A stretch of 64,000 nt of DNA from Oceanicoccus sagamiensis (GTDB lineage: Bacteria; Pseudomonadota; Gammaproteobacteria; Pseudomonadales; Dasaniaceae): NCBI RefSeq assembly GCF_002117105.1, contig NZ_CP019343.1, forward strand, positions 3,782,001-3,846,000, read 5' to 3'. Position 1 is the stretch's first letter; the number at the start of each line of letters is the position of its first letter. A program made the translations under genes and the position numbers. Under the pieces are notes generated by a model. The model did no database searches. It saw nothing but the letters and a program-made list of their open reading frames with translations, and was not told where the DNA came from. Shown piece after piece: positions 1-64,000 of the stretch.

Positions 1-1150
1 CCATATCAAATTGCACGGTACAGTTATAACCGTGGGCATCAGTCCATTCCCGGTTGGATGCGGTAGCAAAACCATACTGGTAATGCAGGCCACAGCGGCG
101 ATCATCCGCTTTGGAAAACTCGCAGTAAATAGCGCTCAGTTTAGTATCAGTCACGGCTTTAGTATGAAGATCCAGCGTCATACGGTGCATATTGCGAGTC
201 TGTTTTTCGAGGCCGCTATCAAGGGCTTTGGCGAAGGGGATTTGTTGTAGCCAGATATAATCCACGATTAATTGGCCATCTTCTTCATAGCCATTACAGA
301 AGTGCCAGCTGAAAAAGGCGGGGGTTTCAAATTCAATTATGTCACTGCCGTCCCGTTTAATTGCGATCACTTTAGCGGGCTTATCAGCGTCCCAGCGGAA
401 GGGGTCTTTACCCGCCATCGCATCCTCCGGGCTGTGGTAGCCAGGGGGGTAAAAGATCACTACCCAGTCACCACAAATTTGTAAGTCATGAATAATGGTT
501 TTTTCTGCCATCGGAACCGGGATGGCTTTGCTGGGTACGCCGTCGCGATCAAAAATTTGCAGCGTAAAATAATCGCCATCGGTACGCTGGGTACAGGAAA
601 TCAACTCGCCGGTCACAGGGCAGATTTTCGGGTGTGCCGACAAGGCATCACCGGGCCGCAGATAACCCTCGTAGTCATACAGTTCAACCGTTTCAAGGCC
701 GGCTGACATCAGGTGAGGGAAGCCGCCTTCCCATAATGAGTAGAGCTTGCCGCCGTGCATAATCACGGAGGTGTTGGAGGTATTTTTCAGTGGGCTGGGT
801 TCGCCGCCTGCATCCAGTACATCCTGGGGGACGGGTACCAGTTTGCCGGGGCTGCCGTAGATAGTGCGGTCAAATTCACGTTCGGTTTTTAAATGATTGG
901 TTTGCACCCAGCGGTTGCGGTAGTGCACTTTGCCTTTATTAAAGTAGAGGCTGTGGATCATACCGTCACCATCAAGAGGGTAGACATAGTGAATCGGTTC
1001 ATAGGCAGTATTGGCACCGTTACGCATAAAGGCACCCACCAGGTTCTCAGGCACTGTGCCTTCTACGGTAAGCTCGGTGTCATTAAAATCGCGCTCTTCG
1101 TCAATGGGGGCATAATTGCCCTGTAGGTAGGGGAAGCGGCTTAGATCCAT
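1..1150 (-). CDS. Carotenoid oxygenase (RPE65/lignostilbene dioxygenase family), 3' end outside window
   Basis: The reading frame is open from an ATG at 1150 to the left edge, so the C-terminus lies outside the window (about 383 residues visible; the family is about 480). The family cleaves C=C bonds of carotenoids, apocarotenoids or stilbenes with a non-haem Fe(II) held by four histidines. Three are visible: His173 in SAHPK, His221 in IIHDL and His283 in SWHFCNGYEEDG. The fourth, in the C-terminal blade, is missing only because of the edge. The N-terminal signature MRNGAN and the GDGMIH motif are present. It is one of four paralogues in the window and the most diverged of the three soluble ones. 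It lies downstream of a terminator-bounded leftward cluster and has about 270 bp of its own upstream DNA. Confidence 0.93.
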   Translation of the reverse strand, partial: MDLSRFPYLQGNYAPIDEERDFNDTELTVEGTVPENLVGAFMRNGANTAYEPIHYVYPLDGDGMIHSLYFNKGKVHYRNRWVQTNHLKTEREFDRTIYGSPGKLVPVPQDVLDAGGEPSPLKNTSNTSVIMHGGKLYSLWEGGFPHLMSAGLETVELYDYEGYLRPGDALSAHPKICPVTGELISCTQRTDGDYFTLQIFDRDGVPSKAIPVPMAEKTIIHDLQICGDWVVIFYPPGYHSPEDAMAGKDPFRWDADKPAKVIAIKRDGSDIIEFETPAFFSWHFCNGYEEDGQLIVDYIWLQQIPFAKALDSGLEKQTRNMHRMTLDLHTKAVTDTKLSAIYCEFSKADDRRCGLHYQYGFATASNREWTDAHGYNCTVQFDM

Positions 1151-1421
1151 AGTTAACTCCAGTGGTCTTGTGTTGTTATTTATCGCTTGCTGTTGATGGT
1201 TTTTGTATGACTGTAGTTGGATCCTAGCAATGCGGAAAAATAAAAGACAGGACTGACTGTTTTTAAATAAAGGTTAGCTGATATAGATCAATTTTTACTG
1301 GATTTAGCAGGCTGGCGCAGGTGAGAGCCTGATTGTCGGTAGCCAAAACTATGGGAGTTTTGGCGAAAAGGGTACTTTAACTATCTTTCTTAAGTTCTTG
1401 TTTGTATTGGGGATTTATAAT
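1151..1421. other. Intergenic region, promoter side of the carotenoid oxygenase
   Basis: No ORF with coding character was found here. It should hold the promoter of the leftward oxygenase gene. A TGACTGTTTTT element at 1254-1264 resembles half-sites near 6609-6682 and 23155-23168. No convincing -35/-10 pair could be assigned. Confidence 0.4.
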
Positions 1422-1458
1422 AAAAAACGGCTTCGAACTCATAGTCCGAAGCCGTTTT
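1422..1458 (-). terminator. Rho-independent terminator after the Rieske gene
   Basis: The inverted repeat has arms ACGGCTTCG and CGAAGCCGT around a loop of about 10 nt. On the minus strand a T tract follows. It ends the leftward operon whose last gene is the Rieske oxygenase, separating it from the carotenoid oxygenase gene. Confidence 0.85.
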
Positions 1459-1482
1459 AGGTGCAGCGCACTGTGGAGCTGT

Positions 1483-2631
1483 TTAGCCTAATAAGTCGTG
1501 TAACTGGCGATGCATATTTTGTACGCCGGGCTCATTTCTCCCGATAATTACATTGCGGTCAATACCGGATTGCAGGCCACGGTGGACTTTGTCTACCAGG
1601 CCATAATCTTCCGCTACAGCCACATCATTGATCATTTGAAAGTAGTCTTCAAAGCCTTTGCGCTCTTCATCAGACTTGGGCTCATGGGGGATAAACATGC
1701 TGTGGTAAACCACTGACTTACCCGGGCTGATAGGGTAAACGCGCCAGGTCTGGAAATGATCGTTGACTACAAAGATAACGGTATTAGGGAAAATATAATT
1801 GACATAAGAAGTATATTCGCGAGGCTCCCATTTATCTTCAGGGACTTCTTTCAGTTCATTGATTTGTAAAGACGGTGAGCCCATTGAGTGGTTGCGGCCA
1901 TACTGCACGTAGTTGGCGGTATTGCTATAGGCCATCTGGGCAATACTTTCAGGGTGTAAAAATTCAAAGTGATAATACTCGTGGAAGGTATCCATATTTA
2001 GCTTCCAGCTAAAATCAGTAAATACCTGCTTGGCACCCAGGTAGTAATGATCTTTAAACCCAAAACCATCCAGGCGCTCACTGATACCACCCAGAACTTC
2101 ATCGATATCAAAGCTTAGATCCGGGTTGGGCATCACAAAAATCATATCGTGCTTTTCTTCGACCTGAAGCTGTCGTAAGCCCAGTTCCTCACGGTTGATA
2201 TCCGGGAAACCTTCGTTGCCAAACGGCACGCCAATCAGTTTGCCGTCAAGATCATAACTCCAGCCGTGGTAAGGGCAGGAAAACATCTTGCCTTTTTTCG
2301 CTGAGCCGTGATCACAATCAGTCAGTGGTGCACCGCGGTGCGAACAGGCATTAACAAAGGCATTAAGGCTGCCGTCTTTGGTACGGGTAATCAATATGGG
2401 TACACCGGTATCATCAAAAGAAAAATAATCACCTGGATTAGGAATAATGCAGCTGGGGCCTACAAATTGAGCGTAGTTACGAAATAGCTCAACCTTTTCA
2501 CGGTCAAACTGATCGGGGCTAGTGTATTCACTCACATTGATTGTCATGGTGCTATCAGCGAGTGTGGTGGTTTTATTGGCCACCAGGTCCATCAGTGTTT
2601 TAACTTCAGCTACCAGTTTTTCCTGTTGCAT
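1483..2631 (-). CDS. Rieske [2Fe-2S] aromatic ring-hydroxylating oxygenase, alpha subunit
   Basis: A 382-residue catalytic subunit of a Rieske non-haem iron oxygenase. The Rieske domain ligands are C96-x-H98 (ACSHRG) and C119-x2-H122 (SCPYHGW). The catalytic domain carries N-x-D near 212-214 and the mononuclear iron ligands H221-x4-H226 (YHFEFLH). The length is right for an alpha subunit. SD AGGAG lies 7 nt upstream of the ATG. No beta subunit, ferredoxin or reductase gene is nearby, so electron transfer partners must be encoded elsewhere. It is the last gene of a probable leftward operon after ThuA-like, acyl-CoA dehydrogenase and enoyl-CoA hydratase genes, which suggests hydroxylation within a CoA-linked degradative route. 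The substrate is unknown. Confidence 0.93.
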   Translation of the reverse strand: MQQEKLVAEVKTLMDLVANKTTTLADSTMTINVSEYTSPDQFDREKVELFRNYAQFVGPSCIIPNPGDYFSFDDTGVPILITRTKDGSLNAFVNACSHRGAPLTDCDHGSAKKGKMFSCPYHGWSYDLDGKLIGVPFGNEGFPDINREELGLRQLQVEEKHDMIFVMPNPDLSFDIDEVLGGISERLDGFGFKDHYYLGAKQVFTDFSWKLNMDTFHEYYHFEFLHPESIAQMAYSNTANYVQYGRNHSMGSPSLQINELKEVPEDKWEPREYTSYVNYIFPNTVIFVVNDHFQTWRVYPISPGKSVVYHSMFIPHEPKSDEERKGFEDYFQMINDVAVAEDYGLVDKVHRGLQSGIDRNVIIGRNEPGVQNMHRQLHDLLG

Positions 2632-2672
2632 TGTCTGCTCCTGCTGCCTGTGACAGCGTATTATTCTCTTTG

Positions 2673-3503
2673 TTAGTCGTTATCGCCAAGTTGTAGTGGC
2701 GGGAAGTTAGGGGCGCGTTTTTCTAAAATAGCGGCTACACCTTCCTTAAAATTGTCTCCGGCAAAACTCTTTAGCATTAAGTCTTCAGCGTTCTTTTGTG
2801 CATCGTCAAGACTGTTCATCCAATCCTGATGCAACTGCCGTTTAATAATAGCCATAGAGTAGGGTGAACAGTGTTGAGCTAGATCAGCTATATAGTCTTT
2901 AGCCTGGCTAATTAACTGATCCTGTTCGCAAATACGATTAATCATGCCCATCTGTTTGGCTTCTTCGGCATAAACACGGCGGCTGGATAGCAGCATATCC
3001 ATGGCGTTAGCATTGCCCACCATACGGGGTAGCAACCAACTGCTACCCCATTCGGCAATCAGGCCGCGCTGGGAAAAGGCGGTCATAAAAAAAGCCTTGG
3101 GTGTGGCAAAACGTAAATCGCAAAATAATGCGATGGGGATAGCCATGCCGACACAGGCGCCGTGAATGGCGGCTATAACAGGTTTGCGGATAGAGGCGAT
3201 ATAGGAATAGGTTTGGCGGTAGCCCGCATCCAGCGTGTTATCACCGGGAGGTGTGATATTGGAACCATCGGGTCGTCCGCCGTCGACAATATTATCCAAT
3301 AGGCTTAGGTCGGCACCGGAGCAAAAAGCGCGATCGGCTCCGGTAAAAATAATGCCCACGATAGTGTCGTCATGTTCAGCCTGGTGAAAAGCCTGACGGA
3401 TTTCATCACCCATAGAATCCGTCCAGGCATTAAGTTGCTCTGGACGATTCATGGTTATGATGGCGCTGGGGCCATCGACTGCATAGGTGATTTCCTGGTA
3501 CAT
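2673..3503 (-). CDS. Enoyl-CoA hydratase/isomerase family protein
   Basis: A 276-residue crotonase-fold protein. The N-terminal strand ITMNRPEQLNAW, the oxyanion-hole segment around GADRAFCSGADLSLL and the second oxyanion loop HGACVGMAIPIALFCDLRFA are typical. The positions of the usual catalytic Glu pair are not obvious: the segment reads QRGLIAEWGSSWLLPRMVG, with one Glu at the site of the second catalytic acid. Hydration, isomerisation or thioester chemistry therefore cannot be separated. It lies 12 bp downstream of the acyl-CoA dehydrogenase gene and 41 bp upstream of the Rieske gene, so it is probably cotranscribed with both. The likely role is a beta-oxidation-like step on an acyl-CoA intermediate. 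Confidence 0.9.
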   Translation of the reverse strand: MYQEITYAVDGPSAIITMNRPEQLNAWTDSMGDEIRQAFHQAEHDDTIVGIIFTGADRAFCSGADLSLLDNIVDGGRPDGSNITPPGDNTLDAGYRQTYSYIASIRKPVIAAIHGACVGMAIPIALFCDLRFATPKAFFMTAFSQRGLIAEWGSSWLLPRMVGNANAMDMLLSSRRVYAEEAKQMGMINRICEQDQLISQAKDYIADLAQHCSPYSMAIIKRQLHQDWMNSLDDAQKNAEDLMLKSFAGDNFKEGVAAILEKRAPNFPPLQLGDND

Positions 3504-3515
3504 AACAAAACCCGC

Positions 3516-4703
3516 TTATAAACCCAGCACCATCTTCGCAATAATATTGCGTTGCACTTCTTGTGAACCACCAAAGATAGAGGCAGCACGGTTATTCAGG
3601 TAGCGGGGCGTTACTGAGGTAATATAGTCGGGACGGTAAGGGCTGCCATCGTCAGTGGGGTCCATGGCCAGGCCCTGATAGCCGATAACTTCAACCGCCA
3701 GCTGATTAATGCGCTGCTCTATGGCGGTTGCCGATAATTTCATAATGGAAGATTCCGGACCGGGGTTGCCACCGCCACTAACGGACGACAAAATTCTTAG
3801 CTCGGTAATCTCAAGGGCTTTTAAGTCCATGGCGATACGGGCCAGCTTTTTATCAATCTCGCCATTGGCATTAAAAGCGGGATCTTTTTTGCCTTGTTCA
3901 GCAATCAGTTCACGTAAATGATCCAGTTCATAGGTGATGCGATCACCGTTAAAACCACCACCGCGCTCAAATTCCAATAAGTACTTGGCGCAGGTCCAGC
4001 CTTTATTTTCTTCGCCGACTAAGTTGGCTTTGGGGATGCGTACATCCTGGAAGAAAACCTGATTCACTTCGTGGTCATTGGCCATGGTGATAATGGGGTC
4101 AATGGTGATACCCGGTGTGGCCAAATCAATCAGTAAGAAGCTGATGCCCTGTTGTTTTTTGCCGCTATTGTCGGTACGTACCAGACAATAGATATGGGTG
4201 GCAACATGGGCGTGTGTGGTCCAGATTTTAGAACCGTTCAGCACATAATCATCACCGTCAGATTCAGCTTTTAGCTTTAAGCTGGCAAGGTCAGAGCCGG
4301 AACCGGGTTCGGAATAACCCTGGCACCAGTAGTGCTCACCGCTAAGCATTTTGGGCAGATACTCAGTTTTTTGCTCCTCGGTACCAAAGGCCATAATCAC
4401 CGGGGCTAACATAAGCAAGCCCAATGGAATAAGCATGGGGGCCCCGGCTAAATAGCACTCTTTACTGAATAAGTACTTTTGCGCAGGGGTCCAGTCAGTG
4501 CCGCCGTATTCAACCGGCCACTGCGGTACGGCCCAGCCTTTATCAACCAGTACTTTTTGCCATTCCAGTGCGGTTTCTTTTTCAACAAACACACTGGCAT
4601 TGGTTTTATGCGCTTCTATAACACTGGCTGGCATATTGTCAGCAAGAAACTGGCGAACTTCCTGTTGAAACTGGAGTTCTTCTTCGCTGAAATTTAAATC
4701 CAT
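3516..4703 (-). CDS. Acyl-CoA dehydrogenase
   Basis: An FAD-dependent acyl-CoA dehydrogenase of 395 residues from the chosen start. A start 16 codons upstream is possible, but SD GAAAGG sits about 9 nt before the ATG at 4703, where the protein begins MDLNFSEEE as family members do. The mid-domain signature WCQGYSEPGSGSDLAS and the following NGSKIWTTHAH bind the flavin and substrate. The C-terminal segment IFGGSQEVQRNIIAKMVLGL is typical. The family introduces a C2-C3 double bond into acyl-CoA thioesters and passes electrons to ETF. It precedes the enoyl-CoA hydratase gene, giving two consecutive beta-oxidation-like steps. Confidence 0.93.
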   Translation of the reverse strand: MDLNFSEEELQFQQEVRQFLADNMPASVIEAHKTNASVFVEKETALEWQKVLVDKGWAVPQWPVEYGGTDWTPAQKYLFSKECYLAGAPMLIPLGLLMLAPVIMAFGTEEQKTEYLPKMLSGEHYWCQGYSEPGSGSDLASLKLKAESDGDDYVLNGSKIWTTHAHVATHIYCLVRTDNSGKKQQGISFLLIDLATPGITIDPIITMANDHEVNQVFFQDVRIPKANLVGEENKGWTCAKYLLEFERGGGFNGDRITYELDHLRELIAEQGKKDPAFNANGEIDKKLARIAMDLKALEITELRILSSVSGGGNPGPESSIMKLSATAIEQRINQLAVEVIGYQGLAMDPTDDGSPYRPDYITSVTPRYLNNRAASIFGGSQEVQRNIIAKMVLGL

Positions 4704-4766
4704 AATCTTGACCTTTCTATCAATGGTTGTCTTGCGCGCCAACACTGCCACACAAAAAATCTAAAT

Positions 4767-4831
4767 TGTAGGGTGGATTATAATCCACCGTATATTACTG
4801 TTACGTTTGGTGGATTATAATCCACCCTACA
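4767..4831. repeat. Palindromic REP/MITE-like element, copy A
   Basis: A 65 bp element with inverted terminal arms GTAGGGTGGATTATAATCC and the complementary GGATTATAATCCACCCTAC. Each arm is itself a palindrome (GGTGGATTATAATCCACC type). The unpaired middle is about 20 bp. Related copies lie at 32013-32083 and 44896-44964. It sits between the ThuA-like and acyl-CoA dehydrogenase genes, 5 bp from the ThuA stop codon, so a transcript through it would form a strong hairpin. Confidence 0.85.
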
Positions 4832-4836
4832 TGGGT

Positions 4837-5607
4837 TTAGGCGGTGGGCTCCATTGCCCAGACGATACCGCGTCGTAATAATTCGTAAAATTCTTCTGTT
4901 CTCCAGGCGCCTTCTTCAGGGACCGGGTATTCTTCAACGATAGGCTGCATATCATACTTACCGCGACAGTGGCCTAATGTTAAGTATAAAACCTGTCCCT
5001 TGCCATAAGGGTGGATATAGTAGACCGGCTGTACATCGGTTTCTTTCATCCAGGCATCACTGATAAAGCCTTCATCCACCTTTTCTGACCAGTGGGTGTG
5101 AAGCAGGACTTCATGGTCGCCGTGGAATTTACACAGATAGAGTTCATCGTCCACTTTAAAGGGTGGGATATCTTTTACCAGCGGATGGTCTGGCTGGGTG
5201 ATCTCTACCTGATATTCGTGAATGGGCGGGTGAGACATAAACTGGCTGCCCAGTATTTCCATAAACTCGACGTTTTCTTCCGGGGTATCAACATCAAAGC
5301 TGCCGTCATCCTTAGGTAAGAAGCGTAAAATAGAATTGGTACCGTGAGTGGCAAACCATTTCTTACCACTGCGAACAAATTCGCTAAGGCGTTTGGTTTC
5401 TTCTTCGGTAGGTAATACATCACAGGTATAGGTGATAATAAAATCAGATTCGCAGATGGCATCGATGTCACTGTAATCAGCGCCGACTTTAACTTTGATG
5501 CGTGGCTGCTCGGCCAATAACTTCATAATTTCCAGCCGGGCATGGTCAATATTGTGGTACTTGCCGCCGGCAATAAGATAGACGTCTATACGATCACTTT
5601 TACCCAT
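4837..5607 (-). CDS. ThuA-like (class I glutamine amidotransferase fold) protein
   Basis: A 256-residue protein of the ThuA/trehalose-utilisation family, which has a flavodoxin-like amidotransferase fold of mostly unknown function. Visible family features are YLIAGGKYHN at the N-terminus, SDFIITYTCD, the turn THGTNSILRF, the DDELYLCKFHGDHEVLLHTHW block and the ending YGKGQVLYLTLGHCRG. A second ThuA-like gene lies at 7416-8264 on the other side of the divergent promoter region. Both share the DELYL motif, so two paralogues serve this cluster. It begins the leftward block ending with the Rieske gene and is insulated from the upstream SDR by a terminator at 5651-5682. A role as hydrolase or isomerase of a pathway intermediate is only a guess. 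Confidence 0.85.
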   Translation of the reverse strand: MGKSDRIDVYLIAGGKYHNIDHARLEIMKLLAEQPRIKVKVGADYSDIDAICESDFIITYTCDVLPTEEETKRLSEFVRSGKKWFATHGTNSILRFLPKDDGSFDVDTPEENVEFMEILGSQFMSHPPIHEYQVEITQPDHPLVKDIPPFKVDDELYLCKFHGDHEVLLHTHWSEKVDEGFISDAWMKETDVQPVYYIHPYGKGQVLYLTLGHCRGKYDMQPIVEEYPVPEEGAWRTEEFYELLRRGIVWAMEPTA

Positions 5608-5650
5608 AATCTCAACTCGTTAATCATTCGTTATTATATGTTGGTGTGTA

Positions 5651-5682
5651 AAAACGGGCCGAAGTTTTGCTTCGGCCCGTTT
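5651..5682 (-). terminator. Rho-independent terminator after the SDR gene
   Basis: A strong hairpin with arms AAACGGGCCGAAG and CTTCGGCCCGTTT and a short loop. On the minus strand it is followed by a T tract. It ends the 5706-6467 transcript before the ThuA-like gene, so the ThuA-to-Rieske genes need their own promoter or depend on read-through. Confidence 0.9.
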
Positions 5683-5705
5683 CGGGTCTTGCTTATTTCA
5701 AGTGC

Positions 5706-6467
5706 TTACAGCTGTACACGCTTAGTGAAACCACCGTCGGCCACCAGGTTAACACCGGTGATCAGGCTGGCAGCAGGGCTGGCCAGGAAGGCAACACTGT
5801 TAGCGATTTCTTCTGCGCTACCCATACGACCCTGTGGGATCTGGGCCAAAGTCATATCGTAAACTTCTTTCATATTTTCTTTGATAAAGTCCCATGCGCC
5901 GCCTTCAATAAAGACTGGGCCTGGAGCCACACTGTTGACGCGGATACCCATAGGCGCTAATGCCTGACTAAGCTGCTTGGCGTGTACTACCAAAGCGCCT
6001 TTGATGGCATTGTAAGGGGCAGGCTGCATAAAGGTTTCAACACCCGCTGTGGAAGAGATAACAACAATAGACGCCGCTTCGGACTTCTCAAGGAAGGGCA
6101 TAGCCGCTTCGATACCGCGAGTTGTACCCAGAACGTCGATATCCAGGTTGGCCTGCCAGGCTTCATCACCGACAGCACCACCGCCAGCACTAACATTCGG
6201 TACGAAGATATCAATACCACCCAGCTCTTCACCTACGGCAGCAATCCACGCCTGATAAGTCGCTTTATCAGCAACATCTACTACGGAGCCTGTGACTTTA
6301 ACGCCTTTAGCGCTAAGGTCCGCAACCGCAGCATCAACTTCAGCCTGGTTACGTGAGCAAATTGCCAGATCAACACCTTCATCGGCCAGTAAATTAGCAA
6401 TGGCGCGGCCAATGCCTTTGGTAGAACCGGTAATAACGGCTTTTTTTCCAGATAGTCCGAGATCCAT
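5706..6467 (-). CDS. Short-chain dehydrogenase/reductase (SDR)
   Basis: A classical 253-residue SDR. The NAD(P)-binding motif TGSTKGIG lies near residues 14-21, the NNAG-equivalent segment reads VPNVSAGGG, the catalytic Ser is in VISSTAGV, and Tyr/Lys are in YNAIK. The NAG motif deviates (NVSAG), which is seen in some SDR subfamilies. The family oxidises or reduces secondary alcohols/ketones with NAD(P)(H). SD GGAGA lies 5 nt before the ATG. It is the first leftward gene from the divergent promoter region 6468-6749 and is terminated directly downstream, so it is probably monocistronic. Confidence 0.92.
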   Translation of the reverse strand: MDLGLSGKKAVITGSTKGIGRAIANLLADEGVDLAICSRNQAEVDAAVADLSAKGVKVTGSVVDVADKATYQAWIAAVGEELGGIDIFVPNVSAGGGAVGDEAWQANLDIDVLGTTRGIEAAMPFLEKSEAASIVVISSTAGVETFMQPAPYNAIKGALVVHAKQLSQALAPMGIRVNSVAPGPVFIEGGAWDFIKENMKEVYDMTLAQIPQGRMGSAEEIANSVAFLASPAASLITGVNLVADGGFTKRVQL

Positions 6468-6608
6468 GAATGTCTCCTAGTAGTAAATTATTGGTATATT
6501 GGGGTTTATTTCAGGCTGGTCTGGTCCCGCCAATAGGGCGTTTTAGGCAGCTTGACTATAGATTGATCGCTCAATTTGAAGCTTAAGGTATCAAACCTCC
6601 TAAAAAAA

Positions 6609-6682
6609 AACAATCAGATTTGACTGTTTATTTTGGTTCCGATAATGTGGGCATCATAATTGATAAAAATAACAGTCAGATC
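6609..6682. promoter_or_regulatory. Candidate operator sites in divergent promoter region
   Basis: At 6609-6628 an imperfect inverted repeat reads AACAATCA-GATT-TGACTGTT (one mismatch between arms). A further AACAGTCAGATC lies at 6671-6682. Both are in the 282 bp region between the divergent SDR and GST genes. Similar TGACTGT sequences appear at 1254 and 23160. This fits a shared regulator binding site, but no footprint or regulator is known. Confidence 0.35.
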
Positions 6683-6749
6683 AGGCATTTCCGGCCATAT
6701 TGCCGGCCCAAATCGGCTGTTGAAACTGCACCAAAACTGGAGATAAAAC

Positions 6750-7394
6750 ATGAAACTATATTCATCGGTTGGCCCTAATCCACGTGTTCTGAGAATGTTT
6801 ATGGCAGAGCGGGGCATCGAGCTGGAAACTATCGATGTCGATATTATGGGTGGTGATAATTTAACCGATGAGTTTAAGAAAATGAACCCATCGGCTCAGT
6901 CTCCCTGTTTGCAGCTGGATAGCGGTGAAGCGCTGGCTGAAATTACCGTTATTTGTAACTATCTGGATGAAATAAATGGTAGCTCCTCGCTGGTGGGGAC
7001 TACTCCTGAAGAGCGCGCACAGACAGCTATGTGGGTTCGTCGTTTTGATGGCCGTATACTTGAGCCTATGTCTCTGGGTTTTAGAAGCGCCGAAGGTTTG
7101 GCTATATTTGAAAACCGCTGCCATGTCGTCCCTGAGTCGGCAGATGATTTAAAAGCAGTCGTTCAGTCAAATTGGGCCTGGATCAACGAAGCGTTGGGCG
7201 ATAAGCAGTACTTCTGTGGAGACCGCTTTACCCTTGCAGATATACAGCTGTACTGCTTTGCGGACTTTGGCAATATGATTGGTCAGGGTTTCCCTGCTGA
7301 ATTATCTAACTTAGCGGCCTGGTTTGCCCGTGTAGCTGAGCGTCCAAGCATTGCCGCCAGTTTCCACCCTTCAGAATTAGCGCAAGCTCAGTAG
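6750..7394 (+). CDS. Glutathione S-transferase family protein
   Basis: A 214-residue GST. The N-terminal thioredoxin-like domain runs from MKLYSSVGPNPRVLRMF, with the SAQSPCLQL turn and the glutathione gamma-glutamyl contact region EALAEITVICNYLDE. The helical C-terminal domain contains FTLADIQLYCFADF, the conserved N-capping motif. It conjugates or uses glutathione as cofactor for isomerisation, dehalogenation or thiol transfer. SD GGAG lies 8 nt upstream. It is first in a rightward operon with a ThuA-like protein, an alcohol dehydrogenase and a sulfotransferase, and may detoxify or isomerise pathway electrophiles. Confidence 0.9.
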   Translation: MKLYSSVGPNPRVLRMFMAERGIELETIDVDIMGGDNLTDEFKKMNPSAQSPCLQLDSGEALAEITVICNYLDEINGSSSLVGTTPEERAQTAMWVRRFDGRILEPMSLGFRSAEGLAIFENRCHVVPESADDLKAVVQSNWAWINEALGDKQYFCGDRFTLADIQLYCFADFGNMIGQGFPAELSNLAAWFARVAERPSIAASFHPSELAQAQ

Positions 7395-7415
7395 TATCAC
7401 AGGGCGGTTAGGCGG

Positions 7416-8264
7416 ATGGCGATGATCGATTACCAAAATGATAATGCCGTTTTGGTAATGACCAAGGGGCACCCGTTTAATCGCGAAGATTTTCTCAGTG
7501 TGTTTGATGGCATTGAGGGGATTAATGCCTGTAGCGTCGAACAGCCTGCCTCGCAGGCTTTTTTTAATCCTGAGCTGGCTAAAGATTATCGCGCCTTTGT
7601 GCTTTATGATATGCCGGGGATGGATTTCTTTAAGGCTGACGCAGATGATGGGCTGGCACCTCGCTATATAGAGCCGCCCACCAGTTTTAAAGAAAACTTT
7701 TTAGCGTTGTTAGAACAGGGCCACGGTTTTGTTTTTCTTCATCACACCATTGCCGCCTGGCCGGCATGGCCTGAGTATGCAGAAATAATTGGTGGCAAAT
7801 TTTTATATAAGCCTGGTCAGATTAGGGGGGTTGATTACCCGGATTCCGGTTATCGCCATGAAATCACTCACCAGGTCTCTGTACTTCAAGATCACCCTGT
7901 AACCGCTGGGGTTAGCCAGACATTTTCAATTAACGATGAATTATATTTATCCCATGTCTTTGATGATTCAGTTATCCCTCTATTAAGTAGCGATTACGAT
8001 TATTGTGATAGCAATTTTTACTCATCCCAGCAGGCGGTCACAGGTACCATGTTCAGTCGAGAAGGCTGGCATCATGCTCCAGGCCACAATCTTATTGGCT
8101 GGGTAAAACACTACAAAAATAGCCCTATAGTCTACTTACAGTGCGGTGATAGCAAAGCTGCCTATGATAGTACTGAGTATCAAACACTGTTAAGCAATGC
8201 CATTAACTGGGTGGCCAGTGACGAGGCCAAACAGTGGGCTCGCGATAGAAACAATCATGAATAA
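7416..8264 (+). CDS. ThuA-like protein, second paralogue
   Basis: A 282-residue ThuA-family protein. It shows the HGFVFLHHTIAAWPAWPEYAEIIGG block, typical of ThuA proteins annotated near sugar or aromatic catabolism, then NDELYLSHVF and the C-terminal PIVYLQCGDSKAAYD. No signal peptide is seen. It lies 21 bp after the GST stop and 15 bp before the alcohol dehydrogenase, so it is certainly part of the same operon. It resembles the leftward ThuA gene at 4837-5607 in the DELYL and terminal motifs but is otherwise diverged. The molecular function of the family is not settled. Confidence 0.85.
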   Translation: MAMIDYQNDNAVLVMTKGHPFNREDFLSVFDGIEGINACSVEQPASQAFFNPELAKDYRAFVLYDMPGMDFFKADADDGLAPRYIEPPTSFKENFLALLEQGHGFVFLHHTIAAWPAWPEYAEIIGGKFLYKPGQIRGVDYPDSGYRHEITHQVSVLQDHPVTAGVSQTFSINDELYLSHVFDDSVIPLLSSDYDYCDSNFYSSQQAVTGTMFSREGWHHAPGHNLIGWVKHYKNSPIVYLQCGDSKAAYDSTEYQTLLSNAINWVASDEAKQWARDRNNHE

Positions 8265-8279
8265 TGTAAGGAATAAACC

Positions 8280-9317
8280 ATGAAAGCAGCAGTCTTTAAA
8301 GAAGTCGGGCAGCCATTATCGGTTGAGAACGTTGATGATCCTACTCCGGAATCTACTGAACTGGTTATGAAGGTCAGTTATTGCGGTATCTGTGGTACCG
8401 ATTTGCATGCTACCCGTGAGGGTTTAACCACTGCCTGCTGCGGCCAAATATTGGGGCATGAGTATGTGGGTGAGATTGCCGAGGTGGGCAAAGCAGCAGA
8501 CGGTGATTGGCAGGTGGGTGATAAGGTATGTGCTATTCCCTTTATTGCCTGTGGTAAATGTTTACCCTGTGCAGCGGGTGAATTTTTTCAGTGTGCCAAT
8601 AAAAAAGTATCCGGTGTGGATGATCAGGGTGGTTTTGCCGAGTATGTAACGACCGGAAGCCGTGAAACGATTCTGTTGCCTGATAGCCTGGATTTACAAA
8701 CCGCTGCTCTGGTAGAGCCTCTGGCGGTCAGCTTACACGCAGTCAGGATTGCTGACCTTAAGGCGGGTAGCAGGGTGTTAATTATGGGGGCGGGCCCTAT
8801 CGGTCTAACCGTTGCACTATGGGCTAAATTTTTTGGTGCTCGTGATGTAGTCATTAGTGAGTTGGCTGATAGCCGTGCGGCCCTGGCCAAAAAAATGGGT
8901 GCTACTCATGTAATTAAACCGGATTTGGAAAAAGGTGCAGAAGATTTGCTGGAGCAATTTTGTGATCATACTGGAGCACCACCGGATATTATTTTAGAGT
9001 GTGTTGGTGCACCGGGCTTATTGCAGCAGTGCATGGAAATGGCGCCTTATGGCGGTAAAATAATTCCCGTTGGTGTTTGTGAGCAGCCGGATAATATCAT
9101 GCCATTTTTTGGTTTGATTAAAGAATTAAATATTCAGTTTGCTATTGCTTATACTAAAGATGATTTTGAAACATCGGTTGCCATGCTCGCAGAAAAGCGT
9201 ATTGATGTTTCACCAATGATCACTGATATTGTTAGCCTTGAGGAATTACCCGATGCTTTTGAGGCACTTAAAACGCCCAGCAGCCAGTGCAAGGTACTGA
9301 CAAAAATTTCGAGTTAA
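8280..9317 (+). CDS. Zinc-dependent medium-chain alcohol dehydrogenase
   Basis: A 345-residue MDR-family dehydrogenase resembling 2,3-butanediol/sorbitol dehydrogenases. The catalytic zinc region is CGICGTDLHA with GHEYVGEI. The structural zinc site CGKCLPCAAGEFFQC supplies four cysteines. The Rossmann motif GAGPIGLTVALWAKFFGA starts near residue 169, followed by the acidic ISELAD that favours NAD. It oxidises secondary alcohols or reduces ketones. It is third in the GST operon; the 7 bp gap to the sulfotransferase gene suggests coupled translation. Confidence 0.92.
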   Translation: MKAAVFKEVGQPLSVENVDDPTPESTELVMKVSYCGICGTDLHATREGLTTACCGQILGHEYVGEIAEVGKAADGDWQVGDKVCAIPFIACGKCLPCAAGEFFQCANKKVSGVDDQGGFAEYVTTGSRETILLPDSLDLQTAALVEPLAVSLHAVRIADLKAGSRVLIMGAGPIGLTVALWAKFFGARDVVISELADSRAALAKKMGATHVIKPDLEKGAEDLLEQFCDHTGAPPDIILECVGAPGLLQQCMEMAPYGGKIIPVGVCEQPDNIMPFFGLIKELNIQFAIAYTKDDFETSVAMLAEKRIDVSPMITDIVSLEELPDAFEALKTPSSQCKVLTKISS

Positions 9318-9324
9318 CATTATC

Positions 9325-10878
9325 ATGCCGTTAAAAAAGAAAAAAAATAAGAAGATCAAAAAGAGCCAGTTAACAAAGTTGATTAATGTATCGGATAGTG
9401 TTTTGGCACCGACTGTACAAATGCCACTACAAACTGTCACTCAGCGTATAAGTCAGGCTATTGAAAACGGTAATAATAATCAGGCGAAGCATTGGTTGCT
9501 GCAAGTTATTGAGCAATGTCCCAATGAAGAAGAGCCGCCTGTTCTTCTGATGAATTTGTTATCACGAAACCGGGAGATCAATGAGGCTGAGCTGCTTGCA
9601 AAAAAAATATTGCGACTATACCCCAAGTCAGCAGAGGTTTTACAAACGGTAGCGGCATTTTACCGTGGTATTAATAGAATAGAAGATGCACTAGATATTT
9701 TAAACTCTGCATTGCCAGTGGCGGCCAATAAGTGCGCTATTTATCGCAATATTGCTTTTACTTATACCACTATGGGTAATACGGAAGAAGCTATTAAGGC
9801 GTTTAAGCAAGCATTGGCGATCAATAAACGTGATATATACGCTTATTGGGGGTATTTACGTCTGGATATTAAAAACTTTCCAGAAGCATTAATAGAGGAT
9901 TTGCAACAGGTACTTCAGGCTTGCAGTAATGATAAAAAATTACTGGCTGCAGGCAGCTTTACACTAGCTTGGTATTATGAAAAGCGCGACCTACAACGCT
10001 ACTGGAAATACCTTCACATTGCCAATGGCGCTGTCGATACGTCAGCAGAATATATATCCACGGCGGGGCAAAACAACCACCGTTTATTTTCCGCTGAACA
10101 CCTCGCTGCGCAACCGGCGGCTCAGCCACCGGAGCAGCGCCCTGTATTTATTGTGGCACCCCCAAGGTCAGGCACGACTTTGTTAGAGCAGATTTTAGGT
10201 GCCCATCATTTGACTAAAGGCACCGGAGAGTCATTGGCCTTTAATCATGCTGTTAATGAAACCTGTAAAGCCCACCGGCTAACTCATGCTATTAAAGACT
10301 GGCCGGATGAACATATGCCTGAATATGCTGAATTACTCAACAAATCCTTCTTGCGTTTTCCTCTAATTAAGGAAGCGAAAGGCCATGTTGTAGTGGACAA
10401 GAGTATAGAAAACTTTAAGTTTGTGGGTGCTATTTTATCAGCATTTCCACAAGCGAAAATTATAAGGTTGCGACGCCACCCATTAGATACTTTGCTTTCT
10501 TGTTACCATCAATTTTTTGAAAGCAGCTATGATCAGTTATTTAATCTCGATGCCTTGGCCAACTACTATCTAGAGTTTGAGCAGCAAATGGATTACTGGG
10601 AGACGGCTTATCCCAATCAAATATTCAGGGTGAAGTACGAGGACCTGGTAGGGCAGCCGGAAGGGATTATTCCTGAGCTTGTCAAGTTTTGTGGCCTGCC
10701 ATGGGATGATGCGTGTTTAAGTCATCATACGAATGTAGGCACAATTATTACATCCAGTGATATTCAAGTCAGGCAGCCTGTTCATACCAAAGCTATTGCA
10801 AAATGGAAGCACCATGAAAAATACCTGGCGCCTGTGATCAACATTATAGACCCTGTCTACCCTCTCGATCAGTATTAA
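9325..10878 (+). CDS. TPR-repeat sulfotransferase
   Basis: A 517-residue protein. A very lysine-rich start (about residues 3-15) is followed by tetratricopeptide-type helices (about 60-210) and a sulfotransferase domain from about 270. The PAPS 5'-phosphosulfate loop is PPRSGTTLLEQIL, and the 3'-phosphate-binding region is KIIRLRRHPLDTLLSCY. The family transfers sulfate from PAPS to hydroxyl groups of small molecules, peptides or lipids, and the TPR part probably binds the acceptor or a partner. No signal peptide or membrane anchor is evident. It is the last gene of the GST-ThuA-ADH operon, which is an unusual partner for oxidative catabolism. Confidence 0.88.
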   Translation: MPLKKKKNKKIKKSQLTKLINVSDSVLAPTVQMPLQTVTQRISQAIENGNNNQAKHWLLQVIEQCPNEEEPPVLLMNLLSRNREINEAELLAKKILRLYPKSAEVLQTVAAFYRGINRIEDALDILNSALPVAANKCAIYRNIAFTYTTMGNTEEAIKAFKQALAINKRDIYAYWGYLRLDIKNFPEALIEDLQQVLQACSNDKKLLAAGSFTLAWYYEKRDLQRYWKYLHIANGAVDTSAEYISTAGQNNHRLFSAEHLAAQPAAQPPEQRPVFIVAPPRSGTTLLEQILGAHHLTKGTGESLAFNHAVNETCKAHRLTHAIKDWPDEHMPEYAELLNKSFLRFPLIKEAKGHVVVDKSIENFKFVGAILSAFPQAKIIRLRRHPLDTLLSCYHQFFESSYDQLFNLDALANYYLEFEQQMDYWETAYPNQIFRVKYEDLVGQPEGIIPELVKFCGLPWDDACLSHHTNVGTIITSSDIQVRQPVHTKAIAKWKHHEKYLAPVINIIDPVYPLDQY

Positions 10879-10915
10879 ACCTGCTTTCCCTGAATGTCTA
10901 ATGCCTGAAAACAAA

Positions 10916-10937
10916 GAAACCCGCCGAAGCGGGTTTC
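10916..10937. terminator. Bidirectional terminator between convergent genes
   Basis: Arms GAAACCCGC and GCGGGTTTC with loop CGAA. It lies between the rightward sulfotransferase and the leftward CTERM gene. On the minus strand a T-rich stretch follows, so it works best for the leftward gene. Confidence 0.8.
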
Positions 10938-10971
10938 AATGTGTAGCTTAAGAAATTTATCTAAAGATAAA

Positions 10972-11529
10972 TTACTTACGCTTACGACCGATACCAGCCA
11001 AACCAACTAGAGCTGAACCGAACAACCAAGCTGCAGCAGGAACTGGAACAACAGCAGGACCAGCAGCTACGAAAGTGTAGTCAGTGTCGTTGTTGATGAT
11101 GCTACCAGGAAGAGCTTCAACACTTGAAGTTTGGTTCAAAGTGATAGGCATAGTGTTTGGAGCAGAAGTGAAAGTCATGCCAGAAACTGCAGACCAAGTA
11201 CCGATGCTAGTAGATAAACAGCCGTTAAAAGCACCACCGTTGTTAGTACAGCTATCAACACGAGTCTCACCTACACCGAAAACATTGAATACAGTAGTAG
11301 ATTCAATAGTCATGTTGGTGAAGCCAGTAACGACGTTAGTAGTAGCCTGCCAAGATAGAGTCAAAGTGTTCAACTGGAAGATACCTGTAGCAGTACCAGT
11401 AGTAGTACCAGCGTCAAAACCAGTAGAAGTACCAGAGATAGTACCTGCTAGTGGAAGGTAGGCAGCTTGAGCAGCGCCAGCAGTAAGTACAAGAGCAGAT
11501 GCAGCTAAAATAGTGTTTAATTTTTTCAT
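10972..11529 (-). CDS. Secreted VPxxA-type PEP-CTERM protein
   Basis: A 185-residue exported protein. A Sec signal peptide (KLNTILAASALVLTAGAAQA, cleavage near 22) is followed by a Thr/Ser/Gly-rich, two-cysteine domain of unknown function and a C-terminal sorting signal: VPVPAAAWLFGSAL, a hydrophobic helix, then GIGRKRK. Such signals are recognised by exosortases, which anchor or release proteins in EPS-associated systems. The same tail occurs on the cohesin-like protein at 60134-60679. The 5' leader carries a GEMM-I riboswitch and a hairpin over the SD, so expression should respond to a cyclic dinucleotide. No exosortase gene is in the window. Confidence 0.88.
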   Translation of the reverse strand: MKKLNTILAASALVLTAGAAQAAYLPLAGTISGTSTGFDAGTTTGTATGIFQLNTLTLSWQATTNVVTGFTNMTIESTTVFNVFGVGETRVDSCTNNGGAFNGCLSTSIGTWSAVSGMTFTSAPNTMPITLNQTSSVEALPGSIINNDTDYTFVAAGPAVVPVPAAAWLFGSALVGLAGIGRKRK

Positions 11530-11539
11530 TGTTATATTC

Positions 11540-11555
11540 CTCGAGGTTTCTCGAG
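11540..11555 (-). promoter_or_regulatory. Hairpin overlapping the Shine-Dalgarno of the CTERM gene
   Basis: On the minus strand CTCGAG-AAAC-CTCGAG forms a six-base-pair tetraloop hairpin. The SD GAGG (11539-11542) is partly inside the 3' arm, 9 nt before the ATG at 11529. It directly follows the riboswitch, so ligand binding could change access to the ribosome binding site. There is no T tract, which argues for translational rather than transcriptional control. Confidence 0.6.
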
Positions 11556-11556
11556 A

Positions 11557-11673
11557 AGGGTAACCGGCTATCTTATCCAGGCACTATTCCTTGTTTCGCG
11601 AGCAATCCCTTTTGCTCGTCTGCCTACTAAGACCCTTGGTTTTCCGTCCCAGCCTCACGACCGGTTTGGCGCT
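11557..11673 (-). ncRNA. GEMM-I (cyclic di-GMP-I type) riboswitch
   Basis: Read on the minus strand, the leader has GCCAAACC, then a P1b stem capped by a GTGA tetraloop (CCGGTC/GGCTGG), then TGGGACGGAAAACC, the receptor segment GGGTCTTAG, a variable stem with arms CGAGCAA and TTGCTCG, and the closing GCCGGTTACC. These match the GEMM-I architecture and conserved bases by eye. At the position equivalent to G20 of the Vibrio Vc2 RNA there is a G, which favours c-di-GMP over cGAMP. The pair equivalent to 21-46 appears as C-G instead of G-C, a compensatory change. It lies about 30 nt upstream of the CTERM gene start. Confidence 0.85.
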
Positions 11674-12207
11674 TTCCTTCAGTTATTTTAGTTTATTTTA
11701 TTGTAAAGACACAGATTTCGTATCTTGCTGTATACAATACAAGTATGGTGCCAATTTATAAAACCCTATATCTTTCAGTAACTTATAGTAAGTTCCTGCT
11801 CAGTTGTAGCATTTTCTGTGTAAAATCAGACAGATGTGTAAGAAAAACCGTCAGCTTTGTTTTTATTGCCATAAAAAACAGTCGAGATTGCTTTTTTATG
11901 GTTATTTTTCGATCAATTTAAAGGCTAAGCCAGGGTAAAAGCGGAATAAAAACCGGGATTATGAGCAGGAATGGTGCGAAAAGTGATAAGCCGCCGTTTT
12001 TGATAGGCATACAGGCGTGTTTTATGTGAATAATTGGCTTATCAGCAGATGTTTACGTTTTGGATATAACATCAGAAGCAGATATACCAAGTTCTGATTT
12101 AGTGAGTAAAAGGTGTAATCTTTTTCGACAAACTTGCGCTAATCTCTAAATGCGTGCTTCATAATGGTGCTTTCGGGGTTAAAACAGCGTCGGCAGCTAG
12201 AATGGGC
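11674..12207. other. Intergenic region upstream of the riboswitch leader
   Basis: About 530 bp without a credible gene on either strand. It must contain the promoter for the leftward riboswitch-CTERM transcript, in the AT-rich part near 11680-11760, but no clear hexamer pair could be assigned. No repeat or RNA structure was recognised in the rest. Confidence 0.4.
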
Positions 12208-13212
12208 TTATAAACTAATCATTAGTTTGCCCTGATTGCTGCCTGTAAAGAGCTTGTTAAAGCTGTTATGGAAATCTTCCAAGCCGTCCTCATGGTGCTC
12301 AAAATGCTTGAGTTGCCCCTGATCAATCCATTCTCGCATCTGCGAAACCGCTTCATCGAAGCTGTCGAGATAGTGATAATAGGTAAAGCCTTTCATAATA
12401 CTGATTCGTTCAGCCAATCTGAGGTATAGGCTTGGGCCAATAATCTCGTCCATGTTTTGGAATTGGTTAATGGCGCCACAGAGCAGCGTTACTGAGCGCT
12501 CATTGATATGGTCCAATACGTGGTCAAGGATAGGCACACCGACATTATCAAAGTAGATATCAATACCCTTGGGCATTGTCGCCGACAGTTGGGCATCCAG
12601 ATCGCCAGCTTTATAATCAATACAGTCGTCCAGACCCAATTCATTGATGCAAAAGTCGACTTTCTCTGTGCCACCAGCAATGCCCACGACATAAGCGCCT
12701 TTAATCTTTGCGATTTGGGCGGCTGCAGATCCTACCGCACCGGCTGAACTGGATATCAATACCTGTTGCCCGGGCGTAATATCCAGCTCTTTTGTGATGC
12801 CGACATAGGCTGTTAAGCCAGTCATACCGAAAATGCCCAAATGGTTGGACAGGGGTTCATCACCGATAGTCAGTTTATTGAGCTGAATATCATCACCATC
12901 GGTGACGGATAGATGCTGTACACCCAGCATTCCACGGACCCAATCTCCGGGCTTAAAGTGAGGGTGTTCACTGTGTTTAACTATGCCCACGCCAAAGGCT
13001 CGCATGGTTTCACCGATATCCACACCGCCAATATAGCAATACTCATTCATCTAGGCCCGCATGGCCGGGTCTAGCGAGATATGCTTTACCTCCACTAATA
13101 GGTGGCGGTCAGGCACAGCTGGCACATCACTCGTGACCAGTTGCCAGCAGGCTGAGTGAGGCAGTCCGTCAGGTCGCTCGGCTAGAATGATATGCTGATT
13201 TTTCTGGCACAT
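12208..13212 (-). pseudogene. Medium-chain NADP-dependent oxidoreductase interrupted by an amber codon
   Basis: Read from an ATG at 13212 (SD AGGGA 5 nt upstream) the frame encodes a full-length 334-residue zinc-independent MDR reductase of the prostaglandin/leukotriene reductase-like family. It is broken by a TAG at 13051-13053, codon 54, in the context SLDPAMRA-stop-MNEY. The family usually has Trp there, so TGG to TAG is the simplest change. The portion after the stop (about 280 residues) contains the cofactor-binding segment SSSAGAVGSAAAQIAKIKGA and the C-terminal GSNQGKLMISL. An internal restart at the ATG just after the stop would lack the N-terminal lobe that forms part of the active site. 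Confidence 0.85.
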
Positions 13213-13257
13213 CTCAGTCCCTGTTTTCTATGGGGTGTGGGTTAATGGTGGTTTGGT

Positions 13258-14145
13258 TTATTCGCCAGGTAGATCCAGTTCACCGCGGTAGTAATCAACG
13301 CCGACCAGTTCTTCCATACGGTCATAGAACGCTTCGCCCTGCAGGCAGTTTGCCTCGAGCCATTCATCGTTAGTGACTTTGCCTTTGGCGGCAACCGTTT
13401 CAACCGCATCAGGGCCAACGGGGTAGCGGAAGTGGGGTTTATCAGACTCGATGGCATGTTCAATCGCACTGGCAACATCGCTGGGCATGGCGGGGCGGGT
13501 GTGACCAAACATAAAGAAACGACCTAAACGTTCCAGTGATTTGGCGTATGGGCTTGGGTCTTCGGGCAAACTGCCTTTACCCCAGATTGGCGTTAGAACA
13601 ACACCGGGTTCGATAATTGAAACCTTGACGTTAAATTCAGCCATTTCCATTGCCAGTGCTTCGCTTAAACCTTCCATAGCCCATTTTGAGGCGGAATAGT
13701 GGGCGTGACAGCCCATGACTACCTGGCCAGCTAAAGAGCCGACAGTCACAATACGACCGGAATTTTGCTGGCGCATAATCGGTGTTACTTCACGCAATAC
13801 GCTCACATTACCAAAATAATTCGTTTCAAAGATTTCACGGACTTCATCCAGTTCGGTTTCTTCTACGGCTCTGCCGCCACCAATGCCGGCGTTATTGACC
13901 AATGCATCAATACGGCCGCTTTTTTCCATAATTTCAGCTACCGCTCTTTTTACGGAAGCGGGGTCAACCAGGTCCAATTGGATAACATCAACGGACAGGC
14001 TCTCTGCGGCAATTTTTTCTTTTAATTCGGTGGCTGTGGCTGGGGTGCGTACGGCGGCATAAACGTGATGACCTTTACGCGCCATGTGTAATGCGGTTTC
14101 CTGGCCGATGCCAGTGCTGCTTCCAGTAACAAGAATAACGGACAT
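13258..14145 (-). CDS. Short-chain dehydrogenase/reductase
   Basis: A 295-residue classical SDR. The cofactor motif TGSSTGIG starts at residue 7, NNAGIGGG at about 87, Ser in VGSLAGQV, and the catalytic pair in YSASK. The C-terminus is extended, as in the enzymes annotated as 17-beta-hydroxysteroid- or retinol-type SDRs, but the substrate cannot be assigned. SD GAGG lies 7 nt before the ATG. It is downstream of the small zinc-ribbon-like gene (14 bp gap) and upstream of the broken MDR reductase, so the leftward genes from 15189 to 12208 may form one transcript. Confidence 0.9.
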   Translation of the reverse strand: MSVILVTGSSTGIGQETALHMARKGHHVYAAVRTPATATELKEKIAAESLSVDVIQLDLVDPASVKRAVAEIMEKSGRIDALVNNAGIGGGRAVEETELDEVREIFETNYFGNVSVLREVTPIMRQQNSGRIVTVGSLAGQVVMGCHAHYSASKWAMEGLSEALAMEMAEFNVKVSIIEPGVVLTPIWGKGSLPEDPSPYAKSLERLGRFFMFGHTRPAMPSDVASAIEHAIESDKPHFRYPVGPDAVETVAAKGKVTNDEWLEANCLQGEAFYDRMEELVGVDYYRGELDLPGE

Positions 14146-14159
14146 AATGTGCCTCTATT

Positions 14160-14369
14160 TTATTGGGTTGAAGTGGTAATGGTTTGTTGTTTTTGACGTT
14201 CTTTATAATCAATGCGGTAGTCGCAGCTTACACAGCGACGCATGCCGGTTTTCATGCTGTGGTTTTGCTGACGAAGTGTTTCGACTTCTGCCCTGAGTGT
14301 GTTCAATTCACGCTCTTGTTCTAGCAGTTTTTTCTGCGGGCCAAATAATGCAAACATTATTTTTATCAT
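14160..14369 (-). CDS. Small coiled-coil / CxxC protein of unknown function
   Basis: A 69-residue hypothetical protein. Residues about 12-40 are a predicted heptad-rich coiled coil (LLEQERELNTLRAEVETLRQ). A Cys pair CVSCDYR follows, then a basic, Gln/Thr-rich tail. A single CxxC could bind metal in a dimer. The ribosome binding site is weak, and an internal ATG five codons downstream is an alternative start. Its position between two genes on the same strand with tight spacing supports it being real. No family was recognised. Confidence 0.55.
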   Translation of the reverse strand: MIKIMFALFGPQKKLLEQERELNTLRAEVETLRQQNHSMKTGMRRCVSCDYRIDYKERQKQQTITTSTQ

Positions 14370-14448
14370 ACGCTATGTAGTACTTATGTATCCCAGGTCA
14401 TTCTAACGGTGCAGGAGGTTTCCGGCAGATGCGGGTCAAACTCCATTT

Positions 14449-15189
14449 TTAGCCCCCATTTTCACCTTTAAACATAGCTTCAAAGGGGCCTTTGCAAATA
14501 AGCAGGCAACCTTCCTGTGGCAGTGCATCCGGGTTGGGTAGTGTGTCGGCTTTGGCGCAAGTATGCCAGCCGCAATCCGGGATTTCCATGACGGTCAGGC
14601 CATTGCCTGGGTCATACTCAGTGATAGTAGCGGGGCCCGTTAGCCAGTGTGCTGGGTTAAAGGTTTCAAAAAGAAAGGTTGCCCATTTACCGGGTTTGGT
14701 GCTGCCGTCATGGTTTTTTACCGTTTTTTTCTTTTTATTTTTATTGTTGTCGGACATAGAGTTCATCATGGCAAAAAAATCCGCTGAGGTTTCTTTGCCA
14801 ATATCGACATTTAAGCCTATCACTAATTCTTCATATTGTTTTTGCGGGTAGTACTTGCGCAGCTCTAATAAACACCATTCACATTCGCGGACAAAGTTAC
14901 CATAGCGTTTGCGCCACTTTTCGCGCGGTGAGTCCAGTAGCTTGACCTGTTCACGGTGATTACGGATAAGCAGGTAGTCACGATTGATTTGCTCTGGGTC
15001 ACCGGAAAGTCTGAGTATGGGCAGGTAGGTATGACTTACGATATTCATCCCTTTCTTGACCAGCATGGAGTTGGACATCCACATATCAATCCAGGCTTGT
15101 GGCCCCCAGTTGGCATACCAGCCGATTGACTTAGTGGGTGCAACTCGGCCGCTGCCTTGGTCACTGCTGATAATTGCGTCATTAGTCAT
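14449..15189 (-). CDS. Hypothetical protein, probably frameshifted near its C-terminus (ATC hydrolase-like?)
   Basis: The frame as it stands gives 246 residues and stops at a TAA directly after a G5 run (14453-14457 on the plus strand as C5). A one-base shift at that run would continue for about 20 more residues (MEFDPHLPETSCTVRMTW) to a TAA at 14384-14386. The combined tail, with DCGWHTCAK, GCLLICKGPFEAMF and the final SCTV, weakly resembles the L-2-amino-thiazoline-4-carboxylate hydrolase-like fold, in which a C-terminal Cys is conserved. That assignment is tentative. A lysine-rich low-complexity patch (NNKNKKKKTVKN) lies near residue 150. No signal peptide is present. Confidence 0.65.
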   Translation of the reverse strand: MTNDAIISSDQGSGRVAPTKSIGWYANWGPQAWIDMWMSNSMLVKKGMNIVSHTYLPILRLSGDPEQINRDYLLIRNHREQVKLLDSPREKWRKRYGNFVRECEWCLLELRKYYPQKQYEELVIGLNVDIGKETSADFFAMMNSMSDNNKNKKKKTVKNHDGSTKPGKWATFLFETFNPAHWLTGPATITEYDPGNGLTVMEIPDCGWHTCAKADTLPNPDALPQEGCLLICKGPFEAMFKGENGG

Positions 15190-15290
15190 AGTAGCTACCT
15201 GTAATCGCCGTGCGGTTTAACGTGGGAATAAGACAGTATTCATGCTTTAGTCTGCAAATGAAAAGTTTACTTTATATTGTTTGTTAATAA

Positions 15291-15312
15291 AAAGGGACCT
15301 TCAGGTCCCTTT
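15291..15312 (-). terminator. Rho-independent terminator of the TonB receptor gene
   Basis: Arms AAAGGGACC and GGTCCCTTT around TTCA, followed on the minus strand by a T tract. It lies 9 bp past the receptor stop codon. Confidence 0.9.
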
Positions 15313-15320
15313 ATTGGTGT

Positions 15321-17756
15321 TTAGTAGAAGTTATACCTGAGGTTAAGTCCGTAAGTGACTCCCGGTGCGGTAACCGCGGTATAGCCACCCATGACGGGAA
15401 TATCCAAACCAAAGGAATAGTACTCTTCATCTAACAGGTTGTTACCGAAGACGGCGACTTCCCATACTCGCTCAGGGTTAGTCAGGGTAAAGCGTACATT
15501 GACCAGATCAACTTCTTCATTAAACAGGGCACCATCTAAATCCTGATCGAGGAAGAAACTGTCAACATAGTTGTGCTCTAAACGACTAATAAGCATCAGT
15601 TCTTTCATTTCAGCTTCATACTGGAACCAGCTGCTAACGGTTAGCTCAGGTGCGTTGTCCAGTGGTTCGCCGGCCAGGTCAACCGTACATTCGCCGCCAC
15701 CGGGGAAGCCTGCCTGATTGCCATCAACAATATAGTACTCATAGAAAGCGCGGTTAACAGTACACTGGCCGCCATCAAACTCTTCATAGGTGGCTTTGTT
15801 ATAACCAATCGCAGTACCCATGGTCAGGTTCATAGTGGCAACAAACATACCATCAATTTCAACACCGTAGCTTTCCAATGAACCTGCATTGGTAACTTTA
15901 ATATCTGAGCCACTAAATGTCTGGCCCTGGAAGTCATCATATTCTACAAAGAAGAAGGTACCGTTTAGGGTTAAACGACGGTCCATCCAGGAGGCTTTCC
16001 AACCCAGTTCATAGTTGGTGGCAATTTCTTCATCAAACTCACCGCCAACACCTTCGGTCCAATCACCACAAACACCTTCGCGACATTCATCAACTGGAGG
16101 AGGGGCTTCACCTTCCAACTCGCGACGCTGGTTAAAACCACCGGACTTAAAGCCGCGGCTAATGCTGGCATAGGTCATCAGGTCATCATTCCAGAAATAC
16201 TTCAGGCTGAATGAAGGTGAAATGTCAGAATCTTCACGGCTCTGGTCATACCAGGTATTCGGCCCCGCTACCGGTGGAATGGCATCGGCAATCGGTGGCG
16301 TAGAAATCTGGTAACCTTCACGCTCTTTTTTCTCCCAGGTATAACGCATACCCAGTGTTGCACTCCACTGGTCAGTAATATTCCAGACTAACTGTCCAAA
16401 GGCCGCAAAGCTGGTTGTGGTATAAATATTTTCATCAATATTTAATGTGCCATCGCTACCTAAGCCAATGGCTTCAGTCAGGGCAGGGAACTGGGTAAAT
16501 TCACCGTAGGAATCAAATTCAGAGTAGTAGCCGTATAAGCCGCCCTGGTAATCCCAAACTTCACCACCGGGAGAGGTAATACGTAATTCGGTAGAAAACT
16601 GGTCAAGTTTAACATCGGTGACTGTTTCAACGGATTCATAGGCGGTAAAGTCGCCATCCGCAGAACTCAGTGATTCATAGTGACGCCAGGCATTAATAAA
16701 GGTCAGAGTGTCATCGTTGGCCAGGTCATAGTTCCATTCAAGGGCTAAACCGCCCACTTCTACATCATTGTAAATTTGGCTGCTTAACCAGCGGTCGTCA
16801 GAAAAAGGATCTGCTTTTGGTGGTGAGAACCCCTGGCTATCTTCAAAGGCCGTATAGTCCATAATCAAATCACCGGCGGAGTTTCTGCCTAGTGCAGCCT
16901 GCCATTCGGCGGAAGGGGTGTTGGTGCTTGGTGTATTTAGTGTAGACAGTCCGTCGTAATCAATGACGGAGAGGGCACAGCAGTCGGTATCTTCCTGCGA
17001 GAAATCCACAGTGACTAAAAACTCTCCCGATTCATCGGTATTAAATAAGAAGCGAGATTTAACACCCCATTTGTTACTGTCATTCAGGTGTTCACCGTTG
17101 GCGGTGTTGTAGTACATATGATCTTTGGTGTTTGAAAATGCGGTGGCACGCATAGCGTTACCATTGTCACCAAGAGGAATATTAATCATACCTCTGATTT
17201 CAAGCTGGTCGTCGCTACCAATCACGGTTTCTGCCAGACCTTCAAAATCAGGCCCCGGTTTTTTGGTGGTAACACTGATAGCACCTGCCGCAGTATTTTT
17301 ACCGTACAGCGAACCCTGGGGGCCACGCAGTACAATTAAGCTTTGAATATCAATCAGGTCGCTGATGCTCATGCCAGCACGACCTTGGTAGATGCCGTCA
17401 ATAAAGATACCAACACTGGGGTCGATACCTGAGTTGGTGCCGACCGAACCGATACCACGAATACGAATCGAGGTTGAGCGTGAATCGGCCCCCGGAGTAA
17501 TTTTTAAGCTGGGTGTATACTGCTCCATGGAAGCAAGATCGTTGGCGCCGGTATCTTTAAAAAAGTCTTCGCCAAAGGCGGATACTGACATGGGTACTTC
17601 TGACAGGTTTTCTTCACGGCGGTTAGCCGTCACAACAACTTCCTCTACAACAATTGAGTTGGAGCTGGCTGCTTGTTCTTCTTGAGCCGCTGTCAGTGAC
17701 GCTGCACTGCTGGCAAAAAAAGCAACAGCAGAAAGTGTGGCGAGTTTTATTCGCAT
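15321..17756 (-). CDS. TonB-dependent outer-membrane receptor
   Basis: About 811 residues. The start at 17756 (MRIKLATL) is preferred to the ATG 12 bp upstream because SD GGGGA lies 5 nt before it. A signal peptide ends near AAQE. The TonB-box-like EEVVVTANRREENL leads into the plug domain (RGIGSVGTNSG, LRGPQGSLYGKNTAAGAIS), then a 22-strand-type barrel ending in the aromatic YNFY that BAM recognises. Such receptors take up siderophores or large organic substrates. The sequence type is the one common beside catabolic genes in marine proteobacteria and sphingomonads. The substrate is unknown. A KOPS octamer lies inside the gene at 16481-16488. Confidence 0.93.
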   Translation of the reverse strand: MRIKLATLSAVAFFASSAASLTAAQEEQAASSNSIVVEEVVVTANRREENLSEVPMSVSAFGEDFFKDTGANDLASMEQYTPSLKITPGADSRSTSIRIRGIGSVGTNSGIDPSVGIFIDGIYQGRAGMSISDLIDIQSLIVLRGPQGSLYGKNTAAGAISVTTKKPGPDFEGLAETVIGSDDQLEIRGMINIPLGDNGNAMRATAFSNTKDHMYYNTANGEHLNDSNKWGVKSRFLFNTDESGEFLVTVDFSQEDTDCCALSVIDYDGLSTLNTPSTNTPSAEWQAALGRNSAGDLIMDYTAFEDSQGFSPPKADPFSDDRWLSSQIYNDVEVGGLALEWNYDLANDDTLTFINAWRHYESLSSADGDFTAYESVETVTDVKLDQFSTELRITSPGGEVWDYQGGLYGYYSEFDSYGEFTQFPALTEAIGLGSDGTLNIDENIYTTTSFAAFGQLVWNITDQWSATLGMRYTWEKKEREGYQISTPPIADAIPPVAGPNTWYDQSREDSDISPSFSLKYFWNDDLMTYASISRGFKSGGFNQRRELEGEAPPPVDECREGVCGDWTEGVGGEFDEEIATNYELGWKASWMDRRLTLNGTFFFVEYDDFQGQTFSGSDIKVTNAGSLESYGVEIDGMFVATMNLTMGTAIGYNKATYEEFDGGQCTVNRAFYEYYIVDGNQAGFPGGGECTVDLAGEPLDNAPELTVSSWFQYEAEMKELMLISRLEHNYVDSFFLDQDLDGALFNEEVDLVNVRFTLTNPERVWEVAVFGNNLLDEEYYSFGLDIPVMGGYTAVTAPGVTYGLNLRYNFY
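16481..16488 (+). other. KOPS-like FtsK orienting octamer
   Basis: GGGCAGGG matches the E. coli KOPS consensus GGGNAGGG and points rightward, toward the dif site at 59621. Confidence 0.5.
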
Positions 17757-17836
17757 TATTGTCCCCATTATTGGATATGCCGGTACCGCCTTGGCGGTAC
17801 GTTATAATTATTTTTGTCTTTTACAAGGCTGATTGC

Positions 17837-18781
17837 TTAAGGGCAGTCAAGGCATGTGAAAGTGTATGTTGTTGTTATATCTACTGTGTCTGATCCACCA
17901 TCCACTGCAAGATCTTCCTGCACAACTTTAAAACTGAGTGTGTCAAGAGTTGAGAAATCGACTTCGCTAAAGTTAACGGTGTCTATCATGCTGGCTGACG
18001 GGGGAAACTGGCTTGGGCTTAACCAGTCAGTGTCATTCGGGTCATTTTCAGTAAAAGCCGTGGCGGATTCAGAGGCCAGGAAGCCGTAGCTTGCACACAG
18101 GTCGCCACCGGATAAGTATTCGCAATACAGTGGCAGTGTCTCAGCTGATTCAACGGTTGTTTCATCGGTAAGCACCAGTGATGAATTTGACCAAAGGGCG
18201 AACCTTGGGGACGCTTCCATCAAAATTGCACCGGTTAGTGTCAGCGTTTGCGTTGTGATACCGCCCACGCCTCCTGAGTCAGCAGCATAGACAATAGAGA
18301 CCGCACCATTCGCTGCAATATCAATATCCCAGGTGTCTGTCGTGTCTGCAGGAGGACCACAAACCAGACCGGCATCCTGTACATCGGTGGCCAGGTCGTA
18401 ACACAGTGTTGTTACCAGAGCGCTGAATGCTACGCCATCTTGCCCCAAAGAGCCGGTCCAGCCGCCGCCACCGTCTGGGTCCAGAGTAATACCCGCCAGA
18501 TCATATTCGGTTTGCGTCGGTCTGAATATACCGCCATAGGTACCATCCGGTTGCGAAAGTAAGGCGCTGATATCAATGGTCAGTTCAAAGTTATTGGTGG
18601 CAATCTGACTGTCGGCACTGATTACACCGTCAGAGCTGATAACAATATCCCCTGAAAGGGTCGCCGGTATATTGGTGGTAACGGTGGCTACTGTACTGGC
18701 AAAGCCAACGGTGCCAGTGGCTGCGTAAGCTGAAGAGACAGCTATCAGTGGCAGGCCTGCTAATAGTGGTAAATATTTCAT
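17837..18781 (-). CDS. Secreted hypothetical protein
   Basis: A 314-residue exported protein with a clear signal peptide (LPLLAGLPLIAVSSAYA). The mature part is rich in Thr, Asp and Gly with beta-strand character and holds eight cysteines, including the closing FTCLDCP. No domain was recognised, although the composition resembles the secreted lipoprotein encoded directly upstream. SD GAGGA lies 7 nt before the ATG. The 51 bp gap from the upstream gene suggests cotranscription, so both may belong to one surface complex. It could be a PEP-CTERM-like protein without the sorting tail. Confidence 0.75.
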   Translation of the reverse strand: MKYLPLLAGLPLIAVSSAYAATGTVGFASTVATVTTNIPATLSGDIVISSDGVISADSQIATNNFELTIDISALLSQPDGTYGGIFRPTQTEYDLAGITLDPDGGGGWTGSLGQDGVAFSALVTTLCYDLATDVQDAGLVCGPPADTTDTWDIDIAANGAVSIVYAADSGGVGGITTQTLTLTGAILMEASPRFALWSNSSLVLTDETTVESAETLPLYCEYLSGGDLCASYGFLASESATAFTENDPNDTDWLSPSQFPPSASMIDTVNFSEVDFSTLDTLSFKVVQEDLAVDGGSDTVDITTTYTFTCLDCP

Positions 18782-18832
18782 TATTATGTCCTCTAAAAAA
18801 GTGTCTGGGTTTATTGGATTAATGGCTTGCCA

Positions 18833-21800
18833 TTAATCCGTAGCCTGGACCTCCTGCCATTCTAGTGTCTTGGTGCGTACGTTAAAGGTGGCATTCTTAG
18901 TTGCCGGAACGCCCGTTGCTGGATCTTGTTCCAGATTGCTGCCGCTGGTAGTGCCCGCTTCCATAGTTGCTGAGTCGGGGGTTACCGTACCTGTAGAGTT
19001 CATCTGATAATTGAAGATGTACTTATTGCGAACGGTAGAGTCAAGCTCTATGCCATAGCCAAGCGAACCTGAATCTTCACCATCTGGAATACCGTCGGCA
19101 TCATCGTCGGTATCACCAATATTGTTACCATCCGGATCTTCGTCAGCGTCATCACATAACGCTGTGGCAAGATCAAGGTCACCCGCAGGCCAGTTATTAC
19201 TGTCGTCAGCTGGCAAGTAAAGGTCGGAGTTTACATTCTTGATTGACCAGTCATTGGGGCAGTTGTCTTCAATATCAAAGTGCGTATCACGGTCGGCATC
19301 ATCGCAGCTTTCATCAAATAGCTCCTGCTCAAGCGTTGATTGAGGTACCACATCACAAATGATTTGGGCATCAGGATTTAGCGGGCGGTAATCGAGTAAA
19401 TCACACACGTCATCGCCATCGCTATCTATTGTGCCGAGGGGCTGTTCTACCGTACCCACACACTGATCTATATAATCAGCATCGATAGCGGTTTCACCGT
19501 CGATACCGAACTCATCTTCACAAACACCATCTTGATCGACATCGGTATGGCCGATATCAATAGAAATGTTGTCACTGACACAGGCATCAGCGAGGTTATC
19601 ACCATATCCATCCTGGTCAGCATCGACCCATTCATCGCCATTGCCGACAAAGGCGTCTAATGTCAGGCCGGTTTCTGAATCGGCTTCCGTTTTATCGGTA
19701 TTCCATTCATCGGGGAAGCCATCCATATCAGCATCAACACTGGCAGCTATATCAAGTGGGAAGGCGTCATCTTCAGCATCGCCTACATTATCGCCATCAA
19801 AGTCAACGGATTCTGAAGCGTCGTTGGGGAATGGGTCGCTATTGTCGCCGACCATATCGCCATCGGAATCCAGCCATTCATCGGCATCACCAGGGAAGGC
19901 GTCAATGATCAGGTCGGTATCGTCAGCGTTTTTACCGGTATTGTAAGCATCAGGGTATTCGTCACCGTCACTATCAATGCTGGCTGCGGCATCGTCCGGG
20001 AAGGCATCAATGATTAGCATAGAGTCAGCTTCAGTAAAGCCGGTGTTGTAAGCATTGGGGGCGCCGTCCCCGTCGCTATCAACGCTGGCAGTTTCATCGT
20101 CAAAGAATGCATCAATGACCAGTGTTGAATTCTCCGCGCTATAACCATCGTTATAAGCATCGGGGGCACCATCGCCATCAGTATCAACCGACGCAGAGGG
20201 GTCGTTTACAAACGCATCGTCTTCATCTGCAACACCGTCGTTATCGCTATCACTGCTAACTGGTTCGCCAGACGCGGTTGCTGTAAATATAGAATTGCTG
20301 TCAGCAAGACCAGTATCTCCGGTATCGATGACCAGTATTTGGCTCCAGCTGATATTGCTTCTATCACTGGCATCCAGACTATTGCTGACATCATAAACGG
20401 AGGTTGCTTCTGGGGTGCCTACAATCGCTGTCACAGGGTCACAAACCAGAGCTTGACCGGTACAGCTTGTCGCTGTTTGTTCACCAAGACCCGTAGTTAG
20501 ATCAAAGAAACCGGTGGTTACGATGGTGCTAAGGCCTAACAAATTGTCAATGGCCTGGCTGAGTTCAAAGGACAGAGTGTTACCTTCGATATTGGCAGTA
20601 CCGGTATAAACATAGCTTGAGTCAACTACATTTACCGTTTGACCTACCAGAGAGCCGCTGCCGGTGATGGTTAAATCGCTGGTTGCTAATGTCGCGGTAT
20701 AAAAGGCTTCACTATCGGCTAATCCAAAATCGCCTGTGTCTATCGTTGCAACCAGTGACCAGGTAATAGAACTTAGGTCGCTTGCGTCCAGCGAGTCAGA
20801 GTAATCAATGCTGGAAGTGGCAGCAGGTGTACCAATATCACTGTTGATCGTGTCACAGACCAGCGAGTTACCTGTACAGCCTGTTAGGGTGACTTCACCC
20901 AAGCCAGTGCTAAGGTCAAAGAAACCTTCGGTCAGGATATGGGCATCTTCACCGCCAATGCCCAGTTCAGTGGTTTGGTCGATTTCAAATTGGAAAACAC
21001 CATCAACAACTTCAGCAGTACCTTCAAAGCTATAGTCAGAGTTTACGGTAGTGCCGGTTTGTCCTGTGAGGCTACCGGTTCCGCTAATGGTGTAGCCTGA
21101 GCCAGTAGGTGCCTCTTGTTCGTTGGTGTCGAGCACTAGAGGTGGCTCCGACGTCGAATCCTCTGGTCCAAAACCGTCATTCCAGGCGTCGGGTGCACCA
21201 TCGTTATCTTCATCAACACTGGCGGCAATATCATTAGGGAAGTCATCGCTGTTATCGCCCACGTTATCGCCATCACTGTCTGTGCTTTCGGTTGCATCAG
21301 TTGGGAAGGCATCAAGGCTTAAGCCAGTGGTTGAGTCGGCTGCTGAGTAGCCTTCATTCCAGCTATCGGGAGAGCCATCACCATCAGTATCAACCGAGGC
21401 AGCGGCATCAGCGGGGAATGCATCGTCAGCATCTTCGATACCATCGCGGTCAGTATCCAGAGTGCCGGCACAATCATTGGTAAAGAAGATAGTGGCATTG
21501 CTGTCTGCAGTATCAAAGCCAGCATCAACTTCGGCATTTTGCACCATAAAGAAACTGCCATTTTCGTCAGTGACGGTAAACGGCCCGTTGCTTGAGGCTG
21601 AGGTTGCATCGGGGGTACCAATGGCTGCATCAATCGTGTCACAAACCAGATTGCTACCCACACAGTTGGTAATTGTGGTTTCACCAATACCCGTTTCAAT
21701 ATCAAAAAAGCCGGTGGTCGTAATGGTTGCACCAATGGCAGCAATAATTTGCTGGTCCATAGTAAATGATAGTCGGCCGTTATCATCCAGTGTGGCTTCA

Positions 21801-22990
21801 CCGGTATACAGTGAGTCTGAGTTAACAATGCTGTTGGTCTGTCCGCGCAATGTACCTTCACCAAAAACGGCGAATAGATTGGGCTTACAAGACTCTTCGG
21901 TATCCACAATACCATTACCGTCGGTATCAATACCCGGAATAATCACCGCAACTTCAGGCTCATCCATTGGGGTAACGACAACTTCAGGGGCGATATCGGC
22001 TGCTATTTCTCTAAACAGTGCAGCGGTTTGATTGAGTGGTGTATCGGTGCCTGCAATATTGGCTGGTGGAGTGGTGGTTACGGTGGCAACTTCTGCGATT
22101 TCCGTGAGTACTTCAACGGGCTCTTCGCCATTCATGCCGTCGACAACACCATCATTCAGATCGTTGGCTAGTAGTTCAATCAGGCGGTTGGTTGATGTCG
22201 AACTGGCGGCTGCCTGAGTCTGTTGGACATTATAAATAATAGCGGTAAAAGTTTCTGTGGCTTTAAACAGCTTTAGCTCTACCTCGTTATCACCATCGAC
22301 GGTTGGGATAGGGGAGGTGGTAAATAAATCAACACCGTCCTGGTCGCTATCAGAGCCGGTATCACCTAACAGACCAAGGCCGTAGATATTTCTTACTTCA
22401 AATTGCGCTGCGGCAATGGCATCAAACCATTCCAGAGTCGAGTCCGCTTGCATTTTATTGACGGCAATTTCTATGGCCAGTGTGGTCAGTGGTGTGCCAT
22501 AAATAGATTGCTTGTTAAGGGTCAGCTGGTTGGTGGTCGCAACCGAGCGCAGAGTAGGGATAACCGGGGTTTCATTGGTGAGGATATCGACACCGCCGGT
22601 AATCTCAACCAGGAACAACTGCTCCAACAAGTCATCGCTGCTGAGGTTTACATCGATAATTTGGGCGTTTTCATCGGTAGAGCCGGTGGTGATAATGCGA
22701 CCCTTGAGCGGGTGGCCTGCGCCATTAAGGGTGGTATCCAGCGCATAGATAGTGACATTGGCAAATTTAACCGGTCCATCGACCGCTGCACCATTCAGGG
22801 CAGTCTCGTTGACGGGGTCAATAGGGCTGAAAACCTCGGCGGCATCGCCGTCACCGCCTCCGCCGCCACAGCCTGTCAGGCCAAGGGTACCGGCAATAAT
22901 GGCTGCTAAAGATAACTTGCCCAGTCGGTTTTTACCTGAGGGAGTACGCGTATTAAAGAGTGCTGAAAACTGATCGCCAAAACGTATCAT
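18833..22990 (-). CDS. Large lipoprotein with thrombospondin type 3 repeats
   Basis: A 1385-residue exported protein. A lipobox LTGC followed by a glycine run (about residues 38-46) predicts lipidation. The N-terminal part (to about 370) is a domain of unknown type. Three copies of a unit of about 95 residues follow, each beginning like GSGSLTGQT and ending like LVCDTI.S.IGTP.ATS. Between and after them run many Asp-rich type 3 repeats (DTDGDGSPDSWN, DSDGDNVGDNSD style), which bind calcium in related proteins. It is probably a cell-surface calcium-stabilised adhesin or matrix protein. The repeated GAT-rich coding produces long spurious ORFs in other frames. Confidence 0.85.
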   Translation of the reverse strand: MIRFGDQFSALFNTRTPSGKNRLGKLSLAAIIAGTLGLTGCGGGGGDGDAAEVFSPIDPVNETALNGAAVDGPVKFANVTIYALDTTLNGAGHPLKGRIITTGSTDENAQIIDVNLSSDDLLEQLFLVEITGGVDILTNETPVIPTLRSVATTNQLTLNKQSIYGTPLTTLAIEIAVNKMQADSTLEWFDAIAAAQFEVRNIYGLGLLGDTGSDSDQDGVDLFTTSPIPTVDGDNEVELKLFKATETFTAIIYNVQQTQAAASSTSTNRLIELLANDLNDGVVDGMNGEEPVEVLTEIAEVATVTTTPPANIAGTDTPLNQTAALFREIAADIAPEVVVTPMDEPEVAVIIPGIDTDGNGIVDTEESCKPNLFAVFGEGTLRGQTNSIVNSDSLYTGEATLDDNGRLSFTMDQQIIAAIGATITTTGFFDIETGIGETTITNCVGSNLVCDTIDAAIGTPDATSASSNGPFTVTDENGSFFMVQNAEVDAGFDTADSNATIFFTNDCAGTLDTDRDGIEDADDAFPADAAASVDTDGDGSPDSWNEGYSAADSTTGLSLDAFPTDATESTDSDGDNVGDNSDDFPNDIAASVDEDNDGAPDAWNDGFGPEDSTSEPPLVLDTNEQEAPTGSGYTISGTGSLTGQTGTTVNSDYSFEGTAEVVDGVFQFEIDQTTELGIGGEDAHILTEGFFDLSTGLGEVTLTGCTGNSLVCDTINSDIGTPAATSSIDYSDSLDASDLSSITWSLVATIDTGDFGLADSEAFYTATLATSDLTITGSGSLVGQTVNVVDSSYVYTGTANIEGNTLSFELSQAIDNLLGLSTIVTTGFFDLTTGLGEQTATSCTGQALVCDPVTAIVGTPEATSVYDVSNSLDASDRSNISWSQILVIDTGDTGLADSNSIFTATASGEPVSSDSDNDGVADEDDAFVNDPSASVDTDGDGAPDAYNDGYSAENSTLVIDAFFDDETASVDSDGDGAPNAYNTGFTEADSMLIIDAFPDDAAASIDSDGDEYPDAYNTGKNADDTDLIIDAFPGDADEWLDSDGDMVGDNSDPFPNDASESVDFDGDNVGDAEDDAFPLDIAASVDADMDGFPDEWNTDKTEADSETGLTLDAFVGNGDEWVDADQDGYGDNLADACVSDNISIDIGHTDVDQDGVCEDEFGIDGETAIDADYIDQCVGTVEQPLGTIDSDGDDVCDLLDYRPLNPDAQIICDVVPQSTLEQELFDESCDDADRDTHFDIEDNCPNDWSIKNVNSDLYLPADDSNNWPAGDLDLATALCDDADEDPDGNNIGDTDDDADGIPDGEDSGSLGYGIELDSTVRNKYIFNYQMNSTGTVTPDSATMEAGTTSGSNLEQDPATGVPATKNATFNVRTKTLEWQEVQATD

Positions 22991-23219
22991 GGGGAGCTAA
23001 ACCTCATCATTATTATCTTTATTAAGCCGGCTAGGCCTTCGAATTATCCTACTGTGCGAGTATGAAGAACTGTAATTTCCAGAAAAAGGGAAATAGTGCA
23101 CAGATAATCCGTATGTCAAGTTTGAACGATAACAAAGGAAGAATACAAAAACAAACAGTTTTGACTGATTTTTCTTTATAGAATGAGGGAATGTAATTAA
23201 TTGGGTTTTTATTGGTGAT
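22991..23219. other. Intergenic region between lipoprotein and TetR genes
   Basis: About 230 bp, AT-rich. It contains AACAGTTTTGACTG at 23155-23168, similar to the candidate operator half-sites near 6609. No gene or RNA was recognised. It should hold the promoter of the leftward lipoprotein operon. Confidence 0.35.
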
Positions 23220-23834
23220 TTATGCGCCGATACCCTCAAAGATGGCGGCCATGATGGTGTTTCTGATGTCCTCCATATCGTAATCATCACCTAGTAAAGA
23301 GGCGACACGGTTATCATTCACCAGAGTGACAAAGCCGTGAACGGTAGACAGGATAGCCAGCGCTTGTTTGGCGGGGTCTCCAGGCTTGATGAGATTGAGC
23401 TCCTGACAGGTTTTCATATCACTCACCAGGTCAGTAAAGGTCCCTGAACTGGTGTGTTGCAGAGACTGTTGGCCCGTGCTGGAGAGTAAATCTCCACTAT
23501 ACATGACCCGGTAATAGGCCGGATATTGCAGGGCAAAGTCTATATAAGCAGTCCCTGAAGCCGCAAACTGGCTAATGGGGTCCTTGTCGGCTTCGTCTTT
23601 TTTCTCCTGCATGGTGTCCTGCATCAGGGTAAAACCCTGTTCAACCACGGCAACAATTAACTGGTCTTTATCTTCAAAGTGGCGGTAGGGGGCGGTATGG
23701 GAAACCCCTGCGCGCCGCGCTACCTCTCGGATGGTTAAGCCCTTGGGGCCGGCTTCATTGATAATTTCCAGAGCGGCGGAGAGCAGGGCGCTGCGCAGAT
23801 CGCCGTGGTGATAATTGTTTTTTGCTGTGGCCAA
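23220..23834 (-). CDS. TetR-family transcriptional regulator
   Basis: A 204-residue TetR repressor-type protein. The N-terminal helix-turn-helix reads LTIREVARRAGVSHTAPYRHFEDKDQLIVAVVEQGF (residues about 34-69 in segments). The C-terminal ligand-binding domain resembles the WHG-type/TetR_C domain. The start is TTG at 23834, chosen because SD GAGGA lies 7 nt upstream and the nearest ATG is out of frame. It is divergent from the carotenoid oxygenase gene at 23956. Two palindromes in the intervening 121 bp are the likely operators, so it probably represses the oxygenase genes and itself until a substrate or product binds. Confidence 0.92.
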   Translation of the reverse strand: MATAKNNYHHGDLRSALLSAALEIINEAGPKGLTIREVARRAGVSHTAPYRHFEDKDQLIVAVVEQGFTLMQDTMQEKKDEADKDPISQFAASGTAYIDFALQYPAYYRVMYSGDLLSSTGQQSLQHTSSGTFTDLVSDMKTCQELNLIKPGDPAKQALAILSTVHGFVTLVNDNRVASLLGDDYDMEDIRNTIMAAIFEGIGA

Positions 23835-23883
23835 GGTGGCATCCTCAAATCAGTAATGTGCCTATCATAACAAAAAAATCTCA

Positions 23884-23934
23884 TGTTTCTATTGTAAACA
23901 TAAAAATCGAGTGTTAATGTTTACATTGTAAACA
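23884..23934. promoter_or_regulatory. Twin TetR operator candidates
   Basis: A perfect inverted repeat TGTTTAC-ATT-GTAAACA lies at 23918-23934. A second, imperfect copy TGTTTCT-ATT-GTAAACA lies at 23884-23900. Their centres are 34 bp apart. Arms of this type are characteristic of TetR-family operators. They lie between the TetR gene and the divergent carotenoid oxygenase, 22 bp before the latter's start. Confidence 0.75.
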
Positions 23935-23955
23935 ATAGTCAAAGAGGAAATAGCC

Positions 23956-25386
23956 ATGCCACAGATGATGCCAGCCGATAACCCCTTCCTGAAGTTTCCC
24001 TTTGGGCCGATCAATATGGAGTGTGATGCACCAGACCTGTTTATAGAGGGCGAAATCCCCACAGCGCTGAATGGTACTTTTTACCGCAATGGCCCCAATC
24101 AGCGTTTTGCGCCGCGGGGTGATTATCATTTGTTTGCCGGTGACGGTATGGTTCACGGGTTCCATATTAAAGACGGCAAGGTACGCCACAATAATCGCTG
24201 GGTGCGCACGGCGAAATGGAATATTGAAGATAAAGAGGGGCGGGCAGTCATTAACTCGATGAACCCGCTTGACTGTGACCCTGATTACAGTGATTTTGCT
24301 TTGGTCGATAAAGAAGGCACTGCCAATACCGCACTGGTTTGGCATGGCGGTCGCTTATTGGCACTGGAAGAAGGGCATTTACCCTATGAAATTGATCCTG
24401 AAACTCTGGAATCGATTGGCCCATGGACCTTTCGCGGCAAGCTAAATACGGCGATGACGGCCCATCCCAAGGTAGACCCCAAAACCGGTGAGTTGCTGTT
24501 TTTTGCTTATATGGCTACTGGTCCTTTTGCTTCTGACGTGATGGTCTATAAAGTAAACCCCGAGGGAATTATCACAGAAACTATTCTGATCCCTACGGCT
24601 TATTCTGCCATGGTCCACGATTTTGTCTTTACCGAGAATTATATTCTTATCCCAATATTTCCCATCACTGGTGATCTTGAACGGGTATTTAATGGCGGCC
24701 CTCCTTTTGCCTGGGACCCTGAAAAGCCTGTACAGATTGGCGTATTACCCCGTAAGGGTGGCACGGCTGAAGATATTAAGTGGTTGGATATGGACCTTTG
24801 TTTTACCTTCCACTTTATGAATGCATTTGATAAGGACGGTGTGATCACCGTGGACTGCTGCCAGTTTGAAACCATTCCGCTATTTCCAACGGTAGATGGT
24901 AAGTCGACCGGCAAGGCCGAGGCCTATCTGCACCGCTGGACCATTGATATGAATGACGACAATGCCCGGGTAGAGTCTGTGCAAATTGATAGTAATGAGT
25001 CAGAATTCCCCCAGTGCGATAATCGCTATGCTGGTCAGGAGTATCATCACGGTTGGTATGCGACTACTGACGGTAGTTTGAAAAGCGAGATCGAAGCCAA
25101 TGATAATTTTTATAATTCAGTGGCGTATTTTAATCATCAAACGGGCAAAGCAGAACGCTATTCCTTTGGCAGAGCAACAGTATCTGAGCCAATCTTCGTT
25201 GCACAATCTGAGGATTCTCCTGAAGGAGTAGGGTATTTATTAACGGTATCAACCGACTTTGATACCCGCTCCAGTACCCTCAATATCTTTGATGCGATGA
25301 AGTTGTCCGATGGTCCTGTAGGCAGGGCACACCTGTCGCACTATATCCCGGTTGGTTTCCACGGTACCTGGAAGCCCGGTAGTTAA
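23956..25386 (+). CDS. Carotenoid oxygenase
   Basis: A complete 476-residue RPE65-family oxygenase. The iron-binding histidines are His170 (TAHPKVDP), His221 (MVHDF), His286 (FTFHFMNAF) and His469 (GFHGTWKPG). The seven-blade propeller markers YRNGPN and GDGMVHGFH are present. The family cleaves carotenoids, apocarotenoids or stilbenes to aldehydes with O2. It has no signal peptide, so it is cytosolic. SD AGAGGA lies 7 nt upstream. It is the TetR-facing member of a tandem pair, although a terminator at 25405 separates it from the next gene. Confidence 0.95.
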   Translation: MPQMMPADNPFLKFPFGPINMECDAPDLFIEGEIPTALNGTFYRNGPNQRFAPRGDYHLFAGDGMVHGFHIKDGKVRHNNRWVRTAKWNIEDKEGRAVINSMNPLDCDPDYSDFALVDKEGTANTALVWHGGRLLALEEGHLPYEIDPETLESIGPWTFRGKLNTAMTAHPKVDPKTGELLFFAYMATGPFASDVMVYKVNPEGIITETILIPTAYSAMVHDFVFTENYILIPIFPITGDLERVFNGGPPFAWDPEKPVQIGVLPRKGGTAEDIKWLDMDLCFTFHFMNAFDKDGVITVDCCQFETIPLFPTVDGKSTGKAEAYLHRWTIDMNDDNARVESVQIDSNESEFPQCDNRYAGQEYHHGWYATTDGSLKSEIEANDNFYNSVAYFNHQTGKAERYSFGRATVSEPIFVAQSEDSPEGVGYLLTVSTDFDTRSSTLNIFDAMKLSDGPVGRAHLSHYIPVGFHGTWKPGS

Positions 25387-25404
25387 CGCCAAAGCAGATA
25401 AGAG

Positions 25405-25432
25405 AAAAGGGTTGATACTTATCAACCCTTTT
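25405..25432 (+). terminator. Terminator between tandem oxygenase genes
   Basis: Arms AAAAGGGTTGAT and ATCAACCCTTTT around ACTT, 18 bp after the stop codon. The T tract is short. The symmetrical A/T ends would also work on the other strand. Confidence 0.75.
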
Positions 25433-25526
25433 CGTCTTGGAAAGACTAAGACTTTAGGCTCATGCCTGCTAGAACGATCAAGGTAATAATCATAACTATA
25501 ATCGCCATCTATCGAGGATAACCAGC

Positions 25527-26978
25527 ATGGAACCATGGCCAGATAATGCCTTTCTACAGGGCTACTACGAACCTCTAACCGCGGAGTGCACTGCCCCCGA
25601 CCTGATTATTGAGGGGGAGATCCCTAAAGATTTAAACGGCACCTTTTATCGTAACGGCCCCAATCCCCAGTTCCCCCCCCAAAATGAATACCATTTTTTT
25701 ACCGGTGACGGGATGGTGCATGCGTTTGAATTTAACAATGGTAAAGTCAGCCATAAAAATCGCTGGGCCAGAACTGAGCGTTTTAAAATTGAACGTAAAT
25801 TAGGCGGCTCTTATTTTAGTGGAATGAACCCGCTGGAAACGGATCCCAAGTTATTAAATTTTGTGCTAACGGATAAAGAAGGGGTCGCCAATACTTCGAT
25901 TATTTATCACGGTGGCCGTTTGTTATTACTGGAAGAAGGGCATCTGCCTTTTGAAATGGACCCTGATACCTTAGAGTCAGAAGGTGCCTGGAATTATTAC
26001 GGAAAGTTGAATACGGTGATGACAGCACATCCGAAAGTTGACCCGGTGACCGGTGAGTTAGTGGCTTTTTGTTATATGGCTACCGGCCCGTTTTCTGAAG
26101 ACCTTGGCTATTACAAAATCGATAAAGACGGGCATTTAACGGAATATCACACATTCCAAACACCTTACTCGGCGATGGTGCATGATTTTGTGGTGACAGA
26201 AAATTTTGTCATTTTCCCCATCCTGCCCATTGCCGGTAGCATGGATCGGGCTATGGTCGGTGGTCCTCCGTTTGCCTGGGAGCCGGAAAAGGGTGCAAAA
26301 ATTGGTGTAATGCCCCGCAACGGCACGCCGGAAGAAATGCAGTGGATTGAATGCGACCCTTGTTATGTTTTTCACTTTGCCAATGGTTATGAAAAAGACG
26401 GCAAAATTATTATTGATGCCTGTCATTTTGATTCACCACCACTATTTCCGATGGCCGATGGCACGCCCACGGAAGCCAATATCCATCCGCGGATGAATCG
26501 TTGGGAAATTACTATGGATGGGAATACACCAACGGCCATTACGCAAAACTATACGGCCCCTGAAAGTGTTAGCGGTGAGTTTCCGGTGATTGATCCGCGT
26601 TATGCCATGCGTGAATACGAGCATACCTGGTTTACCTCCACCGACAGAACCAAGCCCGCTAAAATCCCCGACAGCGATTATGTGTATAACGCGATTGTGC
26701 ATTTCAATGTGAAGACGAACGAAGTGGATAGCTATGCTTTTGAGCATGGCTATGTGTCAGAACCGATGTTTGTGCCTGTGGAGGGTGGTGCCGAGGGTGA
26801 AGGCTATGTGATCAGTTGCGTCTATGATGACAGTACCAATATGAGTGATCTCTGCGTCTTTGATGCGCAGAATATCAAGGCTGGCCCTATCGGCAAGGCG
26901 AAGGTGTCGCACCGTGTGCCAGTGTGTTTTCACGGTACCTGGAAGCCTGCTGAAACCTATACCCCTGCGGGTGTTTAA
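25527..26978 (+). CDS. Carotenoid oxygenase, tandem paralogue
   Basis: A 483-residue RPE65-family oxygenase closely related to the preceding gene. All four histidine contexts are conserved (TAHPKVDPVTGE, MVHDFVVTENF, VFHFANGYEKDG, FHGTWKPAE), as are YRNGPNPQF and GDGMVHAFE. SD GAGGA lies 8 nt before the ATG. It shares most motifs with the 23956 gene but differs over long stretches, so the duplication is old and the two may have different substrates. Its stop codon overlaps that of the convergent SDR by 4 bp. Confidence 0.95.
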   Translation: MEPWPDNAFLQGYYEPLTAECTAPDLIIEGEIPKDLNGTFYRNGPNPQFPPQNEYHFFTGDGMVHAFEFNNGKVSHKNRWARTERFKIERKLGGSYFSGMNPLETDPKLLNFVLTDKEGVANTSIIYHGGRLLLLEEGHLPFEMDPDTLESEGAWNYYGKLNTVMTAHPKVDPVTGELVAFCYMATGPFSEDLGYYKIDKDGHLTEYHTFQTPYSAMVHDFVVTENFVIFPILPIAGSMDRAMVGGPPFAWEPEKGAKIGVMPRNGTPEEMQWIECDPCYVFHFANGYEKDGKIIIDACHFDSPPLFPMADGTPTEANIHPRMNRWEITMDGNTPTAITQNYTAPESVSGEFPVIDPRYAMREYEHTWFTSTDRTKPAKIPDSDYVYNAIVHFNVKTNEVDSYAFEHGYVSEPMFVPVEGGAEGEGYVISCVYDDSTNMSDLCVFDAQNIKAGPIGKAKVSHRVPVCFHGTWKPAETYTPAGV

Positions 26979-27781
26979 TCGTTTTGCTCAAGCTTTGGCA
27001 CACCCCAGGGCTTGTTTAAACGGTCTCGTAGCCACTGCGGCAGATTGATCGCTAAGCGCGTAATAATCACCATTTGCCAGGGAAAGGTAATCCGGCTTTT
27101 ATTGCGCGCCAGCCCTTTGGCTATAATATCGGCAGCCTTATCGACTTCCATTAAAAACGGCATGGCTGAGGTATTGCTGCTAACGAGTTTGCTGGCAACA
27201 TACCCTGGGCAAATCACTGTCACACCAATCCCCATTGCCCTAAAGGCGCCTCTTAACGCTTCGCCATAGTGTTTAACCGTGGCTTTCGAAGAAGAATAGG
27301 CGGGTGATCTGGCCATACCGACATAACCCATAATAGAGCTCATCACGGCAATCTGGCCATCACTCACCGGATAGGGACGGCGTTTAGACATGACTTCTAA
27401 AGCCGGGTGTACCGTATTAAAAACGCCGGTGACATTGATCTCATAGGACTTTATTGCCGCCTCGTGTAAGCCCTCAACGTCACTGGAGCCCAGTGCAACA
27501 CCTGCATTGGCAATCACCAGATTAAGCGGGCTCTGTTGGTCACAGGCGATAATCCACTGCTTAATACCCTCTGCATCCGTAACATCACCGACCCAGTTTA
27601 TTGTTGTTGCTCCTTTTGCTTCACAGGCACTGGCCACTTCATCCAAGCGCTCTTTGTCGCGGCCGCTTAGGCAAAGTGTTATTCCCGCTGCGGCATAATG
27701 CAGAGCCAGTGCTCTGCCGATGCCGCTGGATGCGCCAGTGATTAAAATGCACTGTGGGTTGGCGAAGGGTGTGGAAAACAT
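26975..27781 (-). CDS. Short-chain dehydrogenase/reductase
   Basis: A 268-residue SDR with TGASSGIG (near residue 15), the NAG motif in VIANAGVALG, Ser in VMSSIMGY and the catalytic pair in YSSSK. Near the C-terminus, MVIITRLAINLPQWL is hydrophobic and could be membrane-associated. Such SDRs reduce or oxidise retinoid-like aldehydes, steroids and lipids. Lying next to carotenoid oxygenases, it could act on an apocarotenal product, but this is inference. It converges on the oxygenase gene, with overlapping stop codons. Confidence 0.9.
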   Translation of the reverse strand: MFSTPFANPQCILITGASSGIGRALALHYAAAGITLCLSGRDKERLDEVASACEAKGATTINWVGDVTDAEGIKQWIIACDQQSPLNLVIANAGVALGSSDVEGLHEAAIKSYEINVTGVFNTVHPALEVMSKRRPYPVSDGQIAVMSSIMGYVGMARSPAYSSSKATVKHYGEALRGAFRAMGIGVTVICPGYVASKLVSSNTSAMPFLMEVDKAADIIAKGLARNKSRITFPWQMVIITRLAINLPQWLRDRLNKPWGVPKLEQND

Positions 27782-27938
27782 AGCGGTTCCTTGGTTATTT
27801 TTATTATTGTTGCATTAAACCACCGGTATGGCATTAGTCTTTAGGCTTAAAAATCCAGCGCTAAGTCTTTTAGCTGTTCGCGATCAGCAGAGAATTTGCT
27901 ATCTTAGGTTAACTGCTTAATTAGAGTCATAAAAACCT

Positions 27939-29297
27939 ATGTCCAACGATGCTCGCTCAGACAGTATTAGTTATCAACAGCTACTGGATCAGGAAAAAAA
28001 TCCGGTGCCTGAAGCTTTGCGTGTAAGCACAGAGACTTATCTGGGTTCTGAGCCCTTATCGACTGACCGCTATCTTTCTCGTGATTATTATGAGCTGGAA
28101 AAAACTCAACTGTGGCCCAAGGTCTGGCAGTCGGTGTGCCGGGAAACCGAAATTGCCGATGCAGGAGATTTTTATACCCTGGATATAGCATCCTACTCGG
28201 TGGTAGTTGTGCGTACTGAGGATGGCGAAATTAAGGCTTATCTCAATAGTTGTTTGCATCGCGGTCGCCAACTGAAGTCCGGTAGCGGTAATAGCCGTGA
28301 CCTGAAATGCCCTTTTCATGGTTTTCGATGGGACCTTGACGGCGATTTTATTGGAGCACCTTGTGCCTGGGATTTTCCTCATATTGATGATAAACACTTT
28401 TCTCTGGCGCCGGTAAAAGTAGATACCTGGGGTGGCTGGGTATTTATTAATAGGGATAATGATGCGGTTTCCCTAAAAGATTATATGGGTGTTATGGGTG
28501 AGCACTTTCAGCGCTGGCAGCCTGAAAAGACCTATAAGGCTATGCATCTTAAGAAAGTTTTGCGCTGCAATTGGAAGTTAGCCCATGAGGCGTTTATCGA
28601 ATCCTTTCATACGGTTGCTACACATCCACAATTATTGCCCTATACCGCGGACGCCAACTCGCAATACGACTGCTTTAATGATCATGTCAGCAGAACCATA
28701 ACGCCCATGGGAGTTGTTAGCCCTAATCTACTCAATACGACAGAACAGCAGTCTGTTAATCAGTGGCTAACCATTTACGGCGTTGCTACAGAGGATAATT
28801 TACCAACCATTCCTGAGGGCATGAAAGCGCGAGAATATCTAGGACAATTAAATATCGAGCGCTTTAGTGAAATGTATCAACAAGACTTATCGGCCTTTGT
28901 CACTCACAGTGAAGTGTTAGATGCAATTCTCTATTCCGTGTTTCCAAACTTTGCCCCATGGGCAGGGTATAGACCCAATGTCACTTACCGCTTCTTACCT
29001 TACGAAGATAGCCATGAACTTTGTACCATGGAAATCATGTTGCTGATGCGTTTTCCAAACGGGGAGCAGCGCCCCAAAGATGTGGCGATTACCTTTGTTG
29101 GGCCAGATCAGACCTTTGCCGAAACCGAGGGTATCGACGCTGGCCTGGCTAAAGTGTTTGATCAGGACTTTAGTAATTTACCCATGGTGCAAAAGGGTTT
29201 GAAATCTCTGGCCGGGGGAGAAATTCAGTTGGCTAATTATCAGGAAGTACGTATTCGGCATTTTCACCAAACCCTGGATAAATATATTAACGCTTAA
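27939..29297 (+). CDS. Rieske [2Fe-2S] ring-hydroxylating oxygenase, alpha subunit
   Basis: A 452-residue alpha subunit. The Rieske ligands are C105-x-H107 (CLHRG) and C124-x2-H127 (CPFHGF). The catalytic-domain segment CNWKLAHEAFIESFH...THP gives iron ligands H224 and H229, and the distal Asp is in KVFDQDFSNLP. It is 30 bp upstream of an enoyl-CoA hydratase gene, a pairing that repeats the Rieske/hydratase pairing at 1483-3503. No beta subunit or electron-transfer genes are nearby. The ribosome binding site is weak. A KOPS octamer lies within the gene. Confidence 0.93.
   Translation: MSNDARSDSISYQQLLDQEKNPVPEALRVSTETYLGSEPLSTDRYLSRDYYELEKTQLWPKVWQSVCRETEIADAGDFYTLDIASYSVVVVRTEDGEIKAYLNSCLHRGRQLKSGSGNSRDLKCPFHGFRWDLDGDFIGAPCAWDFPHIDDKHFSLAPVKVDTWGGWVFINRDNDAVSLKDYMGVMGEHFQRWQPEKTYKAMHLKKVLRCNWKLAHEAFIESFHTVATHPQLLPYTADANSQYDCFNDHVSRTITPMGVVSPNLLNTTEQQSVNQWLTIYGVATEDNLPTIPEGMKAREYLGQLNIERFSEMYQQDLSAFVTHSEVLDAILYSVFPNFAPWAGYRPNVTYRFLPYEDSHELCTMEIMLLMRFPNGEQRPKDVAITFVGPDQTFAETEGIDAGLAKVFDQDFSNLPMVQKGLKSLAGGEIQLANYQEVRIRHFHQTLDKYINA
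28960..28967 (+). other. KOPS-like FtsK orienting octamer
   Basis: GGGCAGGG, matching GGGNAGGG and pointing toward dif at 59621. Confidence 0.5.
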
Positions 29298-29326
29298 CGG
29301 CTTTCAAAAAATCTAACGAGATTGCT

Positions 29327-30115
29327 ATGTCATCACCCATATTGCTCACTATCGACAAAAAAGTTGCCACCATTACTCTTAATCGCCCAGAGGTTTTAAA
29401 TGCGATCAATGAAGAGATGCTACCACCCTGGGTGGATGCTCTCGAGCAGTGCCGTACCAGTGATGATGTCGATGTGATTGTTATTACGGGTGCAGGAGAG
29501 GCGTTTTGCCGTGGTGGTGATACCAGCAAGTTAGGCGAACATACCACACCAGGACCGGTGGCTATTAAAGAGCAGTTTTGGGATCGCTTGCACCGCATTC
29601 CCCGTAAGCTGGCAGAAATTGATAAGCCGGTGATTGCGGCAGTTAACGGTCTGGCTTCTGGAGCCGGGGTTGATGTGAGCCTGCAATGTGATATGCGCTT
29701 TGCGGCGCAGAGTGCTAATTTTAGAGTCAGCTATACCGCCTTTGGTTTGATCCCCGGTAATGGCGGCACCTATTTTTTACCGCGTATTGTCGGCGAGGCT
29801 AAAGCGATGGAACTATTTATGTCAGCCGAGCCCATTAGCGCCAGTGAAGCGCTGGCTATTAATATGGTCAATCAGGTTTTCCCTGACGATGAAATAATGC
29901 CAAGAACTATAGAGTTTGCCCGTAAGATTACTGAACGTGCCCCGTTGGCTGTGCGCTTGGTAAAACGTTCCGTAAAACAAAGTCTGGCAATGGACTTAAA
30001 TACCCATCTCGATATGATCTCTTCACATATGTTAATTACCCGCCCCAGTGAAGATCATGCTGAGGCGATTAAGGCCTATGAAGAGGGAAGAGAACCCGTC
30101 TTTAAGGGAAAATAA
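29327..30115 (+). CDS. Enoyl-CoA hydratase/isomerase family protein
   Basis: A 262-residue crotonase-family protein: ITLNRPEVLNAIN near the N-terminus, the oxyanion-hole block GAGEAFCRGGDTSKLGEH, then NGLASGAGVDVSLQCDMRFA and FGLIPGNGGTYFLPRIVG. The catalytic acid usual in hydratases after the second loop (GxxPGxGGT, often preceded by Glu) is partly replaced, so isomerase or hydrolase activity is possible. It is translated 30 bp downstream of the Rieske gene and probably shares its transcript. Confidence 0.9.
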   Translation: MSSPILLTIDKKVATITLNRPEVLNAINEEMLPPWVDALEQCRTSDDVDVIVITGAGEAFCRGGDTSKLGEHTTPGPVAIKEQFWDRLHRIPRKLAEIDKPVIAAVNGLASGAGVDVSLQCDMRFAAQSANFRVSYTAFGLIPGNGGTYFLPRIVGEAKAMELFMSAEPISASEALAINMVNQVFPDDEIMPRTIEFARKITERAPLAVRLVKRSVKQSLAMDLNTHLDMISSHMLITRPSEDHAEAIKAYEEGREPVFKGK

Positions 30116-30119
30116 GCGG

Positions 30120-30527
30120 CTATTGGCTTTGCGTGCCTCTAACGACTAATTCATGGCGGGTTATTTTCCATGCCCCGCCGAATTTTTTCATTTCGGTTTT
30201 ATACGTAGCCCAAAGAATAAAGTGTTGTGCTTCCTGGTCCAGCAAACTATGAAATGCCTGTACATCATTGCGGGTTTGCGCCGTATCACCTTCAATCGTT
30301 GCCAGTTGCGGGCCTAGCATATGCTGGGTTTCACCATAGCCTTTTAAAGCAGTCCACACATAGTCCAGCCAGGCTTCTTTGCTGTTAAAGCTTTTCTCAC
30401 CAAAGCCAACGACTTCAAGTTGCTCGGCAAAGCAGGAGGCATAAAGATCATAGTCCCGCTCATCAACCCCGGCGGCATAGCGTAACATCAGGTCTTGCAG
30501 GGCAGTGCGATCATGTTCACTGGACAT
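30120..30527 (-). CDS. SnoaL/NTF2-like protein
   Basis: From the chosen ATG at 30527 (an AGAGAA element upstream; an in-frame start 15 codons earlier lacks one) the protein is about 135 residues with the cone-shaped NTF2/SnoaL_4 fold signature: LQDLMLRYAAGVDERDYDLYASCFAEQ, the typical first two helices and strand, and WKITRHELVVRG as the last strand. The fold includes small-subunit ring-hydroxylating dioxygenase beta-like proteins, ketosteroid isomerases and polyketide cyclases. Its position between two Rieske genes makes a beta-subunit-like or hydratase role conceivable, but it lacks features that decide this. Confidence 0.8.
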   Translation of the reverse strand: MSSEHDRTALQDLMLRYAAGVDERDYDLYASCFAEQLEVVGFGEKSFNSKEAWLDYVWTALKGYGETQHMLGPQLATIEGDTAQTRNDVQAFHSLLDQEAQHFILWATYKTEMKKFGGAWKITRHELVVRGTQSQ

Positions 30528-30666
30528 AGTGATTCTCTTGGTTAAATTATCGAAACACAGTGTAACAAACATTTTTCACAAGTTTTTAAGCCTTTTGGCG
30601 TAGTGACTAAAACTGCTACCCGTATTACCATTTTTGTTATTAGAGAAGTAATCACCAGAGGTCCCG

Positions 30667-32016
30667 ATGGATTCCAGTAAATTTACACAAGACTTGCCCG
30701 ATTGGCCGAAACAAACTGTTCGCGGCCATACGATTGAGGGTTATCGTTATACCTCCAAAGCCTTTGCGGATCAGGAATTTGATCATATGTGGACCAAGGT
30801 ATGGCTGCTATTGGGGCGTGAAGATGAAATGCCTAAGCCCGGTGATTATCAGCAAGAAGAGGTGGGGCCTGAATCGATTATTATGGTGCGCCAGGACGAT
30901 GGTAGCATTAAAGCTTTTTATAATGTCTGCCATCATCGTGGGCAGCGATTAGTTAGCGCCCCGAAAGGTAAGGTACGCCGATTTGTCTGCCCTTATCATA
31001 GTTGGGCATGGACCAGAGAGGGTGTGTTGGACTTTGTGCAGGATGCCGATGATTTTCCACAGGGTAACCCTTGTGGCAAGTTAACGCTGACTGAAGTTAA
31101 GTGTGAATCCTTTGCGGGGTTTATCTGGGTCAATATGGACCCGGAGAGTATATCGCTTAAAGACTATCTAGGGCCGGTTTGGGATGACTGGAAAGGTTAT
31201 AACATTCAAAACTGGAAACGCTATTTAGCCAAATCAACCGTGGCGCCGGTTAACTGGAAGGTGATTATGGATAATTTTAATGAGTCCTATCATGTCAACA
31301 CCGTCCATAAACCCAAGGGAGCTAATGTAGAAAAGCTACGGATTCACTCTGGTGTTGATACCAGTTATAAAACCACCCGTTTTGATATGTCGGATTATGG
31401 TCATAACAGAATGATTATGCTGGGTGGCTATGCGGGGCCTGCCATTAATAAAGAAGGTACGGTAGGTGAGCCGCTGGCCACTATTTTAAGAGAGTGGGAG
31501 GTTGACCCTGCTGATTATACCGGGCGCGGTGAGGATACCCGTGAAGGTTTGCAAGCCGCTCGGCGTAAACTCGGTACGGAGCGCGGTTATGATTATTTTG
31601 ATAATTTAAATAATAGTCAGTTAACCGATGCCTATCACTATACGTTATTCCCCAATTTTGCGGTGTCACTGTGGGTCGACGGCTTTCATTTTTTAAGAGC
31701 AAGGCCACACCCAACTGACCCGGAACAATGTATTTTTGATAACTGGTGGTATTCACCGCAACCCGAAGAAGCACCGGATCAGGTAAGAACCACCGCTGGA
31801 TTGGTAGACAGGGAGGCAGAGGTTGAGCATGAGCTGTTTAATATGGGCGAGCAGAGCATGGGGCTTACCATTGATCAGGACTTAAGTATTTTTCCTGCGC
31901 AGCAAAAAGGAATGCGATCCAGGGCTTATAAAGGGGCTTATTTAGCAGGGCAGGAGAGCCGTGTTAGTCGTTTGCATGAGTTGATTGATGATTATATAGC
32001 TGGGGCTAACAAGTAG
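30667..32016 (+). CDS. Rieske [2Fe-2S] ring-hydroxylating oxygenase, alpha subunit
   Basis: A 449-residue alpha subunit with Rieske ligands C88-x-H90 (CHHRG) and C108-x2-H111 (CPYHSW). The catalytic ligands are H209 and H214 in the segment NFNESYHVNTVH, and the C-terminal Asp is in DQDLSIFPAQQKG. SD AGAGG lies 5 nt upstream. The stop codon TAG is supplied by the left end of palindromic repeat copy B, so the repeat inserted at or truncated the original 3' end. The protein still ends at a plausible family length. It is the third alpha subunit in the window and is not closely similar to the other two outside the motifs. Confidence 0.93.
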   Translation: MDSSKFTQDLPDWPKQTVRGHTIEGYRYTSKAFADQEFDHMWTKVWLLLGREDEMPKPGDYQQEEVGPESIIMVRQDDGSIKAFYNVCHHRGQRLVSAPKGKVRRFVCPYHSWAWTREGVLDFVQDADDFPQGNPCGKLTLTEVKCESFAGFIWVNMDPESISLKDYLGPVWDDWKGYNIQNWKRYLAKSTVAPVNWKVIMDNFNESYHVNTVHKPKGANVEKLRIHSGVDTSYKTTRFDMSDYGHNRMIMLGGYAGPAINKEGTVGEPLATILREWEVDPADYTGRGEDTREGLQAARRKLGTERGYDYFDNLNNSQLTDAYHYTLFPNFAVSLWVDGFHFLRARPHPTDPEQCIFDNWWYSPQPEEAPDQVRTTAGLVDREAEVEHELFNMGEQSMGLTIDQDLSIFPAQQKGMRSRAYKGAYLAGQESRVSRLHELIDDYIAGANK

Positions 32017-32083
32017 GGTGGATTACAATCCAGCAGGTCCGGTCATGAGCTAGTCTATGCCGGTGGATTATAATCCACCCTAC
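32013..32083. repeat. Palindromic REP/MITE-like element, copy B
   Basis: Outer arms GTAGGGTGGATTACAATCC and GGATTATAATCCACCCTAC flank a middle of about 33 bp. The inner left palindrome is incomplete compared with copy A. The stop codon of the Rieske gene (32014-32016) falls in the left arm. Confidence 0.8.
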
Positions 32084-32110
32084 AGGTGTGGGACGGGAGC
32101 TATTATTGAG

Positions 32111-32830
32111 TTAGAAAATTTCTTCGAAGAAATTCAGCATCGCCTGCCAGGACCGTCGGTCAGCTTTTGCATCATAGAGAATACCGCGTTCCGCTTCATC
32201 GGCGTCTGGTCGAGTAAAAGCGTGAACCGTATGGCCATAAGCAACAAACTGCCAGTCCGCTTTTTTGTCCGTCATCTCCTGTGTAAAGGCCGTCACTGTT
32301 TCCGCGGGTACCAGGGGGTCGTCATGGCCGTGAATGGCTAATACCTTGGCAGAGATTGTAGCCGGTGTATCAATACCATTGGGTAAAAGCGCACCATGGA
32401 AGGATACCACGCCTTGCACATCATCATGACCGCCACGGGCGATATCCAGCGCACAAAGGCCACCAAAGCAGTACCCCATCGCGGCGATTTTGTCAGCGTC
32501 GCCACCGGCAATCGTTTTGGCGGCATCCACGGCGGCTCGCAGCCGTTTTAACATAACGTGACGGTCCGTCATAAAAGGCTCAACTGTAGGGCCAAGGTCT
32601 GCCATATCCGTTAGGGTTTTACCTTCACCGTATACATCAATGGCAAAGGCGATATAGCCGGACTCAGCCAGTTTGGCTGCTTTATCTTTCGCTTCCTGTG
32701 CCAGCCCATCCCAGGCATGAATAACCAGAACGATGGGGAGTGAGCCGTTCGGCTTATCAGGGCTGTAGTAAATGCCTTTACATTCAGTATCGCCATCAAA
32801 ATAATTAAGGGTAGTTGCTGTAGTGCTCAT
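32111..32830 (-). CDS. Dienelactone hydrolase family protein
   Basis: About 239 residues from the ATG at 32830. A GTG start 4 codons upstream has no ribosome binding site, whereas GGAT precedes the ATG. It is an alpha/beta hydrolase of the dienelactone hydrolase family with catalytic Cys in GYCFGG, Asp in HGHDDPLVP and His in GHTVHAFTRP. The family opens lactones such as those from chlorocatechol ring cleavage, or hydrolyses related esters. It is convergent with the Rieske gene and 20 bp downstream of an SDR on the same strand. Confidence 0.9.
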   Translation of the reverse strand: MSTTATTLNYFDGDTECKGIYYSPDKPNGSLPIVLVIHAWDGLAQEAKDKAAKLAESGYIAFAIDVYGEGKTLTDMADLGPTVEPFMTDRHVMLKRLRAAVDAAKTIAGGDADKIAAMGYCFGGLCALDIARGGHDDVQGVVSFHGALLPNGIDTPATISAKVLAIHGHDDPLVPAETVTAFTQEMTDKKADWQFVAYGHTVHAFTRPDADEAERGILYDAKADRRSWQAMLNFFEEIF

Positions 32831-32850
32831 GATTAAATCCACATTAAATG

Positions 32851-33639
32851 TTAAAAGGTTGAGTTGGTAACACCGCCATCAATCACTAAATTCTGGCCAA
32901 TAATATAGTTGGCTTGTTGGCTGCACAACATGGCGCAGATGGCACCAAAGTCGTCAATGTCGCCAAAGGTATTGGTGGGGATGCCCCATTCATCAATCCA
33001 GTCCTGTACCACCTGGTCATAGCTAATACCTTGCTCTTCACCCATTTTGCTAAAACGTTCATGGGCGGTAGCAGTATGGTGCATGCCAGGCAGTAAATTA
33101 TTCACGCAGACATTATATTTTGCTACAGCTTTGGAAATCGCTACGCTGTAATTGGATAAGGCTGCTCTGGGCGGTCCCGACAATGCGCGTAATTCAGCGG
33201 GAAATTTAGAGGCGGCGGTAGAGATATTGACGACACGACCAAAACCACGTTCACACATACCGTCAATGGTGGCCCGCATAAATTCCACTGGGCTAATCAG
33301 ACCGACGGCTAAATGCTCCTGCCATTCCGCCACAGTGACTTTGCGAAAGTCGGGTGAAAATGGCGCGGGGGAGCAAGTGCCCACCAGAATGTCCGGGTCC
33401 GGGATAATGGATAAGATGGCGTCCCTGCCAGCATCGCTGGCATGGTCCGCGACAATTGGGATAACCGTCGCGCCGGTCTCTGCACGAATTTCTTCAGCGG
33501 TGGCCAATAATCGCTCTTCACCGCGGGCGCTAATATAGAGTTCAACACCTTCGCGGGCCAAGGCTTTAGCGCTGCCTTTACCCAGTCCCGCGCTGCCGCC
33601 ATTGACCAGGGCTTTTTTACCTGCAATTCCCAAGTCCAT
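32851..33639 (-). CDS. SDR-family oxidoreductase with atypical active site
   Basis: About 263 residues from the ATG at 33639, chosen because SD GGAG lies 6 nt upstream and the protein begins MDLGIAGKKALV as relatives do. The dinucleotide motif is NGGSAGLGKG, and Ser is present in VNISTAAS. The expected Tyr-x3-Lys is not visible: the segment reads SNYSVAISKAVAKYN, so a Tyr and Lys exist but with five residues between. The family then may use a different catalytic base. NNLLPGMHHT follows, as in a recognisable FabG-like subgroup. It is cotranscribed with the dienelactone hydrolase gene. Confidence 0.87.
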   Translation of the reverse strand: MDLGIAGKKALVNGGSAGLGKGSAKALAREGVELYISARGEERLLATAEEIRAETGATVIPIVADHASDAGRDAILSIIPDPDILVGTCSPAPFSPDFRKVTVAEWQEHLAVGLISPVEFMRATIDGMCERGFGRVVNISTAASKFPAELRALSGPPRAALSNYSVAISKAVAKYNVCVNNLLPGMHHTATAHERFSKMGEEQGISYDQVVQDWIDEWGIPTNTFGDIDDFGAICAMLCSQQANYIIGQNLVIDGGVTNSTF

Positions 33640-33711
33640 ACACATCTCCGCTATTGGTTTGATAGCGCCAAGCATAAAGTAAATGATGGATTAATTATGC
33701 CGACTAAAGTC

Positions 33712-36300
33712 TTAGTCTATTAAGCGCAGGCTTCTCGCTTTGGCAATGGCCTCGGTACGGCTGCCAACATCCAGCTTGGAATAGCTATTATATAGATGCG
33801 CTTTAATCGTAGCAGGGGCCAGCCCTAATAGTTCAGCAATGGCTTTATTGCGTAAACCCTGAGCAATTAAATTAAGCACTTCCAGTTCCCGTTCGCTCAG
33901 CGGGTCTAACAAGGCGGTCACGGTTTGCTGGCGCTCTGAAGGGTATTTTCTTTCCAGTGCGCTGTAGATATGTTTAGCAAACTGCTGTAGTGCCACCGTC
34001 CCCGTTTTCTTTAGCTGCGCCTGTTGCCAGTTATCAAAGACCGCCAACAGGATGGCGCCCTGAGATAAAAATAGTTGCTGGAAATTAGCCAGACAGGCCT
34101 TATTAATGGCCAGATCAAACAGCTGTTTGCTGGCCTTTAGTTGATCTTGTTTATAACTGGCAATCGCACTGATTAAGTAGGCCCAGACTTCATGCTGGAC
34201 ATCGCCGCGCTTGATCGCTGCGGCAGTAATCGACAGGAGTATAGGCTCTGCTTTACTAAAATATTCCTGCTCAACCCAGATTCTGGCGAGAATAAGTCGC
34301 TGTGCTTCTGAGCGAAAGTCCGTCCGCTGGCAGAGTGACGCAGCCTGTTTTTCTGCCCAATAGGCAGCGCTTAGGCTATTGCCTTGTTCAATCGCTGTTT
34401 CGGCGCGCAGGGCAGCGATGGAGGTAAAATACCAATTCCAGTTATCGGTTTCTTCAATGACCAGACCGCTGGCTTGTTCCAGAGCGCGGTCAAATTCATC
34501 ATAACGTGCTTCGGCCCGGTAAATTAAGGCTTCAAACACACAGATTAATAATTGCTGCTGTGGGTCGGCGTCGTCATCGCGACTAAAGGCTTGCAAAATT
34601 TCCAGCCCGGCCTTGGCCGAAGCAATGTCATTGCTTTCTATAAACAGGGGCACCAGTGCGCCGTTTTGCAGATAGGCTTTGGGAAAGATTTGTGTTTCTT
34701 TATTCAGCACCCATTCCATAACCGCCTGACGCCGGTTTAAGGCTTCAGTACTGCGCCCGGTGCGCAGCAGAACATAGGCTAACTTACTAATACCCAGGAC
34801 CACCGCCAGCTGAAAGTTTTCCTGTTTACCGTGACGGATAGATTCTTCCAGCGCGGTTTCTGTTACTGCCAAATCACCCCGGCAGTAGCTTTCCATGGCT
34901 CGTCCCAAGTCAGTGGCGGCACCCAAAGTAAACTTGGAGGTTGCCGCTTTTTTAACCGCAAAGTAGGTGATATTGTCGGCGGCCTGTTCACCACTTAATA
35001 ATCTGACCAGCCGGGCTTTTAATAAATAGATTTCTTTTAATAAGGCTTCGTCTTCGCTATCGCTGGTTTGTAAGAGCAGTGTTTCTGCTTTTTCCAATAA
35101 CGCAGTGGGTGTCTGTAAGTCATCCCGGTGCAGCTCAAACTGACAGAGGGCAGAAAAGTAGAGCAGGTAGGGGTTGCTACCGACAAAGTTATCCGGGAAG
35201 CGTTGGATAAACTTGTACAGGGCATTGCCGTTGCCCGCTTGAATAAACTGGAAGCCAATATCATTAATAATGCTGGCGGCTTTTTTCCACTGCTGATTGC
35301 TGCAAAGCAATGCCAGTGCATCAATATAGGATTCTTTTTTAAGGTATTGCTTAACTGCGTTGTTTTTGATGCTTTGCAGTCTTTTGCTATCGGTAGCGGC
35401 CAGATGTTCGTTGGCCGCATGGATAATCGCCGGATGGAATTGCTCCGTACCATTTCTGGCTCTGTAAACGGCGCCAATGGGTTCCAGGCTGTCTTGCTTG
35501 TCCGTTAATAGTCCAATAGCGGCCTGGTCCAATAAATGATCGTCACTGAGTTGCAGGTATTCATCGATAATATAGTGGGTAAGTAATGTGGGGTAGTCTT
35601 GAATGGCGTTGCTGCGCTGGGTTTTATTGAGCGGCAGATAATGGTCGGCAAATAGTTTAATCGCAATAGGCCAGCCTCGATAAGCGTCTTCCAGCTGGTT
35701 GAGTTGTTTGCGGGTCAGGTTTATTTGCCGTTGTTGTAAATAGTCTTCGGTTTCCTGTCGAGTAAAAGCCAGTTCTACAGCGTTGATCCTTGCCACTTGG
35801 TTGTGGGCAGTTAGGCGGCTTAAACCTTTAAAGCTCACGGCGCTCCGGTTGATAACGAGCATTTTCCCTTCAAGCCCGATAATCGTCTCCACCAGTTTGG
35901 ACTGAAGTAAAGCGGGCAGTGCTCCCATTTCATCAATCACCCAAAGCGGGTCGCTGGCCTGTTGATGGGCGGCCTTAATCAGGGCGGGAAGGTGTTTATA
36001 ATGCGCCGGATTTACGCTTAAGCACTCAGCAATAAACTCAGTGAGTTCGCTCTCGCTATTGAGCCAGGGCATCAGCTTGAGCCGTATAATGGTTTGCTCG
36101 GCGCTATCGTGCTGTTGCAGCCACTGTTCGATCAGGGTGGTTTTGCCAAAACCGGCAAGGGCCTCGACGGTAATAAGTGACCGTTGATTAATAGTATTAA
36201 GCGGGCCAAATAAGCGGTCACGATGGAGGCTTATATCCGTGGTGCTTGAAAGCTTGGCAATGGGCTGTAGTGGTTGTTTCATCGCTGCAATTAGGCTCAT
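33712..36300 (-). CDS. MalT-like LuxR-family transcriptional regulator (large ATP-binding type)
   Basis: An 862-residue regulator of the LAL/MalT class. The N-terminal NTPase has Walker A GFGKTT (about residue 50) and a Walker B region DPLWVIDEMG (about 115-124). A long helical TPR-like middle senses ligand or partner. The C-terminal LuxR helix-turn-helix reads LSERELEVLNLIAQG, then KAIAELLGLAPATIKAHLYN. It is divergent from the carotenoid oxygenase gene at 36433 with 132 bp between, and probably activates that gene or the adjacent operons in response to a pathway compound. Confidence 0.92.
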   Translation of the reverse strand: MSLIAAMKQPLQPIAKLSSTTDISLHRDRLFGPLNTINQRSLITVEALAGFGKTTLIEQWLQQHDSAEQTIIRLKLMPWLNSESELTEFIAECLSVNPAHYKHLPALIKAAHQQASDPLWVIDEMGALPALLQSKLVETIIGLEGKMLVINRSAVSFKGLSRLTAHNQVARINAVELAFTRQETEDYLQQRQINLTRKQLNQLEDAYRGWPIAIKLFADHYLPLNKTQRSNAIQDYPTLLTHYIIDEYLQLSDDHLLDQAAIGLLTDKQDSLEPIGAVYRARNGTEQFHPAIIHAANEHLAATDSKRLQSIKNNAVKQYLKKESYIDALALLCSNQQWKKAASIINDIGFQFIQAGNGNALYKFIQRFPDNFVGSNPYLLYFSALCQFELHRDDLQTPTALLEKAETLLLQTSDSEDEALLKEIYLLKARLVRLLSGEQAADNITYFAVKKAATSKFTLGAATDLGRAMESYCRGDLAVTETALEESIRHGKQENFQLAVVLGISKLAYVLLRTGRSTEALNRRQAVMEWVLNKETQIFPKAYLQNGALVPLFIESNDIASAKAGLEILQAFSRDDDADPQQQLLICVFEALIYRAEARYDEFDRALEQASGLVIEETDNWNWYFTSIAALRAETAIEQGNSLSAAYWAEKQAASLCQRTDFRSEAQRLILARIWVEQEYFSKAEPILLSITAAAIKRGDVQHEVWAYLISAIASYKQDQLKASKQLFDLAINKACLANFQQLFLSQGAILLAVFDNWQQAQLKKTGTVALQQFAKHIYSALERKYPSERQQTVTALLDPLSERELEVLNLIAQGLRNKAIAELLGLAPATIKAHLYNSYSKLDVGSRTEAIAKARSLRLID

Positions 36301-36350
36301 TATTATCGTCTTGGCAGTATAAGTGTTTTTACTTTCTAAAACAGTCTGGT

Positions 36351-36379
36351 TTGTTTTAATTTGGCAGCAGGCCTATAAT
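36351..36379 (+). promoter_or_regulatory. Candidate sigma-70 promoter
   Basis: TTGTTT at 36351-36356 and TATAAT at 36374-36379, spaced 17 bp, 53 bp upstream of the carotenoid oxygenase start. The -10 hexamer is consensus; the -35 is partial, as expected if the LuxR-type activator is required. Confidence 0.45.
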
Positions 36380-36432
36380 CATCAGGCCTGAAAACACGCC
36401 TTAAACAACAAAAATATAAGGACTAATATTCA

Positions 36433-38052
36433 ATGTTATCAATACTTTATGCGGTTTTATTAATCCTAATTGTTACTCCTGTTGCAGTGGTATTATTACT
36501 GTTTATTGCCCCGCAACCACTGTTTGCTGTGGCTGATAAGCGTATCCGCAAGGCTCTGGATGTTGAGGCGTATAATCGCAACAGTCCGTATTCGGGCAAA
36601 GGTTTTATGCCTGTGCATACAGAGCTTCAGCAGTCTGCTATCCGGATAGAAGGAACTATTCCTGCTGATTTTAAGGGTGTTTATCTACGCAATGGCACCA
36701 ATACCCAGTTTGAAAGTACAAATAGCCGGCTGCATATGTTTAATGGCTCCGGGATGTTACACCAGATTCAGGTCAAAGATGGGGTCGCCACTTACTCCAA
36801 TACCTATGTTAAAACCCCGGCGCATACCATTGAGAACGAGCAGGGCAAAGAAGTGTTTGGTCAATTTGGTGATCTTGCTGGCGGTGGCAAGGCCAGCTTT
36901 GCCCGTATTATCACTGATTTATTAAAGAAGCGCTTTGGAGTAATACCCAGCTTGGATATGCTGGAAAACGGCTCATCTACCACTGCGATTCAATACCACC
37001 ATGGCAAGCTCTATTGTTTACAAGAAACCGGCTACCCCTTTGCATTGAATACTAGAGTAGAGGACGGTCAGCTCGTGCTTGATGGTAGTGGAGACTGGGA
37101 TACCTTTGACGGAAAGCTGGATACCCCCTTTACCGCTCACCCTAAAATCGACCCGGAGACGGGGGATTGGTATACCTATAGCACTCATTTAATGAGCGGT
37201 AATATCCATTACTCGGTGTTAAGTGAAGGCAAGCTAAAAAGCCATACACAGTTGTTACAAGCCAAGCCCGCGTTAAGTTTTTTACATGACTATTATTTAA
37301 CGGAACACTACTCCGTATTCCCTGACCTTTCGATGCGCTTTGATAGCAAAGAGATTTTTGGTGAGCATCAAAGCCCGTTTTATTTTGATGCCGACTATAA
37401 AATGCGCTTTGGTGTGATTAAGCGTGACCATCAGCAAGGGGATGATATCCAGTGGTTTACCACCGATCTGCCGGGTCATATTTGGCATACCATTAACGCC
37501 TGGGAAGAAACCCGTGACGATGGCGGTACAGATATTGTGCTCTATGCGCCGGTATTCCGTGAATACCCATCGAATGTACCCATTCATACGCCACTGGAAC
37601 CCCATGCTCAGATGCATATCTATCGCCTTAATCTTGATAGCGGTGAAGTGACTGAGCAGCGCCAGTTAATGGAACATTTCTATGAGCGCCCCAGCTATAA
37701 CACCAACTATGTGGGCAAGCGCACCCAATACGCCTATTTATTAGATGAGCAGGGCAGTGGTGGCATTATGGGTAAAGGCGTGCTGAAGTATGATCTGATT
37801 AATGAACAGGAAGTGAGTTATTTTGACTACGGTGATCATCTGGGTGGCGAAGCCTTGTTTGTGCCCAAAGCCAACGCCGTTGCTGAAGACGATGGTTATC
37901 TGGTGGATTTGCTAATGACGGATGACTCCGCCTACCTGATTATTATTGATGCCTCCACCATGGAAGAATGCGCGAAATTGCATTTGCCGCAGCGTGTTCC
38001 CTATGGTGTGCATGCTTGCTGGCTTAATCAGGAACAGCTGGCCACTTTATAA
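36433..38052 (+). CDS. Membrane-anchored carotenoid oxygenase
   Basis: A 539-residue RPE65-family oxygenase with an N-terminal hydrophobic segment (about residues 3-27, YAVLLILIVTPVAVVLLLF). The segment has no cleavage site and probably anchors the enzyme to the inner membrane. Iron ligands are the His in TAHPKIDPETGD, SFLHDYY, IWHTINAW and the final GVHACW. It has the family markers YLRNGTN and FNGSGMLH. It is the most divergent paralogue. It is followed 30 bp later by a GST gene, and its promoter region is shared with the LuxR regulator. Confidence 0.92.
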   Translation: MLSILYAVLLILIVTPVAVVLLLFIAPQPLFAVADKRIRKALDVEAYNRNSPYSGKGFMPVHTELQQSAIRIEGTIPADFKGVYLRNGTNTQFESTNSRLHMFNGSGMLHQIQVKDGVATYSNTYVKTPAHTIENEQGKEVFGQFGDLAGGGKASFARIITDLLKKRFGVIPSLDMLENGSSTTAIQYHHGKLYCLQETGYPFALNTRVEDGQLVLDGSGDWDTFDGKLDTPFTAHPKIDPETGDWYTYSTHLMSGNIHYSVLSEGKLKSHTQLLQAKPALSFLHDYYLTEHYSVFPDLSMRFDSKEIFGEHQSPFYFDADYKMRFGVIKRDHQQGDDIQWFTTDLPGHIWHTINAWEETRDDGGTDIVLYAPVFREYPSNVPIHTPLEPHAQMHIYRLNLDSGEVTEQRQLMEHFYERPSYNTNYVGKRTQYAYLLDEQGSGGIMGKGVLKYDLINEQEVSYFDYGDHLGGEALFVPKANAVAEDDGYLVDLLMTDDSAYLIIIDASTMEECAKLHLPQRVPYGVHACWLNQEQLATL

Positions 38053-38082
38053 TATTCACTGAACCATTAATGGTACCGTTTA

Positions 38083-38769
38083 ATGATTGATCTCTATACC
38101 GCAGCCACACCCAATGGCTGGAAAGTCTCTATTGCCCTGGAAGAACTAGGCCTGCCTTATACCGTGCATGCTTTGGATTTTAAACAGCAGCAACAAAAAG
38201 CCCCGGAGTACTTAGCCATTAACCCCAATGGCAGAATCCCTGCCATTGTTGATCGTGAAGAAAATGATTTAGCCATTTTTGAGTCCGGTGCGGTATTGCT
38301 GTATTTGGCGGAGAAAACCGGCCAGCTTATGCCTCAGGACTTAAAGGGTCGCTATGATGTGACGCAATGGCTCATGTTCCAAATGGGCGGCCTTGGCCCA
38401 ATGCAGGGCCAGGCCAATATGTTTTATCGCTATTTTCCCACGCATATTCCAGAAGCGATTGATCGTTATCAAAATGAATCCCGGCGTCTTTATGAAGTGA
38501 TGAATTCACGATTGACTGACCGTGATTATCTGGCGGTGGACTACAGTATTGCGGATATTGCCTGTTGGAGTTGGGTGCATTTATATGACTGGTCTGGTGT
38601 CAGCATGGATGGACTGGATTCTTTGCAGCAATGGTATAACACCATTAAAGAGCGGCCAGCCGTGCAAAAGGGTATCACCGTTCCTCATGCGGTTTCTTTT
38701 ACCGCCGATGTTGATGAACAAGAAAAAGCCAAAATGATGGCCGATGCCCGCAGTATCTTGACCAAGTAG
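38083..38769 (+). CDS. Glutathione S-transferase, Ure2p/YfcG-like
   Basis: A 228-residue nu-class-like GST. The active-site motif [10 protein letters not shown], the GSH-binding NGRIPAIVD and [14 protein letters not shown], and the C-terminal domain motif [15 protein letters not shown] are present. Related enzymes use glutathione or its disulfide in thiol-disulfide or peroxide reactions. It is probably cotranscribed with the upstream oxygenase and may protect against reactive aldehydes or act on the cleavage product. Confidence 0.9.
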
Positions 38770-38848
38770 TTAGCTTCTTATGCTGGCCCTAAAAGGCCGG
38801 CAGCTTGTCCTCCCTTTGTTCCAGATCAAATCCCTCTGCGCCAAACTC

Positions 38849-38874
38849 TATAAGATATATCTATATGTCTTATA
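38849..38874. promoter_or_regulatory. Inverted repeat upstream of the isomerase-like operon
   Basis: TATAAGA and TCTTATA separated by 12 nt (itself AT-rich with TATATCTATATG), 27 bp before the ATG at 38902. It could be an operator or a promoter element. The nearest candidate regulator is the LuxR-type protein at 33712. Confidence 0.4.
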
Positions 38875-38901
38875 AATACGTTTACCCAAGAGGGCTCTAC
38901 C

Positions 38902-39744
38902 ATGTCTCCGTTTGATTCCACTATTGACCTATCAAGAACGCGTGACCGTGATCAGCGTACCGATGGTTTTCTGGACAACTATGTCGGCCATCGGGCAAAA
39001 ATCGGCGTCATTATTCCCTCTACCAATATTTCAGTGGAATATGACTGTCAGCAGATTATTCCCCGTGGTGTGGTGTGGAATTTTGCCCGATTTTTTATTG
39101 AGCACCCCAACCTGAGTGATGACAAAAACTTTGTGCAGTTTCTGGAATTACTCCGTGGCACGGTGCCGGATGCCGTGCGTGATGTACTGACCTGCAAGCC
39201 CGATCATATGATGATGGGTATGTCCGCCGAGACCTTTTGGGGTGGTGTTGAGGGCAATGATGGCTTTGTCGATCATATTCAGCAACTCTGTGGTGATATA
39301 GGGCTAACCACTGGAGCCAATGCCGTTATTTCTGCCATAGAAGCTTATCAATCCGTTGGTCATGGTATAAAAAATATCGCTGTGCTCGGACCTTATCAGC
39401 CGATTGGTGATAAAAATGTGCGCAAGTTTTTCGAAGAGTCCGGCTTTAATGTAAAACATGTCGCTGGATTAAAAGCCGATAATGCCACCGATGCCATTGC
39501 ACTCACACCAGAGTTTGGTGGCCAGGGCGTTATGGATGTCGTTAAGCAAATTGATGGTGATGATGTGGATGCCATTATTCAAGTCGGCACAAACCTGTCG
39601 ACCGCCAATATTTTTCCCACTCTGGAAAAATGGTTAGAAAAACCCGCCATATCCATCAATACCGCATGCTGTTGGCATGCGCTACGGGCCTGTGGTGTTA
39701 ACGATCAGTTGGATGGCAAGGGTCGTTTGTTTGAAGAGTTTTAG
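38902..39744 (+). CDS. Maleate isomerase / Asp-Glu racemase superfamily protein, catalytic Cys positions replaced
   Basis: A 280-residue protein of the maleate cis-trans isomerase/arylmalonate decarboxylase superfamily: GVIIPSTNISVEYD at the start, the second-domain SAVISAIEAYQS-like block (GLTTGANAVISAIEAY) and the ligand-phosphate-like loop GPYQPIGDKNV. The first catalytic Cys of the family would lie near MMMGMSAETFWGG and the second near IIQVGTNLSTANIFP. Neither is Cys here, so isomerase or racemase activity by the two-cysteine mechanism seems unlikely. It is close in sequence to the gene at 41008, with a flavin hydroxylase gene between them. SD GAGG lies 8 nt upstream. Confidence 0.85.
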   Translation: MSPFDSTIDLSRTRDRDQRTDGFLDNYVGHRAKIGVIIPSTNISVEYDCQQIIPRGVVWNFARFFIEHPNLSDDKNFVQFLELLRGTVPDAVRDVLTCKPDHMMMGMSAETFWGGVEGNDGFVDHIQQLCGDIGLTTGANAVISAIEAYQSVGHGIKNIAVLGPYQPIGDKNVRKFFEESGFNVKHVAGLKADNATDAIALTPEFGGQGVMDVVKQIDGDDVDAIIQVGTNLSTANIFPTLEKWLEKPAISINTACCWHALRACGVNDQLDGKGRLFEEF

Positions 39745-39784
39745 TGGTTGGTCACTATTCGCATAGCTAAAGAGAGAGCATATT

Positions 39785-40990
39785 ATGACAGAGCAATTAC
39801 CGATATTAATTTCAGGCGCTGGGCCTACCGGTTTAACACTGGCTCTCGCCCTGGGTAAAGCCGGTTACAACGTCGAACTATTTGAAGCCGAAGCAGCATT
39901 GGCAGATGAAATAAGAGCCAGTACGATTCATGCCTCAACCATGGAGTACTGGGATAGTTTGGGGGTTGCCGATCGTATTATTGCTAAAGGCAAAACCTCT
40001 AAAACGCTGAAATTTTATGAACGTGAAACAAAAGAATGTGTAGCCACCTTTGATTATTCATTAATAGAAGGGGATACAAGGTTTCCCTTTCGACTGCAAT
40101 GTCCACAAAATATAGTTACCCGCGAACTACTACCCGCAGCGTTAGAGACTGGTAATGTCACGGTCCATATGTCACATGCAAGCCAGCGCTTTGAAGATCA
40201 TGGTGACTCGGTCACCCTTTATCTGCAAACACCTGACGGTAAAGAAAAGGCAGTAAGGGGCAGTTATTTGTGCGCCTGTGATGGGCCTCGCAGTCCCGCC
40301 CGAGTGCAGCTAGATATCAAGTTTCCGGAAGTCAGTGTCTATGAAGACCGTTTCTTATTAATTGGCACCGATATCGATCTACAGACAATCTACCCGGATA
40401 TCGGCCCGGTTGCTTATTTCTATGATCCCGAAGAATGGATTATCTGTATGGAGCTGCCAACCATGACCCGCACCATTTTTCGTATCCCGCCAGATGTTGA
40501 TACCAGCGATCTAACCTCGGAGCTATCCTGTCGAAAGCGGCTGGAAAAAGTTGTTGGCCCTGATTATGACTACAACATCAAGGTGGTTAACTATTACAGC
40601 GTATTACAACGGGCAGCTGAAACCTTCAGGGTGGGGCGTGTTTGTTTGGCTGGTGATGCTGCGCATTTAAATAACCCTACTGGTGGTCAGGGGCTTAACA
40701 GTGGCGCCCAGGATGCGGCGATGCTAGCAGACAAACTGATCCGTGTTTTGCAAGGCGCCGATGATAAGGCCCTGGATGAGTATTCGATAACACGGCGCGA
40801 TTACCATAAAAATATGGTGCAGCAAAAAGCCGCTAAAAATTATTCTGATTTGGTATTAACTGAACAGGAGGATAGAGCGGCCAGAAATGAGGCCATGAAG
40901 TCGATTGCTAAAAACCCCGAGCAAGCTCGTGCTTATTTACTACGCGCCTCCATGCTCGACCATCGGATTGAACGCACCGACGCTGCCTAA
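39785..40990 (+). CDS. FAD-dependent aromatic hydroxylase/monooxygenase
   Basis: A 401-residue class A flavin monooxygenase. The FAD/NADPH-binding motifs are GAGPTGLTLALAL (near residues 9-21), the short-motif CDGPRSPARVQL, and the GD motif CLAGDAAHLNNPTGGQGLNSGAQDA (in segments, about 310-335). Members hydroxylate phenols, benzoates or heteroaromatics. It lacks the C-terminal thioredoxin-like domain of the phenol hydroxylase branch. It sits between two paralogous isomerase-like genes in one operon (gaps 40 and 17 bp), so its product or its ring-opened derivative is presumably their substrate. Confidence 0.92.
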   Translation: MTEQLPILISGAGPTGLTLALALGKAGYNVELFEAEAALADEIRASTIHASTMEYWDSLGVADRIIAKGKTSKTLKFYERETKECVATFDYSLIEGDTRFPFRLQCPQNIVTRELLPAALETGNVTVHMSHASQRFEDHGDSVTLYLQTPDGKEKAVRGSYLCACDGPRSPARVQLDIKFPEVSVYEDRFLLIGTDIDLQTIYPDIGPVAYFYDPEEWIICMELPTMTRTIFRIPPDVDTSDLTSELSCRKRLEKVVGPDYDYNIKVVNYYSVLQRAAETFRVGRVCLAGDAAHLNNPTGGQGLNSGAQDAAMLADKLIRVLQGADDKALDEYSITRRDYHKNMVQQKAAKNYSDLVLTEQEDRAARNEAMKSIAKNPEQARAYLLRASMLDHRIERTDAA

Positions 40991-41007
40991 TTTAGAGAGG
41001 ATAACTG

Positions 41008-41829
41008 ATGGATAATATTCAATTAGCCCAACGTGCCCGAATCGGTGTGTTAATTCCAGCGACCAATACCGGCGTGGAATACGATTTACACAACCTTACA
41101 GTGCCGGGTGTCACCTGGCACCCCAGCCGCTTTTGGGTATCATCCCCCAATTGGGCGGCAGATGGTGACAATACCGGAGACGGGGTTGATAATGCCTTTG
41201 AGCGTTTTCTTGAAGGTATACGTCCGGAGCTGCCACTCGCGGTAAGAAATGGTATGGCTGCGGATATCCACCACTTAATGCTGGGCATGTCGGCGGAAAC
41301 TTTTTGGGGTGGTGAGGCCGGTAATAAGGCCTTTGAGCAGCGCATTCTTGATGATATCGAAAAGTGGAAAACCATCGATCCCGAAGGCGGTATGACCTAC
41401 GACCGCGATATTGGTTTAACCACCGGTGCTAACGCTATTGTTGATGCTCTACATGCTTTTGGTGCCAAAAAGATTGGCGTGATTGATCCCTATCCGCCGA
41501 TAGGTGATAAAAACGTAGAGCTGTTTTTTCGTGAGATGGGGTTTGAAGTGCATAAAGTGCAGGGGTTATGCCGCGCCAATGCCTGGGAAATTGCTCGCTC
41601 GCCAATTTCCGAAGTGCTTGCCGCGGTGCAGGCTGTGGATGCTGATGATGTCGATGTGATTGTACAGGCGGGGACCAATTTATCTACCGCTGATATTTTC
41701 CCCACGCTCGAGCACACGCTTGGCAAACCCTGTTTGTCGATTAATCTAGTGACGGCATGGCATGCGTTAAGAGCAGTAGGTATAAAGGATCGGATTGTGG
41801 GCAAGGGCAGGTTGCTGGAAGAGTTTTAA
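41008..41829 (+). CDS. Maleate isomerase / Asp-Glu racemase superfamily protein, second paralogue
   Basis: A 273-residue paralogue of the 38902 gene: GVLIPATNTGVEYDLH at the start, LMLGMSAETFWGGEAG, the GLTTGANAIVDALHAFG block, PYPPIGDKNVELFF and VIVQAGTNLSTADIFPTLE. Like its partner it lacks Cys at both positions where the maleate isomerase and arylmalonate decarboxylase mechanisms need it. SD GAGGA lies 7 nt upstream. The shared MSAETFWGG and GTNLSTA motifs define a subgroup. The two may form a heteromer. A strong terminator follows. Confidence 0.85.
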   Translation: MDNIQLAQRARIGVLIPATNTGVEYDLHNLTVPGVTWHPSRFWVSSPNWAADGDNTGDGVDNAFERFLEGIRPELPLAVRNGMAADIHHLMLGMSAETFWGGEAGNKAFEQRILDDIEKWKTIDPEGGMTYDRDIGLTTGANAIVDALHAFGAKKIGVIDPYPPIGDKNVELFFREMGFEVHKVQGLCRANAWEIARSPISEVLAAVQAVDADDVDVIVQAGTNLSTADIFPTLEHTLGKPCLSINLVTAWHALRAVGIKDRIVGKGRLLEEF

Positions 41830-41845
41830 CTCAATGCTTAGTCAT

Positions 41846-41880
41846 AAAAAAGCCCGTAGAGTTTATGCTACGGGCTTTTT
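41846..41880. terminator. Bidirectional terminator
   Basis: Arms AGCCCGTAG and CTACGGGCT around AGTTTATG, with T runs on both strands, between the convergent operon end and acyl-CoA dehydrogenase-like gene. Confidence 0.9.
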
Positions 41881-41930
41881 GTTGCGCGCTATTTACTGAT
41901 GAGCAGCAAAGAGCGATTCCGCTGTCCCTA

Positions 41931-43163
41931 TTATTTCCGTATTAGCAGCATCGAGCCGGCCCGCTCAGCCGGATAGGCCTGAACAATACCCATGGCCATT
42001 TCGCGTAACGCACGGTTGGTCAGGCTATCACTTAATGCACCCGCTGTACCCGCAGCTTTTAAGGCATTGGTGGTTAATTTAAAGCCGGACTCCGCCACCT
42101 GTCCTTTACACAGGCGCCACAGTTTAACTACTTCATCCTTGGGTAATAGCGGCGGTTGCGTAGTTTCGAGCTCAACCTGACGCCGCAACCACAGCATGGC
42201 GGTATTTAAGTCTGTCATCATCTCACCCAATAATTGTTGATACATGGGGCCGGTGCCATAGGGCTTGCCGGTGTCTTTAAATTTTTTGGTTTTAAGATAA
42301 TCCACGATATAGCTGTAAACGGAATAGGCTATGCCTAAATATACCGCACCACCCGCTACCTGATTGCCCACAAATGAACCGCGGCTCATTTGCATCGACT
42401 TTTCAAAGGCACCGAGCATGGCTAATGAATATTCGTCGGAGACAAACACATCCTTCATCACCAGGCCGTCGGTGGCACTGCCTCGCATACCGAGTGCATC
42501 CCATTTAATCCTGCGATCCAGACCTTCGCTTTTGCTATCCACAATAAAGGTACACATGCCAGCCATATCATTGTGGCCTTCAAGATTGGCTGTCACCAAA
42601 TAATAATCCGCAACGCCATAGGCACAGGCAAAGGACTTAACCCCATTGAGTCGATAACCACCGGGTACTTTAGTCGCAACAGTTTCGATTGTGATTTTGG
42701 CTTTTTCGGTTTTGGTGTTTTCACTGGTAAAGTTACCCATCCATTTACCATCGCGCCCAATCAGGTTTAATACCAGCTCTGCCCACTGTTTCACCTTGGG
42801 GGCTTCTTGCTCGTCAAACAAACCTGCCTCAAGGGCTTTTAAGAGTAAAGTGCCCCTTGATGTGGCTGAACATTGAAAGTAAAAGCACAGTGCCGTCGAA
42901 GGGCAGGCCGTACCCATAGCAAAGGTTGCGGCGCAAAGATCTCTAAGCCCGCCACCCAGACCGCCATATTCGGTGGGTACCATCAGCCCTAATAAGCCTG
43001 CGTCACTGAGGGTTTTTACATGGGGCATATAAAACTCCCCGGCAGAATCTACATCTTTGGCTTTATCTCTTAAGATGGGCAATACACACTCCACGGCGCT
43101 GGCTCTGGTCTTTTCATCAGCGTCCATTTGTTCAATAAACAGTTCTCCAGTGAAACTCATCAT
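41931..43163 (-). CDS. Acyl-CoA dehydrogenase-superfamily flavoprotein (possibly a flavin monooxygenase)
   Basis: A 410-residue acyl-CoA dehydrogenase-fold protein. The N-terminal helical domain contains GLLGLMVPTEYGGLGGGLRD; the central barrel includes SENTKTEKAKITIETVA, NGVKSFACAYGVADY and ALGMRGSATDG. The characteristic acyl-CoA dehydrogenase Glu position is not clear, and the C-terminal helical domain resembles the Acyl-CoA_dh_2 type found in DszC/HpaB-like flavin monooxygenases. Either dehydrogenation or hydroxylation with reduced flavin is possible. It is monocistronic between the terminator at 41846 and its own promoter region. Confidence 0.87.
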   Translation of the reverse strand: MMSFTGELFIEQMDADEKTRASAVECVLPILRDKAKDVDSAGEFYMPHVKTLSDAGLLGLMVPTEYGGLGGGLRDLCAATFAMGTACPSTALCFYFQCSATSRGTLLLKALEAGLFDEQEAPKVKQWAELVLNLIGRDGKWMGNFTSENTKTEKAKITIETVATKVPGGYRLNGVKSFACAYGVADYYLVTANLEGHNDMAGMCTFIVDSKSEGLDRRIKWDALGMRGSATDGLVMKDVFVSDEYSLAMLGAFEKSMQMSRGSFVGNQVAGGAVYLGIAYSVYSYIVDYLKTKKFKDTGKPYGTGPMYQQLLGEMMTDLNTAMLWLRRQVELETTQPPLLPKDEVVKLWRLCKGQVAESGFKLTTNALKAAGTAGALSDSLTNRALREMAMGIVQAYPAERAGSMLLIRK

Positions 43164-43535
43164 TGTTATGCCTTTATCATTATCGGTTGAACGGGCTCTT
43201 GTCGAGTTTTGCTCGGTGTTGAGCGGCTAGGCTATTGATATAACCTGGCTGGAGCGGGGTCAATCATCGCTTATGGCTAGTTTGATCTGACGCAATAACT
43301 GCACGACGTAAATAACGAATGGATCAAATTTGGCAGCAATGGCTAACCTGGAAGGCACTGCCTGAAAGCTGGCTCACTACTGCCCCGTACTGGTCTAATC
43401 AAGCGCGGTAACAGGCTTGCGCAAGCCTGTTTGACGTAGTAATGTCTCGGTTTTAGCCGTATTAATAACAATGAGGCTACTTAGCTGCACATGGTGGTGC
43501 AGCAGCTAAGCAGCTACAAACCTGGGATTTATATT
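43164..43535. other. Intergenic region with a 30-codon Trp-rich ORF and a palindrome
   Basis: No normal-sized gene. An ATG-to-TAA frame at 43319-43411 would encode a 30-residue peptide with five Trp, including MDQIWQQWLTWKALPE, without a convincing ribosome binding site. Its stop overlaps a perfect 22 bp palindrome at 43410-43431 (arms AACAGGCTTGC and GCAAGCCTGTT) that could be a terminator without a T run or a protein-binding site. The promoter of the DUF481 gene should also lie here. Confidence 0.35.
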
Positions 43536-44573
43536 ATGGGTCGTCTGTTTTCTGCTTTTACCCTTGTTAGCTTATTCGCTCTGTTTGCTTCATCAAGCCT
43601 GCTGGCCTCTGATGAGGTTCGCTTAACCAATGGCGGTAAATTGGTAGGTAAATTAATAGAAGCCGAAGATGGTGCATTGTTATTCGATGTTGAATTTGTC
43701 GGTCAGGTCAAAATCGATATTAGCGGGGTGGAATCCATTTCCACCGATAACACCGTGACCATCCTGCGTCAAAATGGCAAGGTACTTAAAAATAAGAAAA
43801 TGTTTGTCCGTGATGATCAAATGCTATTGGTCGATGCGGATGATGCCGAAGCCCCTGTTCGCTATAGCCTCGATAATATTAAAATGATTAACCCGGAACC
43901 TTGGCAAATAGGCGACGGTTATAAATGGTTTGGTACGGTCAGTGCCGCCTTTTTGATTGAGCGGGGTAATACCAATTCTGATGAAAATGATATCGCCATA
44001 CGTTCTATTTGGAGAAGCCTGGAAGACCGTTATACTTTCCTGGGTGAAAATGAGCGCGATAAATCCGATGCCAAGTTAACCAAAGATAATACCAAGCTGA
44101 CGTTTAAGTATGATTATTTTCTGGAAGATATTGATGATTATATGGGTGGCTTGCTTCAGGTTGAAGATGATAATTTTGCTGACCTACGCCTTAGAACTAT
44201 TGTCGGCCCTTATCTGGGGCGCCAATTTTTTGAGACTAGCTTGCTCAATTTGCAGGCTGAAATAGGTCCGGTTTATGTGAAAGAAGAATTTTATGTGGCC
44301 CCTGATAATGAATATCCCGGCGGCCGCTGGGATATTTATGCCACCAGTGATATTGCCGGTGGTAGCAGTACTGCCTATTTAAGGCATGATGGTCTGGTCG
44401 ATTTTACTGAAAAAAGTGATTTAATTCTGAATACAACCATTGGTATTTCTACGCCACTCTATGGCGGTCTCGAAGGTTCTGCGGAAATCGTATTTGAGTA
44501 TGACGGTGGTGCGGTAGAGGGGGTTAATAAAACCGATGAAACCTATAACTTCCGACTGGGTTATAGCTGGTAA
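43536..44573 (+). CDS. DUF481 outer-membrane protein
   Basis: About 345 residues from the ATG at 43536, chosen because SD GGGA lies about 9 nt upstream and a signal peptide (FSAFTLVSLFALFASSSLLA) then begins directly. An upstream frame start 15 codons earlier has neither. The mature N-terminus DEVRLTNGGKLVGKLI is a small SH3/LSm-like repeat often found before DUF481. The DUF481 barrel follows from about 140 (GTVSAAFLIERGNTNSDEND) and ends in YNFRLGYSW. It is probably a salt-induced or envelope-stress-linked beta-barrel of unknown transport function. Confidence 0.87.
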   Translation: MGRLFSAFTLVSLFALFASSSLLASDEVRLTNGGKLVGKLIEAEDGALLFDVEFVGQVKIDISGVESISTDNTVTILRQNGKVLKNKKMFVRDDQMLLVDADDAEAPVRYSLDNIKMINPEPWQIGDGYKWFGTVSAAFLIERGNTNSDENDIAIRSIWRSLEDRYTFLGENERDKSDAKLTKDNTKLTFKYDYFLEDIDDYMGGLLQVEDDNFADLRLRTIVGPYLGRQFFETSLLNLQAEIGPVYVKEEFYVAPDNEYPGGRWDIYATSDIAGGSSTAYLRHDGLVDFTEKSDLILNTTIGISTPLYGGLEGSAEIVFEYDGGAVEGVNKTDETYNFRLGYSW

Positions 44574-44618
44574 GGGTTGTTGCTTAGCGTATTAGTTATA
44601 AGCGCTTAAGGGGGGTCA

Positions 44619-44867
44619 ATGAATATCCTGCTAGGTGGTTTACCGGATAATACACAGGAGAAAGAGCTTCGGGACACCCTTGAGCAAATTGGCTGCCCGC
44701 TGATCAAGCTGACGCTGATTACGTCGGTCTACCATAATCGTGTTACTGCTGTAGTGGAATTAAAGACGGATGAACTGGGTTGTAATGCGCTGGTCAAACG
44801 CCTAAATGGCCACTTCTGGCACGGCCAGCGATTAAGGGCTGCAAGGCCATTATTTGGTAATAAATAG
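44619..44867 (+). CDS. Small RNA-recognition-motif (RRM) protein
   Basis: An 82-residue protein with RRM fold features: ILLGGLPDNTQEKELRDTLEQIG as beta1-alpha1, VTAVVELKTDELGCNALVKRLNGHFWHGQRLRAARPL as beta2-beta4 with the RNP1-like region replaced by AVVEL. The aromatic residues of canonical RNP1 and RNP2 are largely absent, so RNA binding may be weak. It lies 45 bp after the DUF481 gene on the same strand. Small bacterial RRM proteins of this type may act in RNA handling. Confidence 0.72.
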   Translation: MNILLGGLPDNTQEKELRDTLEQIGCPLIKLTLITSVYHNRVTAVVELKTDELGCNALVKRLNGHFWHGQRLRAARPLFGNK

Positions 44868-44895
44868 GCCTAAGCAGACCACCAAAATCTTACTG

Positions 44896-44964
44896 GTAGG
44901 GTGGATTACAATCCACCAATTCTATGCATGAATTGTGTGAAAGGTGGATTATAATCCACCCTAC
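44896..44964. repeat. Palindromic REP/MITE-like element, copy C
   Basis: Outer arms GTAGGGTGGATTACAATCC and GGATTATAATCCACCCTAC, the inner palindromes as in copies A and B, middle of about 31 bp. It separates the rightward RRM gene from the leftward DUF2855 gene. Confidence 0.85.
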
Positions 44965-45005
44965 GACTGAGTACACAGTGCAGCTCGTTCCCTGCCAAAA
45001 AGTTA

Positions 45006-46298
45006 TCAGACAACGCTATTAGTATCTAACGACAAGATAACAGCCTCGTTTGGAGGAACTTCCCCGTTAACAATTCTTAGGTAGGCAGCTTCTATCTCAG
45101 CGATCTCTTCAGATTTTGCTACCTTAATCCAGTGATTATCAATCGCCGCATCAACAAAACGGGTCAAAGCGATATCGGATTTTTTCTCCATATCGTCCTT
45201 CCCCCATCTCGCCAATAATTCATCAATCACTGTTGGGGCAAAAAACATCTCAAGTGGGGGATTAAACGTTTTAGCGGCCCATTTTTGAACCGGCTTGGGA
45301 GCCATCATATCAATCATCATTTTTAATATGCCTGAAGGACCAAAGGCGGTAAAGGTTGATGCCTTGGCATTGGAGTGAGTGCCGCCCACTGCCAAGGTTT
45401 TAATCAGGCTCTGTTTAATGCGCTTGTAGATAACGGCATCACCAGCAATATCTACCAGTACTGGTGTTAGGGCTTGATCATTGGGGATATCGTCTTCATA
45501 GCTCAGCACAATATCGTAGAGCCCGGTGTTTTTAACAAAATCAGCATTGGACTTGGCGGTATAGCCGATAACCGCTTGCAGGGCTCCCGTTTTGCGATCA
45601 TCCTGAAGTAATAGGGCAGTGGCCAGGGAAAACTTGGAAGACGCTGAGGTTAGTACAACACTATTGGCCTGATAAAAGTCATTCATTTTTAACAGCTCAT
45701 ACAGCATAAAGCCACTTAAGGCGCTGGGTGCTGCAGTCATGGCCAGATCAGACTTATCGCCAGTGCCTTTGATAGGGGAGTTTGAATCGTCTTTCAGCTG
45801 CACAAAACCGTTATAAGCTTGATTCAGTTTGTCACGTTTTCCGCCATAGGCGGTAAAGCCATCGGCGCTGCGTTTGGCTTTCATTTGTACGACATTGCTA
45901 ATATGCAAGAAACCACGGAAGCGTTCACCCACTGAAAACTCCGGGTTGGCAGATTCGATAATCGTAGCAACGCCCCATGCGGGCATATTGGCCAGATGCT
46001 TATACTGATCATTTAAGGGATATACAGAAAAGAACTTTAGAAAAGGGGCGTTGCCCATCTGTAAATAAAAGTGGTTATTGGCGCTTAGCCCCACTTTGTC
46101 GACACTAAGGCGTATCTCGTTGTCTGCGAGGGCGGGTAATTCATCTGTTAGCAGCGTGGTCTTTTCCAGGTTTTTACGATCGGTTGCTAGCATCACTCGT
46201 TTAATAGGCTGGCCCAAGGCTAAGTCCTCATTGTTATTAGATTTAATCGTAGCTCTTTGTACGGTCTGACGCTGTATTTCGATCATAAGATACAGCAT
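45006..46298 (-). CDS. DUF2855 family protein
   Basis: A 430-residue protein with DUF2855 features: LSVDKVGLSANNHFYLQMGNAPFLKFFSVYP (in segments), AYGGKRDKLNQAY, the LTSASSKFSLATALLL block resembling a nucleotide-binding MDR-like core, and AVGGTHSNAKAS. The family is a distant relative of medium-chain dehydrogenases without recognised zinc ligands, and its function is not established. The first ATG is preceded by another possible start four codons later. It is monocistronic. It is close to a divergent cupin gene. Confidence 0.85.
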   Translation of the reverse strand: MLYLMIEIQRQTVQRATIKSNNNEDLALGQPIKRVMLATDRKNLEKTTLLTDELPALADNEIRLSVDKVGLSANNHFYLQMGNAPFLKFFSVYPLNDQYKHLANMPAWGVATIIESANPEFSVGERFRGFLHISNVVQMKAKRSADGFTAYGGKRDKLNQAYNGFVQLKDDSNSPIKGTGDKSDLAMTAAPSALSGFMLYELLKMNDFYQANSVVLTSASSKFSLATALLLQDDRKTGALQAVIGYTAKSNADFVKNTGLYDIVLSYEDDIPNDQALTPVLVDIAGDAVIYKRIKQSLIKTLAVGGTHSNAKASTFTAFGPSGILKMMIDMMAPKPVQKWAAKTFNPPLEMFFAPTVIDELLARWGKDDMEKKSDIALTRFVDAAIDNHWIKVAKSEEIAEIEAAYLRIVNGEVPPNEAVILSLDTNSVV

Positions 46299-46494
46299 TA
46301 TTGTGCTGCTGTTTTAATGGCTATAGTTAGTAATGATTATCAGCATAGCGTCAAATTTACCGCAATCTTGATGCTGCTGAAAGGGCAGTTTCGGCCTGTT
46401 CTCAGATACTGCCGTATAGGTTAAGAGGTTTTACCTAACAAGGGCGTCTAGTCTGAAGAAAACCCTTATTTATTATTTCACCCAGGAGCGTTAA

Positions 46495-46839
46495 ATGCCT
46501 ACTATATCTGTTCAAAAAGCCCCCCTTCAGCTAAGCAACCTCGAGCCCTGCGAGAGCTTTGGCGAACCCATCGGTGACTTACCTCTACAAAGCGATGCCT
46601 GTTTTTATGATCAGGATGGTGTATTTATGGGTACTTGGGAATGTGAGCCCGGTAAATTACAGCTCAATCTTGCCGTTACAGAATTTTGTCACCTAATAAA
46701 AGGCCATTGGAAGCTGACCGATGAGAACGGTAATGTCACTGAGCTTAAGGCGGGGGACAGCTTTTGTTTTCCAAAGGGTTGGGTGGGTGTTAGTGAGGTC
46801 GTTGAAACCGTGCGTAAAGTTTATACCATGCTGGAGTAA
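46495..46839 (+). CDS. Cupin-domain protein (DUF861/EutQ-like)
   Basis: A 114-residue single-domain cupin. The first cupin motif is around FCHLIKGHWKLTDENGN and the second around DSFCFPKGWVG. The usual two-His-one-Glu metal set is incomplete, as in many DUF861 proteins. SD AGGAG lies 6 nt before the ATG. It may bind a small ligand or stabilise a partner. No adjacent gene on the same strand is close enough to infer an operon. Confidence 0.85.
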   Translation: MPTISVQKAPLQLSNLEPCESFGEPIGDLPLQSDACFYDQDGVFMGTWECEPGKLQLNLAVTEFCHLIKGHWKLTDENGNVTELKAGDSFCFPKGWVGVSEVVETVRKVYTMLE

Positions 46840-46997
46840 AGGGACTGCTAGTTAAACAGGGGTTTACAGCTATTTTTTCTAGACCTTTTACAGTGACAGT
46901 AAAAGTGTCATGGAGCACTGTAGTAGGGCCAAGCTACTTGTAAGGCAGGGTTGCTGATACCCTGTGTGCACATATTAGAACTATCAAGGTTGTTGTT

Positions 46998-48002
46998 ATG
47001 AAATGTATTGATAAAGCCCAGGCAGGGCTATTACTTATAGTTTCTCTCTTATTTCAGCATAGCGCTACTAGCCAGATGACGGCTGGGGCAGAGTATCAGG
47101 TATCAGTTCAGAGAGGGATTGTGTATGGCCAGGGTCTGGTTATTAAAGAGAATAAAAAGGTAAACCGAGAGCTTTGGTTGGATGCATACCTGCCGGATAA
47201 ACCGCAGAGCGGGCCATTAGCTGCTGTTATCTACACCCATGGCGGGTCTTTCCATATAGGTTCTCCAAGAACAGCATTCACCGTTGATGGAGCCATTACA
47301 GACTCACCCGAAGACTATTGCCGACTTTTTGCCAGTCTCGGCTATGCCTGTTTTGCCATTCAGTACAGGCTTGGCTCAGAAGAGCCCATCGCATCAGGTA
47401 AAGGTTATTCTGAAGAGGTGGTAAATAGGGAAAGTATCAAACTGATGATGGATAGGGTCGCTATCATTCGCTCCAATCTTAATCTTCGCCCATTAGATAT
47501 TAACAGTGAACAAGATAAAGCATTAATTGCTGATACGGTGCTATCGGCTGCAGAGGACCTTAAAAAGGCATTAGATTACATCACAGACAATGCCAAAAGC
47601 TTTAATGTAGATACAAAAAAAATTGTATTAGGAGGCTTTTCAGCAGGGGCTGTAACATCTCTTAATGTGGCTCACGGATTAAATGCTCCGGTTGCCGGTG
47701 TGTTTATGCTGAGCGCTGCACCGATAGGGTTTGATATTTTCAAAACAGTTTCAACAACCTCCAATAGCTCTCCTGCGTTATTATTTACTGGCCAATATGA
47801 TCTTGCTGGTGCCATTACCAGTTTTGAAGGCTTGATTACTCACTATAGCAATGCGGGGCTGGATTTCAGCTATGCCTGGGTACCAGCCTTCGGTCATTTT
47901 TACCCATCGGGTGCTGTCAGCCTTGGTGGCGATGGTACCAGGCTATCGGTACGTGAAAGAGTGACCCAATTCGTTGCTAGAGTGACTACGGTTGCAGATT
48001 AA
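46998..48002 (+). CDS. Exported alpha/beta hydrolase (esterase)
   Basis: A 334-residue secreted esterase with a signal peptide (AGLLLIVSLLFQHSATS). The oxyanion motif HGGSFH follows strand VIYTHGG. The nucleophile elbow is GGFSAGAV. The acid is likely Asp in FTGQYDLAGA and the base His in PAFGHFYPSG. The arrangement matches carboxylesterase/lipase family alpha-beta hydrolases. It is alone on its strand here; its substrate is unknown. Confidence 0.88.
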   Translation: MKCIDKAQAGLLLIVSLLFQHSATSQMTAGAEYQVSVQRGIVYGQGLVIKENKKVNRELWLDAYLPDKPQSGPLAAVIYTHGGSFHIGSPRTAFTVDGAITDSPEDYCRLFASLGYACFAIQYRLGSEEPIASGKGYSEEVVNRESIKLMMDRVAIIRSNLNLRPLDINSEQDKALIADTVLSAAEDLKKALDYITDNAKSFNVDTKKIVLGGFSAGAVTSLNVAHGLNAPVAGVFMLSAAPIGFDIFKTVSTTSNSSPALLFTGQYDLAGAITSFEGLITHYSNAGLDFSYAWVPAFGHFYPSGAVSLGGDGTRLSVRERVTQFVARVTTVAD

Positions 48003-48737
48003 TATGAGCCTCTACATTCCGTTTGTATGGTTGGCTCAGGCTGAATTTCTCGATATATACCCATAAGTCTGGATGGCTAGCAGCAGCAAATCAAGGACTT
48101 GGCTACTGCCAGTTATCCATTCTCTAGATCGATATAGCCCAAAACTCCGGTTTGGCTGGTTCCAGATAACCCATCCCCCCAGATTGATTACATAACATGC
48201 TGCCTTAGATAATGGACGTTCAAGCTAAAAACCTCGCTCTCTAACTTCAATATTCCACAGCAAACAAGCAATATCTTGTCCGGTGTAATTTGACCGGACT
48301 TATTGGACCGAATAAACACTGGAAACACTCCCTCCAAGTCCTTCCAAACAATAAATACCCGGTTCAGAATAACAGCGGGTAGAAGCTCGTCCAGAGATAT
48401 CTGATTACGCTCTTCCAGTACAATCAATAGCTCTAACTTATTATTATTAAAGAATATTTAAGGTCCGAACCACTACGCCCCTTATCGTTTCCAATGTATC
48501 TTTGGCAGAAATAGATTAGCCCTCAAACTCAGCTAAGCAAAAAATTTTTACAATTCCTGGTCCGAGCAGATTTGCACGGACGCCTGCCAGCATAAATACC
48601 ACTAGATTAGTCTCATTGCTTCCCGTTGACATTAGGACTATCGCAACTATGTATCCAATAATAAAAATAGCAACTGACGCTAGCTGTTGCAGTTGGCCAG
48701 CTTTTTCCCAGATCTCGGCAATGGGAGTGTGGCGGCG
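48003..48737. other. Intergenic region, no convincing gene
   Basis: About 735 bp. A 79-codon leftward frame at 48188-48427 starts only with TTG, has no recognisable family and is probably not a gene. Several short repeated fragments (CCAGTTATCCATTC- and CCAGATAACCCATC-like) suggest decayed sequence. The promoter for the DUF1214/DUF1254 operon lies somewhere before 48738. Confidence 0.3.
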
Positions 48738-49370
48738 ATGACACTTCAGACAAACACCCTTAACTCCAAGCTACGGCTAGTACGCTGGCCGCTGGCTGTG
48801 CTCCTTGTCTTGGCAATCTCTGTACTTGCTTTAGTGCTTACCATCAGGCAAGGGCTCGGTGAGTCCTTCATACGAAATGGCAACTGGTATACCAGTGAAA
48901 GTATTGGTTCCGCGGATGCTAGTGCCACGGTTAGGGCGGTCGTTGCCATAGCCGGATTGCTGGCATCTACTCGTGAAGACTCTATGTACTACACCGTCAA
49001 ATCGGTGGATGGAGAACCCTTACGATTAGACTGTCGTTACCGCATAGAAGGAGATGATTACAACGCTGATTGGTGGAGCATTACCGCCTATGGGTGGGAC
49101 TATTTTTTGATACCCAACCAGCAAAAGCGTTATTCCTTCAATAACGAGAATGTCGTCCGTAATGAGGATGGTAGCTGGGTTATACAGGTCAGTGCCAGCA
49201 AAGAGGAAGGTAACTGGTTGCCCGTTGGACCTTCTGGAACCCCGATTTCGAGCAAGTCGACTGATAACGACTTTGACCTGTTATTTCGACTTTATACACC
49301 AGGGGACGCCTACCTGCAAAACCCTGAAACAGCACCGTTACCGATAGTTACTCTGGAGGGTTGCTCATGA
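48738..49370 (+). CDS. DUF1214-domain protein with N-terminal membrane anchor
   Basis: About 210 residues from the ATG at 48738 (a TTG 51 bp upstream in frame is less likely). A single transmembrane helix (about residues 15-35, WPLAVLLVLAISVLALVL) leads to a periplasmic DUF1214 domain with the family's WLPVGPSG and FDLLFRLYTPGD features. Its partner DUF1254 is the next gene, with overlapping ATGA. In many genomes the two domains are fused into one protein of about 350-450 residues, so here they are split. They are often linked to outer-membrane uptake loci, but their activity is unclear. Confidence 0.85.
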   Translation: MTLQTNTLNSKLRLVRWPLAVLLVLAISVLALVLTIRQGLGESFIRNGNWYTSESIGSADASATVRAVVAIAGLLASTREDSMYYTVKSVDGEPLRLDCRYRIEGDDYNADWWSITAYGWDYFLIPNQQKRYSFNNENVVRNEDGSWVIQVSASKEEGNWLPVGPSGTPISSKSTDNDFDLLFRLYTPGDAYLQNPETAPLPIVTLEGCS

Positions 49371-49918
49371 GCTGGTTACGCTGGATAGCCTTTATTTTAA
49401 TCTGTGGCTGGTTGGGGCAGTACCCTCTGGCCATGCTGGTCCCACACTTGGTGATGGAGCGCTTATACAGCAAGATCGAAGAACGTATAAGCCCAAATAA
49501 GCTGAACGTAAATCCACGACCTGATGAAACCTCCCGTTGGGTGGTGCGTCCAAGTCCAGACCTTCTGTATGCCAGTTGCTTGTACAACCTGGAGCAGGGC
49601 TCGGTGGTCATTACCGCCCCGGTAACTGATCGTTATTGGTCCATGCAGTTTTACCAAATGAATACCGATAACTTCGCCGGTATCACTAACCAGCGTGATG
49701 AGCATGTTCGTATTGGCACCCAAGTTGAGGTAACCCTGATTGGACCCGAGGCCGACCCTGAGCAATATTCTGGTGAAGTCATTCAATCCCCAACGGCCAG
49801 AGGCATGATGTTAATACGTGCCTCAGGAATAGGTGATGACACAGAGGCAAAGGCGGCTCTGGAGCTGAGCCGTTGCAGTCCTGGCAAAGATAACCAGCAA
49901 GCTGCACGAAACACTTAA
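49367..49918 (+). CDS. DUF1254-domain protein
   Basis: About 183 residues from the ATG at 49367, which overlaps the TGA of the preceding gene (ATGA), so translation is coupled. A membrane helix (about residues 3-22) is followed by the DUF1254 domain: PSPDLLYASCLYNLEQGSVVI, WSMQFYQMNTDNFAGITNQ. It pairs with the DUF1214 protein. The upstream SD GGAGGG precedes the overlap, and the TTG six bases upstream is an unlikely alternative. Confidence 0.87.
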   Translation: MSWLRWIAFILICGWLGQYPLAMLVPHLVMERLYSKIEERISPNKLNVNPRPDETSRWVVRPSPDLLYASCLYNLEQGSVVITAPVTDRYWSMQFYQMNTDNFAGITNQRDEHVRIGTQVEVTLIGPEADPEQYSGEVIQSPTARGMMLIRASGIGDDTEAKAALELSRCSPGKDNQQAARNT

Positions 49919-49980
49919 GTAAAATTACAAACAAAAATACAAATAAAAACATTAAGATAAACATAATAAGGGGAGTCTTT

Positions 49981-52398
49981 ATGCTTGATAAGCAGAATAT
50001 TTTTAAACAAACGGTTCTGGCTGCTGCTATTGCAGGTATTAGCCTTACTTGTGCTACTGGTGCCAATGCAGAGAGTGGCAAACTCGAAGAGATTGTCGTT
50101 ACAGCGCAAAAGCGTACCGAGAGCCTGCAGGACGTACCCATCTCAATAGCCACCATGAGTGGTGAAAAAATTGATGACAGGGGCCTCACTTCGCTGCAGG
50201 AATTGACTCAGTATATGCCCAATGTGATCGTCAATGCTGGCTCCGGTACTCCGAACCTGTTTATCCGCGGCATTGGTTCCGGCACCAACCAGGGCTTTGA
50301 ACAGTCTGTGGGTATGTATATCGATGGTGTTTACGCAGGACGTGGGCCGCTTGCCGCGATACCAACTACCATGGACCTTGAAAGGGTAGAGGTACTCAAA
50401 GGTCCCCAGGGAATTTTGTTTGGCAAGAATACGATTGCGGGAGCCATCAATATTACTAGCGCCAAGCCTACGGACGAGTTCGAGGGTATGGTTGAGGCTC
50501 TGTATGAGCCAGAGTATGGGTCACAGCAATATAATCTGGTGTTATCCGGGCCGTTGACCAATGATCTGTCCGGTCGTCTGGCGGTGCGCCATGATGCTAC
50601 TGAAGATGGCTGGTGGGAAAATGTCACCACCGGTAATGAAGGCCCAGATCGTGAAAATTGGTATGCTCGCGGCAGCCTGAAATGGGTAGCTAGTGATACC
50701 GTGCTAGTGAATGCGAAATATGAATATGGCGATTTCGAGAGCGAAGATTCTGCCACTGTGGTGTACCAGTCAGACTTTGTTGGACAGGAGAATATTTTTG
50801 GCGGCGTACCGATTCCGGTAGTCTCAGACAGAGATAAAGGCGCCGGTGATGCCGGAACCAGCAAAACAACGGATACAGAAGTGTTTGCGCTGACCGTCGA
50901 TTGGGAGCTGGATTTTGCCACCCTTACTTCGATCTCGGCCTACTCGGCTTACGAGTTGTTTTCGACTGGCGATACCGATATTACAGCCACGCCAGCGCTG
51001 CACCGTACACGTTGGGAAGATTATGAATCCTATAGTCAAGAACTGCGTCTGGTTTCCCCCGGTGGAGAAACTATCGACTGGATTGCTGGAGCCTATTACC
51101 AAAGCAATGAGCTGGATATCAGTCGCCAAATTTATGCTCTGGATTTTTTGGAGTCAGGTCCTTTGAGTACCAGTGCGCTGTATTTACCCGACGAAAGTGC
51201 GCCAACCGTGCCTACGCTTTTCGATCAGGAAAGTGAAAGTTGGGCCATCTTCGCCCAGGGTACCTGGAATGTCTCTGACACTCTTCGCGTGACGCTGGGT
51301 CTGCGCTATAACGAAGAGTCCAAGGATTTGGATAAGGTCTCTGACTCCGAGGGCTTGCTGGTTAGGAGCGCTACCGGTTTCCCGGTTTACTCCAACCCTG
51401 CCAATTCTGAGTCAATTGCTGATCTACGGTCACACAGCTTTACCGGCCTGAGTCGTGATGAAGATAAAGTGACTTACTCCAGTAATATTCAGTGGGATAT
51501 GACAGATAACGCCATGCTTTACGCCAGTGTCAGCACCGGTTTCAAGGGCGGTGGTTATGACGAAGCCTACAGCAGTCAAGGCTACGAGGTTCGTTTGGTG
51601 AACTTTCTTACCGGTGCAGAACTCGGAGCGACAGTACCGGGTAATGATCCCTCAATACTGGAGTATGAAGACGAAGAGGTACTCGCCTATGAGCTCGGCG
51701 CAAAAATGACGCTGCTGGATGGCGCTGCTGAATTAAACGCCGCAGTATTTCGGATGGAGTACGACAACCTGCAGACCAGCTCTCTGGTTGGCGATACATT
51801 CCGTGTAGGCAATGCGGGCGAGTCGATTAGTCAGGGCGTGGAACTTGATGGCCGTATCTGGTTATCCGATCGTTTGACAGTAGGGGGCGGCGTTGCTTTT
51901 CTTGACGCCTACTATGATGACTTTTCAGGTGCCACCTGTACCACCCCGCAAAATATGGATCCGGCTAACAACCCCGGTTGTTTGCTTGAAGACGGCAGCA
52001 ATATCGTCACGCCGGGGGAGAAAGGCGGACAGAACCTGAAGGACGAGACCCTGGTCTTTGCGCCGGAGTGGAGTGCCAGTTTTTTCGCCACCTATGTGAT
52101 TCCCGTTGGTACTACCATGGAGCTGGTCAATGGCCTGGATATCAACTATAGCGATGAGTATTACTCAGCGCTGGATCTTGATCCAAATACCAAGCACGAC
52201 GCTACCACTATTATCAATGCGCGTATCGCGCTGGCTAGCACCGATGACAGTTGGACGCTGGCTGTGATTGGTAGAAACCTGACCGATGAAGAGACCTACC
52301 TCTGGAAAAGCGATTTGCCCGTCACTAATTCCAACAGTTACTACGGTGTACCGGAAGCACCACGCACTATTTCCATTCAAGGCCGCTACCGCTTCTAA
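49981..52398 (+). CDS. TonB-dependent outer-membrane receptor
   Basis: An 805-residue receptor: signal peptide (LAAAIAGISLTCATGANAES), TonB-box-like EEIVVTAQKRTESLQ, plug domain with RGIGSGTNQGFEQSVG and VLKGPQGILFGKNTIAGAIN, then the barrel ending QGRYRF. SD GGGGAG lies 5 nt upstream. It forms a probable operon with the DUF1214/DUF1254 pair before it and the MFS transporter after it, so substrate import through both membranes can be inferred. It is not close to the receptor at 15321 outside common motifs. Confidence 0.93.
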   Translation: MLDKQNIFKQTVLAAAIAGISLTCATGANAESGKLEEIVVTAQKRTESLQDVPISIATMSGEKIDDRGLTSLQELTQYMPNVIVNAGSGTPNLFIRGIGSGTNQGFEQSVGMYIDGVYAGRGPLAAIPTTMDLERVEVLKGPQGILFGKNTIAGAINITSAKPTDEFEGMVEALYEPEYGSQQYNLVLSGPLTNDLSGRLAVRHDATEDGWWENVTTGNEGPDRENWYARGSLKWVASDTVLVNAKYEYGDFESEDSATVVYQSDFVGQENIFGGVPIPVVSDRDKGAGDAGTSKTTDTEVFALTVDWELDFATLTSISAYSAYELFSTGDTDITATPALHRTRWEDYESYSQELRLVSPGGETIDWIAGAYYQSNELDISRQIYALDFLESGPLSTSALYLPDESAPTVPTLFDQESESWAIFAQGTWNVSDTLRVTLGLRYNEESKDLDKVSDSEGLLVRSATGFPVYSNPANSESIADLRSHSFTGLSRDEDKVTYSSNIQWDMTDNAMLYASVSTGFKGGGYDEAYSSQGYEVRLVNFLTGAELGATVPGNDPSILEYEDEEVLAYELGAKMTLLDGAAELNAAVFRMEYDNLQTSSLVGDTFRVGNAGESISQGVELDGRIWLSDRLTVGGGVAFLDAYYDDFSGATCTTPQNMDPANNPGCLLEDGSNIVTPGEKGGQNLKDETLVFAPEWSASFFATYVIPVGTTMELVNGLDINYSDEYYSALDLDPNTKHDATTIINARIALASTDDSWTLAVIGRNLTDEETYLWKSDLPVTNSNSYYGVPEAPRTISIQGRYRF

Positions 52399-52418
52399 AG
52401 GACTTCCCTCGCGTTAAC

Positions 52419-52458
52419 CTGACCACCGCTGATATATGGACGTATAAGCGGTGGTCAG
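52419..52458. promoter_or_regulatory. Intercistronic hairpin between receptor and MFS genes
   Basis: A perfect 12 bp stem, CTGACCACCGCT and AGCGGTGGTCAG, with a 16 nt loop. There is no T run after either arm, so it is more likely an mRNA-stabilising or partial-termination element than a full terminator. It would lower MFS expression relative to the receptor. Confidence 0.65.
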
Positions 52459-52479
52459 ACTTGGATAAAGAATAATTAT

Positions 52480-53760
52480 ATGAGCGCAGCCTCTACTAAA
52501 TCAGGCATTGAAAACTATCCGCGATTTATTCTCGGTTTTTTGATGTTGCTTAACATTCTCAATATGGTGGATAGAAACTTACTCGCCAGCTTTGGCCCGC
52601 AAGTGGTTGCCGACCTTAACTTGAGTGATAGTGAGTTTGGTCTACTGACGGGTGTTATTTTTGTCTTTTTTTATTCCATCATGGGACTTGTGATGGGTTT
52701 TTTGGCGGACCGTTATCATCGCCCGCGACTGATTGCTGTCGGTCTTGTGATGTGGAGTGTGCTAACTGCTTACTCGGGTATAGCCAAGAACTTTCTACAA
52801 TTAGCGACCGCACGTGTATTTATTGGGGTAGGGGAGTCCTGCCTGTCTCCAACATCGATGTCACTGTTATCGGATTTGTATCCGGCTCAACAACGAGGAC
52901 TCGTCTCTGCCATTTTTTACCTTGGCGTACCCCTTGGTGCTGGTGCAAGTTTTATCGTTGCTGGTGTGCTGGGTCCGCAACTGGGTTGGCGAAATTGCTT
53001 TCTGATTATGGGGGCGGTCGGTTTGGTACTGGTAATACCCCTGTTGTTCATCAATGACCCTCAGCGCGGATTAAAAGATACAGCCATTGATAAAGCAAGC
53101 AATAACGACAGGTGGAGTGAATTATTTATCGCACTCAAGCAGAATCCAGCAATCATGTTGACTATGCTAGGTGCCATTTTTTTGCATATTCCAGTCGGTG
53201 CCGCTAACTTCGCACAACTTTGGTTGGTTAGGGAGCGGGGTTTTGAAGCGTCTGACATAGCAACGCTATACGGCAGCCTATTTATTGTGTTTGGAACGCT
53301 TGGCACTTTGCTGGGTGGTGTACTGGGAGATTGGTACCATGCTCGTTATCAAGGTGGCAGAGTTAGACTGCTGGCTTTGCTTATGGTGATATTGACGCCG
53401 CTACTTTTGGGGTATCGCTTAGCTGATCCCTCATCGTCTTTTTTTTATATCGGTATGTGTGCAGGTTTTTTCTTAATGACAGCATTCTACGGGCCAGCAT
53501 TTTCAACCATTCAGGATTTATCGCCCCCCAGAATGAGAGCGCGCATGACTGCCATACTCCTGATTGCCTGTAACCTGATTGGACTGGGATTAGGGGCGGT
53601 TATTACCGGGGTAATTAGTGATCTATTGCAGGCTCAGTTGGTAGAAAACTCACTAACCTGGTCATTAATGGCGGCAGACTTGATATCGTTCTTGACGATA
53701 CCTTCGTTTATCTGCGCTTCATTGTATATAGCCAGATATCAGAAAAGAAAAGCGCTATAA
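52480..53760 (+). CDS. MFS transporter, spinster-like family
   Basis: A 426-residue 12-helix major facilitator. The first-half signature LADRYHRPRLIAVGLVMW follows TM2, and NMVDRNLLASFGPQ after TM1 matches the spinster-type MFS group. It likely moves an organic acid or lipid across the inner membrane. It follows the TonB receptor and precedes an alpha/beta hydrolase, consistent with an import-then-hydrolyse cassette. A KOPS octamer falls inside the gene. Confidence 0.9.
   Translation: MSAASTKSGIENYPRFILGFLMLLNILNMVDRNLLASFGPQVVADLNLSDSEFGLLTGVIFVFFYSIMGLVMGFLADRYHRPRLIAVGLVMWSVLTAYSGIAKNFLQLATARVFIGVGESCLSPTSMSLLSDLYPAQQRGLVSAIFYLGVPLGAGASFIVAGVLGPQLGWRNCFLIMGAVGLVLVIPLLFINDPQRGLKDTAIDKASNNDRWSELFIALKQNPAIMLTMLGAIFLHIPVGAANFAQLWLVRERGFEASDIATLYGSLFIVFGTLGTLLGGVLGDWYHARYQGGRVRLLALLMVILTPLLLGYRLADPSSSFFYIGMCAGFFLMTAFYGPAFSTIQDLSPPRMRARMTAILLIACNLIGLGLGAVITGVISDLLQAQLVENSLTWSLMAADLISFLTIPSFICASLYIARYQKRKAL
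52826..52833 (+). other. KOPS-like FtsK orienting octamer
   Basis: GGGTAGGG, matching GGGNAGGG and pointing toward dif at 59621. Confidence 0.5.
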
Positions 53761-53801
53761 ACTCATTGTTGAATTTATTCGCTTAAAAGGCAGATGTATT
53801 A

Positions 53802-54953
53802 ATGATAAAAAAAATCACTGCTGCAATATGCATAATTCTCGTTCTCGGTATTGCCATTATTATCTTAGGCAAACAGCCCGAGCCACTCGACAAAGAGAGT
53901 GAAAGCTCGCTAATTTTGGCCACTCACCCCTATGGCTTTATACGCAAGGATTTACGCTTAGTAGATAGTACTCGCCCAACCCAAGCCAATAAAGATTTTA
54001 CTGGAGTCGATTCGCGTACTCTGGATGTATCCTATTGGCACCCGGTCAATCGACTCGGTGAACTGCCTGAGGGAAAGCATCCGTTGGTGGTGTATTCCCA
54101 TGGTTTTGGTTCAACGAGAAATAGTGGTCAGCATATAGCCGAGTTTCTTGCCAGTAATGGCTATATCGTTATTGCAGCAGATTTCCCTTTGACTAACACC
54201 AGTGCGCCTGGTGGTCCTAAATTGAAAGATGTCGTCAATCAGCCAGGTGATGTGTCGTTTTTGATTGATAACGTTATCCTCTGGTCACAAGACAAAGAAC
54301 ACGTTTTAGCGACGCATCTTGATACTACTCGTATTGGTGTTACAGGTATTTCACTCGGTGGAATGACAACTATTTTAGTGAGCTATCACCCAAGCAATCG
54401 TGATCCACGTATCAAGGCGGCCGCCTCCATTGCAGGGCCGACCAATACCTTTTCGGAAACGTTTTACCGCAACACCGGTATTCCTTTTTTAATGTTGGCA
54501 TCTAACATCGACGCATTGGTACCTTACAACGAGCATGCTTTAACGGTGCTGGATAGGGTGCCACAATCCAGTCTTGTCACCATTGCCGGTGGTAGTCACT
54601 TGGGATTCGCTGACTATAGCGGTATTTTACGCTGGCTTGATAATCCGGATGCTATCGGTTGTTATTCGCTAATGAACAATATCGATATTGAAGAAGAACC
54701 CTGGCATGCATTGCTAGGTACTCCGGAGCAGGGCGTACTTTACGAGCCTGTCCCTTTGCCTTGCCAAACGATGCCACTGCCGGAAGCAATAAACCCGTTA
54801 CGGCAACATAGCTTGACCCAGTTGGTTATCTTTAGCTTTTTCGAATCCCATTTCAATAAAGCTCGAGAGAAACGCAATTATTTTAATCATTTTTTGCACG
54901 AAGTTTTACCACAGGAAATTACCGAGGTGAGTGTACGTCGCCGAAACAACTAA
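53802..54953 (+). CDS. Alpha/beta hydrolase (platelet-activating-factor acetylhydrolase-like), anchored or exported
   Basis: A 383-residue alpha/beta hydrolase. An N-terminal hydrophobic segment (AAICIILVLGIAIIILG) is a signal anchor. The nucleophile elbow is GVTGISLGGMTT, preceded by VVYSHGFGSTRNSGQH, and the acid/base are likely Asp in ASNIDALVPY and His in GGSHLGF. The fold resembles PAF acetylhydrolase/dienelactone hydrolase-like secreted enzymes. It ends the uptake cassette 49981-54953. Confidence 0.88.
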   Translation: MIKKITAAICIILVLGIAIIILGKQPEPLDKESESSLILATHPYGFIRKDLRLVDSTRPTQANKDFTGVDSRTLDVSYWHPVNRLGELPEGKHPLVVYSHGFGSTRNSGQHIAEFLASNGYIVIAADFPLTNTSAPGGPKLKDVVNQPGDVSFLIDNVILWSQDKEHVLATHLDTTRIGVTGISLGGMTTILVSYHPSNRDPRIKAAASIAGPTNTFSETFYRNTGIPFLMLASNIDALVPYNEHALTVLDRVPQSSLVTIAGGSHLGFADYSGILRWLDNPDAIGCYSLMNNIDIEEEPWHALLGTPEQGVLYEPVPLPCQTMPLPEAINPLRQHSLTQLVIFSFFESHFNKAREKRNYFNHFLHEVLPQEITEVSVRRRNN

Positions 54954-55002
54954 TGCATACCAATCTGACAGACCTGTTAAGGCTGCCGACTGATGTTACG
55001 CA

Positions 55003-56346
55003 CTAGTTCCCCGTTGTCCGCTTAAACTGGGTTGGTGTCATATCAGTGACTCGCTTGAAAGCATCATAGAAGGATGATTTCGATTTGAATCCAACTTCAA
55101 AGGCCAGTTCGACAATCGGCATTTCCGCCGTAGCAGGGTCAAGCAACATACGCCTGGCGAGATCTATTCGGTAGCTATTAACGAAGCTGAAAAAATTCTG
55201 GTTCATCTGCCCATTTAGTACCTGCGATGCCTGTGGTGCAGTCAAACCCGCTGCCTCAGCCAGTTCAGGTAAAGTCAGATCAGGGTTCAGGTATAGTTCC
55301 TGCTCCTGCATCACTTCCACCAGTTTAATTCTGGAGCGCTGGCCGTCCTCGTTACTAATTTTAGATCGTTTGTATTTGCCATCCGACTCAGCCTCGTCTT
55401 CCTTTACAGCTATAGAATGGGTATGGCTAGCAGATTCCTGCTCGCTTGATGGCTCTTGCTCTCCATTCGACACCTCTGCATTCGACACCTCTGAGTTCGA
55501 CACTTGAGGCGGATGGGTTTGCCTTTTTTCCCACTTAGGTTCACTTTCCAAGGCTTGCACCACACCGCGAATCAAGCTGGGTTGAAGCAGTGCACTTACC
55601 GCGAGACCATAAAATAGAATCACCAGCAGAACCGCATAGGCATTCGCGAGAGGAGCTGAGACATCATAGAGATTTAACAACAGAGGGATACGATTAAATA
55701 ACAACAGCAGCACAAGAAATACGAGGAAAGAAATGGTCAGTAAGCGTAGCCAACGGAGATTCATTTGCTCCAGCGATGAAAAGTGCAGCTCTAAGCGCTG
55801 GTTGTGACCTTTGATTAACTTAAGCACAAGGAAGCAATAAACAGCCGACTGAGCTACAAAAAATATCATATGAAAGTGCGACTCGATCAATATGCGCCAA
55901 AAGCCACCCATAAAACCCCATATTATGGTTTCAGTCGAAGGGCTACTTCCCAGAAAACTCCATAAATGAGTTGTGAGGAGTCGCTGCTGGTCGGCATCTA
56001 ACTGCCAAAATTTTAGGTTATTTAACGCAAAAAAGAGCACCGCCGGTAGAAAATGCCAGCTTTGGCGATAATTGATTTTTGCCCCGGTAATGCTAAGTGC
56101 ATAAAGGTAGAGTAGGGGAGCCCAGGTAAAACGGAGTTGCTGAAGGAGCAGGGAATACTGGGGATAATCGTTAAACACGCCTGATCGAATGAGCAACCGC
56201 TGTAATAGGAGGGCCGCAGTAGCCAGTACCAGAGCAGCCATAAAACTATTGGCCAATCGGTGATCGGAACGGACATATAGCAAGACGCCAGCAATAACAA
56301 CACCCTGCACAACGCCGATTCCGATAAGTATATCAATAAGATTCAT
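55003..56346 (-). CDS. AraC-family regulator with membrane-embedded sensor
   Basis: A 447-residue protein. The first ~235 residues hold about seven predicted transmembrane helices. A charged Ser/Glu-rich linker follows (about 270-330, including repeated SNAEVSN units). The C-terminal helix-turn-helix is AraC type: LTLPELAEAAGLTAPQASQVLNG and IVELAFEVGFKSKSSFYDAFKRVTDMTPTQFK. It is a membrane-bound regulator that probably senses an envelope or membrane signal directly and acts on the adjacent uptake cassette. Inverted repeats upstream (56378-56387, 56427-56436) may be its own site. Confidence 0.9.
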   Translation of the reverse strand: MNLIDILIGIGVVQGVVIAGVLLYVRSDHRLANSFMAALVLATAALLLQRLLIRSGVFNDYPQYSLLLQQLRFTWAPLLYLYALSITGAKINYRQSWHFLPAVLFFALNNLKFWQLDADQQRLLTTHLWSFLGSSPSTETIIWGFMGGFWRILIESHFHMIFFVAQSAVYCFLVLKLIKGHNQRLELHFSSLEQMNLRWLRLLTISFLVFLVLLLLFNRIPLLLNLYDVSAPLANAYAVLLVILFYGLAVSALLQPSLIRGVVQALESEPKWEKRQTHPPQVSNSEVSNAEVSNGEQEPSSEQESASHTHSIAVKEDEAESDGKYKRSKISNEDGQRSRIKLVEVMQEQELYLNPDLTLPELAEAAGLTAPQASQVLNGQMNQNFFSFVNSYRIDLARRMLLDPATAEMPIVELAFEVGFKSKSSFYDAFKRVTDMTPTQFKRTTGN

Positions 56347-56377
56347 TAAACTTTAAGCGCCCTTTTTTATAATAACT

Positions 56378-56436
56378 AATGAATGTTGAAGCCTTAGTAC
56401 CTACAAAGCTGCAGCGTATTTTCATTAACATTCATT
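56378..56436. promoter_or_regulatory. Inverted repeat in the AraC gene upstream region
   Basis: AATGAATGTT at 56378-56387 and its reverse complement AACATTCATT at 56427-56436, with 39 bp between. The rest of 56347-56613 shows no gene. The spacing suits two bound dimers or a loop, and could be an autoregulatory site. Confidence 0.3.
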
Positions 56437-56613
56437 CGATCAAGCTTTCTATCGCGTATTATTCTACAACTTAATCCATAATGCCAAAAGCAGCATCTTC
56501 CCTTTGGATTAACAACTGGGTGTTGCCCAATCAACTTTAATAAGGTGTTTTGAGTATAGGTGGAAGTAGGCTTTCTAGTACTCCTGTTTGAGCTGGGTCG
56601 AACCAGAGATTTT

Positions 56614-57534
56614 CTAGCCAACAATTTGACTGGTGAGGAGGGAGATTTGCTCCTTGATTTCATCAAAGACAAACTGGCCTGCGGGGGAGAATGACTGTTG
56701 CTTACGATGAACCAGAGCGATGACCGTGTGGAAATCAGTGCCTGGGATATTGAGTTTGACCAGATCACCGCGTTCGACCTGCTGGCGTATATAGCTGGTC
56801 ATGGGGTTGAGGATAATGATGTCGCACTCTTTAGCCAGACTAACATAGAATTCCGAGGAAGCAACATCAATAAAGGATTCTGGTTGCTTAATATCGTTGC
56901 CAGCAAAGGCAGAAGACCAGCCATGAATATCAGCAGCCCAGTCCTTACCATAAGCCAAACGGTAATCTAGTACCTGCTCTAAAGACACCTGTTTTTTTTG
57001 GGCCAGCGGGTGCTGTTTTCCAACCACTAATTTATAGGGCATTCTAAATAATTCATGATGAACAGCGTCAGGGTGTTGTGTATCCACAGGTATTTCAGCA
57101 AAAAAGAAGTCGATATCACCGCTAATTAACTGGCTCATTGACCAGCTATAAATTCCATGACAGGTGAGAATCTGGATTCGAGGGTAGCGAGAAATAAATC
57201 TACCGATAATACTACCCATTTCGGTGGTTGCGACAAAAGGCGAGATGCCGAGCCGGACCTGGCCTTCACCGATACCCTTGAGCTGATTGATGTCGTCGAG
57301 GGCATTTTGCACCAGGGAATCCATTTTTTGTGCGTGTTCAAACAAGGATTTACCAAAAGTCGTGGGTACCAGCTTGCCAGAGCCACGCTCTAGGAGCTGC
57401 ACACCGAGTTTGGATTCGAGACCTTTTATCGACAAGCTAAGAGCCGGCTGCGAGATATGCACGGCTTCGGCGGCTTTACGAAAGCTGCCCATCCTGACAA
57501 TGGCGGAAAAATAGCGGAGTTGTTTGATGTCCAT
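56614..57534 (-). CDS. LysR-family transcriptional regulator
   Basis: 306 residues from the ATG at 57534, where the protein starts MDIKQLRYFSAIVRMGSFRKAAEAVHISQPALSLSIKGLE (in segments), the exact N-terminal winged helix of the family. An upstream frame extension to 57675 is not needed. The C-terminal domain is the periplasmic-binding-protein-like inducer domain. It is divergent from the SDR at 57669 with about 130 bp between, the usual arrangement for a LysR activator of the adjacent gene. Confidence 0.92.
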   Translation of the reverse strand: MDIKQLRYFSAIVRMGSFRKAAEAVHISQPALSLSIKGLESKLGVQLLERGSGKLVPTTFGKSLFEHAQKMDSLVQNALDDINQLKGIGEGQVRLGISPFVATTEMGSIIGRFISRYPRIQILTCHGIYSWSMSQLISGDIDFFFAEIPVDTQHPDAVHHELFRMPYKLVVGKQHPLAQKKQVSLEQVLDYRLAYGKDWAADIHGWSSAFAGNDIKQPESFIDVASSEFYVSLAKECDIIILNPMTSYIRQQVERGDLVKLNIPGTDFHTVIALVHRKQQSFSPAGQFVFDEIKEQISLLTSQIVG

Positions 57535-57668
57535 AGCGGATAAGTAAAACAAAAGACTTTCATTAAAACAATAAAATTGACAAATATTTACTGATCCCTT
57601 GAAATAGCGGCTAGTGGTGTGGGTTTCCCACATTTGAATTATAGATTTATATCGAGCGAGGTTATTCA

Positions 57669-58568
57669 ATGTCAATGCACGGCAAAGTTTGTTTAATTAC
57701 CGGGGCTGCCCGCGGCTTGGGTAGGGTTACCGCTCTGGAAATGGCCCGGCAGGGTGTTGAGAAAGTGTTTCTGGTCGATTGGGAAGGGGAGCATGGTACT
57801 CGCACTCGTGATGAAATCAACGCAATAACAGGTCGTGACACTGCTGAGTTTATTTACTGTGATCAGTCCTCACTGGCGCAAGTGAGAAAGTTGGCCGATA
57901 CGATTAAGTCTAAGACCGATAAGCTCCATGTTTTGGTGAACAATGCCGGTATTACCGACCCGGTACGTCGGTTAAGTGTCGATGGTTTTGAGATGCATCT
58001 GGCCACCAATCATCTGTCACATTTTCTGTTAACGTACTTACTGTTGGATTTATTGAAGGCCAGTACGCCGGCCAGAATCGTCTGTATATCCTCCGACGCC
58101 CATAAGGCTGGCCCGGGTTTAGACTTTGACGATTTTAATAATGAAGCTATCTGGAAGGGAAATATAATATCCAATGCTGCAGCGTTCACCGCTTACCATC
58201 GCTCCAAACTATGTAACATCTTTTTTATGCAGGAGCTATCGGAGCGGCTTTTTGGCACCGGAGTAGTTATTAATGCGGTTTCGCCTGGGTATTTCGTTAA
58301 CACCACTATTTATCGAAATATGCGTGGCATGTTCAAGTGGGGGGCAATGATGGTATTTGGCTTTGGCAGTATGCTGGGTTTGAATACGCCGGAAAAGGGT
58401 GCGCGCTCCCATATATATTTGTCCTGTTCGCCAGACGCTGAAAACATTAAAGGTAAATATTTTGAAAATGCTAAAGAAAAGGCAATGGGTAAACAGGCTT
58501 TTGATGAGCAGGCGCGTAAGCGTCTATGGGCTTTGAGTGAAGAAATGGTGGGTGTTGTTTTTGACTAA
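57669..58568 (+). CDS. Short-chain dehydrogenase, retinol dehydrogenase-like
   Basis: A 299-residue SDR: the cofactor motif TGAARGLG, DWEGE as acidic end of beta2, NNAGIT, Ser in CISSDAH and the catalytic pair in YHRSK. The DFDDFN insertion before the catalytic Tyr is characteristic of the retinol dehydrogenase/WW-domain oxidoreductase-like subgroup. SD GAGG lies 7 nt before the ATG. It is probably controlled by the divergent LysR regulator and cotranscribed with the membrane protein gene 53 bp downstream. Two KOPS octamers are in its 5' part. Confidence 0.9.
   Translation: MSMHGKVCLITGAARGLGRVTALEMARQGVEKVFLVDWEGEHGTRTRDEINAITGRDTAEFIYCDQSSLAQVRKLADTIKSKTDKLHVLVNNAGITDPVRRLSVDGFEMHLATNHLSHFLLTYLLLDLLKASTPARIVCISSDAHKAGPGLDFDDFNNEAIWKGNIISNAAAFTAYHRSKLCNIFFMQELSERLFGTGVVINAVSPGYFVNTTIYRNMRGMFKWGAMMVFGFGSMLGLNTPEKGARSHIYLSCSPDAENIKGKYFENAKEKAMGKQAFDEQARKRLWALSEEMVGVVFD
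57719..57726 (+). other. KOPS-like FtsK orienting octamer
   Basis: GGGTAGGG, pointing toward dif about 1.9 kb to the right. Confidence 0.5.
57781..57788 (+). other. KOPS-like FtsK orienting octamer
   Basis: GGGAAGGG, 55 bp after the previous octamer and same orientation, toward dif. Confidence 0.5.
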
Positions 58569-58621
58569 GCTGCATTTATGACCTTGAATGCGACGCCACA
58601 AAATTAGAAGCAGGATAAAAA

Positions 58622-59449
58622 ATGTTTTACACTGAACGTGTTTTTCGCGGCTTTGATCTTAATACTGGAACCTGGTCGGATACCTTGGCATTAAGTGCTG
58701 CTGCCTTGGCTGTGGTTATTTATATCACCATTTTTTTGCTCCGAAAAAAAGATGATTCCAAATATTACAATAGCCCACTGGCGTGGTTGCGGGCGTTTGG
58801 TTTCTTTAGTGTTTGTTTTGCGCTTGGTGCGGCAACCGGTGTCGCTGAAAAAATAATTAGCGAACCCTGGGGGCCGGTGGCGGCGGCTGATAACTGGATG
58901 TTTGTTGGCGGCGCAGTTATTTTTGCCATCATTATTGCTAATGGCTATCTCCATATATGGCCGCGTGGCACCTATGTAAAAAATCGAAAGTTTTATTGGA
59001 CGACTATTCCAATGGGGCTTATTTGGGGTATTGCGGAAGGGCAGCTACATCTTGCTACCTGGTCATTATTGGAAATGACCGGGATGTGGCCGATTGCTAC
59101 AGCGGTGTTAACCATGGTGATTTTGCCGAACTACCAATGGCATATGTATTACTGGGATGTCTATGTTGAACCCGGCCACAACATCCTGGAAACCAATATG
59201 CAAAAGGCCGGGTATTCGCATATACCTAATATGGCGTGGGCAATGGTAATGATGGTGTTATTTGCCGCTCCGGGCTTACATGTGTTGATGCAAACAGTCG
59301 CGCTTTTCTCGTGTGCTATTGCTATGCGTTTTCCACCACCATGGAAGGCCGAGTGGCATGGTAAGGACGTTGACCCAACCGGCGGACGTCCGGCCGCTGA
59401 GGTTGGGTATGACTTACAAAGCCATAGTTTCAAAGAAGGCTATCGCTAA
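58622..59449 (+). CDS. Polytopic membrane protein of unknown function
   Basis: A 275-residue integral membrane protein with about six hydrophobic segments. Conserved-looking polar and aromatic stretches (ANGYLHIWPRG, LPNYQWHMYYWDVYVEPGHN) are rich in His, Trp and Tyr, which could bind metal or a quinone-like cofactor. No family was recognised by eye. It follows the retinol dehydrogenase-like SDR with a 53 bp gap, so it may act on the same hydrophobic substrate. It is the last gene before dif. Confidence 0.65.
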   Translation: MFYTERVFRGFDLNTGTWSDTLALSAAALAVVIYITIFLLRKKDDSKYYNSPLAWLRAFGFFSVCFALGAATGVAEKIISEPWGPVAAADNWMFVGGAVIFAIIIANGYLHIWPRGTYVKNRKFYWTTIPMGLIWGIAEGQLHLATWSLLEMTGMWPIATAVLTMVILPNYQWHMYYWDVYVEPGHNILETNMQKAGYSHIPNMAWAMVMMVLFAAPGLHVLMQTVALFSCAIAMRFPPPWKAEWHGKDVDPTGGRPAAEVGYDLQSHSFKEGYR

Positions 59450-60091
59450 TAAATTGGTGGCGGGTAATTTCACTTTAACTGGAGAGAAAGTCAGTCCCTA
59501 TAATGGCTCAAGCTCGCATCGATAAAGGGTTGTAGTTGAGTTCCACCTATCTGGAGACAATTCCACATAAAACCGAAACTGACACCAAAGGGATTAAACC
59601 TATAAGCATAATTACATATAGCTTCGCATAATGTATATTATGTTAAATAGAATATTCATTAGATATCACCCAAACCTGATAAGGCCATAACCAAAGCCCC
59701 TACACACGTTCAAAGCATCGACGCTGGAAGACTAATTGAGAAAGCCAGCAAGCTGAACTGTACCGCTATTAACATATAGGTCTGTTAGTAAACAAACCTC
59801 CCCTGAACTAACTTCACATCAGGCAACTGCACTGAAGTAATGCTGTTGGGTTTTACTACCAACGGATAGCCGGTCATGATTAGCACGCTAAGCTTGCTGG
59901 TCACGGATGTAAATCCAGGCAGAGGCTGCTCAACAATCCGTGGAACTCTATGGTCGCGGTTATTAACCGGGTTTGGATTTGGAACTGGTCAGCTGGTCAT
60001 ATACAGCTCGGTGTTGTCTGCGATTAATAACCAAGCCTCCGCCCGTCTCGTAACTAACCTCGATCTGAAAATCCATAGGGCTAAACCCAAA
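59450..60091. other. Terminus-proximal non-coding region containing dif
   Basis: No gene was supported. A 79-codon frame at 59876-60115 lacks a family and a ribosome binding site and is probably spurious. The dif core is at 59621-59648. The flanks are AT-rich to the left and otherwise featureless. No integron, phage or transposase remnant was recognised next to dif. Confidence 0.55.
59621..59648. other. dif: Chromosome dimer resolution site dif
   Basis: The 28 bp core has a XerC-side arm GCTTCGCATAA, a central TGTATA and a XerD-side arm TTATGTTAAAT. From my knowledge of the E. coli site, the XerD arm and central hexamer are identical and the XerC arm differs only in its outer three or four bases. 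XerCD recombine here to resolve chromosome dimers, and FtsK positions the site at the septum. Its presence puts the window at the replication terminus. KOPS-like octamers on both sides point toward it. Confidence 0.93.
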
Positions 60092-60113
60092 AAGGCTCCT
60101 GATAAGGAGCCTT
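60092..60113 (-). terminator. Rho-independent terminator of the dockerin-cohesin operon
   Basis: Arms AAGGCTCCT and AGGAGCCTT around GATA, followed on the minus strand by a T run. It lies 20 bp past the stop of the CTERM cohesin-like gene and ends the leftward operon. Confidence 0.9.
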
Positions 60114-60133
60114 GATCAAATCGCCACTACAGC

Positions 60134-60679
60134 TTATTTCTTGCGTTTGATACCGGCTAAGCCAATCAATGCTGAGCCAAAAAGCCACGCTGCAGCAGGT
60201 ACAGGAACGCTGCTTACTGTTACTGAACCATTGATATAGTTGTGGTCTATCAGAGAGCCAGAGCTAGCCCATGGATTAAGACTAAATTCATTCAGTGTCA
60301 AATCGGTTACACCGGTACCTATAGCTTGAAATTCCACAGAGGCCACCGTGAAATCACCAATCACAGAAGAAAATGCATTGACCATAATACCGTTGACGGT
60401 ACCGACACCATTATTAATAGTGCCAGTATCATTGAAAAAATCCCAATAACCACCATCTATTGAAACTGACAAGACGTTGAGCACTGAAGCATCAAACAAA
60501 ATATTAACGCCACCGCCATCAACATTGCTGCTGAAGTCAGAACCTACGATATCAAGAGTAAACACATCGTTTAACCCCGCCGTATAATCGACATCATCCC
60601 AAGAAACGGTCGCAGCATAGGCATGCTGACCGGCTAGCATTAAAGCAACAATTAAAAACTCTTTATATTTATTTTTCAT
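60134..60679 (-). CDS. Cohesin-like protein with VPxxA-type C-terminal sorting signal
   Basis: A 181-residue exported protein. The signal peptide (FLIVALMLAGQHAYA) is followed by a cohesin-like jelly-roll: GLNDVFTLDIVGSDFSS, GGGVNILFDASVLNVLSVSI and FTVASVEFQAIGTGVTDLTL, typical of bacterial cohesin-like domains. It ends with VPVPAAAWLFGSALIGLAGIKRKK, the exosortase-type sorting signal also seen at 10972-11529. SD AAGG lies 9 nt upstream. In the family, cohesins bind dockerins, and the upstream operon gene ends in a dockerin, so it could anchor that protein to the cell surface. Confidence 0.85.
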   Translation of the reverse strand: MKNKYKEFLIVALMLAGQHAYAATVSWDDVDYTAGLNDVFTLDIVGSDFSSNVDGGGVNILFDASVLNVLSVSIDGGYWDFFNDTGTINNGVGTVNGIMVNAFSSVIGDFTVASVEFQAIGTGVTDLTLNEFSLNPWASSGSLIDHNYINGSVTVSSVPVPAAAWLFGSALIGLAGIKRKK

Positions 60680-60696
60680 GATCTACTACCTTTACG

Positions 60697-61175
60697 TCAT
60701 TTATTTTTACTAACAATAATTTTTGTTTTTTGAAACTTAACATCCAGCACGCTTCCGTTAGAAGCGAACGGGTTGATTTCTGATGGCTTAAGCCTTATTG
60801 CTGTTTTACCTGTTCTTTTTGCTGAAAAAGTAACTGTCGCTATACGAGCATCACCCGACACACCTTTAAAGTTACTGAATAATATATCCGATACCATATT
60901 ACCCTTGCGATTAACCAGTCCTGAGGATGTTGCAAAATTCCACAATGTTGAGTTCATTGAAACATCAACAACATTAATCACTGAACGATTGAAGCGTAAG
61001 CTTACGCCCCTCCTTCTGATAAAGGAAAGTCAGACATGGCCAGATCTAAACTAAAGGTATCCCCTTTTTTTACATACACTTTTGGCTCACCTAAGTAAAC
61101 TGTTGGCTCTGCAACAACAAGAGTAGATAAAACAGCGAGCAGCACCAGAGCTGATAATCTTTTTACAATAGTCAT
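60697..61175 (-). pseudogene. Cohesin-like secreted protein, frameshifted at a G run
   Basis: From the ATG at 61175 (SD AAGGAAG, 4 nt upstream) a signal peptide (LVLLAVLSTLVVAEP) and a cohesin-like N-terminal strand are encoded, then the frame hits TAA right after a G4 run (plus strand C4 at 61007-61010). A one-base shift there continues as GGGVSLRFNRSVINVVDVSM, matching GGGVNILFDASVLNVLSVSI of the neighbouring paralogue, and runs to a stop at 60697. The corrected protein of about 160 residues has no sorting tail. It may be a true mutation, a sequencing undercall or programmed -1 slippage. Confidence 0.8.
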
Positions 61176-61184
61176 ATTACTTCC

Positions 61185-64000
61185 TTATTGCACCAGGCCT
61201 GAAGGTCCGGGACTCTTAAAAAACAGTTGCTTGAACAGACCCAGATCTAGCGAATTTACAATTTGATCGCCGTTAAAATCGGCAGTCGAATTTCCAAATG
61301 TAAAGAAGGAGGCCTTAAACAAACCTAGATCCAGAGAATTAACCCGGCCATCATTATTCAAATCACCATCACAGGCATTGCCGTAGCCATCACGATCAAC
61401 ATCTAGCTGAGTTGGATTAGGCTTTTCTATGCAGTTATCCTGATAATCTAAAACACCATCATTATCACTGTCTTCATAGCGCACACCGGCATTGGCAAAT
61501 AAATTGAAATTTACATTCCAGCCTGCCAGAGCACCGTCGACCATTTGCATACCCGCCACACCATCACCATCAACATCGGTAGATACTAAGCGCCACACGG
61601 TATCTTCTGTAGGAACACTCGACCAGGGATAAGGGCCATAATTGGCACCAGTCCATATAGCTCCGGGAGAGTTTGTAGTGAATGAGCTATTGATATCGTA
61701 CACGTTGACTACATCGATATTTTCAGAATCTCCCCAATTAAGCAGCATATGCGCACCCACTTGCCCTACCCCTACGGTCATTTCCAGTGTCGGCCCATTA
61801 TCACAACTGGCAATACCCGCCTCTAACTGAGCGACTGTGCAGCTGGTGTCAAAGACGTAATAACCTGGGCCAAACATTCTGGCGTGGTGAACACTCCAGT
61901 TATTGAAAAAGAACGGGGTATCAGACGCTATCATCAGATGATTAAATTCCGTAGAGCTGACATTGTTTGTAAGAATGCCGTTCCACTGAGCAGTAATATC
62001 GTTAGTGCCTCCAGCCACTCCGCCATCGTTATCCAGCATCGTAAAGTTATTATCCCCTTCAGCAATATCCAAATTGAAGTTGAAGCTATAACCTGCGAGT
62101 AAACCATCAATCATCGGCACACCTGCAATACCATCGCCATCATTATCCGTAGAGGCGAGGCGCCAGATCGTTTCAGGGCTTGGAGATGTAGACCATGGAT
62201 ATGGCCCAGGGTTGCCGCCAGTCCACAACTGACCAGCAGCACTGGTACTAAACACCGCATTAATATCGAAGACGTTAACAATGTCTGTATTAACTGATCC
62301 GTTCCAGTCAAATAGCATATGGATGCCAATCTGACCTTCTGCAACCGTCATCGTCAACATCGGGCCGCCATTACACATGGCAATGCCAGCTTCCAGTTCA
62401 GAAATCGAGCAACTGGTATCAAAGCTATAGCTACCCGGGCCAAAGACCCGCATATGATGCACATCCCAATCCATACCATAGAAAGGTGTTTCCGATGACA
62501 GCGCCATATTAGTAAAGTTGGTGTCAGCGATATCTGTGGTACTTAATCCATTCCAACTTGCCGCAATATCGTTGGCACCACCGCTAGCATTAGAGCCATC
62601 GGGGTTAAGTACAGTAAGGTTGCTACCTTTGAGTGCATCAACTGGTTCAGGCTCAACGGTAATGGTGACTAATGCCACTAATGAATCGGCATAGCCATCA
62701 TTAACACTATAGCTTAGTAAATCCTGACCGGAGAAACCCTCATTGGGTGTATAGGTCAATTCTCCGCTATCACTATCAATAGCTGCAGTGCCGTTTTCAG
62801 TATTTGAAACCAGCGAATAAGTCAGAGAATCCCCATCATCATCCGAGGCTTCTAAAAGATCAGTCATAGCTGTGTTAAACGGAGTGACAAAGACTGCATT
62901 AACGGCTTCGGGAATCTGATTCACAGTGATAGAGAATGCAGCAAGAGCGGCTGATGCTGGAGTTTCAAAATCATCAGTAACGGTTATTACTATGCCTGAT
63001 GTGGTTCCAGCGTCATCAGTGCTTGGGTTACCACTTAATTCACCTGTAGCCGTATTAAAACTCGACCATGCTGGTGCGCCGGTAATACTGAAGCTTAAAA
63101 CATCATCTACATCTGCATCACTTGATGCTGGTATGAAGAGATAGCTTTCGCCAACATTGACAATTGTTTGTGGCAATCCATCAATTACAGGAGTTTCATT
63201 AGCAAATAATGCACTGCTTAGCCAGCCAGCATAATTGACTAGCCCATAACTGCCCGCATCATTATTTCCATCATAAATAAAACTCAGGCTCTTTGGATTG
63301 GGACTGCTATTAATTTCAGCAGTACCCTCTGTACCCCACCAGTTATTCTTCGCAATTATATCGAAGGCTGTATCATTCCTGATCGCATACGAACCATTAT
63401 CATAGATATCATTATAGGCAATAACCGGATTAGCATAGCCGCCTATCTCGATACCTGTATTTTCACTCTCCTTAATCGTATTTCTTTCTATCGTTGCATT
63501 ACCATTGCCATTAGCATCATCATAGTAAAGGTATAAACCTGTAGAGTTCCTTTCAAGGATATTATCCGCTATATAAGGAACAACATGCCCATGTATACTG
63601 ATGCCATAACCGGTGACATCCGTTACCGTGTTGTCCGTAATTACAGCCTGAATAGTATTCTGATAGTTACTAACAGATATACCGCTCTCAATACCACCGG
63701 TTATCGTATTTCCAGTCACAACTGGGGCTGTTGTTCCGTAATCATTGACAGTAATACCAGAAGCATCGCAACAATAATAACCACCATTCAGAACCGTGTT
63801 TTCAATTGTATTTGCTGTTATCGAAATACTATCTGTCATCCAGTAACCAGAACTGCTTCCGTCCTGATAATGTATGCCACTAAAATAAAAAGGCTGAGTA
63901 CTCCGTACTGTGTTGCCACTTATATCGACATCACCCCGAATATACCAAAACCTTATTCCCCCCTGATAACCATTATCCTCAAGAGTATTATTTAGTACTG
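61185..64000 (-). CDS. Large secreted dockerin-containing protein (beta-helix, Ig-like, TSP3 and dockerin), 5' end outside window
   Basis: The frame runs to the right edge without a stop, so the start lies outside; an internal ATG at 63839 is not the real start. Visible order: right-handed beta-helix repeats (SGITVNDYGTTAPVVTGNTI style), an Ig/He_PIG-like domain (about PVIDGLPQTIVNVGE), a cadherin-like domain (ASDDDGDSLTYSLVSN), two tandem units of about 180 residues (each with HHARMFGPGYY/HHMRVFGPGSY, a WTGxxxGPYPWS motif and FDTSC), a type 3 repeat DSDNDGVLDYQDN, then a dockerin of two EF-hand-like repeats (DLNNDGRVNSLDLGLFK and DFNGDQIVNSLDLGLFK, residues within 61188-61370). It probably binds polysaccharide and is attached through the cohesin proteins encoded downstream. 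Confidence 0.9.
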   Translation of the reverse strand, partial: VLNNTLEDNGYQGGIRFWYIRGDVDISGNTVRSTQPFYFSGIHYQDGSSSGYWMTDSISITANTIENTVLNGGYYCCDASGITVNDYGTTAPVVTGNTITGGIESGISVSNYQNTIQAVITDNTVTDVTGYGISIHGHVVPYIADNILERNSTGLYLYYDDANGNGNATIERNTIKESENTGIEIGGYANPVIAYNDIYDNGSYAIRNDTAFDIIAKNNWWGTEGTAEINSSPNPKSLSFIYDGNNDAGSYGLVNYAGWLSSALFANETPVIDGLPQTIVNVGESYLFIPASSDADVDDVLSFSITGAPAWSSFNTATGELSGNPSTDDAGTTSGIVITVTDDFETPASAALAAFSITVNQIPEAVNAVFVTPFNTAMTDLLEASDDDGDSLTYSLVSNTENGTAAIDSDSGELTYTPNEGFSGQDLLSYSVNDGYADSLVALVTITVEPEPVDALKGSNLTVLNPDGSNASGGANDIAASWNGLSTTDIADTNFTNMALSSETPFYGMDWDVHHMRVFGPGSYSFDTSCSISELEAGIAMCNGGPMLTMTVAEGQIGIHMLFDWNGSVNTDIVNVFDINAVFSTSAAGQLWTGGNPGPYPWSTSPSPETIWRLASTDNDGDGIAGVPMIDGLLAGYSFNFNLDIAEGDNNFTMLDNDGGVAGGTNDITAQWNGILTNNVSSTEFNHLMIASDTPFFFNNWSVHHARMFGPGYYVFDTSCTVAQLEAGIASCDNGPTLEMTVGVGQVGAHMLLNWGDSENIDVVNVYDINSSFTTNSPGAIWTGANYGPYPWSSVPTEDTVWRLVSTDVDGDGVAGMQMVDGALAGWNVNFNLFANAGVRYEDSDNDGVLDYQDNCIEKPNPTQLDVDRDGYGNACDGDLNNDGRVNSLDLGLFKASFFTFGNSTADFNGDQIVNSLDLGLFKQLFFKSPGPSGLVQ
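61764..61771 (-). other. KOPS-like FtsK orienting octamer, reversed
   Basis: CCCTACCC on the plus strand, that is GGGTAGGG on the minus strand, pointing left toward dif. It is the only one seen on the right side of dif. Confidence 0.5.

Follow-up and report, generated by a model that had tools for sequence, protein, structure and literature searches.

A single-copy dif site at the GC-skew switch of the Oceanicoccus sagamiensis chromosome

We examined a 64 kb stretch of the Oceanicoccus sagamiensis chromosome (positions 3782001-3846000 of the contig; hereafter the window), which holds 46 ORFs of at least 200 aa and from which 29 proteins were scanned for families. Catabolic-type genes among these 29 comprised three Rieske oxygenases, two RPE65-type oxygenases and two TonB receptors, with the RPE65-family genes (carotenoid/stilbene oxygenase type; 25527-26978 and 36433-38052, forward strand) lying among Rieske oxygenases and acyl-CoA dehydrogenases. 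A c-di-GMP-I riboswitch on the reverse strand (11556-11680; 50.1 bits against a gathering score of 35) stands directly upstream of an ORF (10972-11529, reverse strand) that has, by eye, a VPLPA-type motif at its C-terminal end. This pairing suggests that c-di-GMP may control a sorted surface or secreted protein.

Toward the right end of the window, a rightward ORF ending at 59449 and a leftward ORF ending at 60134 enclose an intergenic gap of 684 bp (59450..60133), so the gene-free space between convergent units described in the earlier note is real. Within this non-coding gap we found one short inverted repeat, no direct repeats, no tRNA and no Rfam match at gathering score. Terminator-like sites numbered four, against 0.9 expected in shuffles, and one of them, a hairpin with a T-rich tail (60092..60113, reverse strand; consensus scan only), marks the putative end of the leftward unit; the two promoter-like sites found were dropped, as 1.5 were expected. 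The rightward-reading neighbor (58622..59449, forward strand) is a 275-aa ORF, hydrophobic by eye, with no Pfam or NCBIfam match. On the other side, a 181-aa protein with a VPLPA-CTERM sorting signal (60134..60679, reverse strand; NCBIfam) is followed in the leftward unit by a 94-aa ORF with no Pfam match at E up to 10, and then by an 884-aa ORF with beta-helix, Ig-like and dockerin type I domains, so that beside the gap (60134-63839, reverse strand) a dockerin type I/beta-helix protein stands close to a VPLPA-CTERM one.

The leftward genes had been called a cohesin operon, a reading that is not established because the family searches returned a VPLPA-CTERM protein, a protein without a match and a dockerin protein. 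With the E limit set at 10, all that Pfam matched in the 181-aa protein was a PEP-CTERM motif below threshold, and its six sequence matches in the PDB (best E 0.12) included no cohesin. No cohesin partner was recognized in either of the two small ORFs (181 and 94 aa) beside the dockerin protein with Pfam at E up to 10.

Inside the gap, at 59621-59648 on the forward strand, lies the 28-mer GCTTCGCATAATGTATATTATGTTAAAT, whose G+C content of 25% is low, as is usual for a dif site. We divided it into arms at the boundaries of E. coli dif. Compared with GGTGCGCATAATGTATATTATGTTAAAT, the presumed E. coli sequence, it differs only at positions 2 and 4, which belong to the outer XerC arm; the identity of the XerD arm and center that had been claimed is thus correct. 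The XerC-binding arm (59621..59631, forward strand; GCTTCGCATAA) fits the published consensus arm RNTKCGCATAA, the central hexamer TGTATA between the arms (59632..59637, forward strand) is the same in that consensus, and the XerD-binding arm (59638..59648, forward strand; TTATGTTAAAT) is identical to it (PMC5993296). As printed there, the full gamma-proteobacterial dif consensus is RNTKCGCATAATGTATATTATGTTAAAT, and the 28-mer agrees with it at 28/28 positions (PMC5993296). The coordinates and the arm assignment of the earlier note are correct.

The site occurs once. A 24-base dif pattern searched with up to three mismatches allowed gave one match, an exact one, in the 4,472,079-bp single-contig genome, with none on the opposite strand and none anywhere in the genome for the reversed pattern used as a control. 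Within the window, a 23-base core matched at one place within three mismatches and at none in 100 shuffles, and the runner-up places had at least 10 mismatches to the 28-mer. The earlier expectation of exactly one copy therefore held.

The GC skew changes sign at the same place. In the 400 kb around the site, cumulative skew reached its maximum at genome position 3,841,540 (59540 in the window) and the maximum-likelihood change point fell at 3,841,541; the maximum lies 95 bp from the center of the dif site, so the predicted sign change was found. Of the 30 intervals of 2 kb that reach to 60 kb, 22 had positive skew, and the final two intervals had values of -0.155 and -0.137. In the 60 kb directly left of the site the skew was weak, at 0.028 to 0.047 over three stretches of 20 kb. 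Skew was read over about 0.8 Mb of the 4.47 Mb genome, as 40 sampled stretches of 20 kb, and the maximum reported is that of the 400 kb around the site. Leaving out of the counts the two stretches that contain dif or dnaA, the expected sign was seen in 38/38, with 17/17 positive on one arm and 21/21 negative on the other. Among 161 proteobacterial chromosomal sequences, the distance from dif to the skew maximum was 146 to 199,612 bp, with a median of 7,277 bp (as printed in PMC2731167); the agreement of 95 bp is tighter than that range, for a maximum obtained here by another procedure and from 400 kb only.

KOPS, the FtsK-orienting motif printed as GGGNAGGG in PMC6199493, converge on the site. 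In the 400 kb around it all 23 copies to the left are forward and all 20 to the right are reverse, the nearest lying 1.85 kb and 2.13 kb away. The laxer form GRGNAGGG gave 53 to 0 on the left and 2 to 43 on the right over the same 400 kb, and polarity became looser farther out, where the 38 stretches gave 28 to 3 for one arm and 4 to 49 for the other.

Relative to the origin, the site is nearly opposite. The best DnaA match lies at 1,684,645 (a second, weaker family match is at 420,177), three of the seven DnaA-box matches in the surrounding 80 kb fall within 1 kb before dnaA, and a local skew minimum occurs 4 kb upstream of the gene. From dnaA the dif site is 48.23% of the circle away, in line with the comparison with oriC that had been proposed, and the exact antipode of dnaA is 79 kb beyond dif.

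The proteins that would act at such a site are encoded in the genome. Tyrosine recombinases gave nine matches, the two strongest being XerD (373.6 bits, cut-off 329.6) and XerC (367.8 bits, cut-off 335.15). The ORF after that of XerD resembles, by eye, the disulfide isomerase DsbC. One FtsK_gamma domain (94.3 bits, cut-off 30.6) is encoded 68 kb from dif. Searches of the genome for the MatP and Tus families each gave no match, with E. coli controls positive in both. A scan for the exact matS pattern gave two palindromic places genome-wide, neither near dif, versus three for the reversed control, and these were rejected. As far as our searches show, recombinases and a translocase are available to the site and the enterobacterial terminus organizers are absent; a terminus of the enterobacterial type (MatP/matS, Tus/Ter) is not present here by these measures.

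Taken with the position of the 28-mer, these observations leave us almost certain that it is the chromosomal dif site of the XerCD type. We found no evidence against this identity, and the site is an ordinary one of the textbook type. Binding, activation and recombination of XerCD at the 28-mer would follow the mechanism known from E. coli. An odd number of crossovers would fuse two sister chromosomes into a dimer, and FtsK would load at KOPS, which point toward dif from both sides, and pump the DNA, bringing the two dif copies together at the septum. There the gamma domain of FtsK would activate XerD, and XerC and XerD together would exchange strands at the TGTATA center, turning the dimer into two monomers.

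The window had also been said to cover the terminus of the chromosome. That this position would account for the accessory secreted and catabolic genes, as the earlier note has it, is a conjecture. The dif site, the skew switch and the reversal of KOPS agree with that statement, which does not extend to replication, for dif need not be the place where the forks meet. In Pseudomonas aeruginosa, segregation ends at dif and replication ends opposite oriC, according to PMC6199493, and termination near dif but not at it is also argued for in a survey of such sites in bacteria (PMC3025954). In our genome the skew switch lies about 100 bp from dif though the antipode of dnaA is 79 kb off, and neither Tus nor MatP was matched; the forks may therefore meet elsewhere. 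We regard it as possible, though somewhat doubtful, that they meet away from dif, as in P. aeruginosa, with skew and KOPS following the dif-directed segregation system. A dif site is the end point of segregation and dimer resolution, and the word terminus is to be used with care; in that sense the window can be placed at the chromosome terminus, with dif as a clean reference point for the genome, and the known picture is unchanged.

Two other accounts of the 28-mer have to be weighed. It might be the attL or attR of a Xer-dependent element or prophage at dif, which would make the sequence there partly phage-derived. Target sites for integrating phages are known to include dif, and two relatives have PM2-like proviruses beside theirs. 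We nevertheless consider this account highly improbable: the ORFs on both sides of our site matched no phage family in Pfam or NCBIfam, and a PM2-like capsid query had no match in this genome and matched none of 14 control genomes, the same query having found the provirus of one of the two relatives. The lack of a second dif-like site within three mismatches points the same way, but the provirus in that relative also lies beside a single recognizable dif. It is scarcely credible that the 28-mer resembles dif by chance or as a relic and that another site does the work, for it is the only match in the genome within three mismatches and coincides with both the skew switch and the KOPS reversal.

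The PM2-like tailless proviruses at the dif of relatives are a better lead than this ordinary site. One such relative (G016), from the same order, has two dif-like sites 12.87 kb apart, which agree in orientation, XerD arm and center and differ in the XerC arm. Between them is a PM2/corticovirus-like provirus of 12.87 kb with a dif-like site at each end (G016:C81:12858-31857, about 4128-17024), which encodes a phage GPA-type replication protein, a P2-type capsid protein, an endolysin-like protein, a CI-type repressor-like protein and a packaging-ATPase-like protein that is 33.5% identical to PM2 P9. The kinship of its capsid protein with PM2 follows from Pfam P2 domains; a PDB sequence search gave no match for it at E up to 1. 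No integrase was matched in the 17 of 31 ORFs (at least 90 aa) scanned with Pfam and/or PHROGs, and, since many of the ORFs had no match at all, an integrase may have gone unrecognized. The arrangement suggests, without proving, that the provirus was integrated by the host XerCD.

A different PM2-like provirus lies directly beside dif in a genome of the same genus as ours (G001:C41, dif 263675-263697). Its capsid protein resembles PM2 P2 (E 8.4e-10) and the PDB entry 9t9v (E 1.3e-33), and the two proviruses share 21% identity in the capsid and 31% in the ATPase. No second dif-like site was found in the 19.9 kb to the left of this provirus. In Vibrio, tailless phages that carry dif-like sites or lie at dif are described in PMC9966536 and PMC11630473. 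According to the latter, an integrase gene is regularly present in tailless prophages at dif, and either host XerCD or the phage enzyme might do the work (PMC11630473); thus XerCD is not to be taken for granted in the proviruses described here.

The core of the site is present in most of the relatives searched. Within three mismatches it was found in 25 of the 37 genomes of the relatives search, our own counted, including 24 of the 31 of good quality and five of the seven of the same genus. None was found at this limit in the other 12, seven of them among the 31 of good quality and only four under 90% complete. Comparing 10 proteins of the window with 25 loci from relatives, 19 of which were just 2.4 to 3 kb long, we saw no conserved flank: with E limited to 1e-5, a TonB receptor gave the only matches, in two loci and at 37-38% identity. 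The exact 28-mer was present in 45 stretches of a species-level genome collection, which by record title were 27 Pseudomonas, Stutzerimonas or other Pseudomonadaceae/Pseudomonadales, six Methylococcales, two Zobellella, two Oceanicoccus MAGs and eight others. Of 5,426 E. coli genomes, 5,363 had a place resembling a 51-base query around the site, and in one of them the match spanned at least 80% of the query; with an E limit of 10 and such coverage in a single genome, this result tells little beyond the core.

Set against known systems, this genome differs from E. coli in having no match to MatP or Tus, whereas E. coli matched in both searches. The enterobacterial dif printed for Yersinia pestis CO92, GGTGCGCATAATGTATATTATGTTAAAT, is alike at 26/28 positions, including the center and the XerD arm, with both differences (positions 2 and 4) in the XerC arm (PMC2731167). 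Closer still is the dif printed for P. aeruginosa PAO1, GATTCGCATAATGTATATTATGTTAAAT, which is alike at 27/28 positions and differs only at position 2, where our site has C instead of A (PMC2731167). The PAO1 site and ours both lie near the skew switch, at 14,962 bp from the skew maximum in PAO1 (PMC2731167) and 95 bp from it here, within the 400 kb examined.
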